From positions 1-54,782 of the IMG/VR virus record IMGVR_UViG_3300027121_000004: 54,782 nt of DNA; one strand, written 5' to 3'. Shown one piece after another: positions 1 to 54,782 of the stretch. The notes below the pieces were generated by a model. It saw only the letters and a program-made list of their open reading frames with translations, was not told the DNA's origin and made no database searches. Position 1 is the stretch's first letter. Each line of letters opens with the position of its first letter. The position numbers and the translations under genes are program-made. This DNA is from a virus.

Positions 1-2
1 GA

Positions 3-620
3 GCCAAGGCTATTAGTGAGAAGTATGATGCTCTTTTGGCAACCGACAAGGATGACATTCGACAACAGATCTTTGATGCTATTTTGGCTACACAAATCAC
101 CGAGGGTCTTGTTTTCTATGTGTCGTTTGCTTGTAGTTTTTACTTTGGATATCGTGGAAAGATGGAGGGTAATGCCAAGATTATTAAGTTCATCAGTCGT
201 GACGAAAATCTACACGTTGCTATTACCCAAAATATTCTTCGTTATTTGAGTGAAAACAAGGAAGAAGGATTCCAAGATATTGTTAAGAAGTCCGAAGACA
301 AGGTATACGAAGCATACAAAATCGCTGTAGAGGCTGAAAAGGACTGGGCTAATTATCTATTCAGTAAGGGTAACCTTGTTGGATTGACCAATGATAGTTT
401 GAACACCTACGTTGAGTGGTTGGCTAATAACCGTCTACAAAGCATCGGATATAAGAAGTTGTATCCTAATGCCAAGACCAATCCATTGGCTGGTTGGTTG
501 GACAGTTACTATGACAGTAAGAAGCTTCAAGTGGCTCCTCAAGAAACCGAGTTGAGTAGCTATGTAAAGGGTGTGGATAACACAATTACAGAGAATGCTT
601 TCGACGGATTTAAGTTATAA
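3..620 (+). CDS. nrdB: ribonucleoside-diphosphate reductase small subunit R2 (C-terminal part; 5' end outside window)
   Basis: Class I ribonucleotide reductase R2 holds the diiron/tyrosyl-radical centre and works with R1 to make dNDPs. The frame is open to the left edge (an internal TTG at 36 is not the true start), so the N-terminal part is missing. The visible part follows E. coli NrdB closely: helix motif FYVSFACSF, then MEGNAKII, then SRDENLH, which carries the Glu and His diiron ligands, then EKDWA and the VAPQE(T/V)E(L/V)SSY stretch. It ends in an acidic-aromatic tail (DGFKL) of the kind that docks R2 onto R1. The radical tyrosine lies in the missing part. This fits a phage that makes its own dNTPs. 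Identification is secure; the subclass cannot be told from this end. Confidence 0.95.
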   Translation, partial: AKAISEKYDALLATDKDDIRQQIFDAILATQITEGLVFYVSFACSFYFGYRGKMEGNAKIIKFISRDENLHVAITQNILRYLSENKEEGFQDIVKKSEDKVYEAYKIAVEAEKDWANYLFSKGNLVGLTNDSLNTYVEWLANNRLQSIGYKKLYPNAKTNPLAGWLDSYYDSKKLQVAPQETELSSYVKGVDNTITENAFDGFKL

Positions 621-623
621 ATA
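616..623 (+). promoter_or_regulatory. possible T4-type late promoter box TATAAATA
   Basis: A perfect match to the T4 late -10 element overlaps the nrdB stop codon, 50 bp before the next gene. One octamer in AT-rich DNA is weak evidence. Another copy at 6027-6034 overlaps a start codon and is probably chance. Confidence 0.3.
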
Positions 624-650
624 ATATGTCACTTTTAATGAGTGACGTAT
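624..650 (+). other. RNA hairpin after nrdB
   Basis: The stem ATATGTCACT / AGTGACGTAT (one G-T wobble) closes a 7-nt loop just after the nrdB stop. No run of T follows, so it is not a standard intrinsic terminator. It could protect the 3' end or be a processing site. Confidence 0.35.
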
Positions 651-672
651 ATTTATATGATAGACTTACCAT

Positions 673-1314
673 ATGAACTATAGAGATCAACTGAAAAATG
701 CTGTAAAAAAGATAGTAAGAGAGGTCATTGAGGAAAAGACGACTGAGGTTAATAAGACCTGGGCTGAAATGATGGAATCTTTATCTAAAGAAATCAAGAA
801 GCCTATTACTCTTGACGATGCTGGAAACTACAACGTATGCGAATGTGAGCCTCATCACATTAACATTCGCCCTATAGTTCACGATATCTTCGATTTACAA
901 TACTTTAAAGACGGTGTAGAACGTCAAAAGATTTTGTATATTCCATTTGAGGATGTCAAGAAGTATGTCAAAGAATGGTTGAATTCAAAAGAACTAAACT
1001 ATGTTGATAATGCTTATGAAAAGAATGTAGAAAACAGCAAGGATAAAGAAGGTGGTAAGAAAGCAGATAAGGCATCAGAAGAACAAAACTTGGTTGATCC
1101 AGAAAAAGACAACAAGGTAGTAAAGTCTATCAAGGCGAAGGCCATGAATGAACCAAAAGATGATCCAACTGAACCTATGCGTCCTGTTGGAAAGACTGAA
1201 AAGCAGGTAGATCATAAGTCTAAGAATCCATCTTATGAACCTCCAAAGCTACCAAAGAATCTACAAAAGTTGGTAGTCAAATACACCAAGGGCGGTAAGG
1301 CTCGTAAAAAGTAA
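673..1314 (+). CDS. hypothetical charged protein, 213 aa
   Basis: I do not recognise a family. The N-terminal third is an amphipathic, probably helical segment (EEKTTEVNKTWAEMMESL). It is followed by a folded-looking stretch with CECEPHH at about residues 56-62 and an aromatic/hydrophobic core to about residue 120. The C-terminal 90 residues are very rich in Lys, Asp, Glu and Pro and look disordered, ending in a basic tail (GGKARKK). That layout would suit a nucleic-acid or scaffold-type binding protein, but this is only inference. The start is the ATG 53 bp after nrdB. The gene lies on the same strand as nrdB and the next small membrane protein. Confidence 0.7.
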   Translation: MNYRDQLKNAVKKIVREVIEEKTTEVNKTWAEMMESLSKEIKKPITLDDAGNYNVCECEPHHINIRPIVHDIFDLQYFKDGVERQKILYIPFEDVKKYVKEWLNSKELNYVDNAYEKNVENSKDKEGGKKADKASEEQNLVDPEKDNKVVKSIKAKAMNEPKDDPTEPMRPVGKTEKQVDHKSKNPSYEPPKLPKNLQKLVVKYTKGGKARKK

Positions 1315-1325
1315 AATACATTGTT

Positions 1326-1691
1326 ATGGCAGACGGAGAATTCAATCCAAATAGTTACGATGCGGTATTGTCGTCAATCAATACCCAATTACAGGCGATG
1401 AATTCAACGTTGACAACGATGCAGAACACTGAGAAAGAAAACAACAGTGCGCTGCATAAAAAAATAAACGAAGTAGAAACAAAGATTGATAATAAAATTG
1501 ACACCTTCAACGCAACGTTAACAAAGAACATTACAGAAGTTAATAATAAAGTGGTTGCATTGGAGTATTTTAGATATTATCTTGCGGGTATGGTAACTAC
1601 CGCTTCTGCTCTTGGTGGCGCATTTTTTTCATATGTTTTTACAAAGTTCTTGGGTGGTGGCGGTGGTGGCCCAACCCCTCCACATGCTTGA
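1326..1691 (+). CDS. small coiled-coil membrane protein, 121 aa (XhlA/holin-like layout)
   Basis: Residues about 10-80 are a heptad-rich coiled coil (repeats of N/I/L with KINEVETKIDNKID and EVNNKVVALE). It runs straight into one hydrophobic segment (about residues 83-108) and a Gly-rich tail ending PTPPHA. This coiled coil plus one transmembrane helix resembles XhlA-type hemolysin/holin accessory proteins and some phage membrane anchors. I do not see enough to call it a holin, and no endolysin is adjacent. It starts 11 bp after the previous gene and is likely co-transcribed with it. Confidence 0.6.
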   Translation: MADGEFNPNSYDAVLSSINTQLQAMNSTLTTMQNTEKENNSALHKKINEVETKIDNKIDTFNATLTKNITEVNNKVVALEYFRYYLAGMVTTASALGGAFFSYVFTKFLGGGGGGPTPPHA

Positions 1692-1752
1692 ATAACATAA
1701 ATCCGTCTTCGTCCAATCTTCGTTGGTCTAAATTATAACTAAAAGGACATAT

Positions 1753-2100
1753 ATGATTAAAATGGTAATGGGTGTTGCTCTTGCTTCGGTATTAGCATCA
1801 CAGACGGTCAAGGCGGGAGATCGTGAATGGGCAACAGTTGGTAAGGTTTTGACAGGTGTAGCTGTTGTTCATGTTATTGATAAGATTGTAAATCCTGCTC
1901 CTCAAGTGGTTTACGTTCAACAGCCAGTAGTAGTTCAACAACCCGTGGTAGTCCAACAGCCAGTAGTGGTTCAACCAGCACCTGTTGTTTATGTGCAGCC
2001 TGCTCCAGTTGTTTATTATGCGTCACCTAGTGTGGTAGTGTATCCAGGCTGTCCAACGCCGGTTTACAGATATCATCACCATCATCACTGGCACCGTTAA
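1753..2100 (+). CDS. secreted Val/Pro/Gln-repeat protein with His-rich tail, 115 aa
   Basis: The first 21 residues form a typical signal peptide with a likely cleavage after VKA. The middle is low complexity, with QPVVVQ units followed by VVYVQPAPVVYY. The C-terminus is a His cluster (five His in a row, then WHR). Similar small exported Val/Pro-rich, His-tailed proteins occur in bacterial genomes with no defined role, so this may be host-derived. A good AAGGA ribosome site precedes the ATG, and an intrinsic terminator follows at 2123. Metal binding by the His tail is plausible but only inference. Confidence 0.65.
   Translation: MIKMVMGVALASVLASQTVKAGDREWATVGKVLTGVAVVHVIDKIVNPAPQVVYVQQPVVVQQPVVVQQPVVVQPAPVVYVQPAPVVYYASPSVVVYPGCPTPVYRYHHHHHWHR
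1921..1974 (+). repeat. three tandem 18-bp units inside the Val/Pro/Gln gene
   Basis: Three consecutive 18-bp copies of a CARCCNGTRGTRGTYCAA-type unit (1921, 1939, 1957) each encode QPVVVQ. More degenerate copies follow. Such in-frame repeats are prone to length change by slippage. Confidence 0.85.
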
Positions 2101-2122
2101 TTTGATTAAAAATAACAAAAGG

Positions 2123-2152
2123 AACCGCTGACAAAATCAGCGGTTTTTTTAT
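2123..2152 (+). terminator. intrinsic terminator
   Basis: A perfect 9-bp stem AACCGCTGA / TCAGCGGTT with loop CAAAA is followed by a T run. It lies 22 bp after the stop at 2100 and just before the promoter at 2160, so it separates two transcription units. Confidence 0.9.
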
Positions 2153-2159
2153 TTGGGTG

Positions 2160-2187
2160 TTGACATACAAAAACTGTGTGGTAGTAT
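2160..2187 (+). promoter_or_regulatory. sigma70-like promoter for the AAA ATPase/VWA pair
   Basis: TTGACA (2160-2165), 16-bp spacer ending GTGTGG, then TAGTAT (2182-2187). It directly follows the terminator and precedes the gene at 2232. The GTGTGG-TA junction recurs at 8639-8646. Confidence 0.75.
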
Positions 2188-2231
2188 AGGTGGTGTTGAG
2201 ATCACCTATGAAAAACAAAAAAGGCAATGAA

Positions 2232-3188
2232 ATGAATTTGACCGTGACGGCGAATTTTGATATTAAGAAGTTCCTTGATACGTGCAAGGATTTGCGTCCA
2301 TCTTCTCTGATTATGGATGATGTCAAGTGGAAGTATATGGTTCGGTCCACAATTCGTGGCAAGAACATTCTTCTTCTTGGACCCACTGGTTGCGGCAAGA
2401 CTCTTGCTGCTCAAACTGTTGCCAAGGTTGTTGGTAAGGAAAACAAGTTTTTCTACTTCAATCTTGGAGCTACTCAAGATGCCCGTGCATCTCTTATTGG
2501 AAATACGCACTTCGACAAGTCTAGTGGAACCTTCTTCAAGGAGTCCAGCTTTGTTAAGGCTATTCGCACTCCCAACGCCATCATTCTTCTTGATGAAATT
2601 TCTCGTTCTCATCACGATGGTGTTAATATTCTTATGACCGTTCTTGATGACCTTCAACGTTATCTTCGCCTTGATGAGAAGGAAGATAGTGAAATTGTGA
2701 AGGTTGCGGATGGGGTCACATTTATTGCTACTGCAAACGTTGGTAATGAATACACCGCTACCCGTGTTATGGACCGTGCTTTGCTTTCACGTTTCCCAGT
2801 CAAGATCGAAATGACTCCTCTGGATCGTGCCAGTGAGTTTGAACTGTTGAAGTCTCGATTTGATATCACTGATGTAGATAAGCTTGATATGCTTAATGCC
2901 GTCTGTGACATTGCGGATCACACCCGCAAGCAAGTCAAGTTGGAAGATAGCAAGATTACCAACTTTCTTCCTACTCGTTCAACCGTCGAGATTGCTGAAC
3001 TTATTGTTGACGGATTTAATTTGCTTGAAATTGCCGAGACTACCATTTATCCTAATTTCAGTGACGATGGTGGCGTTGACAGTGAACGGACCTATGTGAA
3101 ACAGCTTGTTCAAAAGTATATCAAGACTGAATCCAAGACCAATCTGTTCAACGATCCTATCAAGGAAAACAATCAGGTTCCGTTCTAA
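2232..3188 (+). CDS. MoxR/CobS-like AAA+ ATPase, 318 aa
   Basis: This single-domain AAA+ ATPase has Walker A GPTGCGKT at residues 50-57, Walker B LLDE with D121/E122, a sensor-1 Asn in TANVGN, and an arginine-finger-type DRALLSRF. That is the pattern of MoxR/CobS ATPases, which remodel partner proteins together with a VWA protein. The partner is the next gene. Phage copies are often annotated cobS/cobT although a cobalamin role is doubtful. The frame is open to a GTG at 2190 and an ATG at 2208. I chose the ATG at 2232 because AAAAGG lies 7 bp before it and the upstream codons sit in the expected leader. Confidence 0.85.
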   Translation: MNLTVTANFDIKKFLDTCKDLRPSSLIMDDVKWKYMVRSTIRGKNILLLGPTGCGKTLAAQTVAKVVGKENKFFYFNLGATQDARASLIGNTHFDKSSGTFFKESSFVKAIRTPNAIILLDEISRSHHDGVNILMTVLDDLQRYLRLDEKEDSEIVKVADGVTFIATANVGNEYTATRVMDRALLSRFPVKIEMTPLDRASEFELLKSRFDITDVDKLDMLNAVCDIADHTRKQVKLEDSKITNFLPTRSTVEIAELIVDGFNLLEIAETTIYPNFSDDGGVDSERTYVKQLVQKYIKTESKTNLFNDPIKENNQVPF

Positions 3189-3219
3189 TAGTATAAACAA
3201 CAATTAACCGACTTAATTT

Positions 3220-5319
3220 ATGGGAAAGCAACACAGCGACTTCTGGATGAAGGATTATGACATGGATTGGGATTTTACAGACGAATCCGATGATCTTGAT
3301 CTTTCTAGTGCCCAGACTGAAACGACTGCTCACCTAATTAGGTTGTCGGCCGCACGTAGGGCTATTTCTAACTACGTGTCAATTCTCACCAGTAGAAACA
3401 TCCCCGTCATGTTTAACGATCAAAACGTTAGTATGACTGACGGTAAGACCGTGTATATTGGTGCTGATGTTAATGAAAAGAATAACTTTGATGTAGCTGT
3501 CGGATTGGCGCTGCATGAAGGCAGCCACATCTGTTATTCTGATTTTGATTTGTATAAGACTTTGTGGCAGAAGGTTCCTAGAGAAATCTATGACTGTGCC
3601 ATTAACCTGAACATTTCCAAGGAGGAAGTGGCAAACGTCTGTAAGACTTTGTTCAATATTATCGAAGACCGATACATTGACTACACTGTATACAAGAATG
3701 CGCCTGGTTACCGAGGTTACTATGAGGCGCTTTACGACAAGTATTTCAACACCAGTATCATTGATGATGGACTCAAGAGCAACCTATACAGGTCGCTTAA
3801 CACCGAGTCATACATATATCGTATCATCAATATCACCAATGAGTATACTGATCTGGATGCTTTGCCTGGTCTGTATGAAATTGCCAAGACTATCAATTTG
3901 ACAAACATCAGTCGATTGGACACTGGTATGTCTCGTCTTGAGTGTGCGTTTGAAGTTGCTACAATTATATTCAAGAACATCAACGAAGCTAAGATGGTTC
4001 CTCAACCCAAGATGGATGTCAATGCTTCTGGTGGCGACGGACAAAATGAGGATTCCAAGGGTCAAGAAACCAAGGTTGAATCTGGTGAAAAGTCTGACAA
4101 GGTTAATCCTAAAGATGAAGAAGATGCTCTTGGTGGCGATACTACCTCTGTAGAGACAACGGATGCACCTACTGCCAATACTAATGTTGGCGATGATGAT
4201 AGTGTGTCTCAAACCAAGAAGAGCAAGATTGCAAGGGCTTTTGAAAAGCAGAAGGAATTTGTTTCTGGTAATCTTAAGAAGAAGAAGGTTTCCAAGAAGG
4301 AGAATCAGGTTCTTAATATATTGGAACGTAGTCAAATTGATCTGATCGACGTTGGTAACGAATATGTTATTAGTCAGAACAACGTTGGCGCTATTGAATG
4401 TATTTTGGTCAAGAACCTTACTAAGGAACTGGCTATGTCTGAAGAGTTTCCGCTTGGACCTGTTAGGTCTTGGTATGGATACAAGGATGTGTCTTCTATT
4501 CCTCAAGTTATTGAGCTACAGAAAATCATTGATCGTGGTATTAGTCTTGGAACCAAGATTGGTAAGCGTCTTCAATTTCGTAACGAAGTAAATGTTGAAA
4601 AGTTTACTCGCAGGGAAACTGGACGGCTTGACAAGCGTATTATCCATGAGTTGGGTTTTGATGCAGAAAACATCTTTTACACTACTGCTACTTCTAAATA
4701 CAAGAAGATGAACTTTCATATCAGTGTTGATGCTAGTGCTAGTATGAGAGGAAGCAAGTGGAATAAGACTATGCTTCTTTGCACTTCAATTGCTAAGGCT
4801 GCCAGTATGTTGGAAAACATTCGTGTCACCATTAGTTTTAGGTCTACTATGGATAAGATGCCGTATGTTGTGATGGCATATGATTCCAATAAGGATAAGA
4901 TTGTCAAGATCAAGAATTTGTTTGCTTTTATTCATCCAGACGGGTTGACTCCCGAAGGATTGAGTTTTGAGGCAATCATGAAAGAAATGCCTGAAGGTGG
5001 GGCTGATATGGACAGCTACTTCATCAATATTTCTGATGGCGAACCATGTTTTTCTTTCAACGGCGAAAGCGTTCAGATACCCGTTGCATATAGTGGTGCT
5101 GATGCTGCTTCTCATACCAGAAAACAAGTTAACAAGATTCGTAGCATGAACTATCGGGTTATTTCTTACTTCATTAGTGAAAATAACACTGTTCCGCCAC
5201 AATCTGCTAATATGTTCAAAACCATGTATGGCAAGGATGGTGTGTTTATTAATGTTGAAAATATCAATCAGATTGTGAACACGCTCAATAAAAAGATGTT
5301 GGAAAGTGTTGACGTATAA
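3220..5319 (+). CDS. HExxH metallopeptidase-like / VWA-domain protein (CobT-like), 699 aa
   Basis: The N-terminal half has HEGSH at residues 99-103, a zinc-protease HExxH motif, with a candidate third ligand E149 in NIIEDRYID. An acidic, disordered linker spans about residues 260-345. The C-terminal part is a von Willebrand A domain with a complete MIDAS: DASAS (D504, S506, S508), T577 in DGLTPEG, and D606 in SDGEP. VWA proteins of this kind act with MoxR/CobS AAA ATPases, and the AAA gene lies 31 bp upstream. The pair probably forms a metal-dependent chaperone or maturation complex. Protease activity is inferred from the motif only. The promoter of the next gene overlaps its 3' end. Confidence 0.85.
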   Translation: MGKQHSDFWMKDYDMDWDFTDESDDLDLSSAQTETTAHLIRLSAARRAISNYVSILTSRNIPVMFNDQNVSMTDGKTVYIGADVNEKNNFDVAVGLALHEGSHICYSDFDLYKTLWQKVPREIYDCAINLNISKEEVANVCKTLFNIIEDRYIDYTVYKNAPGYRGYYEALYDKYFNTSIIDDGLKSNLYRSLNTESYIYRIINITNEYTDLDALPGLYEIAKTINLTNISRLDTGMSRLECAFEVATIIFKNINEAKMVPQPKMDVNASGGDGQNEDSKGQETKVESGEKSDKVNPKDEEDALGGDTTSVETTDAPTANTNVGDDDSVSQTKKSKIARAFEKQKEFVSGNLKKKKVSKKENQVLNILERSQIDLIDVGNEYVISQNNVGAIECILVKNLTKELAMSEEFPLGPVRSWYGYKDVSSIPQVIELQKIIDRGISLGTKIGKRLQFRNEVNVEKFTRRETGRLDKRIIHELGFDAENIFYTTATSKYKKMNFHISVDASASMRGSKWNKTMLLCTSIAKAASMLENIRVTISFRSTMDKMPYVVMAYDSNKDKIVKIKNLFAFIHPDGLTPEGLSFEAIMKEMPEGGADMDSYFINISDGEPCFSFNGESVQIPVAYSGADAASHTRKQVNKIRSMNYRVISYFISENNTVPPQSANMFKTMYGKDGVFINVENINQIVNTLNKKMLESVDV

Positions 5320-5337
5320 CAACTCTTCTGATATAAT
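5309..5337 (+). promoter_or_regulatory. sigma70-like promoter (TTGACG-17-TATAAT)
   Basis: TTGACG (5309-5314), 17-bp spacer and a perfect TATAAT (5332-5337). It overlaps the end of the VWA gene. The predicted start near 5344 gives a leader of about 50 nt for the gene at 5395. Confidence 0.75.
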
Positions 5338-5345
5338 TTAAACAC

Positions 5346-5360
5346 AGGTATATCATACCT
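5346..5360 (+). repeat. inverted repeat at the transcript start (possible operator)
   Basis: AGGTAT-ATC-ATACCT is a perfect palindrome beginning about 9 bp after the TATAAT box. That is where an operator or a 5' protective stem would sit. The stem is short, so an operator is the better guess. Confidence 0.45.
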
Positions 5361-5394
5361 AAACTATAAACATAAATACAAGAAAGGATAAAAA

Positions 5395-5766
5395 ATGAAA
5401 AAGACTGATCGTAAGAACAAGACAAACCTCACCGTTAATTGGCCGAAGAATATCTTCACAATTGAGGAACTGAACCAGAAGAATCCCGAGTTTGTCAACA
5501 TCACGTTGCGAGTTCGACTCAAGAAGGCGATCTCTGATAACATGGTTTCGGAGGTTGGATATCTTCACAATGGTAAGGGTCGTCCTCGTTTGGTGTTAGC
5601 ATGTTCACCTATTACTCAAGAACATATTGCAGAAGCAAAGAGTAAGGGTGTTGTGCTGAAGGATGGATTGAGTGTCAATGTTTTGACTGTCAATGCTTCT
5701 AAGGAAGAGTCTGTTGTCACGATTGCTGAGTCAACCAATTCACAGAACGTCACTATGTCTGTGTAA
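5395..5766 (+). CDS. small winged-helix-like protein, 123 aa, own promoter
   Basis: I do not recognise a named family. Residues 20-65 read like a winged helix: a first helix (FTIEELNQKN), a recognition-type helix (ITLRVRLKKAI), then a Gly-rich hairpin (YLHNGKGRPRLVLA). A basic N-terminus (MKKTDRKNKTN) adds DNA-binding character. It has its own strong promoter, an operator-like palindrome in the leader, a good AAAGGA ribosome site and a terminator at 5793. It is therefore a single-gene unit, probably well expressed. A DNA-binding or regulatory role is inference. Confidence 0.75.
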   Translation: MKKTDRKNKTNLTVNWPKNIFTIEELNQKNPEFVNITLRVRLKKAISDNMVSEVGYLHNGKGRPRLVLACSPITQEHIAEAKSKGVVLKDGLSVNVLTVNASKEESVVTIAESTNSQNVTMSV

Positions 5767-5774
5767 TAGTTGAT

Positions 5775-6014
5775 TCAAATATTGTGAGACCAAAGCGGAC
5801 TTAGCTTAAGCTGTCCGCTTTTTTCTTTTGAGTAGTAATAGATAGAAGCATCTTTCATGTGTTTTTTGATGTTTTTAACAACACCTTCACACATGTTCCA
5901 ACTACCATAATAGATAGGTTCATCCAATTGACTGTCAAATATACTAAAAGATCTTTGACTCGTTTCGAATACAAAAAACGTTTCTTCTTTTGGATTGATC
6001 TTTTTAAACTTCAT
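5775..6014 (-). CDS. hypothetical protein, 79 aa, antisense small gene
   Basis: This minus-strand ORF fills the gap between two plus-strand genes. The protein has a natural-looking composition with an aromatic core (FFVFETSQRSFSIFD, EPIYYGSWN, then KNIKKHMKD, then IYYYS). No family is recognised. Its last 18 codons are the reverse complement of the terminator at 5793, and its first codons overlap the plus-strand promoter at 5995. Either it is a real small gene in a constrained spot, or it is a chance ORF over regulatory DNA. No minus-strand promoter was found. Confidence 0.5.
   Translation of the reverse strand: MKFKKINPKEETFFVFETSQRSFSIFDSQLDEPIYYGSWNMCEGVVKNIKKHMKDASIYYYSKEKSGQLKLSPLWSHNI
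5793..5827 (+). terminator. intrinsic terminator
   Basis: Outer stem AAGCGGAC / GTCCGCTT (8 bp) encloses a second palindrome AGCTTAAGCT, followed by TTTTTTC and TTTT. It ends the transcript of the gene at 5395. Confidence 0.85.
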
Positions 6015-6022
6015 GGTATACT
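5995..6022 (+). promoter_or_regulatory. sigma70-like promoter, very short leader
   Basis: TTGATC (5995-6000), 16-bp spacer ending GG, TATACT (6017-6022). Eleven bp separate the -10 box from the ATG at 6034, so the leader would be about 5 nt. Confidence 0.6.
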
Positions 6023-6033
6023 AGTTTATAAAT

Positions 6034-7215
6034 ATGGACGTATTACAAGAATATTTTAGTGGAATCGAACAATTCGACTATGAGACAAACAAGAAGAAAC
6101 TAATTGACAATCTCAATTATCTCAAGTCGATGTCTGTAGAAGAACAAACCTTCTACAAGAAGTGGGTCGAACTGCAAGAATTAAATCATTATTCTGAACG
6201 AGCAGCAATTGCCAGAAACAAGATTTGGACACCCACAGATCTAAATGATGAAGCAGCCACTATTAAGGAAATTGAAAGTATTAATCCAACAGTAGTTCAT
6301 GTAGATAATACTGCACTGGATACTGAATGGGTAATGCTTAGAACGTTTGTTCATACAATGGCATATGATCAAACCCCAGGCAGATTCATCAAATTGTTGA
6401 TTAGCGATGGCAACAAAGATAATCCTAGATATCTTGGTGTTATTAGTATGTCCAGTGATGTTATTACAATTACTGATCGTGATAACTATATTGGTTGGAC
6501 TCCCGATGCAAAACTAAAATGTAAGAAGCTGAACAACAGTGCAATTGGTAGTTGTATTATGTCTACCCAACCATTTGGATACAACTTCTTGGGTGGAAAG
6601 TTGATTGCGGGGTTAGTAACTGGTGAAACTGTAAGAAATCTTTGGAAGCAGTTGTATGGGCAAACTCTGGCTGGTATTACCACAACCAGTCTATATGGCA
6701 GTTACAGTATGTATAATAGTCTTAAATGGTGGCACAAGTGTGGAACTAGTAGTGGTAAAATGACTATCAAGCCAGACGATGACATTTACAAGGTATGGCA
6801 CGATTGGATTAAAGAGAACAAAGCCGACAAATACAAACAGGCAATGACCCAGAAAGAAGGTGTTAGTGGACCTGTAACTGGTGCCAAGAATCGTGTGTTG
6901 AGCATGATTTTCTCTCAGTGTGAAATTAAAGCAGCTGAATATGTCCATGGATATGAACGTGGAACATACTATGCTTGTCCCTATCGTAATAGTAGGGATT
7001 TCCTAAAAGGAGAAATTGAAGAAAGCAAGCTAGAGTTGAATCCAATTTACAATGAAAAATACATTATTGATTGGTGGAGACAAAAGGCGATTGCGAGATA
7101 CAAGACTCTCAAAAGTGAGAATCGATTGAAGGGAGACGTTCTGTATTACAATAAAATGATCGGAATGTCTTATGAAGACTCAAAAAAACTTTACTTTGGT
7201 GAAGTAGGAAGATGA
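6034..7215 (+). CDS. DUF4338 (DruA-like) protein, 393 aa
   Basis: The central region matches my recollection of the DUF4338/DruA family. It has YLGVISMSS, then RDNYIGW (family RDrwIGW), then LGGKLIAGLVT, then GITTTSLYG followed by SMYNSLKWW, then the Gly/Lys-rich SSGKMTIKP. DruA is the DUF4338 subunit of the Druantia anti-phage system; its biochemical activity is not something I can derive here. About 100 N-terminal and 130 C-terminal residues are outside the conserved core. The gene stands alone without other Druantia subunits, so a phage-specific DNA-related role or a counter-defence role are both open. Its promoter at 5995 leaves almost no leader. Confidence 0.6.
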   Translation: MDVLQEYFSGIEQFDYETNKKKLIDNLNYLKSMSVEEQTFYKKWVELQELNHYSERAAIARNKIWTPTDLNDEAATIKEIESINPTVVHVDNTALDTEWVMLRTFVHTMAYDQTPGRFIKLLISDGNKDNPRYLGVISMSSDVITITDRDNYIGWTPDAKLKCKKLNNSAIGSCIMSTQPFGYNFLGGKLIAGLVTGETVRNLWKQLYGQTLAGITTTSLYGSYSMYNSLKWWHKCGTSSGKMTIKPDDDIYKVWHDWIKENKADKYKQAMTQKEGVSGPVTGAKNRVLSMIFSQCEIKAAEYVHGYERGTYYACPYRNSRDFLKGEIEESKLELNPIYNEKYIIDWWRQKAIARYKTLKSENRLKGDVLYYNKMIGMSYEDSKKLYFGEVGR

Positions 7216-7222
7216 GATTTTT

Positions 7223-7233
7223 ACTATTTATTA
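7223..7233 (+). promoter_or_regulatory. recurrent pre-start motif ACTATTTATTA (copy 1)
   Basis: An 11-bp motif found exactly before three genes (7244, 20744, 26629), here 10 bp before the ATG. No -35 box accompanies it. It is a candidate phage-specific (perhaps late) promoter core. Confidence 0.4.
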
Positions 7234-7243
7234 TGGTAAAGGC

Positions 7244-7660
7244 ATGGGAAAAAGTAAAAATCCGTCCGTCAATTATACGTTTGCAGATAGATATCAGAAA
7301 TTTGTATCTAAGCTGACGCAATTTGCTAAGTCTGCTAGAACAACGACGGAAAAAGATACTTCTCCTGAAGGTGTATTCACTGGTGATCCTGGTGATTTGC
7401 TCATTAAAAATGACAATTTAATCTGGTATAGAGCAAATACAGACGCAGATTTTAATTCATTATCAGATCAATTTCCCGATCTTACTAAAAAAACACAGTA
7501 TGTTTTAACCCAAGGCATCAACAAGAAAGCCTCTTGGGTTAAAACAGCTGCTGGCCCTACCACATGGAAACTACTTGGATACTTCTGTCCAATATTGGGT
7601 GTTGATTGTTGTGCTACTGGTTCATTTAGCGGTAGCCAAAGCGGTAGTGGTAGCTTCTAA
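7244..7660 (+). CDS. hypothetical protein, 138 aa, Ser/Gly-rich tail
   Basis: No family is recognised. Residues about 40-110 look like a compact beta-rich domain (VFTGDPGDLLIKNDNLIWY, then TQYVLTQG, then WKLLGYFCP). A CC pair and a Ser/Gly tail (GSQSGSGSF) follow. The phrasing is reminiscent of virion or tail-decoration proteins, but this is weak. The start is the ATG with AAAGG about 5 bp upstream. The ACTATTTATTA motif just before it may mark late expression. It ends where the uvsE promoter begins. Confidence 0.65.
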   Translation: MGKSKNPSVNYTFADRYQKFVSKLTQFAKSARTTTEKDTSPEGVFTGDPGDLLIKNDNLIWYRANTDADFNSLSDQFPDLTKKTQYVLTQGINKKASWVKTAAGPTTWKLLGYFCPILGVDCCATGSFSGSQSGSGSF

Positions 7661-7688
7661 TTGACTTCACACTTGCTCGTGGTATAAT
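7661..7688 (+). promoter_or_regulatory. sigma70-like promoter giving a leaderless uvsE transcript
   Basis: TTGACT (7661-7666), 16-bp spacer ending CGTGG, perfect TATAAT (7683-7688). Only 7 bp separate the -10 box from the ATG at 7696, so transcription should start at or next to the A of ATG. Confidence 0.8.
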
Positions 7689-7695
7689 AAGAACC

Positions 7696-8607
7696 ATGAG
7701 AAAAAGTTTGTGTTGTATATCCCTTAAGCTCCAAGAACGTGGTTTCAAAGCAAATACCATGACAAAATCACGGTTTCTTGCACTTGAACGTGTCGATTCA
7801 CTTGAAATTCTTAGCAAACGTGTATTAAACAACGTTAATGTTACAAAAGAAACTATCAAGTATTGTATCGATAAAGGATGGAATTATCGTGTAAGTAGCG
7901 ATCTATTTCCTCTAAAAACTCTACCCGAAGCAGATCTATCATTCGATTGTCTTCCAGATAAAGACAAGATTGATCAAGCATTTCGTGAATGTGCTATTCT
8001 TATCAAAAATAGTAATATTCGTTGTAGCACTCATCCCGACCAGTTTGTGGTTCCTGCCAGTGCAAATGAGTCTGTGGCACAGAAATCTATTGTGGAATTG
8101 ACCTATCATGCTGATATTATGGATCGGTTGGGTCTTCCTCGTTCGTATAATGCGCCTATAAACATCCACATGAACTGTTATAAGGGAGACCTCAAAGCTA
8201 CGGCAAAACGGTTTATAGAGGTGTTTAGACAGCTTCCTGAGGGTGTTAAGAGTCGTTTGGTATTGGAGAACGAAGACAAACCCAATAGTTGGAATGTTGA
8301 CCAGCTGTATAACTACATTTATCAAGAAACTGGTATTCCGATTACATATGACAATTTACATTTTCAGTGTAATACTGGCGGTCTGACTGCTAAAAATGCA
8401 GTTACACTGGCAAAATCTACATGGGGTAGTTATGTTCCGCTGTTTCATTTCAGCGATAACGATGTCAAAAATCGTAATCCTCGTGCGCATGCGGACTATC
8501 CTACCAAGTTTCCCGAAGAGTTCGTTGGCGAAGACATTGACTTGGACTTTGAGTTCAAAGCAAAGGACTATGCGATTGAATACTTCGAAAGCAACATCCA
8601 AAAATAA
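7696..8607 (+). CDS. uvsE: UV-damage endonuclease UvsE/UvdE, 303 aa
   Basis: UVDE is a TIM-barrel, metal-dependent endonuclease that nicks 5' to UV photoproducts and other lesions. Family motifs appear in order: a Cys/Ser-rich first strand (CCISLKL), STHPDQF with H113, NIHMNCY, VLENEDK with E191, TYDNLHF with D219/H222, FHFSD with H251, HADY with H265, and FEFKAK with E286/K288. These match the metal ligands and the modified-lysine region of the family. Length is normal (about 300). The ATG must be the start because it immediately precedes barrel strand 1. It is transcribed from its own nearly leaderless promoter. Confidence 0.93.
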   Translation: MRKSLCCISLKLQERGFKANTMTKSRFLALERVDSLEILSKRVLNNVNVTKETIKYCIDKGWNYRVSSDLFPLKTLPEADLSFDCLPDKDKIDQAFRECAILIKNSNIRCSTHPDQFVVPASANESVAQKSIVELTYHADIMDRLGLPRSYNAPINIHMNCYKGDLKATAKRFIEVFRQLPEGVKSRLVLENEDKPNSWNVDQLYNYIYQETGIPITYDNLHFQCNTGGLTAKNAVTLAKSTWGSYVPLFHFSDNDVKNRNPRAHADYPTKFPEEFVGEDIDLDFEFKAKDYAIEYFESNIQK

Positions 8608-8622
8608 AAGAAGTAGAAGTTG

Positions 8623-8650
8623 TTGACTATCTAAGAACGTGTGGTAAGAT
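8623..8650 (+). promoter_or_regulatory. sigma70-like promoter for the small basic protein
   Basis: TTGACT (8623-8628), 16-bp spacer ending GTGTGG, TAAGAT (8645-8650). The leader is about 58 nt, A-rich, with AAAGGA before the ATG at 8715. The GTGTGG-TA junction is shared with the promoter at 2160. Confidence 0.75.
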
Positions 8651-8714
8651 AATTACAAGTTGGTGATGAACTAACGAAACAAAAAAACAAAAACAAATAA
8701 AAAGGAAAATAAAT

Positions 8715-8918
8715 ATGTATACTCGTAAGAATGCTCGTAACAAGACTAACTTCGTCGGCCACAATACCACTGGTGTTGAGCTCTATCTCTCCACTCCAGT
8801 TGCTGGTGCCAAGAAGGCTGCTCGTTTGACCCTTCGTGCTGGTGATACCCGCCTCGATTTGAACGGTCGTCAGATCAAGGCCCTCCGTGAGGTTCTCGCT
8901 GCTGGTTACAAGGCCTAA
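8715..8918 (+). CDS. small basic protein, 67 aa, probably highly expressed
   Basis: No family is recognised. The protein is strongly basic (pattern MYTRKNARNKTN, then KKAARLTLRAGD, then a C-terminal helix RQIKALREVLAAGY). Codons are unusually uniform and GC-richer than neighbours (many CGT, CTC, GCC and AAG), which suggests heavy translation. It has its own promoter, a long A-rich leader with AAAGGA, and a perfect intrinsic terminator 36 bp after its stop. An abundant DNA- or RNA-binding or host-takeover protein is a reasonable guess. Its RNKTN start resembles RKNKTN of the protein at 5395. Confidence 0.8.
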   Translation: MYTRKNARNKTNFVGHNTTGVELYLSTPVAGAKKAARLTLRAGDTRLDLNGRQIKALREVLAAGYKA

Positions 8919-8921
8919 TCA

Positions 8922-9218
8922 ATGACATTAGGAACAACAACATTGATTGTTGGAATGTGGCTGCTGTCGATAGCAGCCACATTTTTTCTTTATACCAGTC
9001 TTCGTAAACAAATCAACAATCTTAAACAAAATCTGGAAAATACGAAGAACGAATCAGACAAGTTATTCACTACAATAACTGAAGCATTTGAATTGTTGTC
9101 TGGTGAACGAGTCAAGGTCATAAAAGATCTTGAAGAACTGAAGCGACGTATTAGAATGTATGGCAATGAAACGAAAAGGCAAAGCTTCCAACAGCGAAGA
9201 GACCGTAGTAAAGAGTAA
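8922..9218 (+). CDS. membrane-anchored coiled-coil protein, 98 aa
   Basis: Residues 6-26 form one transmembrane helix (TLIVGMWLLSIAATFFLY). A long charged coiled coil follows (heptads in KQINNLKQNLENTKNE and VKVIKDLEELKRRI). No family is recognised. It starts 4 bp after the preceding gene and overlaps the next gene by 59 bp in another frame. Unusually, codons 11-23 encode the perfect terminator hairpin at 8954-8987, so its expression may depend on read-through. A spanin or membrane tether is possible, but nothing proves it. Confidence 0.6.
   Translation: MTLGTTTLIVGMWLLSIAATFFLYTSLRKQINNLKQNLENTKNESDKLFTTITEAFELLSGERVKVIKDLEELKRRIRMYGNETKRQSFQQRRDRSKE
8954..8990 (+). terminator. intrinsic terminator inside the 8922 ORF
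   Basis: A perfect 12-bp stem AATGTGGCTGCT / AGCAGCCACATT with loop GTCGAT, then a T run (8982-8987) and CTT. It should end most transcripts of the small basic gene at 8715. It lies within the coding sequence of the next ORF, so translating ribosomes could disrupt it. Confidence 0.85.
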
Positions 9219-9657
9219 AGGATTGTTTGATCACGTTAAACACATCCGTCAAGTTCAAAGTCCAGATTATTATGAGTCATTGACTGAAAGTGAACAAAAG
9301 TCATTCAGTAAATACATGATTCTACGAGTCTTGAGCATGGACCCAAATGTCATCGAAGAAATATCGTTGATATCAAAATACATGGAGGTTTTGCCTGAGA
9401 AGCAAATGTATACATTGTTGATTCAGTGTCTACCCAAGGACTTCAAGTTTTATCCATATATCAAGAAGTCTACAAAAGATCCCAACCAAACAATTATAGA
9501 TTGCATCTGTAGAAAATTTAATGTGGGTAGTCGTGATTCCAAAGATTACTACAACCTACTTATTTCGACTGAAGATGGTATCAAGGAATTGCAAACGTTG
9601 GTCGCATCTTTCGGATATTCACAAACAGAAGTAGAAGAACTATTTACCAAGGATTAA
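9160..9657 (+). CDS. probable clamp loader small subunit (T4 gp62-like), 165 aa
   Basis: gp62 joins four gp44 ATPase subunits to load the gp45 sliding clamp. Known gp62 proteins are small, helical and poorly conserved. This protein shows their pattern: a FSKYMILRVLSMDP segment (gp62 has a KFMV-N-LS motif), then LLIQCLPKDFKFYPYIKK (family LL-LPrgkRfskW-K), then a final helix pair with a Y-V-s-DAk-YY-LL-like stretch. The replication context supports it: dNMP kinase follows directly, and clamp and clamp loader are encoded at 24.9-26.6 kb. The start could be the ATG at 9160 or at 9166. The fit is by eye, so it remains probable. Confidence 0.65.
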   Translation: MAMKRKGKASNSEETVVKSKGLFDHVKHIRQVQSPDYYESLTESEQKSFSKYMILRVLSMDPNVIEEISLISKYMEVLPEKQMYTLLIQCLPKDFKFYPYIKKSTKDPNQTIIDCICRKFNVGSRDSKDYYNLLISTEDGIKELQTLVASFGYSQTEVEELFTKD

Positions 9658-9661
9658 TATT

Positions 9662-10324
9662 ATGAAAGTTATAGGTGTATCAGGCATGGCCAGAAGCGGA
9701 AAAGATTTGTTTACAACTGTCGCACAAGACATTCTTGAAAAACAATATAAACTCAAGACAGAGCGTCATGCTCTTGCTTATGAATTGAAGAGTGATCTCA
9801 AGGATCTTATTTTCAAAAAGACGGGTATTGATGTGTTCACAGAAGATACCGCACAAAAGACCATTATTCGTCCACTTCTTGTGGCATATGGTGATGTAAT
9901 GAGAAAGACCAGTGAAGGTAAATATTGGACTCAAAAGGTGGAAAAGCACATTGCCAAGTCAAAGGCAGATGTATTTTTCATCACCGATATCAGATATGAT
10001 CATTATCCAGAAGATGAATGCACTTGGCTTCAATTCAAGATGGCAGGCAAGTTGGTTCATGTTACCCGATTCAAGATGGGTCCAGCTCCATCCAAACGTA
10101 GAGTCACCACATCAAAGCCAGTTAAAATTTATGAAGCAGCTCCTAATGAACATGAGATGCTTAATAATCCCAAGGTGATGAAACGTGCCGATTATGCTTT
10201 TGAATGGGAAGATATGTCGGAGAAATACACAACCAAGGAACAGTTATTGGAGTGTCCTTACATTAGAAAACATGTTGAGGATGCTTTGATTTCAATGAAG
10301 ATTGTAACTAAGTCTGTAATCTAA
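9662..10324 (+). CDS. deoxynucleoside monophosphate kinase (T4 gp1-like), 220 aa
   Basis: P-loop kinase of the dNMP kinase family, which phosphorylates dNMPs for phage DNA synthesis. The N-terminus VIGVSGMARSGKD carries the P-loop with K14, and the GKD ending is that seen in T4 gp1. A LID/substrate region follows (AYELKSDLKDLIF, YGDVMRKTSEGKYW), then a DIRYDHYPED segment typical of the family. Length matches (about 220-240). It begins 4 bp after the gp62-like gene. Its end overlaps the convergent gene at 10321 by 4 bp. With nrdB and dut it forms the phage dNTP supply set. Confidence 0.85.
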   Translation: MKVIGVSGMARSGKDLFTTVAQDILEKQYKLKTERHALAYELKSDLKDLIFKKTGIDVFTEDTAQKTIIRPLLVAYGDVMRKTSEGKYWTQKVEKHIAKSKADVFFITDIRYDHYPEDECTWLQFKMAGKLVHVTRFKMGPAPSKRRVTTSKPVKIYEAAPNEHEMLNNPKVMKRADYAFEWEDMSEKYTTKEQLLECPYIRKHVEDALISMKIVTKSVI

Positions 10325-10602
10325 CGTAGTTTCAATTTCAAAATCGGATGATGCGAGTTATGGTTAAAAACTATTTCCGCATCATTTGTTTTATTGCGCA
10401 TATAGTCAGCCAAAGTGTTTTGGTTGTTCTTCACAAACTTAACATAAAGTTCGTTACACTCTTGAGCTTTTGCTTGTTTTCTGCTTTTGTTACACGAACA
10501 GATTCTTGACAATCCGTCAATGCATTCACCCAAACTAATTGCAATTTGGTTTGGATCACCTTTGATTAAGTTATAAAACGATTGATAGTCGCCGATAATC
10601 AT
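10321..10602 (-). CDS. hypothetical protein, 93 aa
   Basis: No family is recognised. The protein is helical, with a Cys pair in RICSCNKSRKQAK and a conserved-looking KFVKNNQNTLADYM segment. It is the last gene of the minus-strand operon that starts at 20685 and overlaps the preceding gene by 4 bp. It meets the plus-strand kinase gene tail to tail, with a 4-bp overlap. Confidence 0.65.
   Translation of the reverse strand: MIIGDYQSFYNLIKGDPNQIAISLGECIDGLSRICSCNKSRKQAKAQECNELYVKFVKNNQNTLADYMRNKTNDAEIVFNHNSHHPILKLKLR
10348..10392 (+). terminator. possible terminator for the dNMP kinase transcript
   Basis: ATGATGCG / CGCATCAT (8 bp) with a 22-nt loop, followed by TTGTTTT. It lies 24 bp past the kinase stop, inside the convergent gene at 10321. 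The long loop and imperfect T run make it weak. Confidence 0.4.
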
Positions 10603-10976
10603 AGTAGCTTACGTATAATTAAATAGATAAACAAACTGGATACATAGTTGATTGGAAACAACAACAGAGTATATATTTCATGATAACCAACTGTATATAC
10701 CAACACACTCACCGTTGCTAATGTTGACCAGAAACATAAACAAATTGGACATGATATTAGCTTTGTAAAGTAACTTGGGTATTTACTATACAAAAACGTA
10801 GGATAGTTAGACATCGCATCAACTTCTAATTTATACTTTGAGAACTCATCTATTCTAATCAAATTACGAGTATTTGTTAAGGTGGCGATGGTCGTCATGA
10901 TATCACTTTCAAACCACACTATTAGTATAAATGATATCCAGAAAATTAGAGGAATGTCGAGGTCTGCTAGATTCAT
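10599..10976 (-). CDS. small membrane protein, DUF1360-like, 125 aa
   Basis: It has three or more hydrophobic segments: about residues 8-28 (IPLIFWISFILIVWF), a central one around SCPICLCFWSTLATVSVLVY, and a C-terminal one (LLFPINYVSSLFIYLII). The SCPICLCFW motif resembles the CPxCxxFW signature of DUF1360 membrane proteins found in many phages; the function is unknown. It overlaps both neighbours by 4 bp, which implies translational coupling with the sugar dehydrogenase upstream. Confidence 0.65.
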   Translation of the reverse strand: MNLADLDIPLIFWISFILIVWFESDIMTTIATLTNTRNLIRIDEFSKYKLEVDAMSNYPTFLYSKYPSYFTKLISCPICLCFWSTLATVSVLVYTVGYHEIYTLLLFPINYVSSLFIYLIIRKLL

Positions 10977-11770
10977 ACGTTTTTATTCAGTTGTTTTTCA
11001 TTACTATCCAATACACTCTTTAGTATTGCTAGGTCAACACCAACCTTGTCACCCAACTTAACCAAAGCCTTTGTATCTTTTGGAAAGCACTTACCACCGA
11101 AACCACGTTCACCAGTAAACACAGCTGTATGTGATTTGGTAGTTCTAGGGTCCAATAACCATAGATCACGAACTTCATAATAGTTGGTTCCCAACTTCTC
11201 ACAGAGGTCATAGATCTCATTACAATATGCCACCTTCATCGCCAACTGAGTGTTGGTGATATACTTTGCGAGTTCGGCATTGATTGGATCAGTTACTCTA
11301 TAGGTTTTGCTTGGACCTGTAATTGGTGTATAGATCTCAATCAATTTATAACACAATTCTTTCTTACCACCAAAAATAAAGAACGGAGTTTGTTTAACGT
11401 CGGTAGTAAATCCATCGGGTGTCCAATACTTTGATTCACCAGCAAACTCTGGACTAAACACAATATCTTTATTGTATGTCTTTATGAGACGATCTGTGGT
11501 TCCAATTTCTACAGTAGACTTCAAAAGAATCAATGGAGTATTTACCCACTGAACCGTTTGTTCCACAATAGCAGTGTTACAACTACCATCTTCGTTTTCT
11601 GGAGTTGGAACACAAATTACAGCAAGATCACACTTATTGATATCATCCTTCGTAGATGAATTTGCAAGTGCTGGATCATAGATCTTTACATCATAATGAC
11701 CCTTGAAAAAGTTATGAAACGCTTTTCCTACATATCCATAACCAATGATTCCTATTGATACTTTATTCAT
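10973..11770 (-). CDS. UDP-glucose/GDP-mannose dehydrogenase-like protein lacking the C-terminal domain, 265 aa
   Basis: These enzymes oxidise a nucleotide sugar at C6 to a uronic acid with NAD. The Rossmann motif GYGYVG is near residue 10. ICVPTP and LKSTVEIGTTD follow, and the catalytic cysteine is C228 in GFGGKCFPKD. Family members run about 390-450 residues with a C-terminal UDP-binding domain. This one ends about 37 residues after the catalytic Cys and lacks that domain. The ATG at 11770 gives a 4-bp overlap with the upstream stop and fits the Rossmann start; a longer frame exists but is unlikely. It probably feeds acidic sugars to the transferases, if active. Confidence 0.88.
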   Translation of the reverse strand: MNKVSIGIIGYGYVGKAFHNFFKGHYDVKIYDPALANSSTKDDINKCDLAVICVPTPENEDGSCNTAIVEQTVQWVNTPLILLKSTVEIGTTDRLIKTYNKDIVFSPEFAGESKYWTPDGFTTDVKQTPFFIFGGKKELCYKLIEIYTPITGPSKTYRVTDPINAELAKYITNTQLAMKVAYCNEIYDLCEKLGTNYYEVRDLWLLDPRTTKSHTAVFTGERGFGGKCFPKDTKALVKLGDKVGVDLAILKSVLDSNEKQLNKNV

Positions 11771-12969
11771 ACTAGTTTTTCTAAATACCACTTATCATTA
11801 ATATCTATCAATCCTCGACCATAATCTTTTAAGTTATTTACCTTTAACTTGAAAATATCAAACTCTACACTACCTATAACACCACTATCTTCCAACATCA
11901 ATTGAAGCATGTTGAAGAACTCAAAGTTTTGTGTAGTTAACTTAGATGCATCGAACTCAACAATTACATCATTTGTCTTTTGATCCTCATATCTCTTCAA
12001 TTTCTTCTTGAGATTGAATTTGGTATTCTTTTGTTCAGCCTGAATATAACGATCATATGGAACGTCTGTATAGATTGTGTCACACCATGGTTCCAACAAC
12101 ATCAATCTGTATTCATCACAATTGATTGCTACAAACCCAACATCGTAACGTTTAGGCACAATAGGCTTCATGGTATCTGTGTGTTTCACAAAGTGACCCC
12201 ACTTACGAATGAAGTTTCTGGCACTCTTGTTGTTCTGAGCCAACCACTCATCACTTTCCTTACCAACGGTGGTTAGAGTAGGATTATAACGGCTACCACG
12301 ACAAGTCATGTGATATACACATCCTTCCCATGTTTGAACAAACTTGTAACCGTTCAATTGAAAACGATTGAAGATGTCACTGTCTTCTTTGCTTTGAGGA
12401 GCATAAAGTGGATCATGACCACCAATTGATTGAAAGTCCTTTTTGTAAAGAGCCCATGGTGCGAATATACCCTCGGTGGTTTTGTCACGGCGGTTGATCT
12501 TACTTTCATTGAACCACTTTAAGAAGTTCTCTTCAATAAACAACTCTGGCTCAGTTCCAAAATCCATCACAATCTTCTCTGGGCCTGGAGGATGAAGAGG
12601 TGGTTCGATTCGGGTCAAACTCACAACTGTGCCTGGCTGAATGTATTTCTCAATGTGCTTGTCAAAATTTGGACACGCATACATGTCGGCGTGGTAAATC
12701 ATGACCACATCGTTGGTGGCAACGTCGTTGATCAAACGGTCATATAAAATTGTGTGACCTAGACGGGTTGGACCATCGTTCCGAATGAACTTAAAATGAG
12801 GATCGTTCTCGGCAGTTTGCTTACACCAATCAGCTGTTCCATCATCACTAAAATCATCAGCGACACAAACTTCATGTTGTGTGTGACTTAGATTTTTTCT
12901 CAAAGAAGCATATGCCCACTTGAGATACTTCAGGTTGTTTCTGCTTGGTATTATAAAACTTATTTTCAT
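11767..12969 (-). CDS. GT2-type glycosyltransferase, 400 aa
   Basis: The GT-A fold is visible from the first strand: FIIPSRNNLKYL, ADDFSDDGT (D38, D39), then YHADM with H93-A-D95 in the place of the DxD nucleotide-binding motif. GGHDP with EDSDIFNR follows, a typical GT2 acceptor/catalytic-loop region. After about residue 265 comes a second, unassigned domain of about 130 residues (TMKPIVPKRYDVGFVAINCDEY onward). Donor and acceptor are unknown. It is coupled to the UGD-like gene by an ATGA overlap. Confidence 0.85.
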   Translation of the reverse strand: MKISFIIPSRNNLKYLKWAYASLRKNLSHTQHEVCVADDFSDDGTADWCKQTAENDPHFKFIRNDGPTRLGHTILYDRLINDVATNDVVMIYHADMYACPNFDKHIEKYIQPGTVVSLTRIEPPLHPPGPEKIVMDFGTEPELFIEENFLKWFNESKINRRDKTTEGIFAPWALYKKDFQSIGGHDPLYAPQSKEDSDIFNRFQLNGYKFVQTWEGCVYHMTCRGSRYNPTLTTVGKESDEWLAQNNKSARNFIRKWGHFVKHTDTMKPIVPKRYDVGFVAINCDEYRLMLLEPWCDTIYTDVPYDRYIQAEQKNTKFNLKKKLKRYEDQKTNDVIVEFDASKLTTQNFEFFNMLQLMLEDSGVIGSVEFDIFKLKVNNLKDYGRGLIDINDKWYLEKLV

Positions 12970-13005
12970 GTTTAAAGTAACGTAGTTCGTCTTAATACAT
13001 AGTTT

Positions 13006-13668
13006 TTACTTTTTAAAAATAAAAGCTATTTCCGATGATTCCTTTGTATAATGTGGCCATTCATTATACCAACGGTTTCTCTTGGATTTTTTTATAACTA
13101 CACTGTCAATATTACTCTGAATATATGACATGTTTGGCAACAATTCAATTGGTGTGTATATGTTATTTTGGAAATTTTTCAATACATCAAGAATCGAGAA
13201 ATTACAATATTTTCTATTCCTAAGATAGGTGTTGTCATACGGTTCGGTCGCATGTAAATCTTCTATTACAAATATACCACCAGATGATAGTTTCTCAAAC
13301 ACTGTATTGAAGCATATCAACTGTTCTGGAGTCGTATGTGGACCGTCATCAATTATGACATCAAACGTGAAGTCATATTTGTTTTTGAAAGTTTGCCAAT
13401 CTTCTTCACTTCCTTGATTCACATGTTCATAAACAAATCGGTCACTTTTTACTTTTGGGTCAAGTATGTCCAAACCATATAGAGTAGAATTTGGAAAATA
13501 GTCATTCCACAAATTGATACTACCTGGTCTAGTTCCTATTTCTATTACATTTTTACACAAAAATCGGCGTGTCTCAAAAACATCATCATAACAATCATTG
13601 TATCCATGACCAGTCATGTTTTTGTCTGTTTTATAGTTTTCCCAGTCAAATTTTAGTTTGTTTTCCAT
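13006..13668 (-). CDS. class I SAM-dependent methyltransferase, 220 aa
   Basis: The SAM-binding strand is NVIEIGTRPGSINLW (motif I with E-x-G-x-x-x-G). YGLDILDP, DVIIDDGPHT and GGIFVIEDLHATEPYDN follow. This pattern (DDGPH, then IEDLH) matches methyltransferases of macrolide and polysaccharide clusters that O-methylate sugars. A longer upstream frame overlaps the preceding gene; the ATG at 13668 starts 4 bp after that gene's stop and is preferred. Sugar or glycan methylation fits the surrounding transferases. Confidence 0.82.
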   Translation of the reverse strand: MENKLKFDWENYKTDKNMTGHGYNDCYDDVFETRRFLCKNVIEIGTRPGSINLWNDYFPNSTLYGLDILDPKVKSDRFVYEHVNQGSEEDWQTFKNKYDFTFDVIIDDGPHTTPEQLICFNTVFEKLSSGGIFVIEDLHATEPYDNTYLRNRKYCNFSILDVLKNFQNNIYTPIELLPNMSYIQSNIDSVVIKKSKRNRWYNEWPHYTKESSEIAFIFKK

Positions 13669-13672
13669 AATA

Positions 13673-14539
13673 TTAGATGTATTGCGTTGCTTCGACAAAA
13701 TTACCTCCCAATGGAAATTGTCTTTGAAGCGTGATGTTCTTGGTATACTTTGCAATGGTATCATTCATACCACTTTGATTTCCAATGTTGACAAGTGCTC
13801 GAGTTTTTATGTAAAACTGAATACGTAGAGGTAACATACTCATATCCAACACTTTGTTTATATTAGCAAACCTTGTGAGTTCTATTGGTTTTGATGTCCA
13901 GTAGTAATAAGGTAAATCATACAGATTGATGTATTTCAACAACTTTTCATCTGATTGATAGTCATAACGGTTCGACAACAACAGTGTTCCAAATGGCTTG
14001 TCACCAGTAAACCCATTGATGATTTTATCACCCAAACCAATCTCTGATTTGCTAAAATACAATTCTGGCAAAACATCATCCAATTCATGATCTCTGAATT
14101 GCCAGAACTTCAACATTTGTTTGGCAAGAGGTTCATCGGGTAATTCTGGATTATAGATTCTGTAGTGATCGTGAAATACATCACCCTCACAAGTATCAAC
14201 ATAACCGTCCACATAAGGATTATTTGCAAATATGTCTTTGACTACACTAAATGGTTTGTTGGTCAGAACAGACGGACTTAGAATGTCTGAGAACAATTTG
14301 AACAACAACGCCTCAGATGGTAGATAAACCTTACAATCTGGATACTTTCTTTTTAGTTTGCGTGGTAGTGCTGAGATGATACCCCAATCACCAATACCAA
14401 AACATGTTCTGAGAATCACGAACTTTTGTTTTGCCAAATAGTCATCGGGAATGAATCTAGCATCACTTTGAGGAAATCCCAAAGCTTCACATTCATATAC
14501 ATTCACTCGTTTATCGTTAAGAATTCGCCAAAATATCAT
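13673..14539 (-). CDS. GT9/heptosyltransferase-like protein, 288 aa
   Basis: The N-terminal half reads FGIGDWGIISALPRKLKRKY followed by CKVYLPSE, the layout of GT9 transferases (G-D-aLPal, then the second strand). The C-terminal half has LLLSNRYDYQSDEK and NIGNQSGMNDTIAKY, similar to the GT9 donor-site segment (G-dSG-mHlAaA). The match is by pattern and moderate. It starts within the last 23 bp of the upstream gene. Confidence 0.55.
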   Translation of the reverse strand: MIFWRILNDKRVNVYECEALGFPQSDARFIPDDYLAKQKFVILRTCFGIGDWGIISALPRKLKRKYPDCKVYLPSEALLFKLFSDILSPSVLTNKPFSVVKDIFANNPYVDGYVDTCEGDVFHDHYRIYNPELPDEPLAKQMLKFWQFRDHELDDVLPELYFSKSEIGLGDKIINGFTGDKPFGTLLLSNRYDYQSDEKLLKYINLYDLPYYYWTSKPIELTRFANINKVLDMSMLPLRIQFYIKTRALVNIGNQSGMNDTIAKYTKNITLQRQFPLGGNFVEATQYI

Positions 14540-15488
14540 TGCACATTTCTCTCCATTGTTTCAACCAAACTTGTTCGGTGTAATATTTTTGATAATTTGA
14601 TTTGGTAACATCAACACATTGGTTGTAAAAATCTTTATCATCACGTAGTTGAATTGCCAACTTATTAGCACTTTCAATGTCTCCAGTATCAACACTTAGA
14701 TCTGGATGTAGAATTTGTTGAGTGTCCAATCCTGTGTATCCAATACATGGTATACCCCAATAAGAACAATTCAATGCAAACGTTCCAGCAACTCTGGGTC
14801 TCATCAAATGAACACCATAACTAAACTTGGACAAGGCAATCATCCAATCAGTCCACTCCAAAAATGGCAAGTGGTTTAGATTTGGAGTATGTTCTTCATT
14901 TTCAATACGTCTACCCATACTTGGAACCCAAATAGGTTTATTGAAGTTACGTGCCACAAAGTAACTATCAATCCCACTATACCAACTACAGAAGTTACCA
15001 CCAATAATAACTTCACCATTACGTTCTGGGGTAATGTTCTTCGCACGTAACCCATCATCCACAATCAGAGTTTGAATAGTATACGTTTTCTTTTTGTATA
15101 TACCACTGTAATATGGAACATCTGTTTTACTATGAGCAAACAGTATATCCATAGATCCAACAAAGTTCAAATATCTGATTTGATCAACATACTTGTAATC
15201 TTGATAATACCAATGACTACCCTCTTGCATATGACCAACCTTCTTACACAACTTTTTAGCATTGACAAGAAGTGTCTCAAGATTGAGTTGTGAAATGTCC
15301 TTGGGCAGAATTATCACACCAATATCATACTGTTGTTGTATGGACTGGGGATCGGACTGTGCCAAACCAAAGACGTTGATGATATCAGAGTCAGATGCAA
15401 CAGGCCAAGATACTACAACACTCAAGTTATTGAAGTTTCGTGGAACCTTTCCGTTTATGTTGATTGGACTGATAAAACAAGTTCTCAT
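14517..15488 (-). CDS. probable GT-B glycosyltransferase, 323 aa
   Basis: The N-terminal domain has alternating strands and helices, with DIGVIILPKD and GHMQEGSHWYYQDY. The C-terminal half has GEVIIGGNFCSWYSG, then VPSMGRRIENEE, then GVHLMRPRVAGTFALNCSYWGIPCIGY. The last stretch resembles the donor-binding ExxA-GxP region of GT-B enzymes, with GTFALNCSYWGIP in place of EAMA-G-P. No CAZy family can be assigned by eye. One bp separates it from the GT2 gene upstream in the operon. Confidence 0.6.
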   Translation of the reverse strand: MRTCFISPININGKVPRNFNNLSVVVSWPVASDSDIINVFGLAQSDPQSIQQQYDIGVIILPKDISQLNLETLLVNAKKLCKKVGHMQEGSHWYYQDYKYVDQIRYLNFVGSMDILFAHSKTDVPYYSGIYKKKTYTIQTLIVDDGLRAKNITPERNGEVIIGGNFCSWYSGIDSYFVARNFNKPIWVPSMGRRIENEEHTPNLNHLPFLEWTDWMIALSKFSYGVHLMRPRVAGTFALNCSYWGIPCIGYTGLDTQQILHPDLSVDTGDIESANKLAIQLRDDKDFYNQCVDVTKSNYQKYYTEQVWLKQWREMCNDILANS

Positions 15489-15489
15489 G

Positions 15490-16131
15490 TTATGGAGTTC
15501 CCAGATTTTCCTCGACAGTAAAGTTCTTCATATACCGATCATTACTCTCACGTTGTTTTTCAATCGTCTTTTCATGAACAATTGCATATTCCTTTTGAGG
15601 AGGAATAATGGTATAGCTATCATAACCTTCAACTCGTTCATGCAAACGTTTCTTGTAACGAATGTTTGGTTTTCTCTTATACAACCGTGACTGATAGTCT
15701 GGGAAGTTTACCATACCTTCAACCATACGCCAACCCCACATATCAATGTCAGCTTGAGTTACACCCGTGAAATTATTGCATCTTGGCAACCAAATGACAT
15801 CATTGACATCATTTTGTTTGATTAATAATTCAATGTGTTCCAACAAAGCATCCGTAGGATATTCGTCACCGTCAAGTTGGAATATCCACTCACCTCTACA
15901 AGAGTCAATACCAAAGTTCTTTTGTGCTCCATAGTTGTTATCCAATCTATGAAGACGTAGTTGTATAGAGTTTTGATACTTCTCAAACACAGCCAGTGTA
16001 TCTGGATTAGTTGAGTGATCATCAATCACAACAATTTCTTGGTTTGGTTTGAGGGAAGAAACCAGCTTGGACAACAACTTATCCAAGCTGGTCGTTTCGT
16101 TATGGGTGGTAATTAAGTATGAAAGAAACAT
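15490..16131 (-). CDS. short GT2 glycosyltransferase, 213 aa
   Basis: Clear GT2 nucleotide-binding half: YLITTHNETTSLDKLL, VVIDDHST (D37, D38), NNYGAQKNFGID, then LDGDEYP with the DxD motif D87-G-D89. WRMVEGMVNFPDYQSRLYKR and RLHERVEGYD complete the acceptor side in the style of small GT2 enzymes that act on core oligosaccharides. It is short but includes both halves. One bp separates it from each neighbour (16133 upstream, 15488 downstream). Confidence 0.88.
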   Translation of the reverse strand: MFLSYLITTHNETTSLDKLLSKLVSSLKPNQEIVVIDDHSTNPDTLAVFEKYQNSIQLRLHRLDNNYGAQKNFGIDSCRGEWIFQLDGDEYPTDALLEHIELLIKQNDVNDVIWLPRCNNFTGVTQADIDMWGWRMVEGMVNFPDYQSRLYKRKPNIRYKKRLHERVEGYDSYTIIPPQKEYAIVHEKTIEKQRESNDRYMKNFTVEENLGTP

Positions 16132-16132
16132 G

Positions 16133-17455
16133 TTAGATCTTCAATGTAGGTAGTCCAGCCGACAAAGAGTCACCAGTTGACTTAGTGAACTTTGGAAGCA
16201 CAAATTGATTCTCAACAGCAAACTTGGGGACATACTGATCCAATATAGTCCACAGTCTCTTGTCCATGGCATCCATACTAAACTTCTCGGCGTTTTCTTG
16301 ACGAAGAAGTTCTGCATTTTCAAATATCTTCTTTGGTCTACTATTGAAGATTTCCTTCATCTTAGTTTCAGCTAGACCATAAGATACTCTAAACCACTTA
16401 CTGTCCTTGATGATCCACTGATTGACGGACTTTTTATCTACATCAACCAATTGACCTTGAAGTAATGTAGCATACTTTGGATTCATGAAGTCAAGGTGAC
16501 CACTCCAATCTGGAGCAAGAACTGGCTTACCACTGAGTGTTTGTAACAACAATGGGTGACCATATCCCTCACCATGAGTAAATGAAATATGAACCTTTAC
16601 CTTTGGATGATTGAACAGTGCGTTCATTTCTACCTCGGTCAACTCACCATGCAACAGATATACATTAGGAACTTGACCTTCAAACGACGAGGTAATCTTA
16701 TTGATATTGTTTAGAATTTCAAACCTATCAACAGTTGAGAATCCAACACCCGAAGTCTTGAGGATCAAACATGGCTTGTTCGGTGAATTGTTGTTAAATG
16801 CTTCACAGAAGGTCTTGACTAGATTTGCAATGTCCTTACGATCTGCAAACAATCCACTGTGAGTCCACTGACCAACAAACAAGTAAGCAAAGTCTTCCTT
16901 GATATTGGCGAGTGCTTCATCAACGGTTGCAACTCGTTCATCAGTCTTCTTGAAGATACGAGTGTCAGCTCCCCAGAAACACACTTCGATTGGCTTCTTG
17001 ACCGCAATTTCTTCACGCTTACCATCTGGGGTTTGCTTCAACATCTTGGTGCTTTCCAACACATCCTTGGAATGTTTAGACAATGCGATGGTCAAATCGG
17101 TTCTATTCACACCTTCAATGAACTCACCAGATGCGACTGTGGTTTCAATACCAGCGGTCATACCGATGTTGTATTTACCCACACGCTGAAACTCATTGGG
17201 AATACTCAATTGAATAAACAGATCTGGTTGCTTTTGAAGAGGTTGCAACAGAAACTTCGTAGTGAGGTTTCTATCTTCTGGATCTGTCAGTTCTTCGATA
17301 TAACGTTTTGGTTGACAATTACCCCAACGAGTAGGTGCAATCTTTACATCGTATTTATCATATCGAACGATGCTCTTAGCAACGGCTGTTGCCCAATCAC
17401 CGTATCCGCTACGGTTGAAGACTGGACCAGAAATTAAACATAGTGGTTTACTCAT
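16133..17455 (-). CDS. GT4-like glycosyltransferase, 440 aa
   Basis: GT-B transferase. The N-terminal motif SGPVFNRSGYGDWATAVAKS is the acceptor-side Gly-rich loop. The donor domain starts around YLFVGQWTHSGLFADRKD, with THGEGYGHPLLLQ as the E(G)-G-P-L-EA signature, then KPVLAPDWSGHLDF. It is paralogous to the enzymes at 26629 and 36223, which share SGY-A-A-K and TPD-W/IPNEF-type segments. It lies between the GT2 gene and dut in the minus operon. Confidence 0.85.
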   Translation of the reverse strand: MSKPLCLISGPVFNRSGYGDWATAVAKSIVRYDKYDVKIAPTRWGNCQPKRYIEELTDPEDRNLTTKFLLQPLQKQPDLFIQLSIPNEFQRVGKYNIGMTAGIETTVASGEFIEGVNRTDLTIALSKHSKDVLESTKMLKQTPDGKREEIAVKKPIEVCFWGADTRIFKKTDERVATVDEALANIKEDFAYLFVGQWTHSGLFADRKDIANLVKTFCEAFNNNSPNKPCLILKTSGVGFSTVDRFEILNNINKITSSFEGQVPNVYLLHGELTEVEMNALFNHPKVKVHISFTHGEGYGHPLLLQTLSGKPVLAPDWSGHLDFMNPKYATLLQGQLVDVDKKSVNQWIIKDSKWFRVSYGLAETKMKEIFNSRPKKIFENAELLRQENAEKFSMDAMDKRLWTILDQYVPKFAVENQFVLPKFTKSTGDSLSAGLPTLKI

Positions 17456-17456
17456 A

Positions 17457-18032
17457 TTATTTGTTGAATTGTTGTTGTTCTCTTTCGTTGATTAGTTCAC
17501 TATACTTTCTTGCTGGTGTTGGAATGCCTCCCAACTTGTTGTATAGTTCTTCCATCTTTGACATTTGTTTGGATGCTTGGTCTATGGTTTCACGTTTGTT
17601 GTCACTACTACCAAATCCACCAGACCCACGTTGGGTAGCAGTTAGATCATCGACTTCAACAAATCCACCGGTAATAGTTCCACATGCTTCAAAAATAATT
17701 TGAGCAATTGCGGTTTCTTTACCGTCTTTTACAATAGGTAGTTGAACTGGTTTGTCACCAAGGTTGATTAGTGCAACTAGAATTTCTCCACGATAATCAC
17801 TGTCAATAACACCAGCAAGAACATCAATACCGTGTTTAACAGCAAGTCCGCTACGTGGTGCTACTCGACCATAAAATCCTTCTGGGATAGCTAATGCGAT
17901 ATCGGTCTTAAATGCTTTACGTTCACCTGGTTTAAGCTCATATGATTCGGTTGTATACAAATCATAACCAGCCGCACCAACACTTCCCTTACTAGGAATT
18001 ACCGCTTTATCAGATAGTTTTTTAACATTCAT
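17457..18032 (-). CDS. dut: dUTPase (trimeric), 191 aa with C-terminal extension
   Basis: Hydrolyses dUTP to dUMP, keeping uracil out of DNA and feeding dTMP synthesis. All five trimeric-dUTPase motifs are present: GAAGYDLYT (D24), APRSGLAVK (59-66), GVIDSDYRGE (D77, Y80), AIAQIIFE (109-115), and the Gly-rich motif V RGSGGFGSS (135-143). Most family members end near motif V. Here about 48 further residues follow (helical, with EELYNKLGGIP and a Gln-rich end). It sits between two glycosyltransferase genes and overlaps the upstream one by 4 bp. Confidence 0.95.
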   Translation of the reverse strand: MNVKKLSDKAVIPSKGSVGAAGYDLYTTESYELKPGERKAFKTDIALAIPEGFYGRVAPRSGLAVKHGIDVLAGVIDSDYRGEILVALINLGDKPVQLPIVKDGKETAIAQIIFEACGTITGGFVEVDDLTATQRGSGGFGSSDNKRETIDQASKQMSKMEELYNKLGGIPTPARKYSELINEREQQQFNK

Positions 18033-18997
18033 TGAATTTCCTTCTTGATGGCTTCAACATCGATCTTGTGCATATCAAATCCAAGTTTATCTTGTGGCAA
18101 ATTGTCCGTGTTGAACTCTTCACTATAACGGAATATACCAAACTTCTTGGGTGGTGTAAAGTTATCAATAGTGAAATCCATTGCTTTAATGAACTGATCA
18201 CACATGTTCTTAGAGTTAATACCACCTTCGTTTAGTGCCCAACGTCTACCTTCGGCACCATATGACTCTCTCTTTTCTGGACCAACCAAATACCAATACA
18301 TGATAGCCTCAGAAATATCCTTGTAATCCACAAAGTCATCCATGATGTATGGTGTAGGAGGACTACCTTGTAGTGTTTGAACCTTGGTCCACAATGGCTT
18401 TGACCAAACACCATGTTTCTTGTATTTACCAGTGACGTTGGTGCCAAACTCCAAGTTAAACTCATATGGCTTTCCATCATCATCCACAAGACCCAATTGA
18501 TCTTGTAGACCACCAGTCACAGTTGCAATAACTGGAGTTCCACACATGATTGCTTCGGCGATACTCAATCCAAATCCTTCATTGGAACTCACATTGGCAA
18601 CCACATCACAAATATTGTAAAATGCGACCATTTCTTCTGGAGTTCTACGATTTTCGTCGATGACAACAGTATAATCTGGACACACTGCTTCAATAACTGA
18701 CAGAAGGTTGGTTCCTTGATCACATGTTTTGTCCGTATGCATCAACAAAGCACATTCCTTTGCTTGTTCTGGAGTCAAATGATCACAGAAGTTTTTGAAT
18801 GCCAAAATTAGGTTGGCTGGGTGCTTTCTATGAGTGTTTCTACTGTTGAACCCAATCACGAACTTGTAATTGGTGTCGCCCAACAACTCCTTCTTTAGTT
18901 TGTTGACCAAACCATTGTTCTTGGGAAGTGTGTTAAACACCTTTGAGTCGATTCCGTGTGGAACGTAATGTAATAAATGTTTTCCTTTTACTGGCAT
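18029..18997 (-). CDS. GT4 glycosyltransferase, C-terminal (donor) half encoded separately, 322 aa
   Basis: It starts at the interdomain hinge (HYVPHGID) and contains the complete GT4 donor domain: FVIGFNSRNTHRKHP, a DNRRT-like ENRRTPEEM, then NVSSNEGFGLSIAEAIMCGTPVI-type signature with E and EA, then GGLQDQL. The acceptor half is the next gene upstream, in another frame, with a 10-bp overlap. AGGAAGG stands about 8 bp before this ATG, so independent translation is likely. The two products probably assemble into one enzyme. A 1-bp indel breaking a once-single gene is the alternative. Confidence 0.85.
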   Translation of the reverse strand: MPVKGKHLLHYVPHGIDSKVFNTLPKNNGLVNKLKKELLGDTNYKFVIGFNSRNTHRKHPANLILAFKNFCDHLTPEQAKECALLMHTDKTCDQGTNLLSVIEAVCPDYTVVIDENRRTPEEMVAFYNICDVVANVSSNEGFGLSIAEAIMCGTPVIATVTGGLQDQLGLVDDDGKPYEFNLEFGTNVTGKYKKHGVWSKPLWTKVQTLQGSPPTPYIMDDFVDYKDISEAIMYWYLVGPEKRESYGAEGRRWALNEGGINSKNMCDQFIKAMDFTIDNFTPPKKFGIFRYSEEFNTDNLPQDKLGFDMHKIDVEAIKKEIQ

Positions 18998-19533
18998 ACA
19001 ATTTTTCCTTCCTTGTCAAAGTCTCCGTAGATACTGGTGCAATATTCTGGTCCCAATACCCACTTGTTTAGATTGTCGGTCTGTTTACTAATAGCAAACA
19101 AAGCATCACAGCTCTTATAGAACGGTCTATTCCACATAGGATATGGTAGATCATCCCAAATGTCCAGATATGTTAAAGGAATCTTGCTTCTTATTTGATT
19201 CTCAATCAGATACAACCAAGCCCAATAACGAGGATCTGTGAAGTGTAGGATGGCATCAGGCTTCTCAGCACCAATTACACCAAACAGTGTTTCTTCATTA
19301 CCATAACCATCGGCTGGGTATAATTTCAAATAACAGTCTTTTAGACCAGTCATTTTATTGGAAGCATCACACATATCCACAACCTTACCGGCTTCTGGAT
19401 GTTTGATTGCACCAGCGATCTGAACCCAGTCATAATGGTGTAATGTGCCTAATACCAGTTCTCGACTCATAGTTGCCACACCACTATGCATTCGAAGATC
19501 ATCACTTAATAATAGTATCTTTTTCTTTTTCAT
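18988..19533 (-). CDS. GT4 glycosyltransferase, N-terminal (acceptor) half encoded separately, 181 aa
   Basis: It begins with ILLLSDDLRMHSGVATMSRE, the GT4 N-terminal Gly loop. WVQIAGAIKHPEAGKV, then KPDAILHFTDPRYWAWLY and DIWDDLPYP follow, ending at ALFAISKQTDNLNKWV, which normally leads into the donor domain. The protein stops there at TAA, and the donor half starts in a different frame 10 bp earlier. It is coupled by a 4-bp overlap to the ribbon-helix-helix gene upstream. By itself it has no donor-binding domain and cannot be a complete transferase. Confidence 0.82.
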   Translation of the reverse strand: MKKKKILLLSDDLRMHSGVATMSRELVLGTLHHYDWVQIAGAIKHPEAGKVVDMCDASNKMTGLKDCYLKLYPADGYGNEETLFGVIGAEKPDAILHFTDPRYWAWLYLIENQIRSKIPLTYLDIWDDLPYPMWNRPFYKSCDALFAISKQTDNLNKWVLGPEYCTSIYGDFDKEGKIVCQ

Positions 19534-19751
19534 TGTTTGCTTTTGGGATTTGAGAGTTGAAACGGTTTATTATAACTCAACTGCTGCACAACACTCTCGC
19601 TGATTTCATTTCTAAAATCATCGTCTTCAACATACTTCTCAAGACACTTGTTTACAAAGTCCTGAAAAGATATACGTGCTCGCACATTGATTTCCTTGAA
19701 TTGAGTATATAACTCATTGTCAAGTTTTACTGTAGTAACAAATTGGTCCAT
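19530..19751 (-). CDS. ribbon-helix-helix DNA-binding protein, 73 aa
   Basis: Pattern of an Arc/MetJ-type repressor: a beta strand FVTTVKLDNEL, helix A (YTQFKEINVRA), a turn, then helix B (SFQDFVNKCLEKYV). A polar tail of about 30 residues follows. Such proteins bind operators as dimers. The ATG at 19751 puts the beta strand at the N-terminus as expected; an ATG at 19772 is in frame but adds a non-family leader. It is the second gene of the minus operon and could regulate it or the divergent promoter region at 20.7 kb. Confidence 0.75.
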   Translation of the reverse strand: MDQFVTTVKLDNELYTQFKEINVRARISFQDFVNKCLEKYVEDDDFRNEISESVVQQLSYNKPFQLSNPKSKQ

Positions 19752-19800
19752 AACATATTCACATATATACATATGTAAATATGCTGGCGGACCTTATATT

Positions 19801-20685
19801 TTATTTTGTGGCTTTACCGTCGCAAGCTTTCTTGTAGTGGATACAATACTTGCAGTTCTTTTTACCATTGCCTGGAATCTTGGGATATTGACTATCCTCA
19901 TTATAAGATCCATCTGGTTTGAATCCATGATCCAAGAATTCAATGAAGTTATTAATTGATTCCTTGATATGGTTTGATCCATGGGGAGGAATAAATACTT
20001 GAATTCTGCTTTGTGGGAAGCTAACGTTTTCTAACAACTTACGTTTGACGATGAAGAATTCGACATCAATAGATTCCAAAGGAACATTGAACTTCTTACT
20101 GTAAACACTCTTGTATAGGTGAAGCTGAGCATATTTGCTTTCATCTTCTTTTTGATACTTGTTCCAACCTTGACCAGAAGTCTTGAAGTCAATAATACGA
20201 TACTTTTCTTTGTTTACTTCCTTAAGAACAATATCAATGAATCCAACAAATTCAACGTTGTTTTTGAGTGGCATCTCCAAAGGAATTTCAATACCAACCA
20301 GTTCATAGTCTTTTGCTGGAAAATACTTGAGTCTATTGGCAGTCTTACAGAATGTAGAGATAATGTCTTGCCCATCAAAACAAAAGTCAGTGAACTCTTC
20401 TTCGTTGTAGTCTTCAGGCTTCAACTTTTTGACTTCTTCAGTAAACTTGTCGATGAAGATTTTATTGAGGTTCAATGAATCAGCCTCGGTTACACTCTTC
20501 TTATACAGTGTATCCAGATATGTTTGAAACACATGGTGAATTGCAGTTCCAAATGTGGTGTGAATACTATCATCACGCACACGAAGATTCTTGACATAAT
20601 CCAAATACCACTTGTGTGGACACTTCAAAAATGTCGAATATTGGCTGAAACTAACACGATTCTTTTTTATTTCTTGAACAGACAT
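19801..20685 (-). CDS. PD-(D/E)XK nuclease with 4Fe-4S cysteines (Cas4/RecB-family), 294 aa
   Basis: RecB/Cas4-type exonuclease fold. SFSQYSTFLKCPHKWYL carries C22. A central GFIDIVLK followed by YRIIDFKT gives the D / D-x-K catalytic pattern, and QLHLYKS is the conserved Q-Y helix. The C-terminal cluster C278, C281, C288 with C22 matches the four Fe-S ligands of AddB/Cas4-like nucleases. The frame is open to a GTG at 20700, but that lies inside the -10 box; the ATG at 20685 is 6 bp downstream of it and is preferred. A role in phage recombination or DNA end processing is likely. Confidence 0.88.
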   Translation of the reverse strand: MSVQEIKKNRVSFSQYSTFLKCPHKWYLDYVKNLRVRDDSIHTTFGTAIHHVFQTYLDTLYKKSVTEADSLNLNKIFIDKFTEEVKKLKPEDYNEEEFTDFCFDGQDIISTFCKTANRLKYFPAKDYELVGIEIPLEMPLKNNVEFVGFIDIVLKEVNKEKYRIIDFKTSGQGWNKYQKEDESKYAQLHLYKSVYSKKFNVPLESIDVEFFIVKRKLLENVSFPQSRIQVFIPPHGSNHIKESINNFIEFLDHGFKPDGSYNEDSQYPKIPGNGKKNCKYCIHYKKACDGKATK

Positions 20686-20691
20686 AATGAC

Positions 20692-20719
20692 ATGATACAC
20701 TATAACCTTGAACTGTCAA
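20692..20719 (-). promoter_or_regulatory. sigma70-like promoter of the minus-strand operon, leaderless
   Basis: On the minus strand: TTGACA (20719-20714), 16-bp spacer, TATCAT (20697-20692), then 6 bp to the ATG at 20685. The predicted start coincides with the start codon. It drives the operon from the nuclease onward. Confidence 0.78.
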
Positions 20720-20728
20720 TTTATAACA

Positions 20729-20739
20729 ACTATTTATTA
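20729..20739 (+). promoter_or_regulatory. recurrent pre-start motif ACTATTTATTA (copy 2)
   Basis: The same 11-mer as at 7223 and 26614, here 4 bp before the ATG of the exported protein at 20744. No ribosome binding site is visible. Confidence 0.4.
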
Positions 20740-20743
20740 ACGT

Positions 20744-21481
20744 ATGAAGAAATTACTAACATTATTACTAACTGGAGTCTCGCTATTAGCAAATGATCTT
20801 TATCTATATGATTCTACAGATAAAGTTGAATTGGGTGAGGTTGTTGCAAATAAACTGAACGTATTGCCTACAACAAATGGTAAGACCTACACTTTGACCA
20901 ATAACTTATCAGTAACAATTGGAACAAACGGAACTGCGACATACGCCCTGCCATATAGAGTTTCTGTGTATCAAAAGGAAAACTCAGCGGCTTATTTCAA
21001 TGCAACTCAGACTGAGTATGTAAACAATTTTTCGCTACCTGAAGTGGTGAAAATTAAGGATCATTCTCTCAACTTCTCTAACATCGGAGAAATGTATATT
21101 ATCAGTGAATCGGACAAATCTGTGACCGTGGGAACTTCAATGGCACTTATTATTTTTGATAAGGCAAAGATTTTTGTTAAGTCTGGAGAAAAATTTACGC
21201 AAGTATATGTTGTGGAAGGTAAGGCTGTGGTGCTAGATGCAAAGAGCAGCAAGAAAAAGAAGGATTTGAAGGAAGGTGACTTCTTGGTAATAACTCCACA
21301 AGCATCTTTGAGTCCAAGAGAAGCTAGCGTAAAGACCACAGGCAACAGTTTCAGCATCAAAGAAGTAGAAGATGTAGAAAAAGAAGTTCATACAGCTGAG
21401 TTAAAGACATTGCAGTCCAAATTGGATAATGTTTTGTTTGTAAATTATGGTTCTAACATATTTGGTTTTAAGCTGAAATAA
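20744..21481 (+). CDS. exported FecR-like beta-rich protein, 245 aa
   Basis: The N-terminal 17 residues form a short signal peptide (KKLLTLLLTGVSLLAND). The rest is beta-rich. Residues about 125-190 have the FecR-domain rhythm: SDKSVTVGTSMALIIFD, then KIFVKSGEKFTQVYVVEGKAVVLD, then a Lys patch and LKEGDFLVITPQ. FecR domains usually sit in the periplasm and bind or regulate partners. In a phage this may be a virion or envelope-associated protein. Its stop overlaps the next ATG by one base (TAATG). The ACTATTTATTA motif 4 bp before the ATG may mark late expression. Confidence 0.65.
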   Translation: MKKLLTLLLTGVSLLANDLYLYDSTDKVELGEVVANKLNVLPTTNGKTYTLTNNLSVTIGTNGTATYALPYRVSVYQKENSAAYFNATQTEYVNNFSLPEVVKIKDHSLNFSNIGEMYIISESDKSVTVGTSMALIIFDKAKIFVKSGEKFTQVYVVEGKAVVLDAKSSKKKKDLKEGDFLVITPQASLSPREASVKTTGNSFSIKEVEDVEKEVHTAELKTLQSKLDNVLFVNYGSNIFGFKLK

Positions 21482-21711
21482 TGACACTACAACAGTTACA
21501 CAGTCTTAACGAAGACGAATTATCAATATTGTGGTATTGTGTGAACAAGGTCAACCCACCCGTATTAGCGGGAGTTGACCTTGAACCATCTTTATTCACA
21601 AGCATTAATCATAGAAAATTGATGAATAGGTTAACAAATTGCAGACTCATGATCAAGCCAGAGAAGCTGCAAGTTTTCGATGGACTTATGGACAAGTTGC
21701 GACTACCATAA
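21481..21711 (+). CDS. hypothetical small protein upstream of DNA polymerase, 76 aa
   Basis: No named family is recognised. It is helical, with LHSLNEDELSILWYCVNKVNPP at the N-terminus and KLQVFDGLMDKLRLP at the end. It sits between the exported protein and the polymerase (TAATG junction upstream, 11 bp downstream). The mRNA carries a strong hairpin at 21546-21583 inside its coding region. A helper of polymerase expression or replication is possible by position only. Confidence 0.65.
   Translation: MTLQQLHSLNEDELSILWYCVNKVNPPVLAGVDLEPSLFTSINHRKLMNRLTNCRLMIKPEKLQVFDGLMDKLRLP
21546..21583 (+). other. strong mRNA hairpin upstream of the polymerase gene
   Basis: CAAGGTCAAC pairs perfectly with GTTGACCTTG. 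Inside it, CCCG pairs with CGGG around TATTAG. No T run follows. It lies 140 bp before the polymerase ATG, within the 76-aa ORF. Confidence 0.6.
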
Positions 21712-21722
21712 GAACATAGGTT

Positions 21723-24380
21723 ATGTATCAAAACATCTATTTCGACAAAAAGACAAATACGTGTCATCTTTGGGATGACAAAAAAGGTTACACGAACTTC
21801 GTGTTCAGACCGTATGCGTATCGTAAACGTCCCAACGGAAAGTATAAGAGTATTTTTGGTGATGAACTTGAGAAGGTTTATAGTTTTAATCCCAGAGATC
21901 CATCGTTGTTTGAATCAGACGTTCCGATTGAAACCAGAATCTTGATCGACGCATACGAAGATAGTGATGATCTTTCAGAAGGACATCGTGTGTTGTATCT
22001 GGACATTGAGGTCAGCACCGAAGGTGGATTTCCAAACGTTGATGAAGCAGACAAGGAAATTACAGCTATCGCAATCTGTGATGGTCTGACCGAAAAGTAT
22101 ACTGCTTTCATTCTTGATAGAGAAGGTAAACTTGAGACATTTTCCAAAGATAATGTCGAGGTTGTGAGTTTCACTACAGAGGAAAGTTTGTTGGCTCACT
22201 TTGTTACCAAGTGGGAAGAAATTCAACCAACCATTGTGACTGGTTGGAACAGTAATGATTTCGACATGCCTTACTTGTATCGTCGAATGAAGAACATTAT
22301 TGGTGCTTCACAGGCAAAACGTATGAGTCCGATTGGTGTGACTTATATCAACGATTGGAGTAAGAAACTCGTAATCGCTGGTGTGACTCACTTGGACTAT
22401 ATGCGTCTTTATGAAAAGTTGAACATCAAGAAAGAACCAAGTTATGCACTTAATGCGATTGGTAAGAAGGTTGTGGGTATGGAAAAGATTACCTACAAAG
22501 GAAGTCTTGATGATTTGTATAAGTCTGATATCAAGAAGTATATCGAATACAACTTGAATGACGTTCAGATTATTGTCGCATTGGAGAAGAAACTTCAGTT
22601 TATTGAATTGGCTAGGGCTATTTGTCACAAGGGTCACGTTCCGTATGATTGTTATCAAATGAGTTCACGATTCATCGAAGGTGCAATTCTTATGTATCTT
22701 CGTAGAAAGGGACAAGTTGCCAAGAATAAACCTATTGAGGGTAGGGAAGAATATGAGCAACGTTTAGATGAAAATGAAGAAGGATTTGAAGGTGCATATG
22801 TTAAGGCTCCTAAGCCTGGTCGTTATGATTGGGTTTTTGACTTGGACCTTACATCAATGTATCCGAATATCATCATCAGTCTTAACATCAGTCCTGAAAC
22901 CAAGATAGGTGTTATTGATAGAATTGAATTTGATGAAAAGTTTGTTGATGAACGTCGTGCAGAATTGACCGATGATTACAACAATCTGAGTGACAGCACA
23001 CAGAAAGAAACTTCGTTGGAACAATATATTGAACAAAGACTGTATTACTACAGTGCCAAGATGTTCACACAAAACAGAATTTCCACTTACCATATTGGTG
23101 GAAACGCTTATACAAATGAACAGTTCAAGAAATTGATTGCAGAATCCAAGTTGAGTGTTGCGAGTAACGGTGTTCTTTATTACAAAGAGACTGCCGGTGT
23201 TATTCCAGAGATTCTGGTCAAGTGGTTCGATGAACGCAAAGACATGCGTAAGATGGCTAAGAAGTATCACGAACAAGGTGATGAGTCTATGTATGAATTT
23301 TATGAACAGAGACAGAAGGTTCAAAAGGTTCTACTCAACTCAATCTATGGTGTTTTGGGTCTTCCTATCTTTAGATTCTATGATAAGGATAATGCGAGTG
23401 CCGTGACTATCACTGGTCAAGATATTATCAAGACCACTGGTAAGGCAATCAATGAATATTTCAAGAAGACGTTGAACGAAACCGAAGGTGATTGGGTGAT
23501 TTATACCGACACTGATTCTTGTTTCGCAAGTGCGCTGCCTATCATTCAGAAGAACATGCCTGAGATTGATCAGAATGATGAAAAGCAAATGACTGATGCA
23601 ATCTTGAAGGTGACTGGCGAAGTTCAGTCGTTTGTCAATAAGTTTTATGATATGATGGCAGTTCGATTCTTTAACATCGAAAAACATCGGTTTGATGCAA
23701 AACAAGAAGTTATTGCAAAGACTGGTTTTTGGTTGGCTAAGAAACGATATGCACAGTTTATCATCAACAAGGGTGGTATCGTGTGTGATGAAATGGAAGT
23801 GAAGGGTATTGACGTTGTTAGAACATCATTCCCAATTCAGTTTCGTAAGTTCATGCAACAATTCTTGGATGATATTCTTCGTAAGACTGACAAAGAAATC
23901 ATTGATCAAAATATCTTGAAGTTCTTGGAAACCAACTTGGTCGAGTCATCTGTTATTGAAATTGCAAAGAATACCAGTGTCAAGTTCAAGAGTGGTGGTG
24001 AAACCAAGACTGATTATAATCCGAAGACTCGTAGTAAGTTCAAATATATCAAAGGAACCACTGCACAGGCAAAGGCTGCGTTGTTTTACAATGATCTATT
24101 GCAACATTGGGAATTGGATAAAATTGTTCCTCCGATTTTCCACGGTCAAAAGATCAAGTGGGTATATTTGAAGAACAACGAGTATGGTTCTGACTGTATT
24201 GCTTTGAAAGCAGACGGAACTGATCCAGATCGTATTATGGATTTTGTCAATCAGTATGTTGATAGAAACGCAATGTATGAACAAGAGTTGAAAGGTAAAC
24301 TTTTGGATTTCTATAACATTTTGAATTGGGATTATCCAAATCAGACTGATAAAAAGCTTGGTGAGTTCTTTAGTTTCTGA
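21723..24380 (+). CDS. 43: family B DNA polymerase (T4 gp43-like), 885 aa
   Basis: Replicative polymerase with 3'-5' proofreading. Exonuclease motifs: Exo I LDIE (D94, E96), Exo II N176...FD (D181), Exo III YNLND (Y276, D280). Polymerase motifs: A DLTSMYP (D375), B K535...N539-S-IYG, C YTDTDS (Y594, D596, D598). All catalytic residues are intact. Length (885) matches T4 gp43 (898). The last residues (KKLGEFFSF) resemble the clamp-binding tail of T4-type polymerases. No intein or split is present. The clamp and clamp loader genes follow, interrupted only by one hypothetical gene. Confidence 0.97.
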   Translation: MYQNIYFDKKTNTCHLWDDKKGYTNFVFRPYAYRKRPNGKYKSIFGDELEKVYSFNPRDPSLFESDVPIETRILIDAYEDSDDLSEGHRVLYLDIEVSTEGGFPNVDEADKEITAIAICDGLTEKYTAFILDREGKLETFSKDNVEVVSFTTEESLLAHFVTKWEEIQPTIVTGWNSNDFDMPYLYRRMKNIIGASQAKRMSPIGVTYINDWSKKLVIAGVTHLDYMRLYEKLNIKKEPSYALNAIGKKVVGMEKITYKGSLDDLYKSDIKKYIEYNLNDVQIIVALEKKLQFIELARAICHKGHVPYDCYQMSSRFIEGAILMYLRRKGQVAKNKPIEGREEYEQRLDENEEGFEGAYVKAPKPGRYDWVFDLDLTSMYPNIIISLNISPETKIGVIDRIEFDEKFVDERRAELTDDYNNLSDSTQKETSLEQYIEQRLYYYSAKMFTQNRISTYHIGGNAYTNEQFKKLIAESKLSVASNGVLYYKETAGVIPEILVKWFDERKDMRKMAKKYHEQGDESMYEFYEQRQKVQKVLLNSIYGVLGLPIFRFYDKDNASAVTITGQDIIKTTGKAINEYFKKTLNETEGDWVIYTDTDSCFASALPIIQKNMPEIDQNDEKQMTDAILKVTGEVQSFVNKFYDMMAVRFFNIEKHRFDAKQEVIAKTGFWLAKKRYAQFIINKGGIVCDEMEVKGIDVVRTSFPIQFRKFMQQFLDDILRKTDKEIIDQNILKFLETNLVESSVIEIAKNTSVKFKSGGETKTDYNPKTRSKFKYIKGTTAQAKAALFYNDLLQHWELDKIVPPIFHGQKIKWVYLKNNEYGSDCIALKADGTDPDRIMDFVNQYVDRNAMYEQELKGKLLDFYNILNWDYPNQTDKKLGEFFSF

Positions 24381-24393
24381 TACTTCTTATAGG

Positions 24394-24422
24394 TTGATGT
24401 TTTGTCAATCACTTGATAGTAT
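24394..24422 (+). promoter_or_regulatory. possible sigma70-like promoter, leaderless
   Basis: TTGATG (24394-24399), 17-bp spacer, TAGTAT (24417-24422), then 6 bp to the ATG at 24429. The boxes are less perfect than in the others, but the geometry is identical. Confidence 0.5.
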
Positions 24423-24428
24423 TGATCA

Positions 24429-24845
24429 ATGAGTTCCTACGAAAAACTATTGAATATCCCCTTAGAGGGAACCAAGTTACCTTTATTTGACTGTATATCA
24501 AACACACCTATTGCAACACAATATCAACGTGTTGTAATAGGACAACGTGGACCGTATGTTGAATTTACCAAGAATCAGATATGCGACCACGAATTGTATA
24601 TACCCAAGTCTCAGTTATACAGATTAAGTGATCCAAAAGTCTATTACATAGAGTTTAGAACACTACAAAACAATGTGAAGGTGTATTATCAAATGAGAAG
24701 TGTAGCTTATGCTGATTATTTGATCAATCACTTTTACATATCACCAACTGATCTTTTCTTTATGGATAACGATACACATAGTCGGTGTATTAAAGAAAAG
24801 ACTAATGTTAGTATTATCCCAGAAGAATTTTTTGAAACGGTTTGA
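24429..24845 (+). CDS. hypothetical protein between polymerase and clamp, 138 aa
   Basis: No family is recognised. The protein is mostly beta-like, with QYQRVVIGQRGPYVEF, ELYIPKSQLYRL and VYYIEFRTLQNNVKVYYQM, followed by a helical C-terminus. The spacing of aromatics suggests a small folded domain. It has its own candidate promoter without a leader. Its stop overlaps the -35 of the sliding-clamp promoter. Position alone suggests a replication-linked role. Confidence 0.7.
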   Translation: MSSYEKLLNIPLEGTKLPLFDCISNTPIATQYQRVVIGQRGPYVEFTKNQICDHELYIPKSQLYRLSDPKVYYIEFRTLQNNVKVYYQMRSVAYADYLINHFYISPTDLFFMDNDTHSRCIKEKTNVSIIPEEFFETV

Positions 24846-24870
24846 CAGTAACAAAACAACATAGTAGCAT
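24842..24870 (+). promoter_or_regulatory. sigma70-like promoter of the sliding clamp gene, leaderless
   Basis: TTGACA (24842-24847), 17-bp spacer, TAGCAT (24865-24870), then 8 bp to the ATG at 24879. The -35 box overlaps the stop codon of the preceding gene. Confidence 0.7.
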
Positions 24871-24878
24871 AAACAAGT

Positions 24879-25616
24879 ATGAAGAAAGAAACATTAAATA
24901 CATTCATTGACAAGTATTCACTTAACGGAACTATTGAGTCTGTAAAGTGGGTAGTAAACGCAAAAGATACAAACATCAAGACATCTGCAATTAGTGATGA
25001 CAAGAACGTGTTGGGATTTGTCACGATCAAGACAAATGATGGATTGGAAGACATGGAGATTGGTGTTAATGACACAGCTAAGTTGAAGAAGATGTTGACT
25101 GTCTTGGCTGATGAGTTGACTATTTCTCCTACAAAGACCAACGACAAGGTTACATCTTTGGTGTTGGCAAGTGCCGAAACCGATGTTCAGTATGTTACGG
25201 CTGATTTGAGTGTGATTCCAAAGGCGGCTGAACTCAAGAAGTTGCCTCCGTTTAATTTGGAAATTCCGTTGACCAAGGAGTTCGTGACTACCTTTGTCAA
25301 GGCAAAGAGTGCGTTGAGTGATGTTGATATTTTCACTTTGACCACAGACAAGAAGGGTAAGATCAAGATGACTCTTGGATTTAGTAATGTAAACAGTAAT
25401 CGTATCAATATTGAGGTCAAGCCGGTTGCAGGTAAGGATAAGATTGGTAAGACTCTTCATTTCAGTGCGAAGTATTTGAAGGAGATCTTGACTTCCAACA
25501 CAGACTGTGATAATGCTGTATTGAAGATCAGTGATGCAGGTATTGCGAACGTTGAATTTGATAATGCAATGTTTAACAGCAATTACTTCCTGATCGAATT
25601 CAAGAATATCGACTAA
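24879..25616 (+). CDS. 45: DNA polymerase sliding clamp (T4 gp45-like), 245 aa
   Basis: The clamp is a ring that tethers polymerase to DNA and, in T4-like phages, also activates late transcription. Family features: length (T4 gp45 is 228), an N-terminal ETLNTFIDKYSL helix, VLGFVTIK and MEIGVNDTAKLKKML in domain 1, and the C-terminal HFSAKYLKEIL helix and VEFDNAMFNSNYFLIEF strand pair typical of gp45. It precedes the clamp loader gene by 8 bp. It has its own promoter, with only 8 bp between the -10 box and the ATG, and no ribosome site. Confidence 0.88.
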   Translation: MKKETLNTFIDKYSLNGTIESVKWVVNAKDTNIKTSAISDDKNVLGFVTIKTNDGLEDMEIGVNDTAKLKKMLTVLADELTISPTKTNDKVTSLVLASAETDVQYVTADLSVIPKAAELKKLPPFNLEIPLTKEFVTTFVKAKSALSDVDIFTLTTDKKGKIKMTLGFSNVNSNRINIEVKPVAGKDKIGKTLHFSAKYLKEILTSNTDCDNAVLKISDAGIANVEFDNAMFNSNYFLIEFKNID

Positions 25617-25624
25617 TATAAATT

Positions 25625-26584
25625 ATGAGTTTCTTTACTGAAACAGAACAACCTCAAGTTTCTGACCATGGTGTTTGGGCTGAAAAGTATCGTCCAGACA
25701 CTTTGGAAGACTATATTTGTGATGAACGAGTCAGATCGATCATCACTGATTATATCACCAAGAAGAATGTGCCTGGACATTTGTTATTTCATGGTAATGC
25801 AGGAACTGGTAAGACCACACTTGCAAAGATTATTACCAAGAACATTCCGTGTGATGTGATGTATGTCAACGCATCAGATAACACTGGTGTTGACTTTGTT
25901 CGTGATAAGATCAAGCCGTTCGCATCAACAATGGGTTTCAATGATCTTAAGATTGTGATTCTGGACGAGTCTGACTATATGTCTACAAACTCACAGGCAT
26001 CACTTCGTAATTTGATGGAGACTTACAGTAAGACGACTCGTTTTATTCTTACTTGTAACTATATTGATAAGATCATTGAACCGTTGTTCAGTAGGACTCA
26101 AGTGTTCAAATTGGAACCTCCTACGATGAAGGATGTTGCGATGTATATCGTGAAGATCCTTACGAAGGAGAATATCACATTTGAAATGCCAACGGTGGCA
26201 ACTGTGGTCAAAGAGTATTATCCAGATATTCGTAAGATCGTCAATGTTGTTCAACAGAGTTCTACCAGTGGAAAATTGGAGCTGGTCAAGTTACAGTCTG
26301 CCAATGCAGATGTAAAGAACAAGATGATTTCTATTCTTAAGACTGCCAAGACCAACAAGAAGGCATTTACTGAGATTAGACAGTTGATCAATGATGCAGG
26401 TATCAAACATTTTGACGAACTGTATTCTGAGTTATATAACAAGGCTATTGAGTATGATAATGGTCATACAATTAGTGTGATTGTAGATATCTCGGAAAGT
26501 CTATACCAAAATGCATTGGTTATTGATAAAGAGATTACGTTCATGGCTTGTATTGCCAAGATCATAAAGGTCATATCTAAGTAA
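25625..26584 (+). CDS. 44: clamp loader large subunit (T4 gp44-like AAA+), 319 aa
   Basis: ATPase that opens and loads the clamp. N-terminal WAEKYRPDTLEDY is the RFC/gp44 opening. Walker A GNAGTGKT is at 57-64 and Walker B ILDESD has D114/E115. Sensor 1 is ILTCNY, and the arginine-finger site is PLFSRTQVF, with SRT in place of the usual SRC. Length equals T4 gp44 (319). The C-terminal collar domain is complete. It probably pairs with the gp62-like product of 9160. It is likely co-transcribed with the clamp. Confidence 0.95.
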   Translation: MSFFTETEQPQVSDHGVWAEKYRPDTLEDYICDERVRSIITDYITKKNVPGHLLFHGNAGTGKTTLAKIITKNIPCDVMYVNASDNTGVDFVRDKIKPFASTMGFNDLKIVILDESDYMSTNSQASLRNLMETYSKTTRFILTCNYIDKIIEPLFSRTQVFKLEPPTMKDVAMYIVKILTKENITFEMPTVATVVKEYYPDIRKIVNVVQQSSTSGKLELVKLQSANADVKNKMISILKTAKTNKKAFTEIRQLINDAGIKHFDELYSELYNKAIEYDNGHTISVIVDISESLYQNALVIDKEITFMACIAKIIKVISK

Positions 26585-26613
26585 TTGTAAAAAGTAGGCA
26601 AATACCCACTCGG

Positions 26614-26624
26614 ACTATTTATTA
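26614..26624 (+). promoter_or_regulatory. recurrent pre-start motif ACTATTTATTA (copy 3)
   Basis: Exact third copy, 4 bp before the ATG at 26629, at the boundary between the replisome and the glycan block. The spacing to the ATG is the same as in copy 2. Confidence 0.4.
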
Positions 26625-26628
26625 CCAA

Positions 26629-29277
26629 ATGAGTAACAAGAAAGTTGTTTATTTCGGTGCGGATGGTGCGAGTGGGTATGCTAATGCGGCCAAGGGATAC
26701 ATTTATGACCTATTACAAAACGGTCATGAAGTTTATTTTGCTACATTGTCTGGAGCACCAGTAAAAGATGACACTGAGTTTTACAAGTATTTTCACAACA
26801 ACTTAAAGAAGCTTCCCGTATTTTCAAAGAAAGAAAAGTTGAGTGATTCGGAAGTGGTGATTCATTTTACACCCGACATTTGGAATCAAGTCATTGAGTC
26901 ACACAAAGATTGGATTGGTAACAAAAAAATTACTGGCAGAACTGTATGGGACTTTGATCCGCTTCCAGACAAGTGGGTAAAAGCGATAAATGACAGTATC
27001 GTAAATGTAGTAAGCGTGCCTTCACAATGGTGTAAAGAGGTGTTTGTAAATTCAGGCATCAAGAAGGATATTATAGTGGAACCACACACAATACCACCCG
27101 TTCACTATAAACGTCACAGTATAGTTGACTTATTTGAAAATGCCAGAATATTCAGTCCGGTTCCAATAAACTATCAACGGTTTGCCAAGAGAGTCAAGTT
27201 TCTGAATGTATCGTCATTGGTATCCAGAAAGAACACTGGGTTTTTGATCGAAGCATACTTGGATTCATTTGCTTTTGATGACGAAACATTATTGATATGT
27301 AAGTTCACTGACAACCTTAATAATGTTAAGACCATTGAGAAACATATACAAGAGATCATACTCAAAAAGATCAAGAATCGGGACAAAGACTTTGCTTATG
27401 CTCCTATTGTAGTAATAAGCGAAAGGTTGAGCTTTGACAAAATTCAGAGTCTACATGATGACACTGACATTTATGTTAACGTATCAAGAGGTGAAGGATT
27501 CAATATACCATGTTACACCGCAAAGACTAAGAATAAAGATATTGTAAGTCCTTTACATGGCGGTATGACAGATTACCTTACAAACTATCCTAGATTGTTT
27601 GAGGTTAATTACAACACAACATATATCAGTAGTTATGACAAAAACATAGATACATCAATGTTGATGTGGATCAATATGAACACCAAGAGTGTTGATCCGT
27701 CATACGAAGATTTGTGCAACAGTCTCAAGAACGCATACTACGCAAATATTAGAAAGTGTGTATATCTTGATTCTGTAGAATTGTATCAACCAAATACGTC
27801 ACAAACGGAAGAGTCTTCATTGTTTCCAATTTACTTTAAAAATGGATGGCACAATGAATCGTTGGTCAATGGTATTTGGTCAGACAAAGAAGCTGAAATT
27901 ATAATTGGACCCGATGTATACAAATTTGAAGTTGTAGTGGAATCAATTACCGATGTCAATGTGACGTTTACTATAAATGAAGTTGATCATGTATATTCGA
28001 TGAAACGTGGTCAACACTCATTGAAGATAATTTCCAAAGAAGAAAAGAATGTCAAGATCAACTGTGATGTTACATTCGACGGGTCATTTATAAACCGATC
28101 TGGCAACAATCGGTATGGCATCAAGATTGTAGACGTTTATGTCAATGGCATCAAGAACAATACCAGTAGGTTGTTATTCAAAGATACCAATTTCAACGAA
28201 CGTGTATTGGTAGAAACTGGATTTGTTATAGAGAAGTCAAATGTCTTGAACAAGGGTGAGTATGGTGACATCATCATCAAGTTCAAAGAGTTGACTGATA
28301 ATAACAAGTATCCAAAGAAGATCAATCTTGGTAGACAATTGTCTTTCTATTCACATAGATCTGGATGGAATTATGTGTTGCACAACATGGCAGCGCTCAA
28401 TAGCAACAGTGGCGTTTATTGTGACGGGTTTATAGAGAACAATTTTAGTTGGAGAAAGACAGAATGTATTCTTCAAAAGACTATTCCTTACAACAAGAGT
28501 TGGATTGGGTTTATTCACAATCCTCCAAACATGCCACCGTGGTTTAGTGACAACAATGCATTCAGTAACATCATATTGCAAGATCCATACTTCCTAGACA
28601 GTCTTAGAAGATGTAAGGGTATCTATACTTTATCCGAATATCATGCCAAGGTGATACGTCAATACATACCTTTTATTCCAGTTGAGTCACTATATCATCC
28701 AACTGAAATTCCAGAGTTACAATTTGATTTTGAAAGATTTGCGAAGAATCAAGAGAAAAAGCTTATCACAATAGGTTGGTGGTTACGTAAATTGAATGCG
28801 TTATATACTGTTAGAGCGCACGGTTATCAAAAGGTCAGATTGCTTCCAAACAATAAGTGTAAAGACACCATTTTCAGATTAGAAAAAATAGAGTCTCTTG
28901 TCAGTAATCAATACATCACTGATGAACAACGTAACTCTGTTAAAATCCTTGACTTTTTGCCAAACGATGAATATGATAAGATTTTGACAGAGAATGTCGT
29001 TTATTTGGATCTATACGATAGTAGTGCAAACAATGGTATCATTGAATGTATGGCTAGAGCGACTCCAATATTTATAAATCGTTTGCCCGCTGTTGTCGAA
29101 TACTTGGGTGAAGGATATCCACTATATATTGATAGTCAGTTTGATCTGGAAGAAAAGCTTAAAGATTTGGATCTCATTAAGAGAGCACATCTTTATCTGA
29201 AAACTGTGAGATACAAAGTTGAAATTGGTCATTTCTTAGAAAGTATGGTCAATTCTAAGATTTATAAAAGTCTATGA
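26629..29277 (+). CDS. two-headed GT4-like glycosyltransferase with internal beta-sandwich, 882 aa
   Basis: Three parts are visible. Residues 1-390 are a GT-B transferase: VYFGADGASGYANAAKGY, HFTPDIWN, KFLNVSSLVSRKNTG, then VNVSRGEGFNIPCY as the donor signature. Residues about 405-507 are a beta-sandwich beginning GWHNESLVNGIWSDKEAEI, of the same kind as the stand-alone proteins at 35787 and 37646. Residues about 573-882 are a second GT-B-like half: SHRSGWNYVLHNMAAL, FIHNPPNMPPWF, TIGWWLRKLNALY, then LDLYDSSANNGIIECMARATPIF. Two transferase sites in one chain suggest sequential addition of two sugars, with the sandwich as glycan-binding spacer (inference). It opens the large plus-strand glycan run. 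Confidence 0.83.
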   Translation: MSNKKVVYFGADGASGYANAAKGYIYDLLQNGHEVYFATLSGAPVKDDTEFYKYFHNNLKKLPVFSKKEKLSDSEVVIHFTPDIWNQVIESHKDWIGNKKITGRTVWDFDPLPDKWVKAINDSIVNVVSVPSQWCKEVFVNSGIKKDIIVEPHTIPPVHYKRHSIVDLFENARIFSPVPINYQRFAKRVKFLNVSSLVSRKNTGFLIEAYLDSFAFDDETLLICKFTDNLNNVKTIEKHIQEIILKKIKNRDKDFAYAPIVVISERLSFDKIQSLHDDTDIYVNVSRGEGFNIPCYTAKTKNKDIVSPLHGGMTDYLTNYPRLFEVNYNTTYISSYDKNIDTSMLMWINMNTKSVDPSYEDLCNSLKNAYYANIRKCVYLDSVELYQPNTSQTEESSLFPIYFKNGWHNESLVNGIWSDKEAEIIIGPDVYKFEVVVESITDVNVTFTINEVDHVYSMKRGQHSLKIISKEEKNVKINCDVTFDGSFINRSGNNRYGIKIVDVYVNGIKNNTSRLLFKDTNFNERVLVETGFVIEKSNVLNKGEYGDIIIKFKELTDNNKYPKKINLGRQLSFYSHRSGWNYVLHNMAALNSNSGVYCDGFIENNFSWRKTECILQKTIPYNKSWIGFIHNPPNMPPWFSDNNAFSNIILQDPYFLDSLRRCKGIYTLSEYHAKVIRQYIPFIPVESLYHPTEIPELQFDFERFAKNQEKKLITIGWWLRKLNALYTVRAHGYQKVRLLPNNKCKDTIFRLEKIESLVSNQYITDEQRNSVKILDFLPNDEYDKILTENVVYLDLYDSSANNGIIECMARATPIFINRLPAVVEYLGEGYPLYIDSQFDLEEKLKDLDLIKRAHLYLKTVRYKVEIGHFLESMVNSKIYKSL

Positions 29278-29702
29278 ATATTAAAGAAGTCTACTATAAC
29301 AATATTGTTTATACCGTTCCCGTATCAACAATCAAACACATAAATAAACTTGACGTTGTTCAATTGACAGATGATTTGATCGTATTTTATTCCGATCAAG
29401 ATAAATGCTGGAAAGAAGCGCCACTGGATCTACATACACTCTACACCAACACGGTCACAGTGAATGTAAAAAATGGACCAGAACTTCTCAAGTTAAAGTC
29501 TAATGCAAGCGATGTGTTTGAAATCTTGGATAAGAAGGTTGCCAAGGTAAAAATTGAAACTATCATCGTATGTGAAAATGCAGAAAATAATGTTTGGAAT
29601 GTTCTGACGCCAGAGTCAGATCTTCATAAGTTATACAAATTATTTGAACAAAACAAACATCGAATGAACGCCGAAGATAAAGTTATTAACGGAGGACAAT
29701 AA
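29274..29702 (+). CDS. hypothetical protein, 142 aa
   Basis: No family is recognised. The first 60 residues look like a small beta domain (YYNNIVYTVPVSTI, VVQLTDDLIVFYSD, CWKEAPLDL). The rest is helical and charged (LKSNASDVFEILDKKVAKV, LYKLFEQNKHRM). It is coupled to both neighbours, by an ATGA overlap upstream and TAATG downstream. It directly precedes the radical SAM gene and may serve it, but only position says so. Confidence 0.65.
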   Translation: MNIKEVYYNNIVYTVPVSTIKHINKLDVVQLTDDLIVFYSDQDKCWKEAPLDLHTLYTNTVTVNVKNGPELLKLKSNASDVFEILDKKVAKVKIETIIVCENAENNVWNVLTPESDLHKLYKLFEQNKHRMNAEDKVINGGQ

Positions 29703-30763
29703 TGAAAGACTTGACCAAAAAGATGTGCTTTAGACCTTGGGACTTCATGGAGATCCAAGATGATACCAACATGTATCCGTGTTGTCCAAACTGGGTCAAT
29801 CAGTATAACTTTGGCAAAGTAAGAATTTCAGAAGGATTTGAGAATAGATGGAATGGAGAAAAAGCGCAAAGGTTTAGAGAATCAATTCTGGACGGAAGTT
29901 ATAAGTATTGCAATAGAACTCAATGTCCGATGATTCAAAATGATTCATTGCCAAACGTAGAAGATGTTTTGGCTGGAAAACATGGTGCGGACAAAAAGAA
30001 AATCTATGAAGAAAAACAACTGATTTCATCCAATCCAAACTTCATCAATCTATGTTATGATAGAAGTTGCAATTTGAGATGTCCAAGTTGTCGTGAGAAT
30101 TTTGTTTTCTTGAATGAAAAGAGTGTGGGCAACGAGTATTACACCAAGGTTCAATTTCAAGAAAAGTTGATTGAGTATCTTTATACATGTAAGGTAAGAA
30201 CCACAATCAATGTTACTGGGTCTGGAGATCCATTTGCTAGTAGGTTGTTTTGGGAGTTTTTGACTTCATTTGAAGGTGTAAAGAATCCATTGGTAGAGTT
30301 CCAACTTCAAACAAACGGTGTTCTATTCACAGAAGAAAACTGGGATAAGATGAACAAGATTCACAACAATCGAATCAGCACAATAATCAGTTTGGATGCT
30401 GGAACCGAAGAAACTTACAATTACACTAGAAAAGGTGGTGATTGGAAGAAGTTGATGCGTAACTTGGACTTTGTTGAAACATTGTTTGACAAAGGTAAGT
30501 TACATTGGGTTAGATTGGACTTTGTATGTCAACAGAAGAATTACAAAGAAATACCACTGTTTGTGGACATAGCAAGATCACATAGTTTCTATTGTTATCT
30601 ATCAAGGATTGTAAATTGGGGAACTTATCCTCCAGAGGAGTTTAACAAACACAACATATTTGATCCAAGTCATCCAGAACATGGCGAATTCTTGAATGTT
30701 ATTAGACAAGATCTGAATTATGATCTTATAGACTTTGGTAATTTAAGTGAGTTCCGAGGTTGA
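29702..30763 (+). CDS. radical SAM protein with N-terminal SPASM-like cysteines, 353 aa
   Basis: The radical SAM cluster motif CNLRCPSC gives C123, C127 and C130 (CxxxCxxC). It is followed by a partial TIM barrel (NVTGSGDPFASRLFW, FQLQTNGVLF, SLDAGTEETYN). Before it, residues 9-70 have a Cys-rich segment (MCFRPWDFMEI, YPCCPNW, then YCNRTQCP), like a SPASM/twitch auxiliary-cluster domain placed N-terminally. Such enzymes modify peptides or sugars by radical chemistry; the substrate is unknown. A GGAGG-type ribosome site (ACGGAGGAC) stands just upstream. It sits inside the glycan run, next to the GT90 gene. Confidence 0.87.
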   Translation: MKDLTKKMCFRPWDFMEIQDDTNMYPCCPNWVNQYNFGKVRISEGFENRWNGEKAQRFRESILDGSYKYCNRTQCPMIQNDSLPNVEDVLAGKHGADKKKIYEEKQLISSNPNFINLCYDRSCNLRCPSCRENFVFLNEKSVGNEYYTKVQFQEKLIEYLYTCKVRTTINVTGSGDPFASRLFWEFLTSFEGVKNPLVEFQLQTNGVLFTEENWDKMNKIHNNRISTIISLDAGTEETYNYTRKGGDWKKLMRNLDFVETLFDKGKLHWVRLDFVCQQKNYKEIPLFVDIARSHSFYCYLSRIVNWGTYPPEEFNKHNIFDPSHPEHGEFLNVIRQDLNYDLIDFGNLSEFRG

Positions 30764-30767
30764 TAGT

Positions 30768-31889
30768 ATGTCTGAGGTAATTTATATCAATTCACAACCA
30801 TCACGATGGCACGGTAACGCCGATCTGTGCAAAGACTATAGCATCAATAAATCATATAATACTCTTGATGATATTGGATGGGGAATGAAAGAAAGTGATT
30901 ACCCTTATTATTGGGGGACACCACACCCACAATATTATCAAGCGTCAACGTTATTTGTAAGAAAACACAATGGTAAAATGGATTATGGTCATTACAATGA
31001 TGACAGACCATTCGCAACCATCAAGTTATTAAACGATGTTGACGCGGAGTATAACTTCAAGAATTTTGACTGGATTCAGATAGTTCTACATGATTCTGGT
31101 CCTACCAAACACATGTTGGATAATATCAAAATTCCTGTGTTTTCAACCGCATATTACAATTATGAATTTGAACAACACGAAGTTGATCTAGGCGTTTATA
31201 ACCAACGAGAGTTTCTACCAGATGTCAAACAATTAACCAACTCAGAATACTATAATCGTGGTCTGTTGGTCAATAACACATTATCCATATTACCAACATG
31301 TGCTTATAGTGATTTTCTTGGAGTCAATTTTAATAACCTCACCAAATACAAACGTGAGTATGCTAAACATAACAAGGGATTACAACAAAAGGTTGGTTGG
31401 CGAGGATCTCTTAACTGTGATCAAAGAAGATCGTTGGTAAAATTGTCACAGAAATATCCAGATTTGATTGATGCCAAACATTGGATAAAACATCAATCGC
31501 CAGAAAAAGACATTTCACCAGAGTTCACATATTCTGAATATGTCACATTTGAAGATCAAGTAAAAGACTTTGACTATCTGATTGAGGTTGGTGCTGGTGG
31601 ATTTAGTGGTCGAGTGCCACATTTGATTCAAACAAACAGAATCATATTCTCTACAGATCATCCAGTGTGGTCATATGCTGAACATCAACTGATTCCAGAC
31701 AAACACTATATCAAAATTAAAAAGGATCTAAGTGATTTGGTTGAGAAGATAAACGATGTAAATAACAATTTATATAAGTTTGAATCGGTTAGAAATGAAA
31801 TGTATAAATTGTCTGAGTCACATTTTACAATTGAAAACATACGTAGAGTGGTATATGATACTATTTCGATTAGACTCAATTTATTATGA
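30768..31889 (+). CDS. GT90 (CAP10/POGLUT-like) glycosyltransferase, 373 aa
   Basis: GT90 enzymes transfer glucose or xylose and are best known from eukaryotic O-glucosyltransferases and fungal CAP10, with some bacterial LPS homologues. The key features are WRGSL near residue 211 followed by RRSLVKLSQKYPDLIDAK, and FDYLIEVGAGGFSGR followed by PHLI near residues 268-286 (family Y-idvdG-g-SgRl-yLl). HYIKIKKDLSDLVEKI and a C-terminal helix follow. The ATG at 30768 is chosen because GAGG stands just before it; an upstream GTG at 30747 overlaps the radical SAM gene. Confidence 0.83.
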   Translation: MSEVIYINSQPSRWHGNADLCKDYSINKSYNTLDDIGWGMKESDYPYYWGTPHPQYYQASTLFVRKHNGKMDYGHYNDDRPFATIKLLNDVDAEYNFKNFDWIQIVLHDSGPTKHMLDNIKIPVFSTAYYNYEFEQHEVDLGVYNQREFLPDVKQLTNSEYYNRGLLVNNTLSILPTCAYSDFLGVNFNNLTKYKREYAKHNKGLQQKVGWRGSLNCDQRRSLVKLSQKYPDLIDAKHWIKHQSPEKDISPEFTYSEYVTFEDQVKDFDYLIEVGAGGFSGRVPHLIQTNRIIFSTDHPVWSYAEHQLIPDKHYIKIKKDLSDLVEKINDVNNNLYKFESVRNEMYKLSESHFTIENIRRVVYDTISIRLNLL

Positions 31890-32689
31890 ATCGCACATTT
31901 TCTATAGTAATACCAATCAACACCAAGTCGGATTATGATGTTGAACGGTTCAATAAAGTCTTGGCACCATCGTTGAAATTCACTAACTGTCCCAAGATTG
32001 TTATCATACCTAAGATGTGTGACTCATTACAATTGGATGATACATACACTGTAGTATTGGACCATGATGTGGTTGTAACACCAACACGTTGCTCAGGTTA
32101 TTTCAAACAATGTTTATTGAAGTTGTATATAGCACGACAAATAAAGACCACACATTATTTGTTGTTGGATAGTGATTTATATGTGAATCGAAAGTTTGAT
32201 TTCAACGAATTCTTCAATGAAGATGGTGAGATTATTTTGTTCATCTATGATGCTTCACAACACTTAGATAAGTCACAGTATGATACTTGTTGTCATGTAA
32301 AGTGGCTATATGATGCGCTTGGATATATCAACAGAGATCCAAAGACTGTATTGTGGAAGTTCCATTATGGTGTAACTCCAGCATTAATGATTACTGACGA
32401 AGTAAAACAGATGTTGGACAATCTGGAAACAAATCATCCAACATTTGTTAAAGACTTTGTGTTGGGTAACATTGGGACCGAATACATGCACTATTACTTA
32501 CATGTAAATGGTAAGTATTTGTATAGTGATGACCACAGTAGGGCTTTTTGTAGTGGTTTGTGGAATCCAAAAGAACCAGAGTCTCAGTTAAGAAAAACAG
32601 ATGCGTTCTGGATTATACAGAGTAACCTCAAGATGAACAACGATGAGGTTCTACAGTTTGTTAGAGATAATGGAAGTAATCCAATTTAG
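31886..32689 (+). CDS. DUF6492-like putative GT-A glycosyltransferase, 267 aa
   Basis: The pattern SGYFKQCLLKLYIARQIKT followed by HYLLLDSDLYVNRKF matches DUF6492 proteins (W-KQql-KL-aa, then yLvlDsD), which look like GT-A transferases with a DxD motif (DSD). VTPALMITDEVKQML and NIGTEYMHYYLHVNG follow, consistent with the acceptor part. Substrates are unknown. It is joined to the GT90 gene by an ATGA overlap. Its last 29 bp overlap the convergent methyltransferase gene. Confidence 0.65.
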   Translation: MNRTFSIVIPINTKSDYDVERFNKVLAPSLKFTNCPKIVIIPKMCDSLQLDDTYTVVLDHDVVVTPTRCSGYFKQCLLKLYIARQIKTTHYLLLDSDLYVNRKFDFNEFFNEDGEIILFIYDASQHLDKSQYDTCCHVKWLYDALGYINRDPKTVLWKFHYGVTPALMITDEVKQMLDNLETNHPTFVKDFVLGNIGTEYMHYYLHVNGKYLYSDDHSRAFCSGLWNPKEPESQLRKTDAFWIIQSNLKMNNDEVLQFVRDNGSNPI

Positions 32690-33329
32690 CTAGATGTGTC
32701 TTTATTGTATCAAATGTTGATTGATCAATAAAATACATTATTTGATATTCGTCTAACATTGGTTTGATACCAAGATCGTTCAACATTCTCTTAATTTCTT
32801 GACCCTTACCAATTATCTTGCCACAGAAATTTATGTTACAGTCGTCTATAGCAAGATAAAAGTTGGCAGATGTTCTTCTTGAGAATATTGTGCAGAACTC
32901 TTTAAGATGATGTTCTTCTGATGGCCATGGATTGCCCCATTCCAAATCCATTGAGTCAAGATAAAATAACGACACCTTTTCTAAGTCGTTGAAGTTCTTG
33001 AGAAAGTTTACGCTGTCATCCAACTCTATGGTAGCATTGTCACCCACATAACTTCTTGCAGCGTTGACATCATTTGGGTTTATGTTTACTGAGTAGAGAT
33101 GACCTTTGTAATAACTGACAAATTCATCTGCGATCAATGTAAATTGACCTTCACCTTTCCAGTTTTGATTCCAACGAGCACACCCAGTTTCAATGATGTA
33201 ATATTCTGGCAGATTCAATTTTTCAAGTGCTTCAAAAATTGTTCTGAATCGGCGATGGGTTCCTTCAACTTCGGTATTGATTGTAAGGTTTTCAACATTT
33301 AAAAAATAGTCTGTTTGTGTAAATTTCAT
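32661..33329 (-). CDS. class I SAM-dependent methyltransferase-like protein, 222 aa
   Basis: The central strand YYIIETGCARWNQNWKGEG is a motif I variant (E-T-G-c). LYSVNINPNDVNAAR marks the second strand with an N instead of the usual acidic residue. VSLFYLDSMDLEWG gives the D-S-D/E metal-type site, and NFYLAIDDCNIN the next strand. It resembles Methyltransf_24-type enzymes of glycan clusters. The motif I deviation leaves some doubt about activity. Its start overlaps the stop of the GT61 gene by 4 bp. Confidence 0.65.
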   Translation of the reverse strand: MKFTQTDYFLNVENLTINTEVEGTHRRFRTIFEALEKLNLPEYYIIETGCARWNQNWKGEGQFTLIADEFVSYYKGHLYSVNINPNDVNAARSYVGDNATIELDDSVNFLKNFNDLEKVSLFYLDSMDLEWGNPWPSEEHHLKEFCTIFSRRTSANFYLAIDDCNINFCGKIIGKGQEIKRMLNDLGIKPMLDEYQIMYFIDQSTFDTIKTHLAKLDYFHYL

Positions 33330-34408
33330 AAAAATCCATGTCGTTTAAAAGCCGTTTCTAGTTGATATAAATCAAGACACCACGGCTTGGACGCATCTTG
33401 TATTTTGTAATTAATAGGTTCCACAGTCGGGTATTTACATACAAACCTATCATCCATATATTGTCCGATGTTTTCCAACTGAATGATTGTTCTGTTGAAT
33501 CGTTTGTATTCCAACCATTGATCGTTGAACTCCAAATTTGGAAAATTGATTATACCTATCTTGGTATTTTCTTTGGTGAAGAATATATGATTGGCACCAC
33601 CACCATGTTCACAACAAACATGGGTAACTCGCTGAAATATGTTTATTCTGTCTCTGAAACTAATGCTGTCGGTGAATACAGGTTTGTAACCAAAGTATTC
33701 AAAGAATCTATGCACTTCTAAAATGTTCAATACTTTTCTGGTAGCGTTATGAACCAAACAGTTATTATATCTGGAAATATATACCTTCTTGTGTTGCCAA
33801 TCATACGATGGATCATAAAATGTGTCGATCAACAATTTGAAAAACTCTAAACGTATTTCTTCACAAAAATAATCGTGTCTCCAGCATGAAGTTGGGTTAG
33901 CAATGTATAACTGATCACATTGATATGACTGTTCTAGGTATGGGTCCATGTATATAACATCATCTGCATAACGACCCAATACTTGTTTCAACTCATCTTG
34001 TGACAATATCTTCAAGTTGATCAGTAATTTTAAGTTTGGAATATGTTCTTTCAACTTGATGAACCTCATAATTTTTGGTGCATATTCCCAAAACCAATGA
34101 TGAAAATTTCCTCCCCACGCATCATCCAAATAAAACACCGGATCGGATATGACTATAGGTAATTTTGGCTCTCTGGTGACATTCAAGTTTATTCGTTCGT
34201 CGTTCTCAAAAGCACCGCCACAATCTCTGAGTATTTTTCCGTTGAAATATGGGATGTAAAAAAAGAAAGGCTTTACTTCACAATTTTTATAGAAACTAAC
34301 TCGTTCGTCAAATTCAACGTGTTTTTTGAAAATGAACGTAGCATTGTCATGTTTTGACAAATCTCTGATATTTCTTACAATCGGGTTGTCTTTATAAAAA
34401 TGAAACAT
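33326..34408 (-). CDS. GT61-family glycosyltransferase, 360 aa
   Basis: GT61 (formerly DUF563) includes plant xylosyl- and arabinosyltransferases, animal EOGT, and bacterial LPS enzymes. Markers in order: GNFHHWFWEYAPKIMRF (family NfgHWl-e-lPrl), KKVYISRYNNC (vYiSR), TRKVLNILEVHRFFEYFG, then VTHVCCEHGGGANHIFF around residues 258-274 (family HGagltN-lF). All hallmark segments are present. It lies in a short minus-strand group with the methyltransferase, the nucleotidyltransferase and the GDPD-like gene. Confidence 0.87.
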   Translation of the reverse strand: MFHFYKDNPIVRNIRDLSKHDNATFIFKKHVEFDERVSFYKNCEVKPFFFYIPYFNGKILRDCGGAFENDERINLNVTREPKLPIVISDPVFYLDDAWGGNFHHWFWEYAPKIMRFIKLKEHIPNLKLLINLKILSQDELKQVLGRYADDVIYMDPYLEQSYQCDQLYIANPTSCWRHDYFCEEIRLEFFKLLIDTFYDPSYDWQHKKVYISRYNNCLVHNATRKVLNILEVHRFFEYFGYKPVFTDSISFRDRINIFQRVTHVCCEHGGGANHIFFTKENTKIGIINFPNLEFNDQWLEYKRFNRTIIQLENIGQYMDDRFVCKYPTVEPINYKIQDASKPWCLDLYQLETAFKRHGFL

Positions 34409-34422
34409 ACCTAGATTTACAT

Positions 34423-35238
34423 TCAGCTAAAATAGTTTTTCCAAAACTCGTATGTGTCTTTGATTGAATTGTCTTTGATATTGTTGTTTTCGATAATATA
34501 CTTCCACGATCTAAAACACTCAACGTCTACTGGGGTTCCCAAACAAGCATATTTGTTTGCCGCATAGTGTGTAACCTTGAGTCCATCGTTGATCATCAAA
34601 TTGTAAGGAACGGTAACGTAATATTCACCGTTTACACAAATTTTCTCATTCATCAAACGATTGAAATAGTGTTTCATGATCTTACCAGATTTGAAATAGT
34701 AAATACCATTTGAAGCCGGCTCATTTGGTTTTACAAGTTCCATAGGTTTCTTTTCATGAACATAGGTTACTGTTCCGTCGTCATTGACAGTCAAGAACGC
34801 AAATGACTTGTTATACAGTTTATGTGGAACAAAGCCAATGTGGGTTACTATACAACCGTCGGAATTTGATTCTCTACAATGTTTTAGAAAGTCTGCAAAA
34901 TCCCAGTTTTGGGTCAAGTCACAGTAACTAACAATTACTTCTTCATCATCGGGTATTTGATCAAATGCGTGCGAAATAGAATAAACTGGTCCGAGGCTGT
35001 TTTTGTCAATAGCAACAATCTTTGACTTTTTGGATTCGAATATCACGGACTCAATCGCATTAGCAGACAAATCATCTCGTCTGACTATAAACAAAAAGTC
35101 ATCGTCTTTTACAGATGGAAACATGTCCAAGACGTAATCCAATATCTTCTTGCCATCAATCTTTATCAATGACTTGATTGGATATCCCTTGGATGTAAAA
35201 CGTTCACTGTTTCCTGATAGTGTTATAACAATCTTCAT
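34423..35238 (-). CDS. sugar-phosphate nucleotidyltransferase-like protein, 271 aa
   Basis: NTP_transferase (Rossmann-like) fold. The start VITLSGNSERFTSKGYPIKSL is a variant of the G-G-G-TR-----PK nucleotide-binding loop. ILDYVLDMF, ELPD-like VIVSYCDLTQNW, GCIVTHIG, and NGIYYFKSG follow. This subtype occurs in bacterial surface-glycan loci and is thought to make an activated sugar or small headgroup. The ATG at 35238 is used because LSGNSERF must be near the N-terminus. It overlaps the GDPD-like gene by 35 bp, suggesting coupled expression. Confidence 0.72.
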   Translation of the reverse strand: MKIVITLSGNSERFTSKGYPIKSLIKIDGKKILDYVLDMFPSVKDDDFLFIVRRDDLSANAIESVIFESKKSKIVAIDKNSLGPVYSISHAFDQIPDDEEVIVSYCDLTQNWDFADFLKHCRESNSDGCIVTHIGFVPHKLYNKSFAFLTVNDDGTVTYVHEKKPMELVKPNEPASNGIYYFKSGKIMKHYFNRLMNEKICVNGEYYVTVPYNLMINDGLKVTHYAANKYACLGTPVDVECFRSWKYIIENNNIKDNSIKDTYEFWKNYFS

Positions 35239-35677
35239 AAAATTTAATGTTGTCACTCACGATACCGTCAAACTGTAATATCTCTTCAACTGTATAGTGA
35301 GACAGTTCGGGCATAAGCAAAATACCCTTTCTATAAGTAGTAATTGTGTGTGGATGTATGAGAATTTTGTTTTTACTAGATAGAGTAAATTTGTCATCCG
35401 AATGTGTAAATATGTCCAAGATTGGGATCAAACTCAATCTGAACAATGATGCATCGTCTTTGCAATGAATCAATAGGTTGGCATAATGTTGTTTTAGAAA
35501 TTGATCATCGATCTTCCATGTTGGTTCATCGTGTCCCAAAAACAAGGTATCGTCTTTATACCAAACATCTACTTCTAAACTATAACCTTGTGACACAACG
35601 TCAATGATAGTAGATGGGTCATTTTCGTAGGTTTTGTGTCTACCGTTGGTGTTGCCTCTGTGACTGATAAATTTCAT
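35204..35677 (-). CDS. GDPD-like (glycerophosphodiester phosphodiesterase fold) protein, 157 aa
   Basis: It starts ISHRGNTNGR, then YENDPSTIIDVVSQGYSLEVDVWYKDDTLFLGHDEP. This is the GDPD signature (H-R-G, E-N, E-x-D-V, H-D-P). The protein is only 157 residues, against about 240 or more for GDPD enzymes, so the barrel is shortened or a minimal variant. Short versions are seen beside nucleotidyltransferases in surface-polysaccharide loci, as here. It may handle a phosphodiester substituent on the glycan. No good minus-strand promoter was found before its ATG at 35677. Confidence 0.78.
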   Translation of the reverse strand: MKFISHRGNTNGRHKTYENDPSTIIDVVSQGYSLEVDVWYKDDTLFLGHDEPTWKIDDQFLKQHYANLLIHCKDDASLFRLSLIPILDIFTHSDDKFTLSSKNKILIHPHTITTYRKGILLMPELSHYTVEEILQFDGIVSDNIKFYEDCYNTIRKQ

Positions 35678-35743
35678 TCAACAATATATATTTAGTAGTC
35701 TGATTATAAGACGAACCCAATCAAAATATAATAATTACACGAA

Positions 35744-35771
35744 TTGACATGTGATCTAGTTATGATATGAT
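35744..35771 (+). promoter_or_regulatory. sigma70-like promoter for the 35.8-49.3 kb plus-strand run
   Basis: TTGACA (35744-35749), 16-bp spacer, TATGAT (35766-35771), 15 bp before the ATG at 35787. It sits between divergent genes and may drive a very long operon. The predicted leader is about 9 nt. Confidence 0.75.
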
Positions 35772-35786
35772 TGAACACAAACTACT

Positions 35787-36221
35787 ATGAAAGTTATAAC
35801 AATACAACAACCCTTTTATCTAAAGTATGTCGCATCACTAAAGAAGTTGACCAAGAAAATTTCAAGAATCAGCACCGAACAAAAAATTCAAAGAGAACAA
35901 GATCTTTGGTATGGTCTTGAACAAGCAAACGACAAACCATTTAGGTGGTCTCATCCACTCACAAAAGTAAACATACAGAATGTAGACAAGGTGGTTTTTG
36001 TATTCTCCGATCCAATTGGCAGAGAAGTTTCATTTAAGACCAAGGAAGTGGATCATACTTTTAGACTTGAGCCTGGTGAAGAATACAAGGTGATTGTGTC
36101 TACCTACGATGCCACCGAGGTAACTATTCGAATTGATCCATTTAATCCAGATAGTGATACTCGTTCATTGGGAGCACAATATTATTCTATTACCTCAGAA
36201 GATACAGTAATCTTAAACTAA
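35787..36221 (+). CDS. stand-alone beta-sandwich glycan-associated module, 144 aa
   Basis: No named family. The core (residues about 40-135) aligns by eye with the protein at 37646. Shared landmarks are FRWS(H/F)P, then D-VG(R)E in DPIGREVSF / CPVGREIHI, then L-P---Y--I, then IR/TIxxDPfxP and DTRSLG / ETRSLG. A related domain lies inside the 882-aa transferase at 26629. The W-S and D/N-x-R-x-L-G landmarks recall beta-sandwich domains attached to bacterial polysaccharide enzymes. A role in glycan binding or as a transferase partner is inference. It is the first gene after the promoter at 35744. Confidence 0.75.
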   Translation: MKVITIQQPFYLKYVASLKKLTKKISRISTEQKIQREQDLWYGLEQANDKPFRWSHPLTKVNIQNVDKVVFVFSDPIGREVSFKTKEVDHTFRLEPGEEYKVIVSTYDATEVTIRIDPFNPDSDTRSLGAQYYSITSEDTVILN

Positions 36222-36222
36222 G

Positions 36223-37641
36223 ATGGAAAAATACAATCAGAACAACGTTGACTTTCTAAGAGATCGCAGTAGTTCTTTGGTATTGATTTCAAAGGACAAA
36301 ACGGTTCTTGATAGTTTGAAATCCGAGAAGGACATTGAAATCTATTTGATCGATGATCTGGAAGCCTTGAACGGCATCGGTATCTACAACGAACTGATAA
36401 AGAAACTTGGTAAAACGTTTGTATTCGTCAATAGTAGCTTTGAAGAAAACAAATTCCTACGTTTTGTAGTCAATAGAACTCTGAATGTATTTGAGAAAGA
36501 AAAGATATTCTGTAACATTATCGTATATCCAAAATACGATTTTCCTCGTAAAGAAACTCTAAAGAAGATTTCACTAATCAAGTTGTTCAATAGATCCAAT
36601 ATTGAGTTGAACGTTGTGGATTCGGTCTATTACGTTGGACAATATGGAACTTCTGGATATGCAACTGCTGCAAAAGGCTACGTTGCGGAGTATGTTACAA
36701 AGGGTGTTCCTATTTGTTGGCATACACTAAGGTTTGATAGTAGTAAACTTGACACTACAAACTATGTCAACGCTCTTGCTGAAAGTGCAATGAATAGACC
36801 TTTGATGGGTAAAGATCAAATCACGTTACATTCTACACCTGATCTTTGGCCAGAGTTCATAAGAAAATATGAATGTTCCAAGTATAAACGTGTTGTAGGA
36901 TATTGTGCTTGGGAAAGCAGCAAACTTCCTCCAAAGTGGGTAGACTGTATCAACATGTTGCCCGAGGTTTGGGTTCCATCTGTATACAACAAGCAAGTGT
37001 ATGAAAACTGTGGTGTAAAATCCAAGGTTGAAGTTGTTCCTCACGTTTGGTTTGATCAAAAACTTCTTGAAAAGAGAAAGATCAATATCACAGACTGTTT
37101 TGGAACAGAACTAAGTAAGACCAAATATACGTTTTATAGCATCGGTGAGTTGACTGCACGTAAGAGTATCGAAGAACTTGTTAAAGTATTTGATAAACTT
37201 AATGAAAACTATCCAAATACCCAACTGTTATTGAAAGTTCACTATAAAGATTATACTCTAAACAACATCAATTATATCGTAAACAAATTGAGTGTGTTGA
37301 CTGATAAGATTGGTAAGAGTATACACTTGTTGTTGATGAATCTTAATGAACGAGAAATGTTAAGTTTGCACAGTTTTGGTGACTGTTATGTAAGTTTGAC
37401 TAAATCAGAGGGATTTGGGTTGACCATCTTCGAAGCATTTCATCTAAAGAAAGATGTTATTGCTACGGGATATAGTGGTCATATCGACTTTCTTGGAAAA
37501 GACCACCCAGGTTTAGTGAAATATAAAATTGGATCAATTCAAGGTATGGAAACATTCAGTTCTAATTATACCAGTGACCAAGAGTGGGCATATCCAGATT
37601 TGGAACATACTTATGCTTTAATGGAATCAAAAGTCAAATAA
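36223..37641 (+). CDS. GT4-like glycosyltransferase with N-terminal extra domain, 472 aa
   Basis: Residues about 1-135 form a small alpha/beta domain of unknown role. The GT-B fold then begins with YYVGQYGTSGYATAAKGY, closely like the first head of the 26629 enzyme (FGADGASGYANAAKGY). HSTPDLWPEF, CAWESSKLP, VWVPSVYNKQVYENCGV and VVPHVW follow. The donor domain has YSIGELTARKSIEELV and SLTKSEGFGLTIFEAF, the classical E-G-FGL-EA signature. It is flanked on both sides by the two beta-sandwich genes. Confidence 0.87.
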   Translation: MEKYNQNNVDFLRDRSSSLVLISKDKTVLDSLKSEKDIEIYLIDDLEALNGIGIYNELIKKLGKTFVFVNSSFEENKFLRFVVNRTLNVFEKEKIFCNIIVYPKYDFPRKETLKKISLIKLFNRSNIELNVVDSVYYVGQYGTSGYATAAKGYVAEYVTKGVPICWHTLRFDSSKLDTTNYVNALAESAMNRPLMGKDQITLHSTPDLWPEFIRKYECSKYKRVVGYCAWESSKLPPKWVDCINMLPEVWVPSVYNKQVYENCGVKSKVEVVPHVWFDQKLLEKRKINITDCFGTELSKTKYTFYSIGELTARKSIEELVKVFDKLNENYPNTQLLLKVHYKDYTLNNINYIVNKLSVLTDKIGKSIHLLLMNLNEREMLSLHSFGDCYVSLTKSEGFGLTIFEAFHLKKDVIATGYSGHIDFLGKDHPGLVKYKIGSIQGMETFSSNYTSDQEWAYPDLEHTYALMESKVK

Positions 37642-37645
37642 TGTT

Positions 37646-38071
37646 ATGGATGACGCAATTATAATCAATCAATCATTTTGGAACAGAATCAAGAATATTC
37701 TAGGTGTGAGAGCATTCAATAGTGCTAGCACATTATCATTGAGTGGAACAGACTGGCACGAAGTCGAAAAAGATCTCGACGGAAACAAGTTCAGATGGTC
37801 TTTTCCAAAAACAGTAATTACATACGAGAACATTTCAGCCTTACGAGTGAAACTAGTTTGTCCAGTGGGCAGAGAGATTCATATACACAATGATAGAATC
37901 GACTTTAAACACAAATTGACTCCAAATAAACCATATATATTTATCATCAATACTGTTGGCACTAAAGACTTGACAATTGAGACAGATCCGTATATGCCTG
38001 AGAATGAAACACGTTCACTTGGACTGTGTTTCTCTCAAGTCTGTGAACATCCAAGTTTAGCCTGTCTATAA
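37646..38071 (+). CDS. stand-alone beta-sandwich glycan-associated module, paralogue, 141 aa
   Basis: Second copy of the module described at 35787, clearly diverged but with the same landmarks (FRWSFP, CPVGREIHI, DPYMPENETRSLG). It starts 4 bp after the GT4-like gene stops. Two copies bracketing a transferase suggest a functional unit of enzyme plus carbohydrate-binding partners, or a duplication event around that gene. Function is not established. Confidence 0.75.
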   Translation: MDDAIIINQSFWNRIKNILGVRAFNSASTLSLSGTDWHEVEKDLDGNKFRWSFPKTVITYENISALRVKLVCPVGREIHIHNDRIDFKHKLTPNKPYIFIINTVGTKDLTIETDPYMPENETRSLGLCFSQVCEHPSLACL

Positions 38072-38075
38072 AATA

Positions 38076-39113
38076 ATGAAAAAGTTACTATACCTTTGTT
38101 GCCATTGCGTCCTTGAATACGACGAACTTAGGCTTCTTAATGAGTTGGGATATGATGTATTCACAAACGATGCATATCATCGTCCAAAAAATCCTGTTGT
38201 AAACAGGCGACCACCATTGAACATTGAAGACAAGCCAGACTATCTTCAAAAGTTTTATGATATGTGTCATGTCAATTCACACAATCCAGATGTTAAACCT
38301 GAACAGTATAACAATCTGTTGACTGATGCTATGATTGACTCATTTGATACTATCATGATCATGCACCTTCCTAGGTTCATTGAACAAAACTGGGATCGTA
38401 TCAAACACAAAAACGTTATTTGGAGAACAATTGGCCAATCAACTGCCGACGTTGAAGCCAAGATGCAAAAGTATCGTGCCGAGGGATTGAAGATTGTTCG
38501 TTATAGTCCAAAGGAACGTGAACTTACAAACTACTGTGGTGAAGATGCGATGATTCGATTTGCCAAGTATAAGGATGATTATCTACCATATGTTGGTGAT
38601 CAAAATTATGTGATGACGTTTGGTCAGAACGTTGTTGGTAGAGGAGATCATTGTCGTTATGATTTGATTCGTCATGTTGCTAAGGATTTCAATTTCAAAT
38701 TGTTTGGTCCAGGCAATCAAGCTGCTCCTATGGATTGTGGCGAGTTGGACTACAAAGATCAGTTGGTTGAACTATCAAAGAACAAGGTCTATTTGTATAG
38801 TGGAACTTGGCCAGCATCTTATACACTCAACTTCATGGAAGCGTGGATGAGCGGAATTCCTGTGGTTGCTTTGGGTGATGAACTTGCAAGTAAAGTTGGT
38901 AAGTTCCCATACGAAGTTAGCAGTTTGATCAAACACGGCGAAAACGGATTCTGTTGCAATAACGTTGCTGAAATCAAAGACTGTATTCGTGAAGTAATGA
39001 TGAATGCAAATTGCAGAAAGATGATTAGCGAAAACGGAAGAAAAGCTGCTATCGCATATTTTGATGCAGAATCTATCAAACCTCAATGGAAAGAATTTTT
39101 AGATAAACTATGA
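38076..39113 (+). CDS. GT-B glycosyltransferase, 345 aa
   Basis: The N-terminal half has LYLCCHCVLEYDELRLLNELGYDVF and IMIMHLPRFIEQNW. The C-terminal half has VMTFGQNVVGRGDHCRYDLI, FKLFGPGNQAAP, KNKVYLYSGTWPASYTLNFMEAW-type segment (E-A followed by GIPVVALGDE), and HGENGFCCNNVAEIKDCI. These are normal donor-site and C-terminal features of GT1/GT4-clan enzymes. The exact family is uncertain. It is joined to the next gene by an ATGA overlap. Confidence 0.75.
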   Translation: MKKLLYLCCHCVLEYDELRLLNELGYDVFTNDAYHRPKNPVVNRRPPLNIEDKPDYLQKFYDMCHVNSHNPDVKPEQYNNLLTDAMIDSFDTIMIMHLPRFIEQNWDRIKHKNVIWRTIGQSTADVEAKMQKYRAEGLKIVRYSPKERELTNYCGEDAMIRFAKYKDDYLPYVGDQNYVMTFGQNVVGRGDHCRYDLIRHVAKDFNFKLFGPGNQAAPMDCGELDYKDQLVELSKNKVYLYSGTWPASYTLNFMEAWMSGIPVVALGDELASKVGKFPYEVSSLIKHGENGFCCNNVAEIKDCIREVMMNANCRKMISENGRKAAIAYFDAESIKPQWKEFLDKL

Positions 39114-40267
39114 AAGTATTTTGTGATTTTCACCACAGAGATTTAGTTAATTCAATGTGTCACCTATTCGAAAAAAGAATGGGTGCTGAACTCTACGTTC
39201 CTTACGGAATGGATTATTACAAACAAGGATATTGGCGAATTGTTGACGCAAATATTGATAGTGTAGCGGAACAATTCTTGGTCAACCAGTTTGGCAATGA
39301 TGGTTTACAAGAGTTTACAGACAATGAAGACGGAACCGTCGTTGTAAAATCAAATGATGGAAAACTTCCTTATAAGGGAATGGACTTTGAGACATTCTGT
39401 AAGACCAAGTTTGATATCATTATTGCTACTGTTCCAGCACACATTCCACTTTACATGAAGTTGCTTAAGGATCATCAACCTCAAGCCAAGTTCATTTTTG
39501 AAGCAGGTAACAATTGGGGTAATATTAATACAAATGTTCCTAACTTCTTGAACTCTACAACTTACACGTTTGTTTCGGGTGAAGATATACATGGATTGAC
39601 GATGAATGCTCTTTACAAGAAATTCCAAAAGAAGGACTTGTATAAGGGTATGCACAAGATATTCCAAAATAGACGTAATGGTAAGAAGTGTAACATGGTA
39701 TTTTTCCATCCAGAGTTTGATCTGAATGTGTTTAAGAACAATAACAGTATCAAAAACATAAAGAGTATTAGTAACATTCGTCATAACTGTAATACTCTAG
39801 GTGGTTTGTATGAACTTGAACGTCGTTTGCCAGACTGGACTATCAAGGCATACGGTGTTGGTAACCGTGACGGTGAGTTAAAGACTGACTATGACATTGC
39901 TAGAGTGATGAATGAGTCTGGTTTTGTGTATCACGTTAAACCAGTTGGCGATGGGTATGGATATAATATTCACCAAGCATATGCTGTTGGAAGTATTTTG
40001 ATCACCGACAGTAGTCACATGTCTAGTGGCGGCAATCCAGAAGAATGGTTTACTTCACAACTGTTGTTGGATGTTGAGAACTATGGAACCACACCAACTT
40101 TTGTTGACTGGGGTAAGTATAACTACGATAGTGTGGTCAATAGATTGAAGTGGTGTGCCGATAACTATCCAACAATTCAAGAGAACGCAATGAATAAATT
40201 TAAAGAAGTTGTGGACTTTGATGAAGAATATCAGAAGATCCGAGTATTTATTGAAAGACTAATATGA
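39110..40267 (+). CDS. GT-B-like glycosyltransferase (tandem paralogue 1), 385 aa
   Basis: It begins MKVFCDFHHRDLVNSMCHLFEKR, almost the same layout as the next gene (MKVLADYHHLSLLRSIYILFGQR). The C-terminal half contains NIRHNCNTLGGLYELERRLPDW, AYGVGNRDGEL, and FVYHVKPVGDGYGYNIHQAYAVGSILI. This last resembles the donor-site signature of GT-B enzymes, with G-GYG-N-HQA in place of EGFG--EA. Family assignment is by architecture only. About 55 more residues than its neighbour, mostly N-terminal insertions. Confidence 0.68.
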   Translation: MKVFCDFHHRDLVNSMCHLFEKRMGAELYVPYGMDYYKQGYWRIVDANIDSVAEQFLVNQFGNDGLQEFTDNEDGTVVVKSNDGKLPYKGMDFETFCKTKFDIIIATVPAHIPLYMKLLKDHQPQAKFIFEAGNNWGNINTNVPNFLNSTTYTFVSGEDIHGLTMNALYKKFQKKDLYKGMHKIFQNRRNGKKCNMVFFHPEFDLNVFKNNNSIKNIKSISNIRHNCNTLGGLYELERRLPDWTIKAYGVGNRDGELKTDYDIARVMNESGFVYHVKPVGDGYGYNIHQAYAVGSILITDSSHMSSGGNPEEWFTSQLLLDVENYGTTPTFVDWGKYNYDSVVNRLKWCADNYPTIQENAMNKFKEVVDFDEEYQKIRVFIERLI

Positions 40268-41259
40268 AAGTTTTAGCTGATTATCACCACTTATCCCTAC
40301 TCAGGTCCATCTACATTTTGTTTGGACAACGCCTCAACTATGAGTTAGACATTCCCTGCGGTTGGGATTGGTATTTTGAAGGATCACTATACAGTTCATA
40401 TGCACCCGAAGTTGGATCTTACACAATTCAACCTGAGTTTGACAATGCGTATTTTAAACAATACATGCCAAAGTTGAAAGGTGGTAGTTTTGAAAAGTTC
40501 AAAGACAATGAGTATGACATCGTAGTCTGCACTCTATTGGAGAATTATATTACTTGGAAAGAACTGATCAAACATTACAATTTGAAATGTAAGTTGATTT
40601 TCCAAATTGGTAATAATATTCCTCTTTGGTGTCAACCAACTACATTTGAAAACCTATTGTCTAGTTCTTGGCCATGTTATGTAAATTATAATTGTAAGAA
40701 CAAGGTATTTTACCATCAAGAGTTCGACACAACCAAGTTCACTCAGAAGTTGGATTGCAACAGAAAGTCTATAGCAAATCTACAACACTTTATGCAAATG
40801 CCTGAGTTGTTTTATGGTTTGGAAAAGGCAATGCCTGACTACACATTTAAAGCACACGGTGCGGGTAATCGTGATGGTTATATACCCAACGGTGAAGATG
40901 AAATGTCCAATTTCATAAAGAATCTAGGATTTTTGTTTCACTGTAAGGTGGTTGATGAAGGTTATGGTCACAACGTCCACAATGCGTTTGCATGTGGTAA
41001 GCCTGTAATTGTTGATTCTACCCACATGGGTGTTGATTGGAACGGTTGGATTGGTAATACCGCATCATTGATGTTTGAAGATGGCAAGACGATTATTGAT
41101 GTAAATGGTAAGACCCAAAAAGAAATCGAATTTAAAATCAGAGAAATGACCGAAAATTACGAAGAAGTCAGTAATTATGTTATGAAAAAATTTAAACAAG
41201 TTAGTGACTTTGACTATGAGTTTTTGATGATTAAGTCATTCTTGGCAAACTTAGTATGA
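40264..41259 (+). CDS. GT-B-like glycosyltransferase (tandem paralogue 2), 331 aa
   Basis: Paralogue of the preceding gene. The shared signature set is DYHH near the N-terminus, ELDIPCGWDWY (neighbour ELYVPYGMDYY), AHGAGNRDGY, and VVDEGYGHNVHNAFACGKPVIV. Its start overlaps the neighbour's stop (ATGA), consistent with a tandem duplication inside the operon. Donor and acceptor are unknown; divergence suggests different specificities. Confidence 0.68.
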   Translation: MKVLADYHHLSLLRSIYILFGQRLNYELDIPCGWDWYFEGSLYSSYAPEVGSYTIQPEFDNAYFKQYMPKLKGGSFEKFKDNEYDIVVCTLLENYITWKELIKHYNLKCKLIFQIGNNIPLWCQPTTFENLLSSSWPCYVNYNCKNKVFYHQEFDTTKFTQKLDCNRKSIANLQHFMQMPELFYGLEKAMPDYTFKAHGAGNRDGYIPNGEDEMSNFIKNLGFLFHCKVVDEGYGHNVHNAFACGKPVIVDSTHMGVDWNGWIGNTASLMFEDGKTIIDVNGKTQKEIEFKIREMTENYEEVSNYVMKKFKQVSDFDYEFLMIKSFLANLV

Positions 41260-42461
41260 ACGACGACAAAAAAATATCCTTACTGTTACCTGCAACCGGC
41301 GAACCATTGTTGATGTATTGCTGGATGACTAATTTACAAAAATATAGTCACCACTTTGACAACATCTTTGTGTCCGTGGACTGCATGGGTCGATTGAACA
41401 GAATGGAGTTTATTTTTATTCAGAATTATCTTACTAGACTCTATAGAAAGTTTCCAAATCTACGAGACAATGCAGAATATTTGGTGGCACAACACGGTCT
41501 CAATATTGATTTGTTGTTGAACAAGTATGAACCTGATATCAGAGACAACGTGCTTTTGATGGAAGAAGATGACTTTATTATCAATCCACAATTTGTCACA
41601 GAACATATCAATGACTATTTTAATAATGGATATGATGTGTTGGGTGTTGGTAGAGGATCGGCAACACCATATTTGTTGGACTCATTGTTTCCGTTGGTAA
41701 AACGTAGACCAAATCTTCAAATAGATACAACACTGTCTTCAAATGATACTGCTATAAGTTTTTGGCCTACATTCTTTTTGACTCGAAAGAATTTGCTTAC
41801 CAAGTCATCAAGAGAGTTTCATTCAAAGACTTGGCCATCTGGATCTGTAATCAAAATTGGTGATGAACAATTGGTTTTGGACAGAGAATGTAGTGGAGAT
41901 ACATTTGTGAGTTACGCTTATGAATTGTATGGAAATCCAGACGTAAAGAAAGTTAGATTGTTGTCTAATACTCCACAAGAAGTGTGGGTTCCAGAACATG
42001 CTTATCCCGTAGGACATTATTACAGAACATATCATTCTAGTCTACATGATAATGAACTATTGGATATGGTAATACCAACATCCATGGATTTCCATGTTGG
42101 TTCACTATCCACATTCATTTCAAACAAGTTCTGGAAACCTTTCAAAGGAACATACGAAGAACATTCATACATGAAAGCAATGTATGCACAGAAAGCCAAT
42201 GAGAATAACAATTGCAATAATCTAGCAATTGTTGAACCATACCGTAGGTGTTTGCTAATGCGAGAGATGTTGAATTCGATCAAGACTCCAAAAGACTTTG
42301 AGTTTTATGACATTTACCAAGAGAATTTAAATCGAACAATTAATACGTATGAAACCGAAAATGATATGGTTTCAATATTAAAGGCATATGGTATTAATGG
42401 TTTACATGATGGAAAGATTGATGTTGATAAATACAAGACAATCAGTAAGATGATACTATGA
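41256..42461 (+). CDS. GT-A-like putative glycosyltransferase, 401 aa
   Basis: N-terminal ISLLLPATGEPLLMYCWMTNL, then FVSVDCMGRL and LLMEEDDFIINPQFV. The EEDD sits where GT-A enzymes carry the metal-binding DxD. LGVGRGSATPYLLD and ISFWPTFFLTRKNLL follow, and a VWVPEHAYPVGHYYRTYH segment looks like the acceptor side. A looser version of the same pattern occurs in the next gene (SMEPDFIGDW, LWPCFWGCKKSLL), so these two may be distant relatives. No named family. Confidence 0.6.
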   Translation: MNDDKKISLLLPATGEPLLMYCWMTNLQKYSHHFDNIFVSVDCMGRLNRMEFIFIQNYLTRLYRKFPNLRDNAEYLVAQHGLNIDLLLNKYEPDIRDNVLLMEEDDFIINPQFVTEHINDYFNNGYDVLGVGRGSATPYLLDSLFPLVKRRPNLQIDTTLSSNDTAISFWPTFFLTRKNLLTKSSREFHSKTWPSGSVIKIGDEQLVLDRECSGDTFVSYAYELYGNPDVKKVRLLSNTPQEVWVPEHAYPVGHYYRTYHSSLHDNELLDMVIPTSMDFHVGSLSTFISNKFWKPFKGTYEEHSYMKAMYAQKANENNNCNNLAIVEPYRRCLLMREMLNSIKTPKDFEFYDIYQENLNRTINTYETENDMVSILKAYGINGLHDGKIDVDKYKTISKMIL

Positions 42462-43339
42462 ACAAAGTAGACTTGTTTGTTATAGCAGCTCCTAACTTTG
42501 ATAGTCCTATTATAAGAGACTTTATACACAAGTATCATAACAGGTTCAATAAAGTATTTTACATATTTTCTTACTCACAAGTCTTTAATGAAAAGTGGAG
42601 ACCATACACCACATTTGTTGAAAATGATCTGAAAGACAAGTGTGAGGTGATTTATTGTAGAATGTCAGGAGCATTGGATACTGATTGGCGAGATGAATGT
42701 GTTCAAGAAGTTTTAAAGCGTTCAACCGGCGATTATATTTTCTCAATGGAACCCGATTTTATTGGCGATTGGGATAAAATAGTTGACCTCATTCTAAACA
42801 AGAATTATTCTTTGTTTTCCATGTTGGACTCAAACCTCAGTGGACTCAGATTGTGGCCTTGTTTTTGGGGATGTAAGAAATCGTTATTATCTCAAATAAA
42901 GTATCCAAAGTTTGGAGCACCCGTTGATGCGAGAGTAAAGGAATTGTTTGGGGTCGATTACAACAAGAAGTTGCGATTCAATGTAGATGGATTGCAACAT
43001 GTAGATTCAAAAGACAGAGTAAAGTTCTACAAAGAAAACAAAATTATCACCGAGGAAGTTCCATTTCCACATTTTTATGACCACTTTGATTTGGTGTCTG
43101 CACAGTTGATGGATATTATTCAAGATGATGGTGAACAGTTGTTGTTACTCAATAGAATGGATGATGTGTGGTATTATCACATTGCGGGTATAACTCACGA
43201 TTTCCATACTATGTATGAACACAATAGGATTGCCAGAGATACTATGGCATACCGTATGTTTTATGACTACTGTATGAAAACGAATGTTAATATGTTTCCA
43301 GATTGGTTGGAAGTGTCTAGTAGAATTATAAACTCATGA
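42458..43339 (+). CDS. GT-A-like putative glycosyltransferase, 293 aa
   Basis: The Rossmann-like start VDLFVIAAPNFDSPIIRDF is followed by VFYIFSYSQVFN and TGDYIFSMEPDFIGDW, where E-P-D takes the DxD position. LRLWPCFWGCKKSLLSQI and FPHFYDHFDLVSAQLM complete the conserved-looking core. A WYYHIAGITHDFHTMYEHN segment may bind the acceptor. No family is recognised with confidence. ATGA overlaps link it to both neighbours. Confidence 0.58.
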   Translation: MNKVDLFVIAAPNFDSPIIRDFIHKYHNRFNKVFYIFSYSQVFNEKWRPYTTFVENDLKDKCEVIYCRMSGALDTDWRDECVQEVLKRSTGDYIFSMEPDFIGDWDKIVDLILNKNYSLFSMLDSNLSGLRLWPCFWGCKKSLLSQIKYPKFGAPVDARVKELFGVDYNKKLRFNVDGLQHVDSKDRVKFYKENKIITEEVPFPHFYDHFDLVSAQLMDIIQDDGEQLLLLNRMDDVWYYHIAGITHDFHTMYEHNRIARDTMAYRMFYDYCMKTNVNMFPDWLEVSSRIINS

Positions 43340-44340
43340 ATTACTTAATAATTCCATTTATAAGATACTCACAAGTTGATACCAAGCTTGGATCGATGTT
43401 ACATGATTACATTCTGTCTAATTTGTCAAAGTTTCCAGTGGATAATTTTGTGTTTATTGGAACATACATGGATTGGGAAAATACAGTGGTCAATGTAAAT
43501 GGTAAAACTATCACATACATACCAACTCTTCAATGTCACCAAGAAAATTTGCAAATTGCAATCAATAGGTTAAACGACGATGATAAATTTGTAGTCATGG
43601 ATAGTGATTTGGTGATATACGATTATGACATCTTCAATCGTATGTTCAAATATTTGGATGATCATGATATTGTGTCTAACTTGGATGGTGGATGCACAAT
43701 AACTCCAACTTACTTTCACATTTGGCAAAAAGGACATTTTCCAGAAGATCCTCATCGTAATTTCATGTATACGTCACCTATATTTGCACCAAACGAATAT
43801 CGTGGTGGAAGAGGACGTTTTGCAGCAACATTGTTTGGTTGCACAAAAAAGTTTTGGATGAAACATTGTGGCACAGTTGAAGAATATTGTTCACACGAAT
43901 CGATGGAAATATTTTCTAGGAATGTTTTGAAGTATACTCCAGATGTGAAGTTCAAAGAATTGTTGGACTATAGGTGTAATGTATGGATTCCACCTGAACA
44001 CCAAAAAATTCAAATATACAGAAATTCAGATGATGAAAGATGTGATGAAAACGTCACAAAAATAGGCGAATACTACCATATCAGAAATTTTGGTGAAACT
44101 GTAAAGATGATAGATTATATCATCGACAATCGTGTGTATGTTCATCATAATAAACCCGAATCACAACGATTGTTGGCGTGGTTTACAATTGTTTTGGAAA
44201 AATTAATTCAAATTGATTCAAGTTATTCTGTCTATACTACTTATATAGACAGAATTCGGAATGACACGGAAATTTCCAAAGAACTGTTTGATGAATATCT
44301 GACCAAATTTAAAGAATTTCACAGATCTAATTTGTTATGA
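43336..44340 (+). CDS. GT-A-like putative glycosyltransferase, 334 aa
   Basis: It has LIIPFIRYSQVDTKLG at the N-terminus, then FVVMDSDLVIYDYDIF with a clear DSD motif. DIVSNLDGGCTITP, GGRGRFAATLFGCTKKFW, and a long helical C-terminus follow. It resembles small GT-A transferases that keep DxD as metal site; the family is unassigned. Start and stop overlap both neighbours by ATGA. Confidence 0.6.
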   Translation: MNYLIIPFIRYSQVDTKLGSMLHDYILSNLSKFPVDNFVFIGTYMDWENTVVNVNGKTITYIPTLQCHQENLQIAINRLNDDDKFVVMDSDLVIYDYDIFNRMFKYLDDHDIVSNLDGGCTITPTYFHIWQKGHFPEDPHRNFMYTSPIFAPNEYRGGRGRFAATLFGCTKKFWMKHCGTVEEYCSHESMEIFSRNVLKYTPDVKFKELLDYRCNVWIPPEHQKIQIYRNSDDERCDENVTKIGEYYHIRNFGETVKMIDYIIDNRVYVHHNKPESQRLLAWFTIVLEKLIQIDSSYSVYTTYIDRIRNDTEISKELFDEYLTKFKEFHRSNLL

Positions 44341-45467
44341 GCGAAGATGTAAAACAAAAAACAAGAGCAGTAGGTGTAACATCAATTGGTAATCCCATCA
44401 CTCTGATTGCCACATTAGAAAAATTTAAGAGGATATGTAGAGGTTACAGAGTTTATGTGATGTTAAATATTGCTAGAGAATGCAACAATCGTGAGAACAT
44501 AACTCACCTCACTGAACAAACATACAAGATATGTCAACACTATGAAAAGTATTTCTCACAGTTATTGATCATTGAAAACACTGCTAATTCTTGGATGTCA
44601 CATGGTCTTTGTTTGGATACACTATTTACATTGACCACCGAAGATGAAATGGCATTCTTCGAAGAGGATGCGTATTTGACTGATAAAGTAACATTTGATA
44701 ATTGGTTCAATCAACTCAAAGACAATCATTTAAATTGTGTTGTTGCTCCTCAGAACCCTAATAACTTTGGTCAGTTATTTAGTAAACTTGGTATATTCCA
44801 TGGCGCAGTCAACATGCCTGGTAAGGAAAGTATATTCTTTGTTAGACGAGATATATTGGAGTTGTATGATTGGCCTGCATTTGATTACGTGAAATGGGAA
44901 AATCAATTTGTGTATAAGCCGAACGAGTGTTTAGAGTTGAAGTTCAATGAAGAAATACACTTTGATACGTTTGAGTTTTTCTCACTCAATTGTTGGATGA
45001 ACAAAAATATCAAAAAGAGTGTTTATGAAGAACACAACTTTGATTATTGGGTTTCTGAAGGTAGAGGAAATATTGATGAGTTTTTCAGAAAGCATGCTTC
45101 TCCACCACCATACATTCATTACTTCAATGGAGCATTGTTTCAATACTTGGATTACCACGATAAGGGAAATAAAAAGTTTTACTATGATATGGTGCATGAC
45201 GCTCCCCACTTCGGTCAATTCATGTATCATATGTCTACGTTCTTGATTCATTATTCGATATTGTTGACCATCAAAAAACGTTATATTCAACTATGTGGTA
45301 TTGAAGAATACAAACGTCATAAGAAGTCACTTAGAAATGCTATAGTGTTATTGTTCAATTATTTTGGATACTACACTATCAAGAAAAAGTTCAAGATGCA
45401 CTTGTATTTCAAATTTGCATGTAGACACTCAAGAAAAGTTCATTATTTGAGTGAGGAGGTAGTATAA
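44337..45467 (+). CDS. putative glycosyltransferase (paralogue of 46654), 376 aa
   Basis: Shared with the gene at 46654: RA(V/I)G(V/L)T(S/T)xGNPITLIA, then FFEEDAYLTDK / IFEEDAFVFDK (E-E-D as candidate DxD), PGKESIFFV / PAKESILFI, and FDTFEFFSL. YIHYFNGALFQYLDY and a basic C-terminus (KRHKKSLRNAIVLLFNY) follow. The first 200 residues look like a GT-A fold and the rest is helical. No named family; activity is inferred from the acidic motif and context. Confidence 0.6.
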   Translation: MSEDVKQKTRAVGVTSIGNPITLIATLEKFKRICRGYRVYVMLNIARECNNRENITHLTEQTYKICQHYEKYFSQLLIIENTANSWMSHGLCLDTLFTLTTEDEMAFFEEDAYLTDKVTFDNWFNQLKDNHLNCVVAPQNPNNFGQLFSKLGIFHGAVNMPGKESIFFVRRDILELYDWPAFDYVKWENQFVYKPNECLELKFNEEIHFDTFEFFSLNCWMNKNIKKSVYEEHNFDYWVSEGRGNIDEFFRKHASPPPYIHYFNGALFQYLDYHDKGNKKFYYDMVHDAPHFGQFMYHMSTFLIHYSILLTIKKRYIQLCGIEEYKRHKKSLRNAIVLLFNYFGYYTIKKKFKMHLYFKFACRHSRKVHYLSEEVV

Positions 45468-45483
45468 AAATCTATATATTTTT

Positions 45484-46176
45484 ATGGAAGCAAGTTATAT
45501 TTTGAATCTAATTTTTGACTATAAAGAATATGCTGTAAGTGCTAGTGCGTCTGCGTTTGCAGCAATGTTTTTTACGTTTATCAAATCACTCAAATCATCG
45601 TATCAGAAACACAACTACTGGGTCAAATTCTATCAACTGGTAATCAATAAAAAACCAGATTTGATTGTTGAAATGGGAATTTTGGAAGGTTACTCATTGT
45701 TTAGTTTTGCAAGAGGATGTGTTGAAAATAGAAAAGGTAAGATTATCGCTATTGATCTATTCGAAGACTATCCGTATAATCATGCTAGATACGATGATAT
45801 CAAGTCGAAATTGGAAAAGTGGGGCATGGACAAGTGTGTGTATCTCCACAAAGGTGACGCACTAAATTTAGATCTAAATTTTGATGACAAGTCAATTGAT
45901 CTTCTTCACATCGACATTTCAAACACAGGTGACAAAATCGAAAAGTTGTTGTTGGACTATCATTCCAAGATGAAAGACGATGGTATCATTTTGTTTGAAG
46001 GCGGAAGCAAGTCCAGAGACAATATTCCATGGATGATTGACTATAATTGTGTTCCTATTGCTCCAATTCTTGAAAAAGAAGAAATGACTCGACTTTATGA
46101 TTTCTTTGTGATAGAAAATTACCCATCACTAACAATTTGTTATAAAAAAAATGAACAGCCCAAGATTATTCTTTGA
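45484..46176 (+). CDS. class I SAM-dependent methyltransferase, 230 aa
   Basis: The N-terminal 45 residues have a hydrophobic stretch (AVSASASAFAAMFFTFI) that may be a membrane or packing helix. The Rossmann core shows LIVEMGILEGYSLFSFA (motif I), GKIIAIDLFED (motif II acidic), CVYLHKGDAL, and DLLHIDISNTGDKIEK. This is a Methyltransf_24-like arrangement. It probably methylates a sugar of the glycan. It overlaps the next gene by 26 bp and separates the two paralogues at 44337 and 46654. Confidence 0.72.
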   Translation: MEASYILNLIFDYKEYAVSASASAFAAMFFTFIKSLKSSYQKHNYWVKFYQLVINKKPDLIVEMGILEGYSLFSFARGCVENRKGKIIAIDLFEDYPYNHARYDDIKSKLEKWGMDKCVYLHKGDALNLDLNFDDKSIDLLHIDISNTGDKIEKLLLDYHSKMKDDGIILFEGGSKSRDNIPWMIDYNCVPIAPILEKEEMTRLYDFFVIENYPSLTICYKKNEQPKIIL

Positions 46177-46657
46177 TATATACAAGACATACGCAAACTA
46201 CAAAGATGTAGCAGACCTCGTAGTTTTGGAAATAAATGACACTGGAAAGTTGTCTTCACAGATGTGGAAACAATTGTTTACCAAAATTCATGTGGAGAAC
46301 GACTTATCTAAAGTTGGATCATATGAATTTGATATATGCTTTTTGAACATCACCGATTGGTCAAAATCAGAACGAATACTCTATAGTCTCAACTACAGTC
46401 CTAGACCAAGAGGTCACCATGAAATTATTGTTGCCAACAAAGCTGAGTTTTGGCCATATTTTCTTCCATCTCCAAAAGATGGAATTTGTCCAGAAGGTAT
46501 TTGTCAACGTGCAAAGTTATGGGGCGGAGAACAAGATACTAGACAGTTTAGTGTGAGAGGTGACATGGGATTGTTTCCATACAAAATAAAGAAGCCAGAT
46601 CAAACTGTTGTTGCTGAATCCAAAGAGAATGAAGCGACAGTGTTGTGGTATTCATGA
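46151..46657 (+). CDS. hypothetical protein, 168 aa
   Basis: No family is recognised. LVVLEINDTGKLSSQMWKQL and EFDICFLNITDW suggest an alpha/beta fold. A second half has HHEIIVANKAEFWPYFLPSP and CPEGICQRAKLWGG with two cysteines. It is packed between a methyltransferase (26-bp overlap) and a glycosyltransferase (ATGA overlap), which argues that it is expressed as part of the glycan operon. Confidence 0.62.
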   Translation: MNSPRLFFDIYKTYANYKDVADLVVLEINDTGKLSSQMWKQLFTKIHVENDLSKVGSYEFDICFLNITDWSKSERILYSLNYSPRPRGHHEIIVANKAEFWPYFLPSPKDGICPEGICQRAKLWGGEQDTRQFSVRGDMGLFPYKIKKPDQTVVAESKENEATVLWYS

Positions 46658-47796
46658 ACCAAATTGATGTTAGTGATACCAGAGCTATAGGATTGACCAC
46701 ACTTGGTAATCCTATAACATTGATAGCATCATTGGACAGACTCAGTAAGTTATGTCCTCAATACAAGCTATACATCTGTTTAAATCCCCAAAGAGAGTAT
46801 GTATCAGACGAACAGTTTGATTACATTGTAAATTCGTCATACAAGATCATACAGTCGTATCAACATCTATTCAAAGAAGTTGTAGTAATTGAGGCACATT
46901 ACAAAGCTTGGTGGGGAACCAAGTTGTGGGCAACACATGGGTTTTGTATTGATGCGTTGTTAGAGCTTTCAAATGAACAACAAATAGCTATATTTGAAGA
47001 AGATGCTTTCGTATTTGACAAAGGATTGTTTGACACATGGTTTGACAAGTTAAATACAGTTCATGTTTTTTGTGGTATGAATAGTATCACGCCAAATAAC
47101 TGTGATGTATTTGATAAAGTAAGATTGTTTTCCTCAACTCCAGATGTTCCTGGTCCTGCAAAAGAAAGCATTTTATTTATCAACAAATCAATCAAACAAC
47201 ATTGGGATTGGATTTCAACCGATTACTTTAAACTTGAAAATAACATATTGTTCACACCACCATTTGATAGTCCAAAACTAAATTTCAGACGAGAAGTTAA
47301 TTTTGATACATTTGAGTTTTTCTCGTTGATGTGTTACCTCAACAAAGATATAAAAATGGAATTTTACGAAGAAAATTCCTACAACTATTGGTGGTATCAA
47401 GGTTTGAACAATCAGTCTGAGTTTTATGTGAAACATGGAAACTTTGATCAATACATTCACTATTTTAACAGTGCTTTGTTCCAACAGTTAGAGTTCAACG
47501 ATAAGTCGAATGCAAAAATATACAAAGATAGATTACTAGCATCAAAAGATTGGAGTCCATTTGTTCATCATCTCTCCACATACATTCTAGGGTTATCTTT
47601 ACTACATTATTATAAAAAAGCATATGTGGATTTATTGGGAAATGAACAATATATAAAACACAAAAGATCGTTAAAAAACTATGTATACTTGTTAATTCAA
47701 TACTATGGTTATGGTCGTATCAATCTTGAGTTTAACATATACAAACTTATAAGGTTCACATATCGATATATTAGAAAACACCATGGGTGTAAATGA
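46654..47796 (+). CDS. putative glycosyltransferase (paralogue of 44337), 380 aa
   Basis: Same architecture as 44337: GLTTLGNPITLIASLDRL, FEEDAFVFDK, KESILFINKS, NFDTFEFFSLMCYLNKD, YIHYFNSALFQQLEF, then a basic helical tail (KHKRSLKNYVYLLIQYYGYG). The ATG at 46654 is used because it overlaps the upstream stop as ATGA; an upstream ATG at 46645 would overlap further. The two copies are well diverged, so they likely differ in substrate rather than being redundant. Confidence 0.6.
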   Translation: MNQIDVSDTRAIGLTTLGNPITLIASLDRLSKLCPQYKLYICLNPQREYVSDEQFDYIVNSSYKIIQSYQHLFKEVVVIEAHYKAWWGTKLWATHGFCIDALLELSNEQQIAIFEEDAFVFDKGLFDTWFDKLNTVHVFCGMNSITPNNCDVFDKVRLFSSTPDVPGPAKESILFINKSIKQHWDWISTDYFKLENNILFTPPFDSPKLNFRREVNFDTFEFFSLMCYLNKDIKMEFYEENSYNYWWYQGLNNQSEFYVKHGNFDQYIHYFNSALFQQLEFNDKSNAKIYKDRLLASKDWSPFVHHLSTYILGLSLLHYYKKAYVDLLGNEQYIKHKRSLKNYVYLLIQYYGYGRINLEFNIYKLIRFTYRYIRKHHGCK

Positions 47797-48692
47797 ATAT
47801 GAGTCCAATTTTTCAATTTGAAGAACTTGATGTCGAACTACTAAAGCAGTTTGACGGAACCAACAATTATTTCAACTGTTCACATTTGAACGGTAAAACT
47901 ATATTTCGTAAGGAACACAAAATAAGCAGAGACTTTCATGCTTGTGATATTATTGATCAAGACGGTGCGATCATACTACAAAATTATGCGGACGAAGAGT
48001 ATCACTATAGTTTTGAAGATGCACGGTGGATCGATGATAAAAATATTGGTGTATGTGTTGCCAAGTTTGATATTGAGGATCTTGCCAAACTTGAAGGTGT
48101 TCATTTTAAGAGATACAATCTGGAAACCAAGAAACTCTATCACTACATAACCCGTAGAGCACATTTTGAAAAACACTGGCAGTTCTATAACAACTACATA
48201 ATCTATCATGTTAATCCATATACAATAATGGATTCATCTGAACAAGAAGTGTTTGTTAAAAAAATCAACTGGAAACCATGGATTGAGAAGTATGGTAACC
48301 CAGGGTTAAGCACCAACGTATTTGATGTTCACGGTGAAAAGTTCTTGTTGTATCATAGTTATGTTTACTTTGGACCAGCAATAATGAGATACTTTATTGG
48401 GGTGATGAAAGTGAAGAATGACATTACTCCAGTAGGATACTGTCTAAATCCACTATTGGTATCAGACAGAAACTATTCAAGTTCATACGTATTGAATCGT
48501 TTGTGGTCATGGAGAAACACAACTCATAGAAATGCTATCAAGTATGAAGTGATCTTTCCAATGAATGTTGTGACCGATGACAAGTCGATTCATATTTATG
48601 GTGGATTAAATGATTGTTCTGCTGTAAAGATGAGTATCGACAAATTGACGTTTGTTGAAAGAATTAAGAATCAACCATTCATAATTCACTGA
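47793..48692 (+). CDS. GH130-like beta-propeller glycosidase/phosphorylase-type protein, 299 aa
   Basis: It has the repeat rhythm of a five-bladed propeller: YHYSFEDARWIDDKNIGVCV near residue 74 (GH130-type E-D-R), EKHWQFYNNYIIYHVNPYTIM (family EKN--P-------Y---P), NPGLSTNVFDVHGEKFLLYHS, then VIFPMNVVTDDKSIHIYGGLND and a last strand. GH130 enzymes cleave or phosphorolyse beta-mannosides. Similar propellers of unknown activity occur in glycan clusters. The assignment is by pattern, and catalytic residues beyond the E-D region were not mapped. Confidence 0.5.
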   Translation: MNMSPIFQFEELDVELLKQFDGTNNYFNCSHLNGKTIFRKEHKISRDFHACDIIDQDGAIILQNYADEEYHYSFEDARWIDDKNIGVCVAKFDIEDLAKLEGVHFKRYNLETKKLYHYITRRAHFEKHWQFYNNYIIYHVNPYTIMDSSEQEVFVKKINWKPWIEKYGNPGLSTNVFDVHGEKFLLYHSYVYFGPAIMRYFIGVMKVKNDITPVGYCLNPLLVSDRNYSSSYVLNRLWSWRNTTHRNAIKYEVIFPMNVVTDDKSIHIYGGLNDCSAVKMSIDKLTFVERIKNQPFIIH

Positions 48693-48693
48693 A

Positions 48694-49272
48694 ATGCGGA
48701 CTTTGGTAATAACCAGATTTGATGAAAACTTGAGTTGGTTGGAAAAAGTCAAGGATGATGTAGTTATTTACAACAAAGGGTTTCCGTTGTTGCCGTATGA
48801 GTTTAAAACACTGCCAAACGTCGGTCGAGAGGCAGACAGTATGTTGTATCACATCGTCAACAACTATCATAATTTGAGTGACGAAATTGTTTTTCTTCAA
48901 GGAGACCCGTTTGATCATTGTTGGGATGTATTGAAATTAATTGATGAAAAACGTAATGTTGATGACGTTGTTTGGTTGGGTAGCAATTGGGGTCCAGTAA
49001 CAAAAAATTATGATGGTGGACCAGGCCATGGATGTTTTCTACCCATGATCAAAATATCAAAGCTTTTGTTTGAGAACTGCACGTTTGATAAAACCACTAC
49101 ATTCACGTTTTCCGCCGGAGCACAATACATCGTTCCAAAACACAAGATTCTCTCAAAGAGTTTGGATTGGTGGAAACATTCGTATGATGTGTTTACAAAC
49201 AATCTGCCAACAACTCCATGGGTATATGAAAGACTTTGGCCGTTGATTTGGAATTATTCGACAAACCATTGA
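48694..49272 (+). CDS. DUF3431 protein, putative glycosyltransferase, 192 aa
   Basis: Strong motif match to DUF3431: VITRFDENLSWLEKV, VIYNKGFPL, then LPNVGREADSMLYHIVNNY followed by LSDEIVFLQGDPFDH. The family is common in fungi and other eukaryotes, with scattered bacterial members, and is believed to be GT-A-related. The C-terminal part includes TFSAGAQYIVPKHKIL, a typical GT-A tail segment. It ends the long plus-strand run and overlaps the convergent gene by 19 bp. Confidence 0.8.
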   Translation: MRTLVITRFDENLSWLEKVKDDVVIYNKGFPLLPYEFKTLPNVGREADSMLYHIVNNYHNLSDEIVFLQGDPFDHCWDVLKLIDEKRNVDDVVWLGSNWGPVTKNYDGGPGHGCFLPMIKISKLLFENCTFDKTTTFTFSAGAQYIVPKHKILSKSLDWWKHSYDVFTNNLPTTPWVYERLWPLIWNYSTNH

Positions 49273-50078
49273 TTGCAGTTTTTCATGAACTCAATTTTGT
49301 CACCGGTGAATGTCGGATGATATGTTTTTGGTTTGATTCTCAATACTTGTTCATAGGTATAATTTACCCCTACATCACTTAGTAGATTAATTTGATCTTT
49401 TATATCAACCGTATTCTCAATGATGTTTCTGAAATACTCCGTCATTATATGTTCATCTAAATTATTCAAGTGGTCAAAATGTGGCAGAAATAGATTACTG
49501 TAGTTTTGGATATGATGAAACGAAGCATCGGATCGTCTAACATACATGAACCCAGTATTTATGGTTTTCTCTCGTCCAATCCATTGATATAAATGTTCTT
49601 TTTTGAGTGGATCGACACCAGTTCGTATTTGCAAATAATACTTGAATCCAAATGTGGCTGGTTCTGTATGATAAAACTTGTTGTCGTTATCCATCCAGTA
49701 TATCAATTCATCAACAAAATCTTCGAAGATTATCAAATCTGAATCAATCAGACACACACGATCATTGTTCAACAGTGTTTGGTAAACTACATCATGTTTT
49801 AGAAACTGATATACTGAGTATGATTCGCTTCGTTTGTATGTTGCAGCAAGATCAGTGTTGTCCAAATGATGTTTTAGTTTATCTGATATGTTTGCAAACA
49901 AAACTGGTTTGTATAATTGTATGTCACATTCCAGATTTTTGGATGTCATTGAGTTATATGTATTCTCATCGGTGCAAAACACAACCAAGTCAGTGTGACG
50001 GGAAAACTGTTTGAGTTGAAGATACAAATTATAACAAATATCTATGTAAGCGAAGTTGATGAACGTGATTAGTTTCAT
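49254..50078 (-). CDS. nucleotide-diphospho-sugar transferase-like protein, 274 aa
   Basis: GT-A fold resembling PF03407/GT77-type enzymes. LITFINFAYIDICYNLYLQL is followed by DLVVFCTDENTY, then the DxD motif D112-S-D114 in VCLIDSDLIIFEDF. A TINTGFMYVRRSD segment follows (family nTGfmyvR). The C-terminal HPTFTGDKIEFMKN resembles the usual H-G dipeptide area. It is a single minus-strand gene between two plus-strand genes. No convincing promoter box was found upstream. Confidence 0.68.
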   Translation of the reverse strand: MKLITFINFAYIDICYNLYLQLKQFSRHTDLVVFCTDENTYNSMTSKNLECDIQLYKPVLFANISDKLKHHLDNTDLAATYKRSESYSVYQFLKHDVVYQTLLNNDRVCLIDSDLIIFEDFVDELIYWMDNDNKFYHTEPATFGFKYYLQIRTGVDPLKKEHLYQWIGREKTINTGFMYVRRSDASFHHIQNYSNLFLPHFDHLNNLDEHIMTEYFRNIIENTVDIKDQINLLSDVGVNYTYEQVLRIKPKTYHPTFTGDKIEFMKNCNQWFVE

Positions 50079-50138
50079 TAATTATATATAGAGTTTTAGC
50101 TTGTATTGCGCAATGTATAATAATCGACGTAGATATAT

Positions 50139-50891
50139 ATGAGTATGAATGATGTTACCATAGTTGCTCCAGTTTATTTAGGAAAACCACATCGTCTTGA
50201 ATATTTTCAAACATACATAAATTATTGTTTGTCACAACGTGATTTTGATAAAATGAATTTTGTGTTTTTGGTTGAGCCAGATGTAATGAATTTTGATCTA
50301 CTCACAAAGTTGAGATTGTATCCAAACATACGCATAATGGTTAATCCATACAAATATGGACTGTTGTTGAACCAATACATGACACTCTACTACAGTTTTG
50401 AGATACTAAACTTGGAACATGTGATTTACACCGAGGATGATTGTGTGATGTCCAATGACATGTATGACATTACAAAGTTCTATGTCAACTCACAGTATTA
50501 TGATAACAACACTATTTTGACTTATTTGAACAAAGACAACTTGGTTGATCCTCCACAGAACGATGACGGTAAAGATGTCTTAGAGGTAAAAAACAACTTT
50601 CATCCAGTTAGAACAGGCATGGTTTACTTTGCTACATGGGGATATCTTTGCACCAGAAGAATGTGGTTTGATTGTATGAAAAAATGGCCACATCAATGGT
50701 GTTTCTCTGAACATCTGCTTCCTCATTATTTGGACAAAATCAAAACTGTGACCCCAAAACTTTCTAGGTTGAATCACATTGGTGTGTTGGGAGCATCATA
50801 CAACGAAGAAATTTACAAGAGTCATGAATTTACAAACTACATGCCTCCTACTTTCTCAGATAGACTAGAATATAAATTCCATGAAATATGA
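50139..50891 (+). CDS. GT-A putative glycosyltransferase, 250 aa
   Basis: VTIVAPVYLGKPHRLEYFQTY is a GT2-like opening. MVNPYKYGLLLNQYMTL and VIYTEDDCVMSNDMYD follow, the EDD-type metal motif seen in GT13-like and related enzymes. RTGMVYFATWGYLCTRRMWF resembles the acceptor-side strand. It could start at 50139 or at the in-frame ATG at 50145. Its end overlaps glf by 11 bp, so the two are likely co-expressed and may act in the same galactofuranose step. Confidence 0.68.
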   Translation: MSMNDVTIVAPVYLGKPHRLEYFQTYINYCLSQRDFDKMNFVFLVEPDVMNFDLLTKLRLYPNIRIMVNPYKYGLLLNQYMTLYYSFEILNLEHVIYTEDDCVMSNDMYDITKFYVNSQYYDNNTILTYLNKDNLVDPPQNDDGKDVLEVKNNFHPVRTGMVYFATWGYLCTRRMWFDCMKKWPHQWCFSEHLLPHYLDKIKTVTPKLSRLNHIGVLGASYNEEIYKSHEFTNYMPPTFSDRLEYKFHEI

Positions 50892-51975
50892 TTATTTGAT
50901 TGTTGGCAGTGGTTTGTTTGGTGCCACGTTTGCCAATCTCGCAAAAGAAGCTGGTAAATCGTGCTTGATCTTGGAAAAGAGACCACACGTTGCTGGTAAT
51001 TGTTACACCGACAGAATTCAGAACATCAACGTTCATGTGTATGGTCCGCACATATTTCATACATCAAATAAAGAAATATGGGATTATGTCAATAAGTTTG
51101 CAACGTTCAACAACTTTGTCAACAGACCAAAGGTGAAATACAAGAATAATATCTATTCGTTTCCAATTAATATGTTTACTCTTTACCAACTGTGGGGATG
51201 TCAAACACCAAGTGAGGCAAAAAGTAAACTAGAATCTGTGCGAGTTAAAATTGAGAACCCACAGAACTTGGAAGAATGGATTTTGAGTCAAGTGGGTGAA
51301 GACTTGTATCATACGTTTATAAAAGGATACACCACAAAACAGTGGGGTAGAGATCCAAAAGAATTACCATCTTTTATCATCAAACGTCTGCCAATCAGAT
51401 TGACGTATGACGATAACTATTACAACGACACATATCAAGGTATTCCGATTGGAGGATATACTCAGATGATAAAAAACATGATGAAAGACATACCAATTGA
51501 AACTGGTGTGGACTTTCTAAAAGACCTTGAGTATTGGTCTAGTAAAGCAAACAAAGTGGTATACACTGGTGCGTTAGATGAACTGTTTGGTTATAACAAG
51601 GGTGAGTTGGAATACAGAAGTCTCAGATTCGACATATCTGAAGTATTTGAGTCTGACTATCAAGGTAATGCCATAATGAACTATACTGAACAAAGTGTTC
51701 CATACACCCGTATAGTAGAACATAAACACTTTGAACAAACACAATCAAAGACCACTATAATCACGCGTGAGTATCCTCAGACATGGAATAGATCGTTGGA
51801 AAAATATTACCCAATCAATGACGAAAAAAACCACAGTCTATACACACATTATAAGAATGAATGTGCAGAACATTTTCCAAATATGATACTGGGTGGTCGA
51901 TTGGCATGTTATCAGTATTTTGATATGCATCAGGCAATCGGACAAGCTATGCACCGATTTACAAACGTCGGTTGA
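50881..51975 (+). CDS. glf: UDP-galactopyranose mutase, 364 aa
   Basis: FAD enzyme that converts UDP-galactopyranose to UDP-galactofuranose. The FAD loop is IVGSGLFGATFA, followed by LEKRPHVAGNCYT and NVHVYGPHIFHT, the active-site region with the family H-YG-HiFHT. FSFPIN, FIKGYTTKQWG and RLPIRLTYDDNYYND follow, all near-invariant in Glf. The C-terminal GGRLACYQYFDMHQAI is the conserved R-YkY-dM motif. Length is normal (360-390) and no key residue is missing. It implies galactofuranose in the glycan, unless the product is diverted. Confidence 0.96.
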   Translation: MKYDYLIVGSGLFGATFANLAKEAGKSCLILEKRPHVAGNCYTDRIQNINVHVYGPHIFHTSNKEIWDYVNKFATFNNFVNRPKVKYKNNIYSFPINMFTLYQLWGCQTPSEAKSKLESVRVKIENPQNLEEWILSQVGEDLYHTFIKGYTTKQWGRDPKELPSFIIKRLPIRLTYDDNYYNDTYQGIPIGGYTQMIKNMMKDIPIETGVDFLKDLEYWSSKANKVVYTGALDELFGYNKGELEYRSLRFDISEVFESDYQGNAIMNYTEQSVPYTRIVEHKHFEQTQSKTTIITREYPQTWNRSLEKYYPINDEKNHSLYTHYKNECAEHFPNMILGGRLACYQYFDMHQAIGQAMHRFTNVG

Positions 51976-52678
51976 TTACACTATCAATATGATACATGTA
52001 TTCTAGCTTTGTTTGTTTTTTGACCGCACAGTTTGCGTGATATAACACCACATCTTTTATTTCATTGTGTATGTGATGTAATCCAATTGATGTTGAAAAG
52101 AATTCGGGTGGAAACAAATCCCATTTCAAATCATAATCGTTTGGAGAATATAAGGTTTTGTTGATCAAACTTTGTTCCAATAAACCTGTATCCACGATCA
52201 TCTTTAATATGTCTGAAAAGAATCTGTGGGTTTTATCACACGATTTTATCACGTTAAAACCAATATTGATGTTTCCCAATTGCATGTCATAGTTTCCATC
52301 AAGTGTTTTGTCGTAATATTCTTTCAACCGTTGTTTTTCTTGGTCGTCAAAAAACTCTCTTAGAAATATTACATCTTGATCTTTGATCACTTGATTGATT
52401 GCGGATAGTAGTGGTCTATACACAACTACGTCTACATCTGAAAACACGAAATAATCACCTTCTTTGGTTTGATTTATACCATTAATCATGCCAGACAATT
52501 TTGATTGCCAAGTATTGAATCCGCCACCAAACTTACAATGTTCTGGACATTCTTCATCAAACTGAGGAGTATCAATTGGTATTTCAATCAGATTGAAGTT
52601 TTCTTTGTCTTTTATACTATTGATGAAGTTTTGTTTTAGATCCTCAAATAGTGGATCTGACATGTAGTATAAATTCAT
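51959..52678 (-). CDS. PF03407-like nucleotide-diphospho-sugar transferase (tandem paralogue A), 239 aa
   Basis: GT-A enzyme with D81-V-D83 in FVFSDVDVVVYRP. IFLREFFDD, NINIGFNVIKSCDKTHRFF and a C-terminal YHANCAV follow. The order D-V-D, then n-GF-v-k-c--t--F, then yHAn fits nucleotide-diphospho-sugar transferases of the GT77/PF03407 kind. It is a tandem copy of the next gene, joined by a 4-bp overlap. It runs head-on into glf with a 17-bp overlap. Confidence 0.72.
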   Translation of the reverse strand: MNLYYMSDPLFEDLKQNFINSIKDKENFNLIEIPIDTPQFDEECPEHCKFGGGFNTWQSKLSGMINGINQTKEGDYFVFSDVDVVVYRPLLSAINQVIKDQDVIFLREFFDDQEKQRLKEYYDKTLDGNYDMQLGNINIGFNVIKSCDKTHRFFSDILKMIVDTGLLEQSLINKTLYSPNDYDLKWDLFPPEFFSTSIGLHHIHNEIKDVVLYHANCAVKKQTKLEYMYHIDSVINRRL

Positions 52679-53382
52679 CCCATCACCTTTTGTTTAAACA
52701 AGTTCAACAGTTCAATCTTTTTGTTCACCTCAATCACACATGTTGCGTGATATGCGACAGTATCTTTGTTGATCATATTGTATGTCTCATATGCCGTTGT
52801 TGTAAATGTAAGAGGTAAAGTTCCCCAATTAAGATCATAGTCTGGATTTGAGAACAATATTCTGTTGACGCACGTTTGATCCATAAGACCGTCAGGCCAC
52901 AAAGCATGATCATGTGAGTCTACGAAATTCTTTGTGTTCTCAATCATGTGTAACACATCTTGAAAGAATCTTTTGGATTTGTCACAAGCCTTGACCACAC
53001 AAAAACCAAAGTTACAATGACCTGCTACATCACCACCTTGTTGTGGTAATGATCCGTGTGGTATTTCTCGTATGAACATCACATCTCTATTGTCAAGAAC
53101 TTCATTCAATATGGGTATGATTGGTTTGAAAAATACTACATCGACATCTGAATATACAAAGTATTCGTTTGGTTCACATATGTCTATGGTTTCCAACAAG
53201 AACTTTACTTTGTCTTTCCAAACTTGAATACCACCACCAAACAATCTGTGTTGATAAAAGTCGGTTTCAAACTTTGGAGTCTCCAACTTCTTTTCAATCA
53301 ATTCAAAAGTATCTTTTAGATTGTCAAGAAAATGAGTTCTCAATGGCAAAAAACCATCATCATACATGTAACACAACTTCAT
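52675..53382 (-). CDS. PF03407-like nucleotide-diphospho-sugar transferase (tandem paralogue B), 235 aa
   Basis: Same architecture as 51959: D79-V-D81 in FVYSDVDVVFFKP, MFIREIPHG, NFGFCVVKACDKSKRFF, then AYHATCVIE. Shared segments such as LFGGGIQVWKDK (paralogue FGGGFNTWQSK) show tandem duplication. DQTCVNRILFSNPDYDL is the conserved D-Q---N segment. Acceptor and donor are unknown. Linked by 4-bp overlaps to the neighbours on both sides. Confidence 0.72.
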   Translation of the reverse strand: MKLCYMYDDGFLPLRTHFLDNLKDTFELIEKKLETPKFETDFYQHRLFGGGIQVWKDKVKFLLETIDICEPNEYFVYSDVDVVFFKPIIPILNEVLDNRDVMFIREIPHGSLPQQGGDVAGHCNFGFCVVKACDKSKRFFQDVLHMIENTKNFVDSHDHALWPDGLMDQTCVNRILFSNPDYDLNWGTLPLTFTTTAYETYNMINKDTVAYHATCVIEVNKKIELLNLFKQKVMG

Positions 53383-54317
53383 ATGTTCTTGAAAAAGTCT
53401 ATCAATCGATTGGAGTTCTTCAACATAATATCACGGAACATATCTCGACGTTCTTGTTCTCTACCAATTGGTTCGAAGTTTTCAAGAACATTAGTAAGTT
53501 TCTCTTCATCAAGAAAGAATGCTTTACGCAGAGGAAACGAGCCTGGAAGATTATCTTTACAGTAATGATAGTCTAAATCTATCTTTTCAACAGTGGGGAT
53601 TATTCTTACAAGTGATGGGTCCAAATGTTCTGAAAACGATGGTATGTCACTACAGATGATTTCGGCGCCGGTTGACAATCCTTCATACAAATAATGTCCC
53701 CAACTTTCGTATAGACTTGGGCATATGTGAACAGAGTGACGGTTCAACATCTTTTTGATATCACGTTTAATCATGTATTGTGTGATATATTCCACGTTTG
53801 CAGGCGCAACAAATCGTTTTGTGGTATCTACAACGGTAATTGGAACCTTTTGACGCATTATTGCTTCGGTATTCTTTTGAATTGCTCTACCATTGAAATG
53901 AAGAAACTTTTGTTCTTTGGCAATTGTTGGATCGTAAAAATCGTATGACAATAGTGGCAAACATATTACGTCTGGTCTGATTGGTTCCAACAACTTTCGA
54001 GCATATTCAGTCTTCACAACGATATAGTCAAATTGATCTACTTTCTTTAGATCATCAACACCAGCCCACTCTTCATTAACAAACCAAATGTTCTTTTTGA
54101 AATTTTGAAGATAATCATATCTTGGGTTTTGAATCCAGATACCCACATCACCGGTTTCATCTGCAACATAGTTTGGAACAGCCCAGTTTTTACCCAAGTG
54201 TTCAATGAAAAGAATATCGGCATTTTCTGTTACATTTTTTTGAATCAAGTTTTGTAACAACATCGCATCAATCACGATGCCTGCTCTATTATTATATGTA
54301 AGAAGTTTGACTTTCAT
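53379..54317 (-). CDS. GT4-like glycosyltransferase, 312 aa
   Basis: N-terminal half: LLTYNNRAGIVIDAMLLQNLI and DIWIQNP-like VGIWIQNPRYDYLQNF, then KTEYARKLL. Donor half: KFLHFNGRAIQKNTEAIM and HSVHICPSLYESWGHYLYEGLSTGAEIIC-type signature (E with Y-EGLS in the place of EA), then SDIPSFSEHL. It is short for a GT4 but contains both halves. It is the first gene of a minus-strand trio that diverges from the GT6 gene at 54388. Confidence 0.78.
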   Translation of the reverse strand: MKVKLLTYNNRAGIVIDAMLLQNLIQKNVTENADILFIEHLGKNWAVPNYVADETGDVGIWIQNPRYDYLQNFKKNIWFVNEEWAGVDDLKKVDQFDYIVVKTEYARKLLEPIRPDVICLPLLSYDFYDPTIAKEQKFLHFNGRAIQKNTEAIMRQKVPITVVDTTKRFVAPANVEYITQYMIKRDIKKMLNRHSVHICPSLYESWGHYLYEGLSTGAEIICSDIPSFSEHLDPSLVRIIPTVEKIDLDYHYCKDNLPGSFPLRKAFFLDEEKLTNVLENFEPIGREQERRDMFRDIMLKNSNRLIDFFKNI

Positions 54318-54387
54318 GTTATTGTGAAATACCAGTATATATGTATCAATAAGTCGGCAATCAAAAATTGATAATCAAAATTATAAT

Positions 54388-54782
54388 ATGAAAATTGCTA
54401 TATGCACAATTTCCACTGATGCTTATTGGGATAAATACCCAGCATTGCGTAAATCAATAGATACACATTTTTTAACAAAATACTCTGTTCACAATTTTGT
54501 ATACACTGATGCTTTATCGTCGCACAGTGAGGTGTTTCATACATCACATTTACCATCTCCATTGATAACATTAATGAAGTTTAATCTACTGGTTCAAAAA
54601 CAACACATACTTAGAAATTTTGATTTGTTATACTTTATCGATGGCGATTGTATTGTTGTTGATGATATAGACGAGGAAGTATTTCCAACCACTGATGCTC
54701 CAATTGTAGCAACAAAACATCCATGGCAATCATACAATAGTGAACAGTATGATACCAACCCATCATCGACGGCGTATGTGTT
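54388..54782 (+). CDS. GT6 (ABO blood-group type) glycosyltransferase, N-terminal part (runs off window)
   Basis: Partial: 131 codons, open at the right edge. The sequence shows NFVYTDAL, then PSPLITLMKFNLLVQ (family P---L-RF), then LLYFIDGDCIVV with the DxD motif D85-G-D87, IDEEVFPT, then IVATKHPWQ followed by DTNPSSTAYV (family lvg--HP-----yerrP-S-AYip). These are hallmarks of GT6, the family of histo-blood-group A/B and alpha-1,3-Gal transferases, with known bacterial members and, as I recall, one in a cyanophage. It keeps an acidic DxD. Catalytic C-terminal residues are outside the window. Confidence 0.78.
   Translation, partial: MKIAICTISTDAYWDKYPALRKSIDTHFLTKYSVHNFVYTDALSSHSEVFHTSHLPSPLITLMKFNLLVQKQHILRNFDLLYFIDGDCIVVDDIDEEVFPTTDAPIVATKHPWQSYNSEQYDTNPSSTAYV

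Follow-up and report, generated by a model that had tools for sequence, protein, structure and literature searches.

Evidence for the N-terminal half of a GT6 (ABO-type) glycosyltransferase at the edge of a glycan gene region in a T4-like phage

Introduction

The virus record IMGVR_UViG_3300027121_000004 ends inside an open reading frame that a sequence-only reading had assigned to glycosyltransferase family 6 (GT6, ABO-type), a family best known for vertebrate blood-group enzymes. Does half a gene belong to this family and, if so, what might the enzyme do for a phage? The window analysed here is the entire record, exactly 54,782 b in length. We consider it likely that this is the gene for a retaining alpha-glycosyltransferase of GT6 from a T4-like phage, with the activity and role predicted below.

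Results and Discussion

A truncated GT6 gene at the end of the record

The reading frame (54388-54780, plus strand) opens with an ATG at 54388 and continues without a stop through 131 complete codons, until the window itself ends. Record and window have the same length, so it is the record, rather than how the window was chosen, that truncates the gene. Searches for the missing 3' part were unsuccessful: an exact 31-base pattern taken from the end of the available gene sequence had no match among viral contigs, a peptide-pattern scan with the fragment returned no close relative, and the 64.5-kb record of a sister contig (IMGVR_UViG_3300021962_006154, described below) contains no GT6 gene. The equivalents of ABO residues 266, 268, 300, 303 and 346 (human ABO-numbered alignment) lie beyond the record end; the catalytic Glu, a Trp, the donor-selecting residues and the C-terminal Lys are all in the missing half. 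The features of the region are collected in Table 1.

Table 1. Features of the GT6 fragment and of the adjoining glycan region (window coordinates)
Feature	Coordinates	Strand	Basis or remarks
5' part of GT6 glycosyltransferase gene	54388..54782	+	Open frame, profiles, tblastn, phmmer, Foldseek
K64	54577..54579	+	Aligned with R188 of ABO transferase
DGD, residues 85-87, predicted divalent-metal/UDP site	54640..54648	+	Human ABO transferase D211-V-D213 and BoGT6a N95-A-N97 align here
H111-P112	54718..54723	+	Aligned with H233-P234 of ABO transferase
Last conserved intergenic stretch, TATATATGTATCAATA, with the exchange point at its end	54336..54351	.	Sister-contig alignment
GT4-like glycosyltransferase, divergent neighbour of GT6 (Glycos_transf_1, E 9e-6)	53379..54317	-	83% identical in sister contig
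Two Nucleotid_trans (PF03407) glycosyltransferase genes (52675-53382 and 51959-52678)	51959..53382	-	Pfam
UDP-galactopyranose mutase, nucleotide-sugar enzyme (GLF, E 1.8e-74)	50881..51975	+	
Rest of glycan region, GT6 side: GT4-like, GT61, GT90, DUF3431, DUF6492, NTP transferase, methyltransferase and radical SAM/SPASM genes, many ORFs without Pfam match	26629..49272	.	

The four landmarks on which the sequence-only reading had relied (P-L--L-KF, DGD, HP and P-S-AYV) are all present in the translated frame, as P58-L..T61-L62-M-K64-F65, D85-G86-D87, H111-P112 and P125-S-S127-T-A129-Y-V. Profile searches matched the fragment to phrog_3317 ('glycosyltransferase', E 8.7e-20) and to positions 1-141 of the 226 in NCBIfam NF041524 (Gltr_6, 'family 6 glucosyltransferase', E 7.1e-16). 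By tblastn, 14 phage records matched over most of the fragment, led by P-SSM2 and P-SSM5 (33% identity, 7e-10), and phmmer against the PDB returned GT6 entries only, with BoGT6a at 3.4e-6 and the ABO transferases at 0.4-0.5. Given the E values of the tblastn, of both profiles and of BoGT6a, the landmarks are not a product of chance. AlphaFold2 modelling of the fragment (29 sequences; pLDDT 82.5, last 30 residues poor) points to the GT6 variant of the GT-A fold, for the N-terminal half only: the best 50 Foldseek matches listed were all GT6, with BoGT6a first (8.8e-7, TM 0.70 by query length), followed, among the matches listed, by ABO and alpha-1,3-galactosyltransferase.

The protein could still come from another GT-A family, such as GT8 or the Nucleotid_trans family to which its neighbours belong, with no more than a resemblance to GT6. 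The Pfam score of the fragment speaks for this, since PF03414 (GT6) reached 12.3 bits (E 0.073), below the curated cut-off of 25. Yet PF03414 was the sole Pfam match of the fragment, and it matched 22 of the 22 aligned phage relatives (E <=0.1, and 3.8e-50 at best, with full-length relatives), which have no second Pfam family common to all. Because these 22 members, the PDB sequence matches and the PDB fold matches listed all point to GT6, we rejected the other GT-A families; that reading is largely refuted and extremely improbable. A profile search for a higher-scoring GT-A family, the check set beforehand, found none that outscores GT6 on the fragment, and GT6 also came first in the pairwise and fold searches, in agreement with the family proposed from the sequence. 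The frame is thereby confirmed, by homology and predicted fold, as the N-terminal half of a GT6 glycosyltransferase and the last gene on the record.

The predicted metal site and the distribution of DxD

Within the fragment, every position that is invariant among the relatives is kept (T10, Y13, H54, P58, D79, D85, D87 and H111), including the two Asp residues of the DGD, which are invariant in alignment A3. In human ABO numbering, S127 and A129 are S252 and A254, and Q120 stands at T245. Among 44 phage sequences clustered at 75% identity, 40 have R in the K64 column and 4 have K. The residues that the record end removes are well conserved in these relatives: Trp, Glu (ABO E303 position; W-H-D-E) and the C-terminal Lys (ABO K346) were each found in 44 of 44. 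The residues at ABO 266 and 268 differ widely from one phage member to another (A, Q, C or I at the first, G, C or A at the second).

The background statement that most bacterial members carry NxN in place of DxD proved right, both in the literature (PMC3961637) and in 78 of the 80 bacterial loci that we fetched, a sample ranked by BoGT6a likeness. The DxD noted here is real (D85-G86-D87) but is no oddity, because DxD is the rule in phages. It was found in 168/169 virus sequences fetched (160/160 IMG/VR loci and 8/9 phage-record loci) and in all 44 clustered sequences, fractions that, like the bacterial one, are not frequencies because the samples are biased: a D[AVG]D pattern defined one of the two virus scans, and the virus set includes some contigs that were retrieved twice. 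DxD is clearly the common case among predicted phage GT6 proteins. The contrast with the mostly NxN bacteria suggests that phages did not acquire their GT6 genes recently by copying the common bacterial type, and it makes metal dependence easy to test in the phage enzymes. Vertebrate GT6 enzymes bind the metal through the Asp pair, metal-independent bacterial enzymes have NxN instead, and a bacterial GT6 with DxD, from Parachlamydia, was metal-dependent when tested (PMC3961637). As DxD goes with metal dependence in the tested GT6 enzymes, it is fair to infer that the enzyme of this phage would also be metal-dependent.

Some sequences depart from the general pattern. The only virus-labelled exception (L010:1495-2322) is a NAN GT6 beside an ABC-transporter ATPase on an unverified human-faecal contig labelled 'Bacteriophage sp.'; the contig may be bacterial DNA. 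In the phylum of a Melainabacteria locus (L216), GT6 occurred in 11 of 386 genomes, whose 12 loci comprised 10 of the NxN type, 1 NGT and 1 DAD. The DAD locus (L256), in a 2.3-Mb genome, may represent a bacterial GT6 with DxD or a gene that came from a phage.

Relationship to known phage members

A phage member was indeed already known: two cyanophages with GT6 were mentioned in the literature in 2014 (PMC3961637), and PSSM2_268 of P-SSM2 is annotated as GT6. With the P-SSM2 protein as query, we retrieved at least 71 phage records, mostly of Synechococcus phages and dozens of them annotated 'glycosyltransferase family 6'. At least 297 are present in IMG/VR. Two uncultured phages of ~635-642 kb (LR745206.1 and LR756502.1) also have GT6 genes, whose identity to the P-SSM2 gene is 42-45%. 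The literature used here reports no GT6 enzyme activity from a phage.

The fragment stands well apart from these relatives. Its best identity to any fetched sequence, over the N-terminal half, is 41%, and the sequences nearest to it by identity are from phages (0.41 to 0.34-0.35). In a FastTree phylogeny it sits on a branch of 1.49 at a node with support of 0.11. The full-length tree without the fragment, rooted on ABO, placed the bacterial sequences in one clade (0.82) nested among phage lineages; the root is weak because ABO is a single outgroup sequence. The predicted protein is thus a new, rather divergent member of a family already known in many marine cyanobacterial viruses, and it extends a family best known for vertebrate blood-group enzymes by a divergent sequence from a T4-like phage lineage.

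A glycan gene region with an exchange point at its edge

The phage is T4-like as judged from two predicted replication proteins, a family B DNA polymerase (phrog_262, 4.6e-175), whose best database match is that of Microcystis phage Mel-JY01 (43%), and a clamp loader. Save for a replication block at ~20-26 kb, genes of glycan type extend from ~10.9 kb to the window end, interspersed with many ORFs without Pfam match; they include UDPG/GDP-mannose dehydrogenase, GT2, GT4-like, GT61, GT90, Nucleotid_trans, UDP-galactopyranose mutase, methyltransferase and NTP transferase genes. Several loci merit mention. At 10321-11791 (-), the match of the dehydrogenase ORF (272 aa) is limited to the central domain and part of the N-terminal one; two small ORFs follow (10599-10976 and 10321-10602), and the gene is possibly split or frame-shifted. 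A dUTPase gene (17457-18032, minus strand, E 2.3e-33) lies among glycosyltransferase genes, and a radical SAM/SPASM protein (29702-30763, plus strand) adjoins GT90-type and DUF6492 genes. Four long consecutive ORFs (293-401 aa) at 41256-45467 (+) are all without a Pfam match; the stretch 44960-45188 matches the sister contig a second time, more weakly, which suggests related copies nearby.

The GT4-like neighbour of GT6, used as query, returned a single relative, the sister contig, which is collinear with window positions 54351-34429 at 75-81% DNA identity. Homology breaks off sharply at 54351/54352, in the divergent intergenic region and 36 bp before the GT6 start. In place of GT6 the sister carries a 222-residue ORF (L265:14357-15025, minus strand) whose FFDIDC motif resembles a DxD; after this ORF come a small one and a methyltransferase gene. 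Neither Pfam nor PHROG matched the 222-residue ORF, which resembles GT6 in this motif only; from motif and place, it could encode a glycosyltransferase. As homology ends just before the GT6 start and an unrelated ORF follows in the sister, the GT6 gene lies at an exchange point. A repeated promoter in the conserved 16-mer was unsupported (2 matches in the window versus 1.98 expected). The region end next to 54351 could be an interchange slot: related phages would retain ~20 kb of glycan genes with little change and swap only the gene adding the outermost sugar. We hold this to be rather unlikely; if true, a swap would switch the exposed sugar and hence the surface type.

Proposed function and alternatives

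The direct support for the preferred function consists of homology to GT6 along the full length of the fragment, a modelled GT-A N-terminal subdomain, the conserved DxD, the His-Pro and S-x-A-Y motifs and the glycan-gene setting. A GT6 enzyme of this kind would bind a UDP-sugar, probably of Gal or GalNAc type, through a divalent metal that D85 and D87 hold in place, and transfer the sugar with retention of configuration. The acceptor would be an outer position of the glycan made by the neighbouring genes, so that the enzyme would act late. Its outermost place is suggested only by the edge position of the conserved block and the exchange in the sister, and gene order need not follow sugar order. 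The outcome could be a changed surface polysaccharide of the infected host, for example against competing phages, or a changed sugar coat of the virion. P-SSM2 has 24 genes of this kind in two clusters; read as LPS genes, they may change the surface of the infected host (PMC2984593).

Weighing on the other side are the missing half of the protein, the weak PF03414 match, the long branch with its low support, and the substitutions Q120 for ABO T245 and K64 for ABO R188. A rival reading is a GT6-fold enzyme that uses another donor, such as a glucose-type sugar. The variability of the donor-choice positions (ABO 266 and 268) among phage members and the subfamily name 'glucosyltransferase' in NCBIfam, a name alone, lean this way, but the characterised GT6 enzymes named in PMC3961637 use UDP-Gal or UDP-GalNAc; we give such a donor perhaps one chance in a few. 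A decaying or non-functional remnant is considerably less probable. The branch length and unsupported placement speak for it, and the gene is dispensable in that the sister contig has something else in its slot, yet all 131 codons are open and the invariant residues are intact. We favour a functional GT6 transferase, probably with a Gal- or GalNAc-type donor.

Comparison with known systems

The closest known counterpart is PSSM2_268 of the Prochlorococcus phage P-SSM2, also a T4-like phage, whose GT6 has DxD (DVD) and the same landmarks, matches the whole fragment and likewise lies in a glycan gene cluster, next to epimerase and glycosyltransferase genes. The two differ in sequence (33% identity) and in neighbouring genes. 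The Synechococcus phages ACG-2014f, S-CAM9, Bellamy, DSL-LC02/03 and SynMITS9220M01 also carry phage GT6 genes, several annotated 'glycosyltransferase family 6', with DAD in all five tallied for the motif; these are 27-35% identical to the fragment where matched and, unlike it, adjoin fucosyltransferase (family 11) or epimerase genes. Among solved structures, BoGT6a of Bacteroides ovatus (PDB 4AYJ, 4CJ8, 4CJB) is the best match in sequence and fold, but it has NAN instead of DxD and is metal-independent (PMC3961637). The human ABO (GTA/GTB) transferases share the GT6 fold, a DxD (DVD in ABO), His-Pro and S-x-A-Y with the phage protein, although identity in the N-terminal half is only ~21% and theirs is a membrane-anchored vertebrate enzyme.
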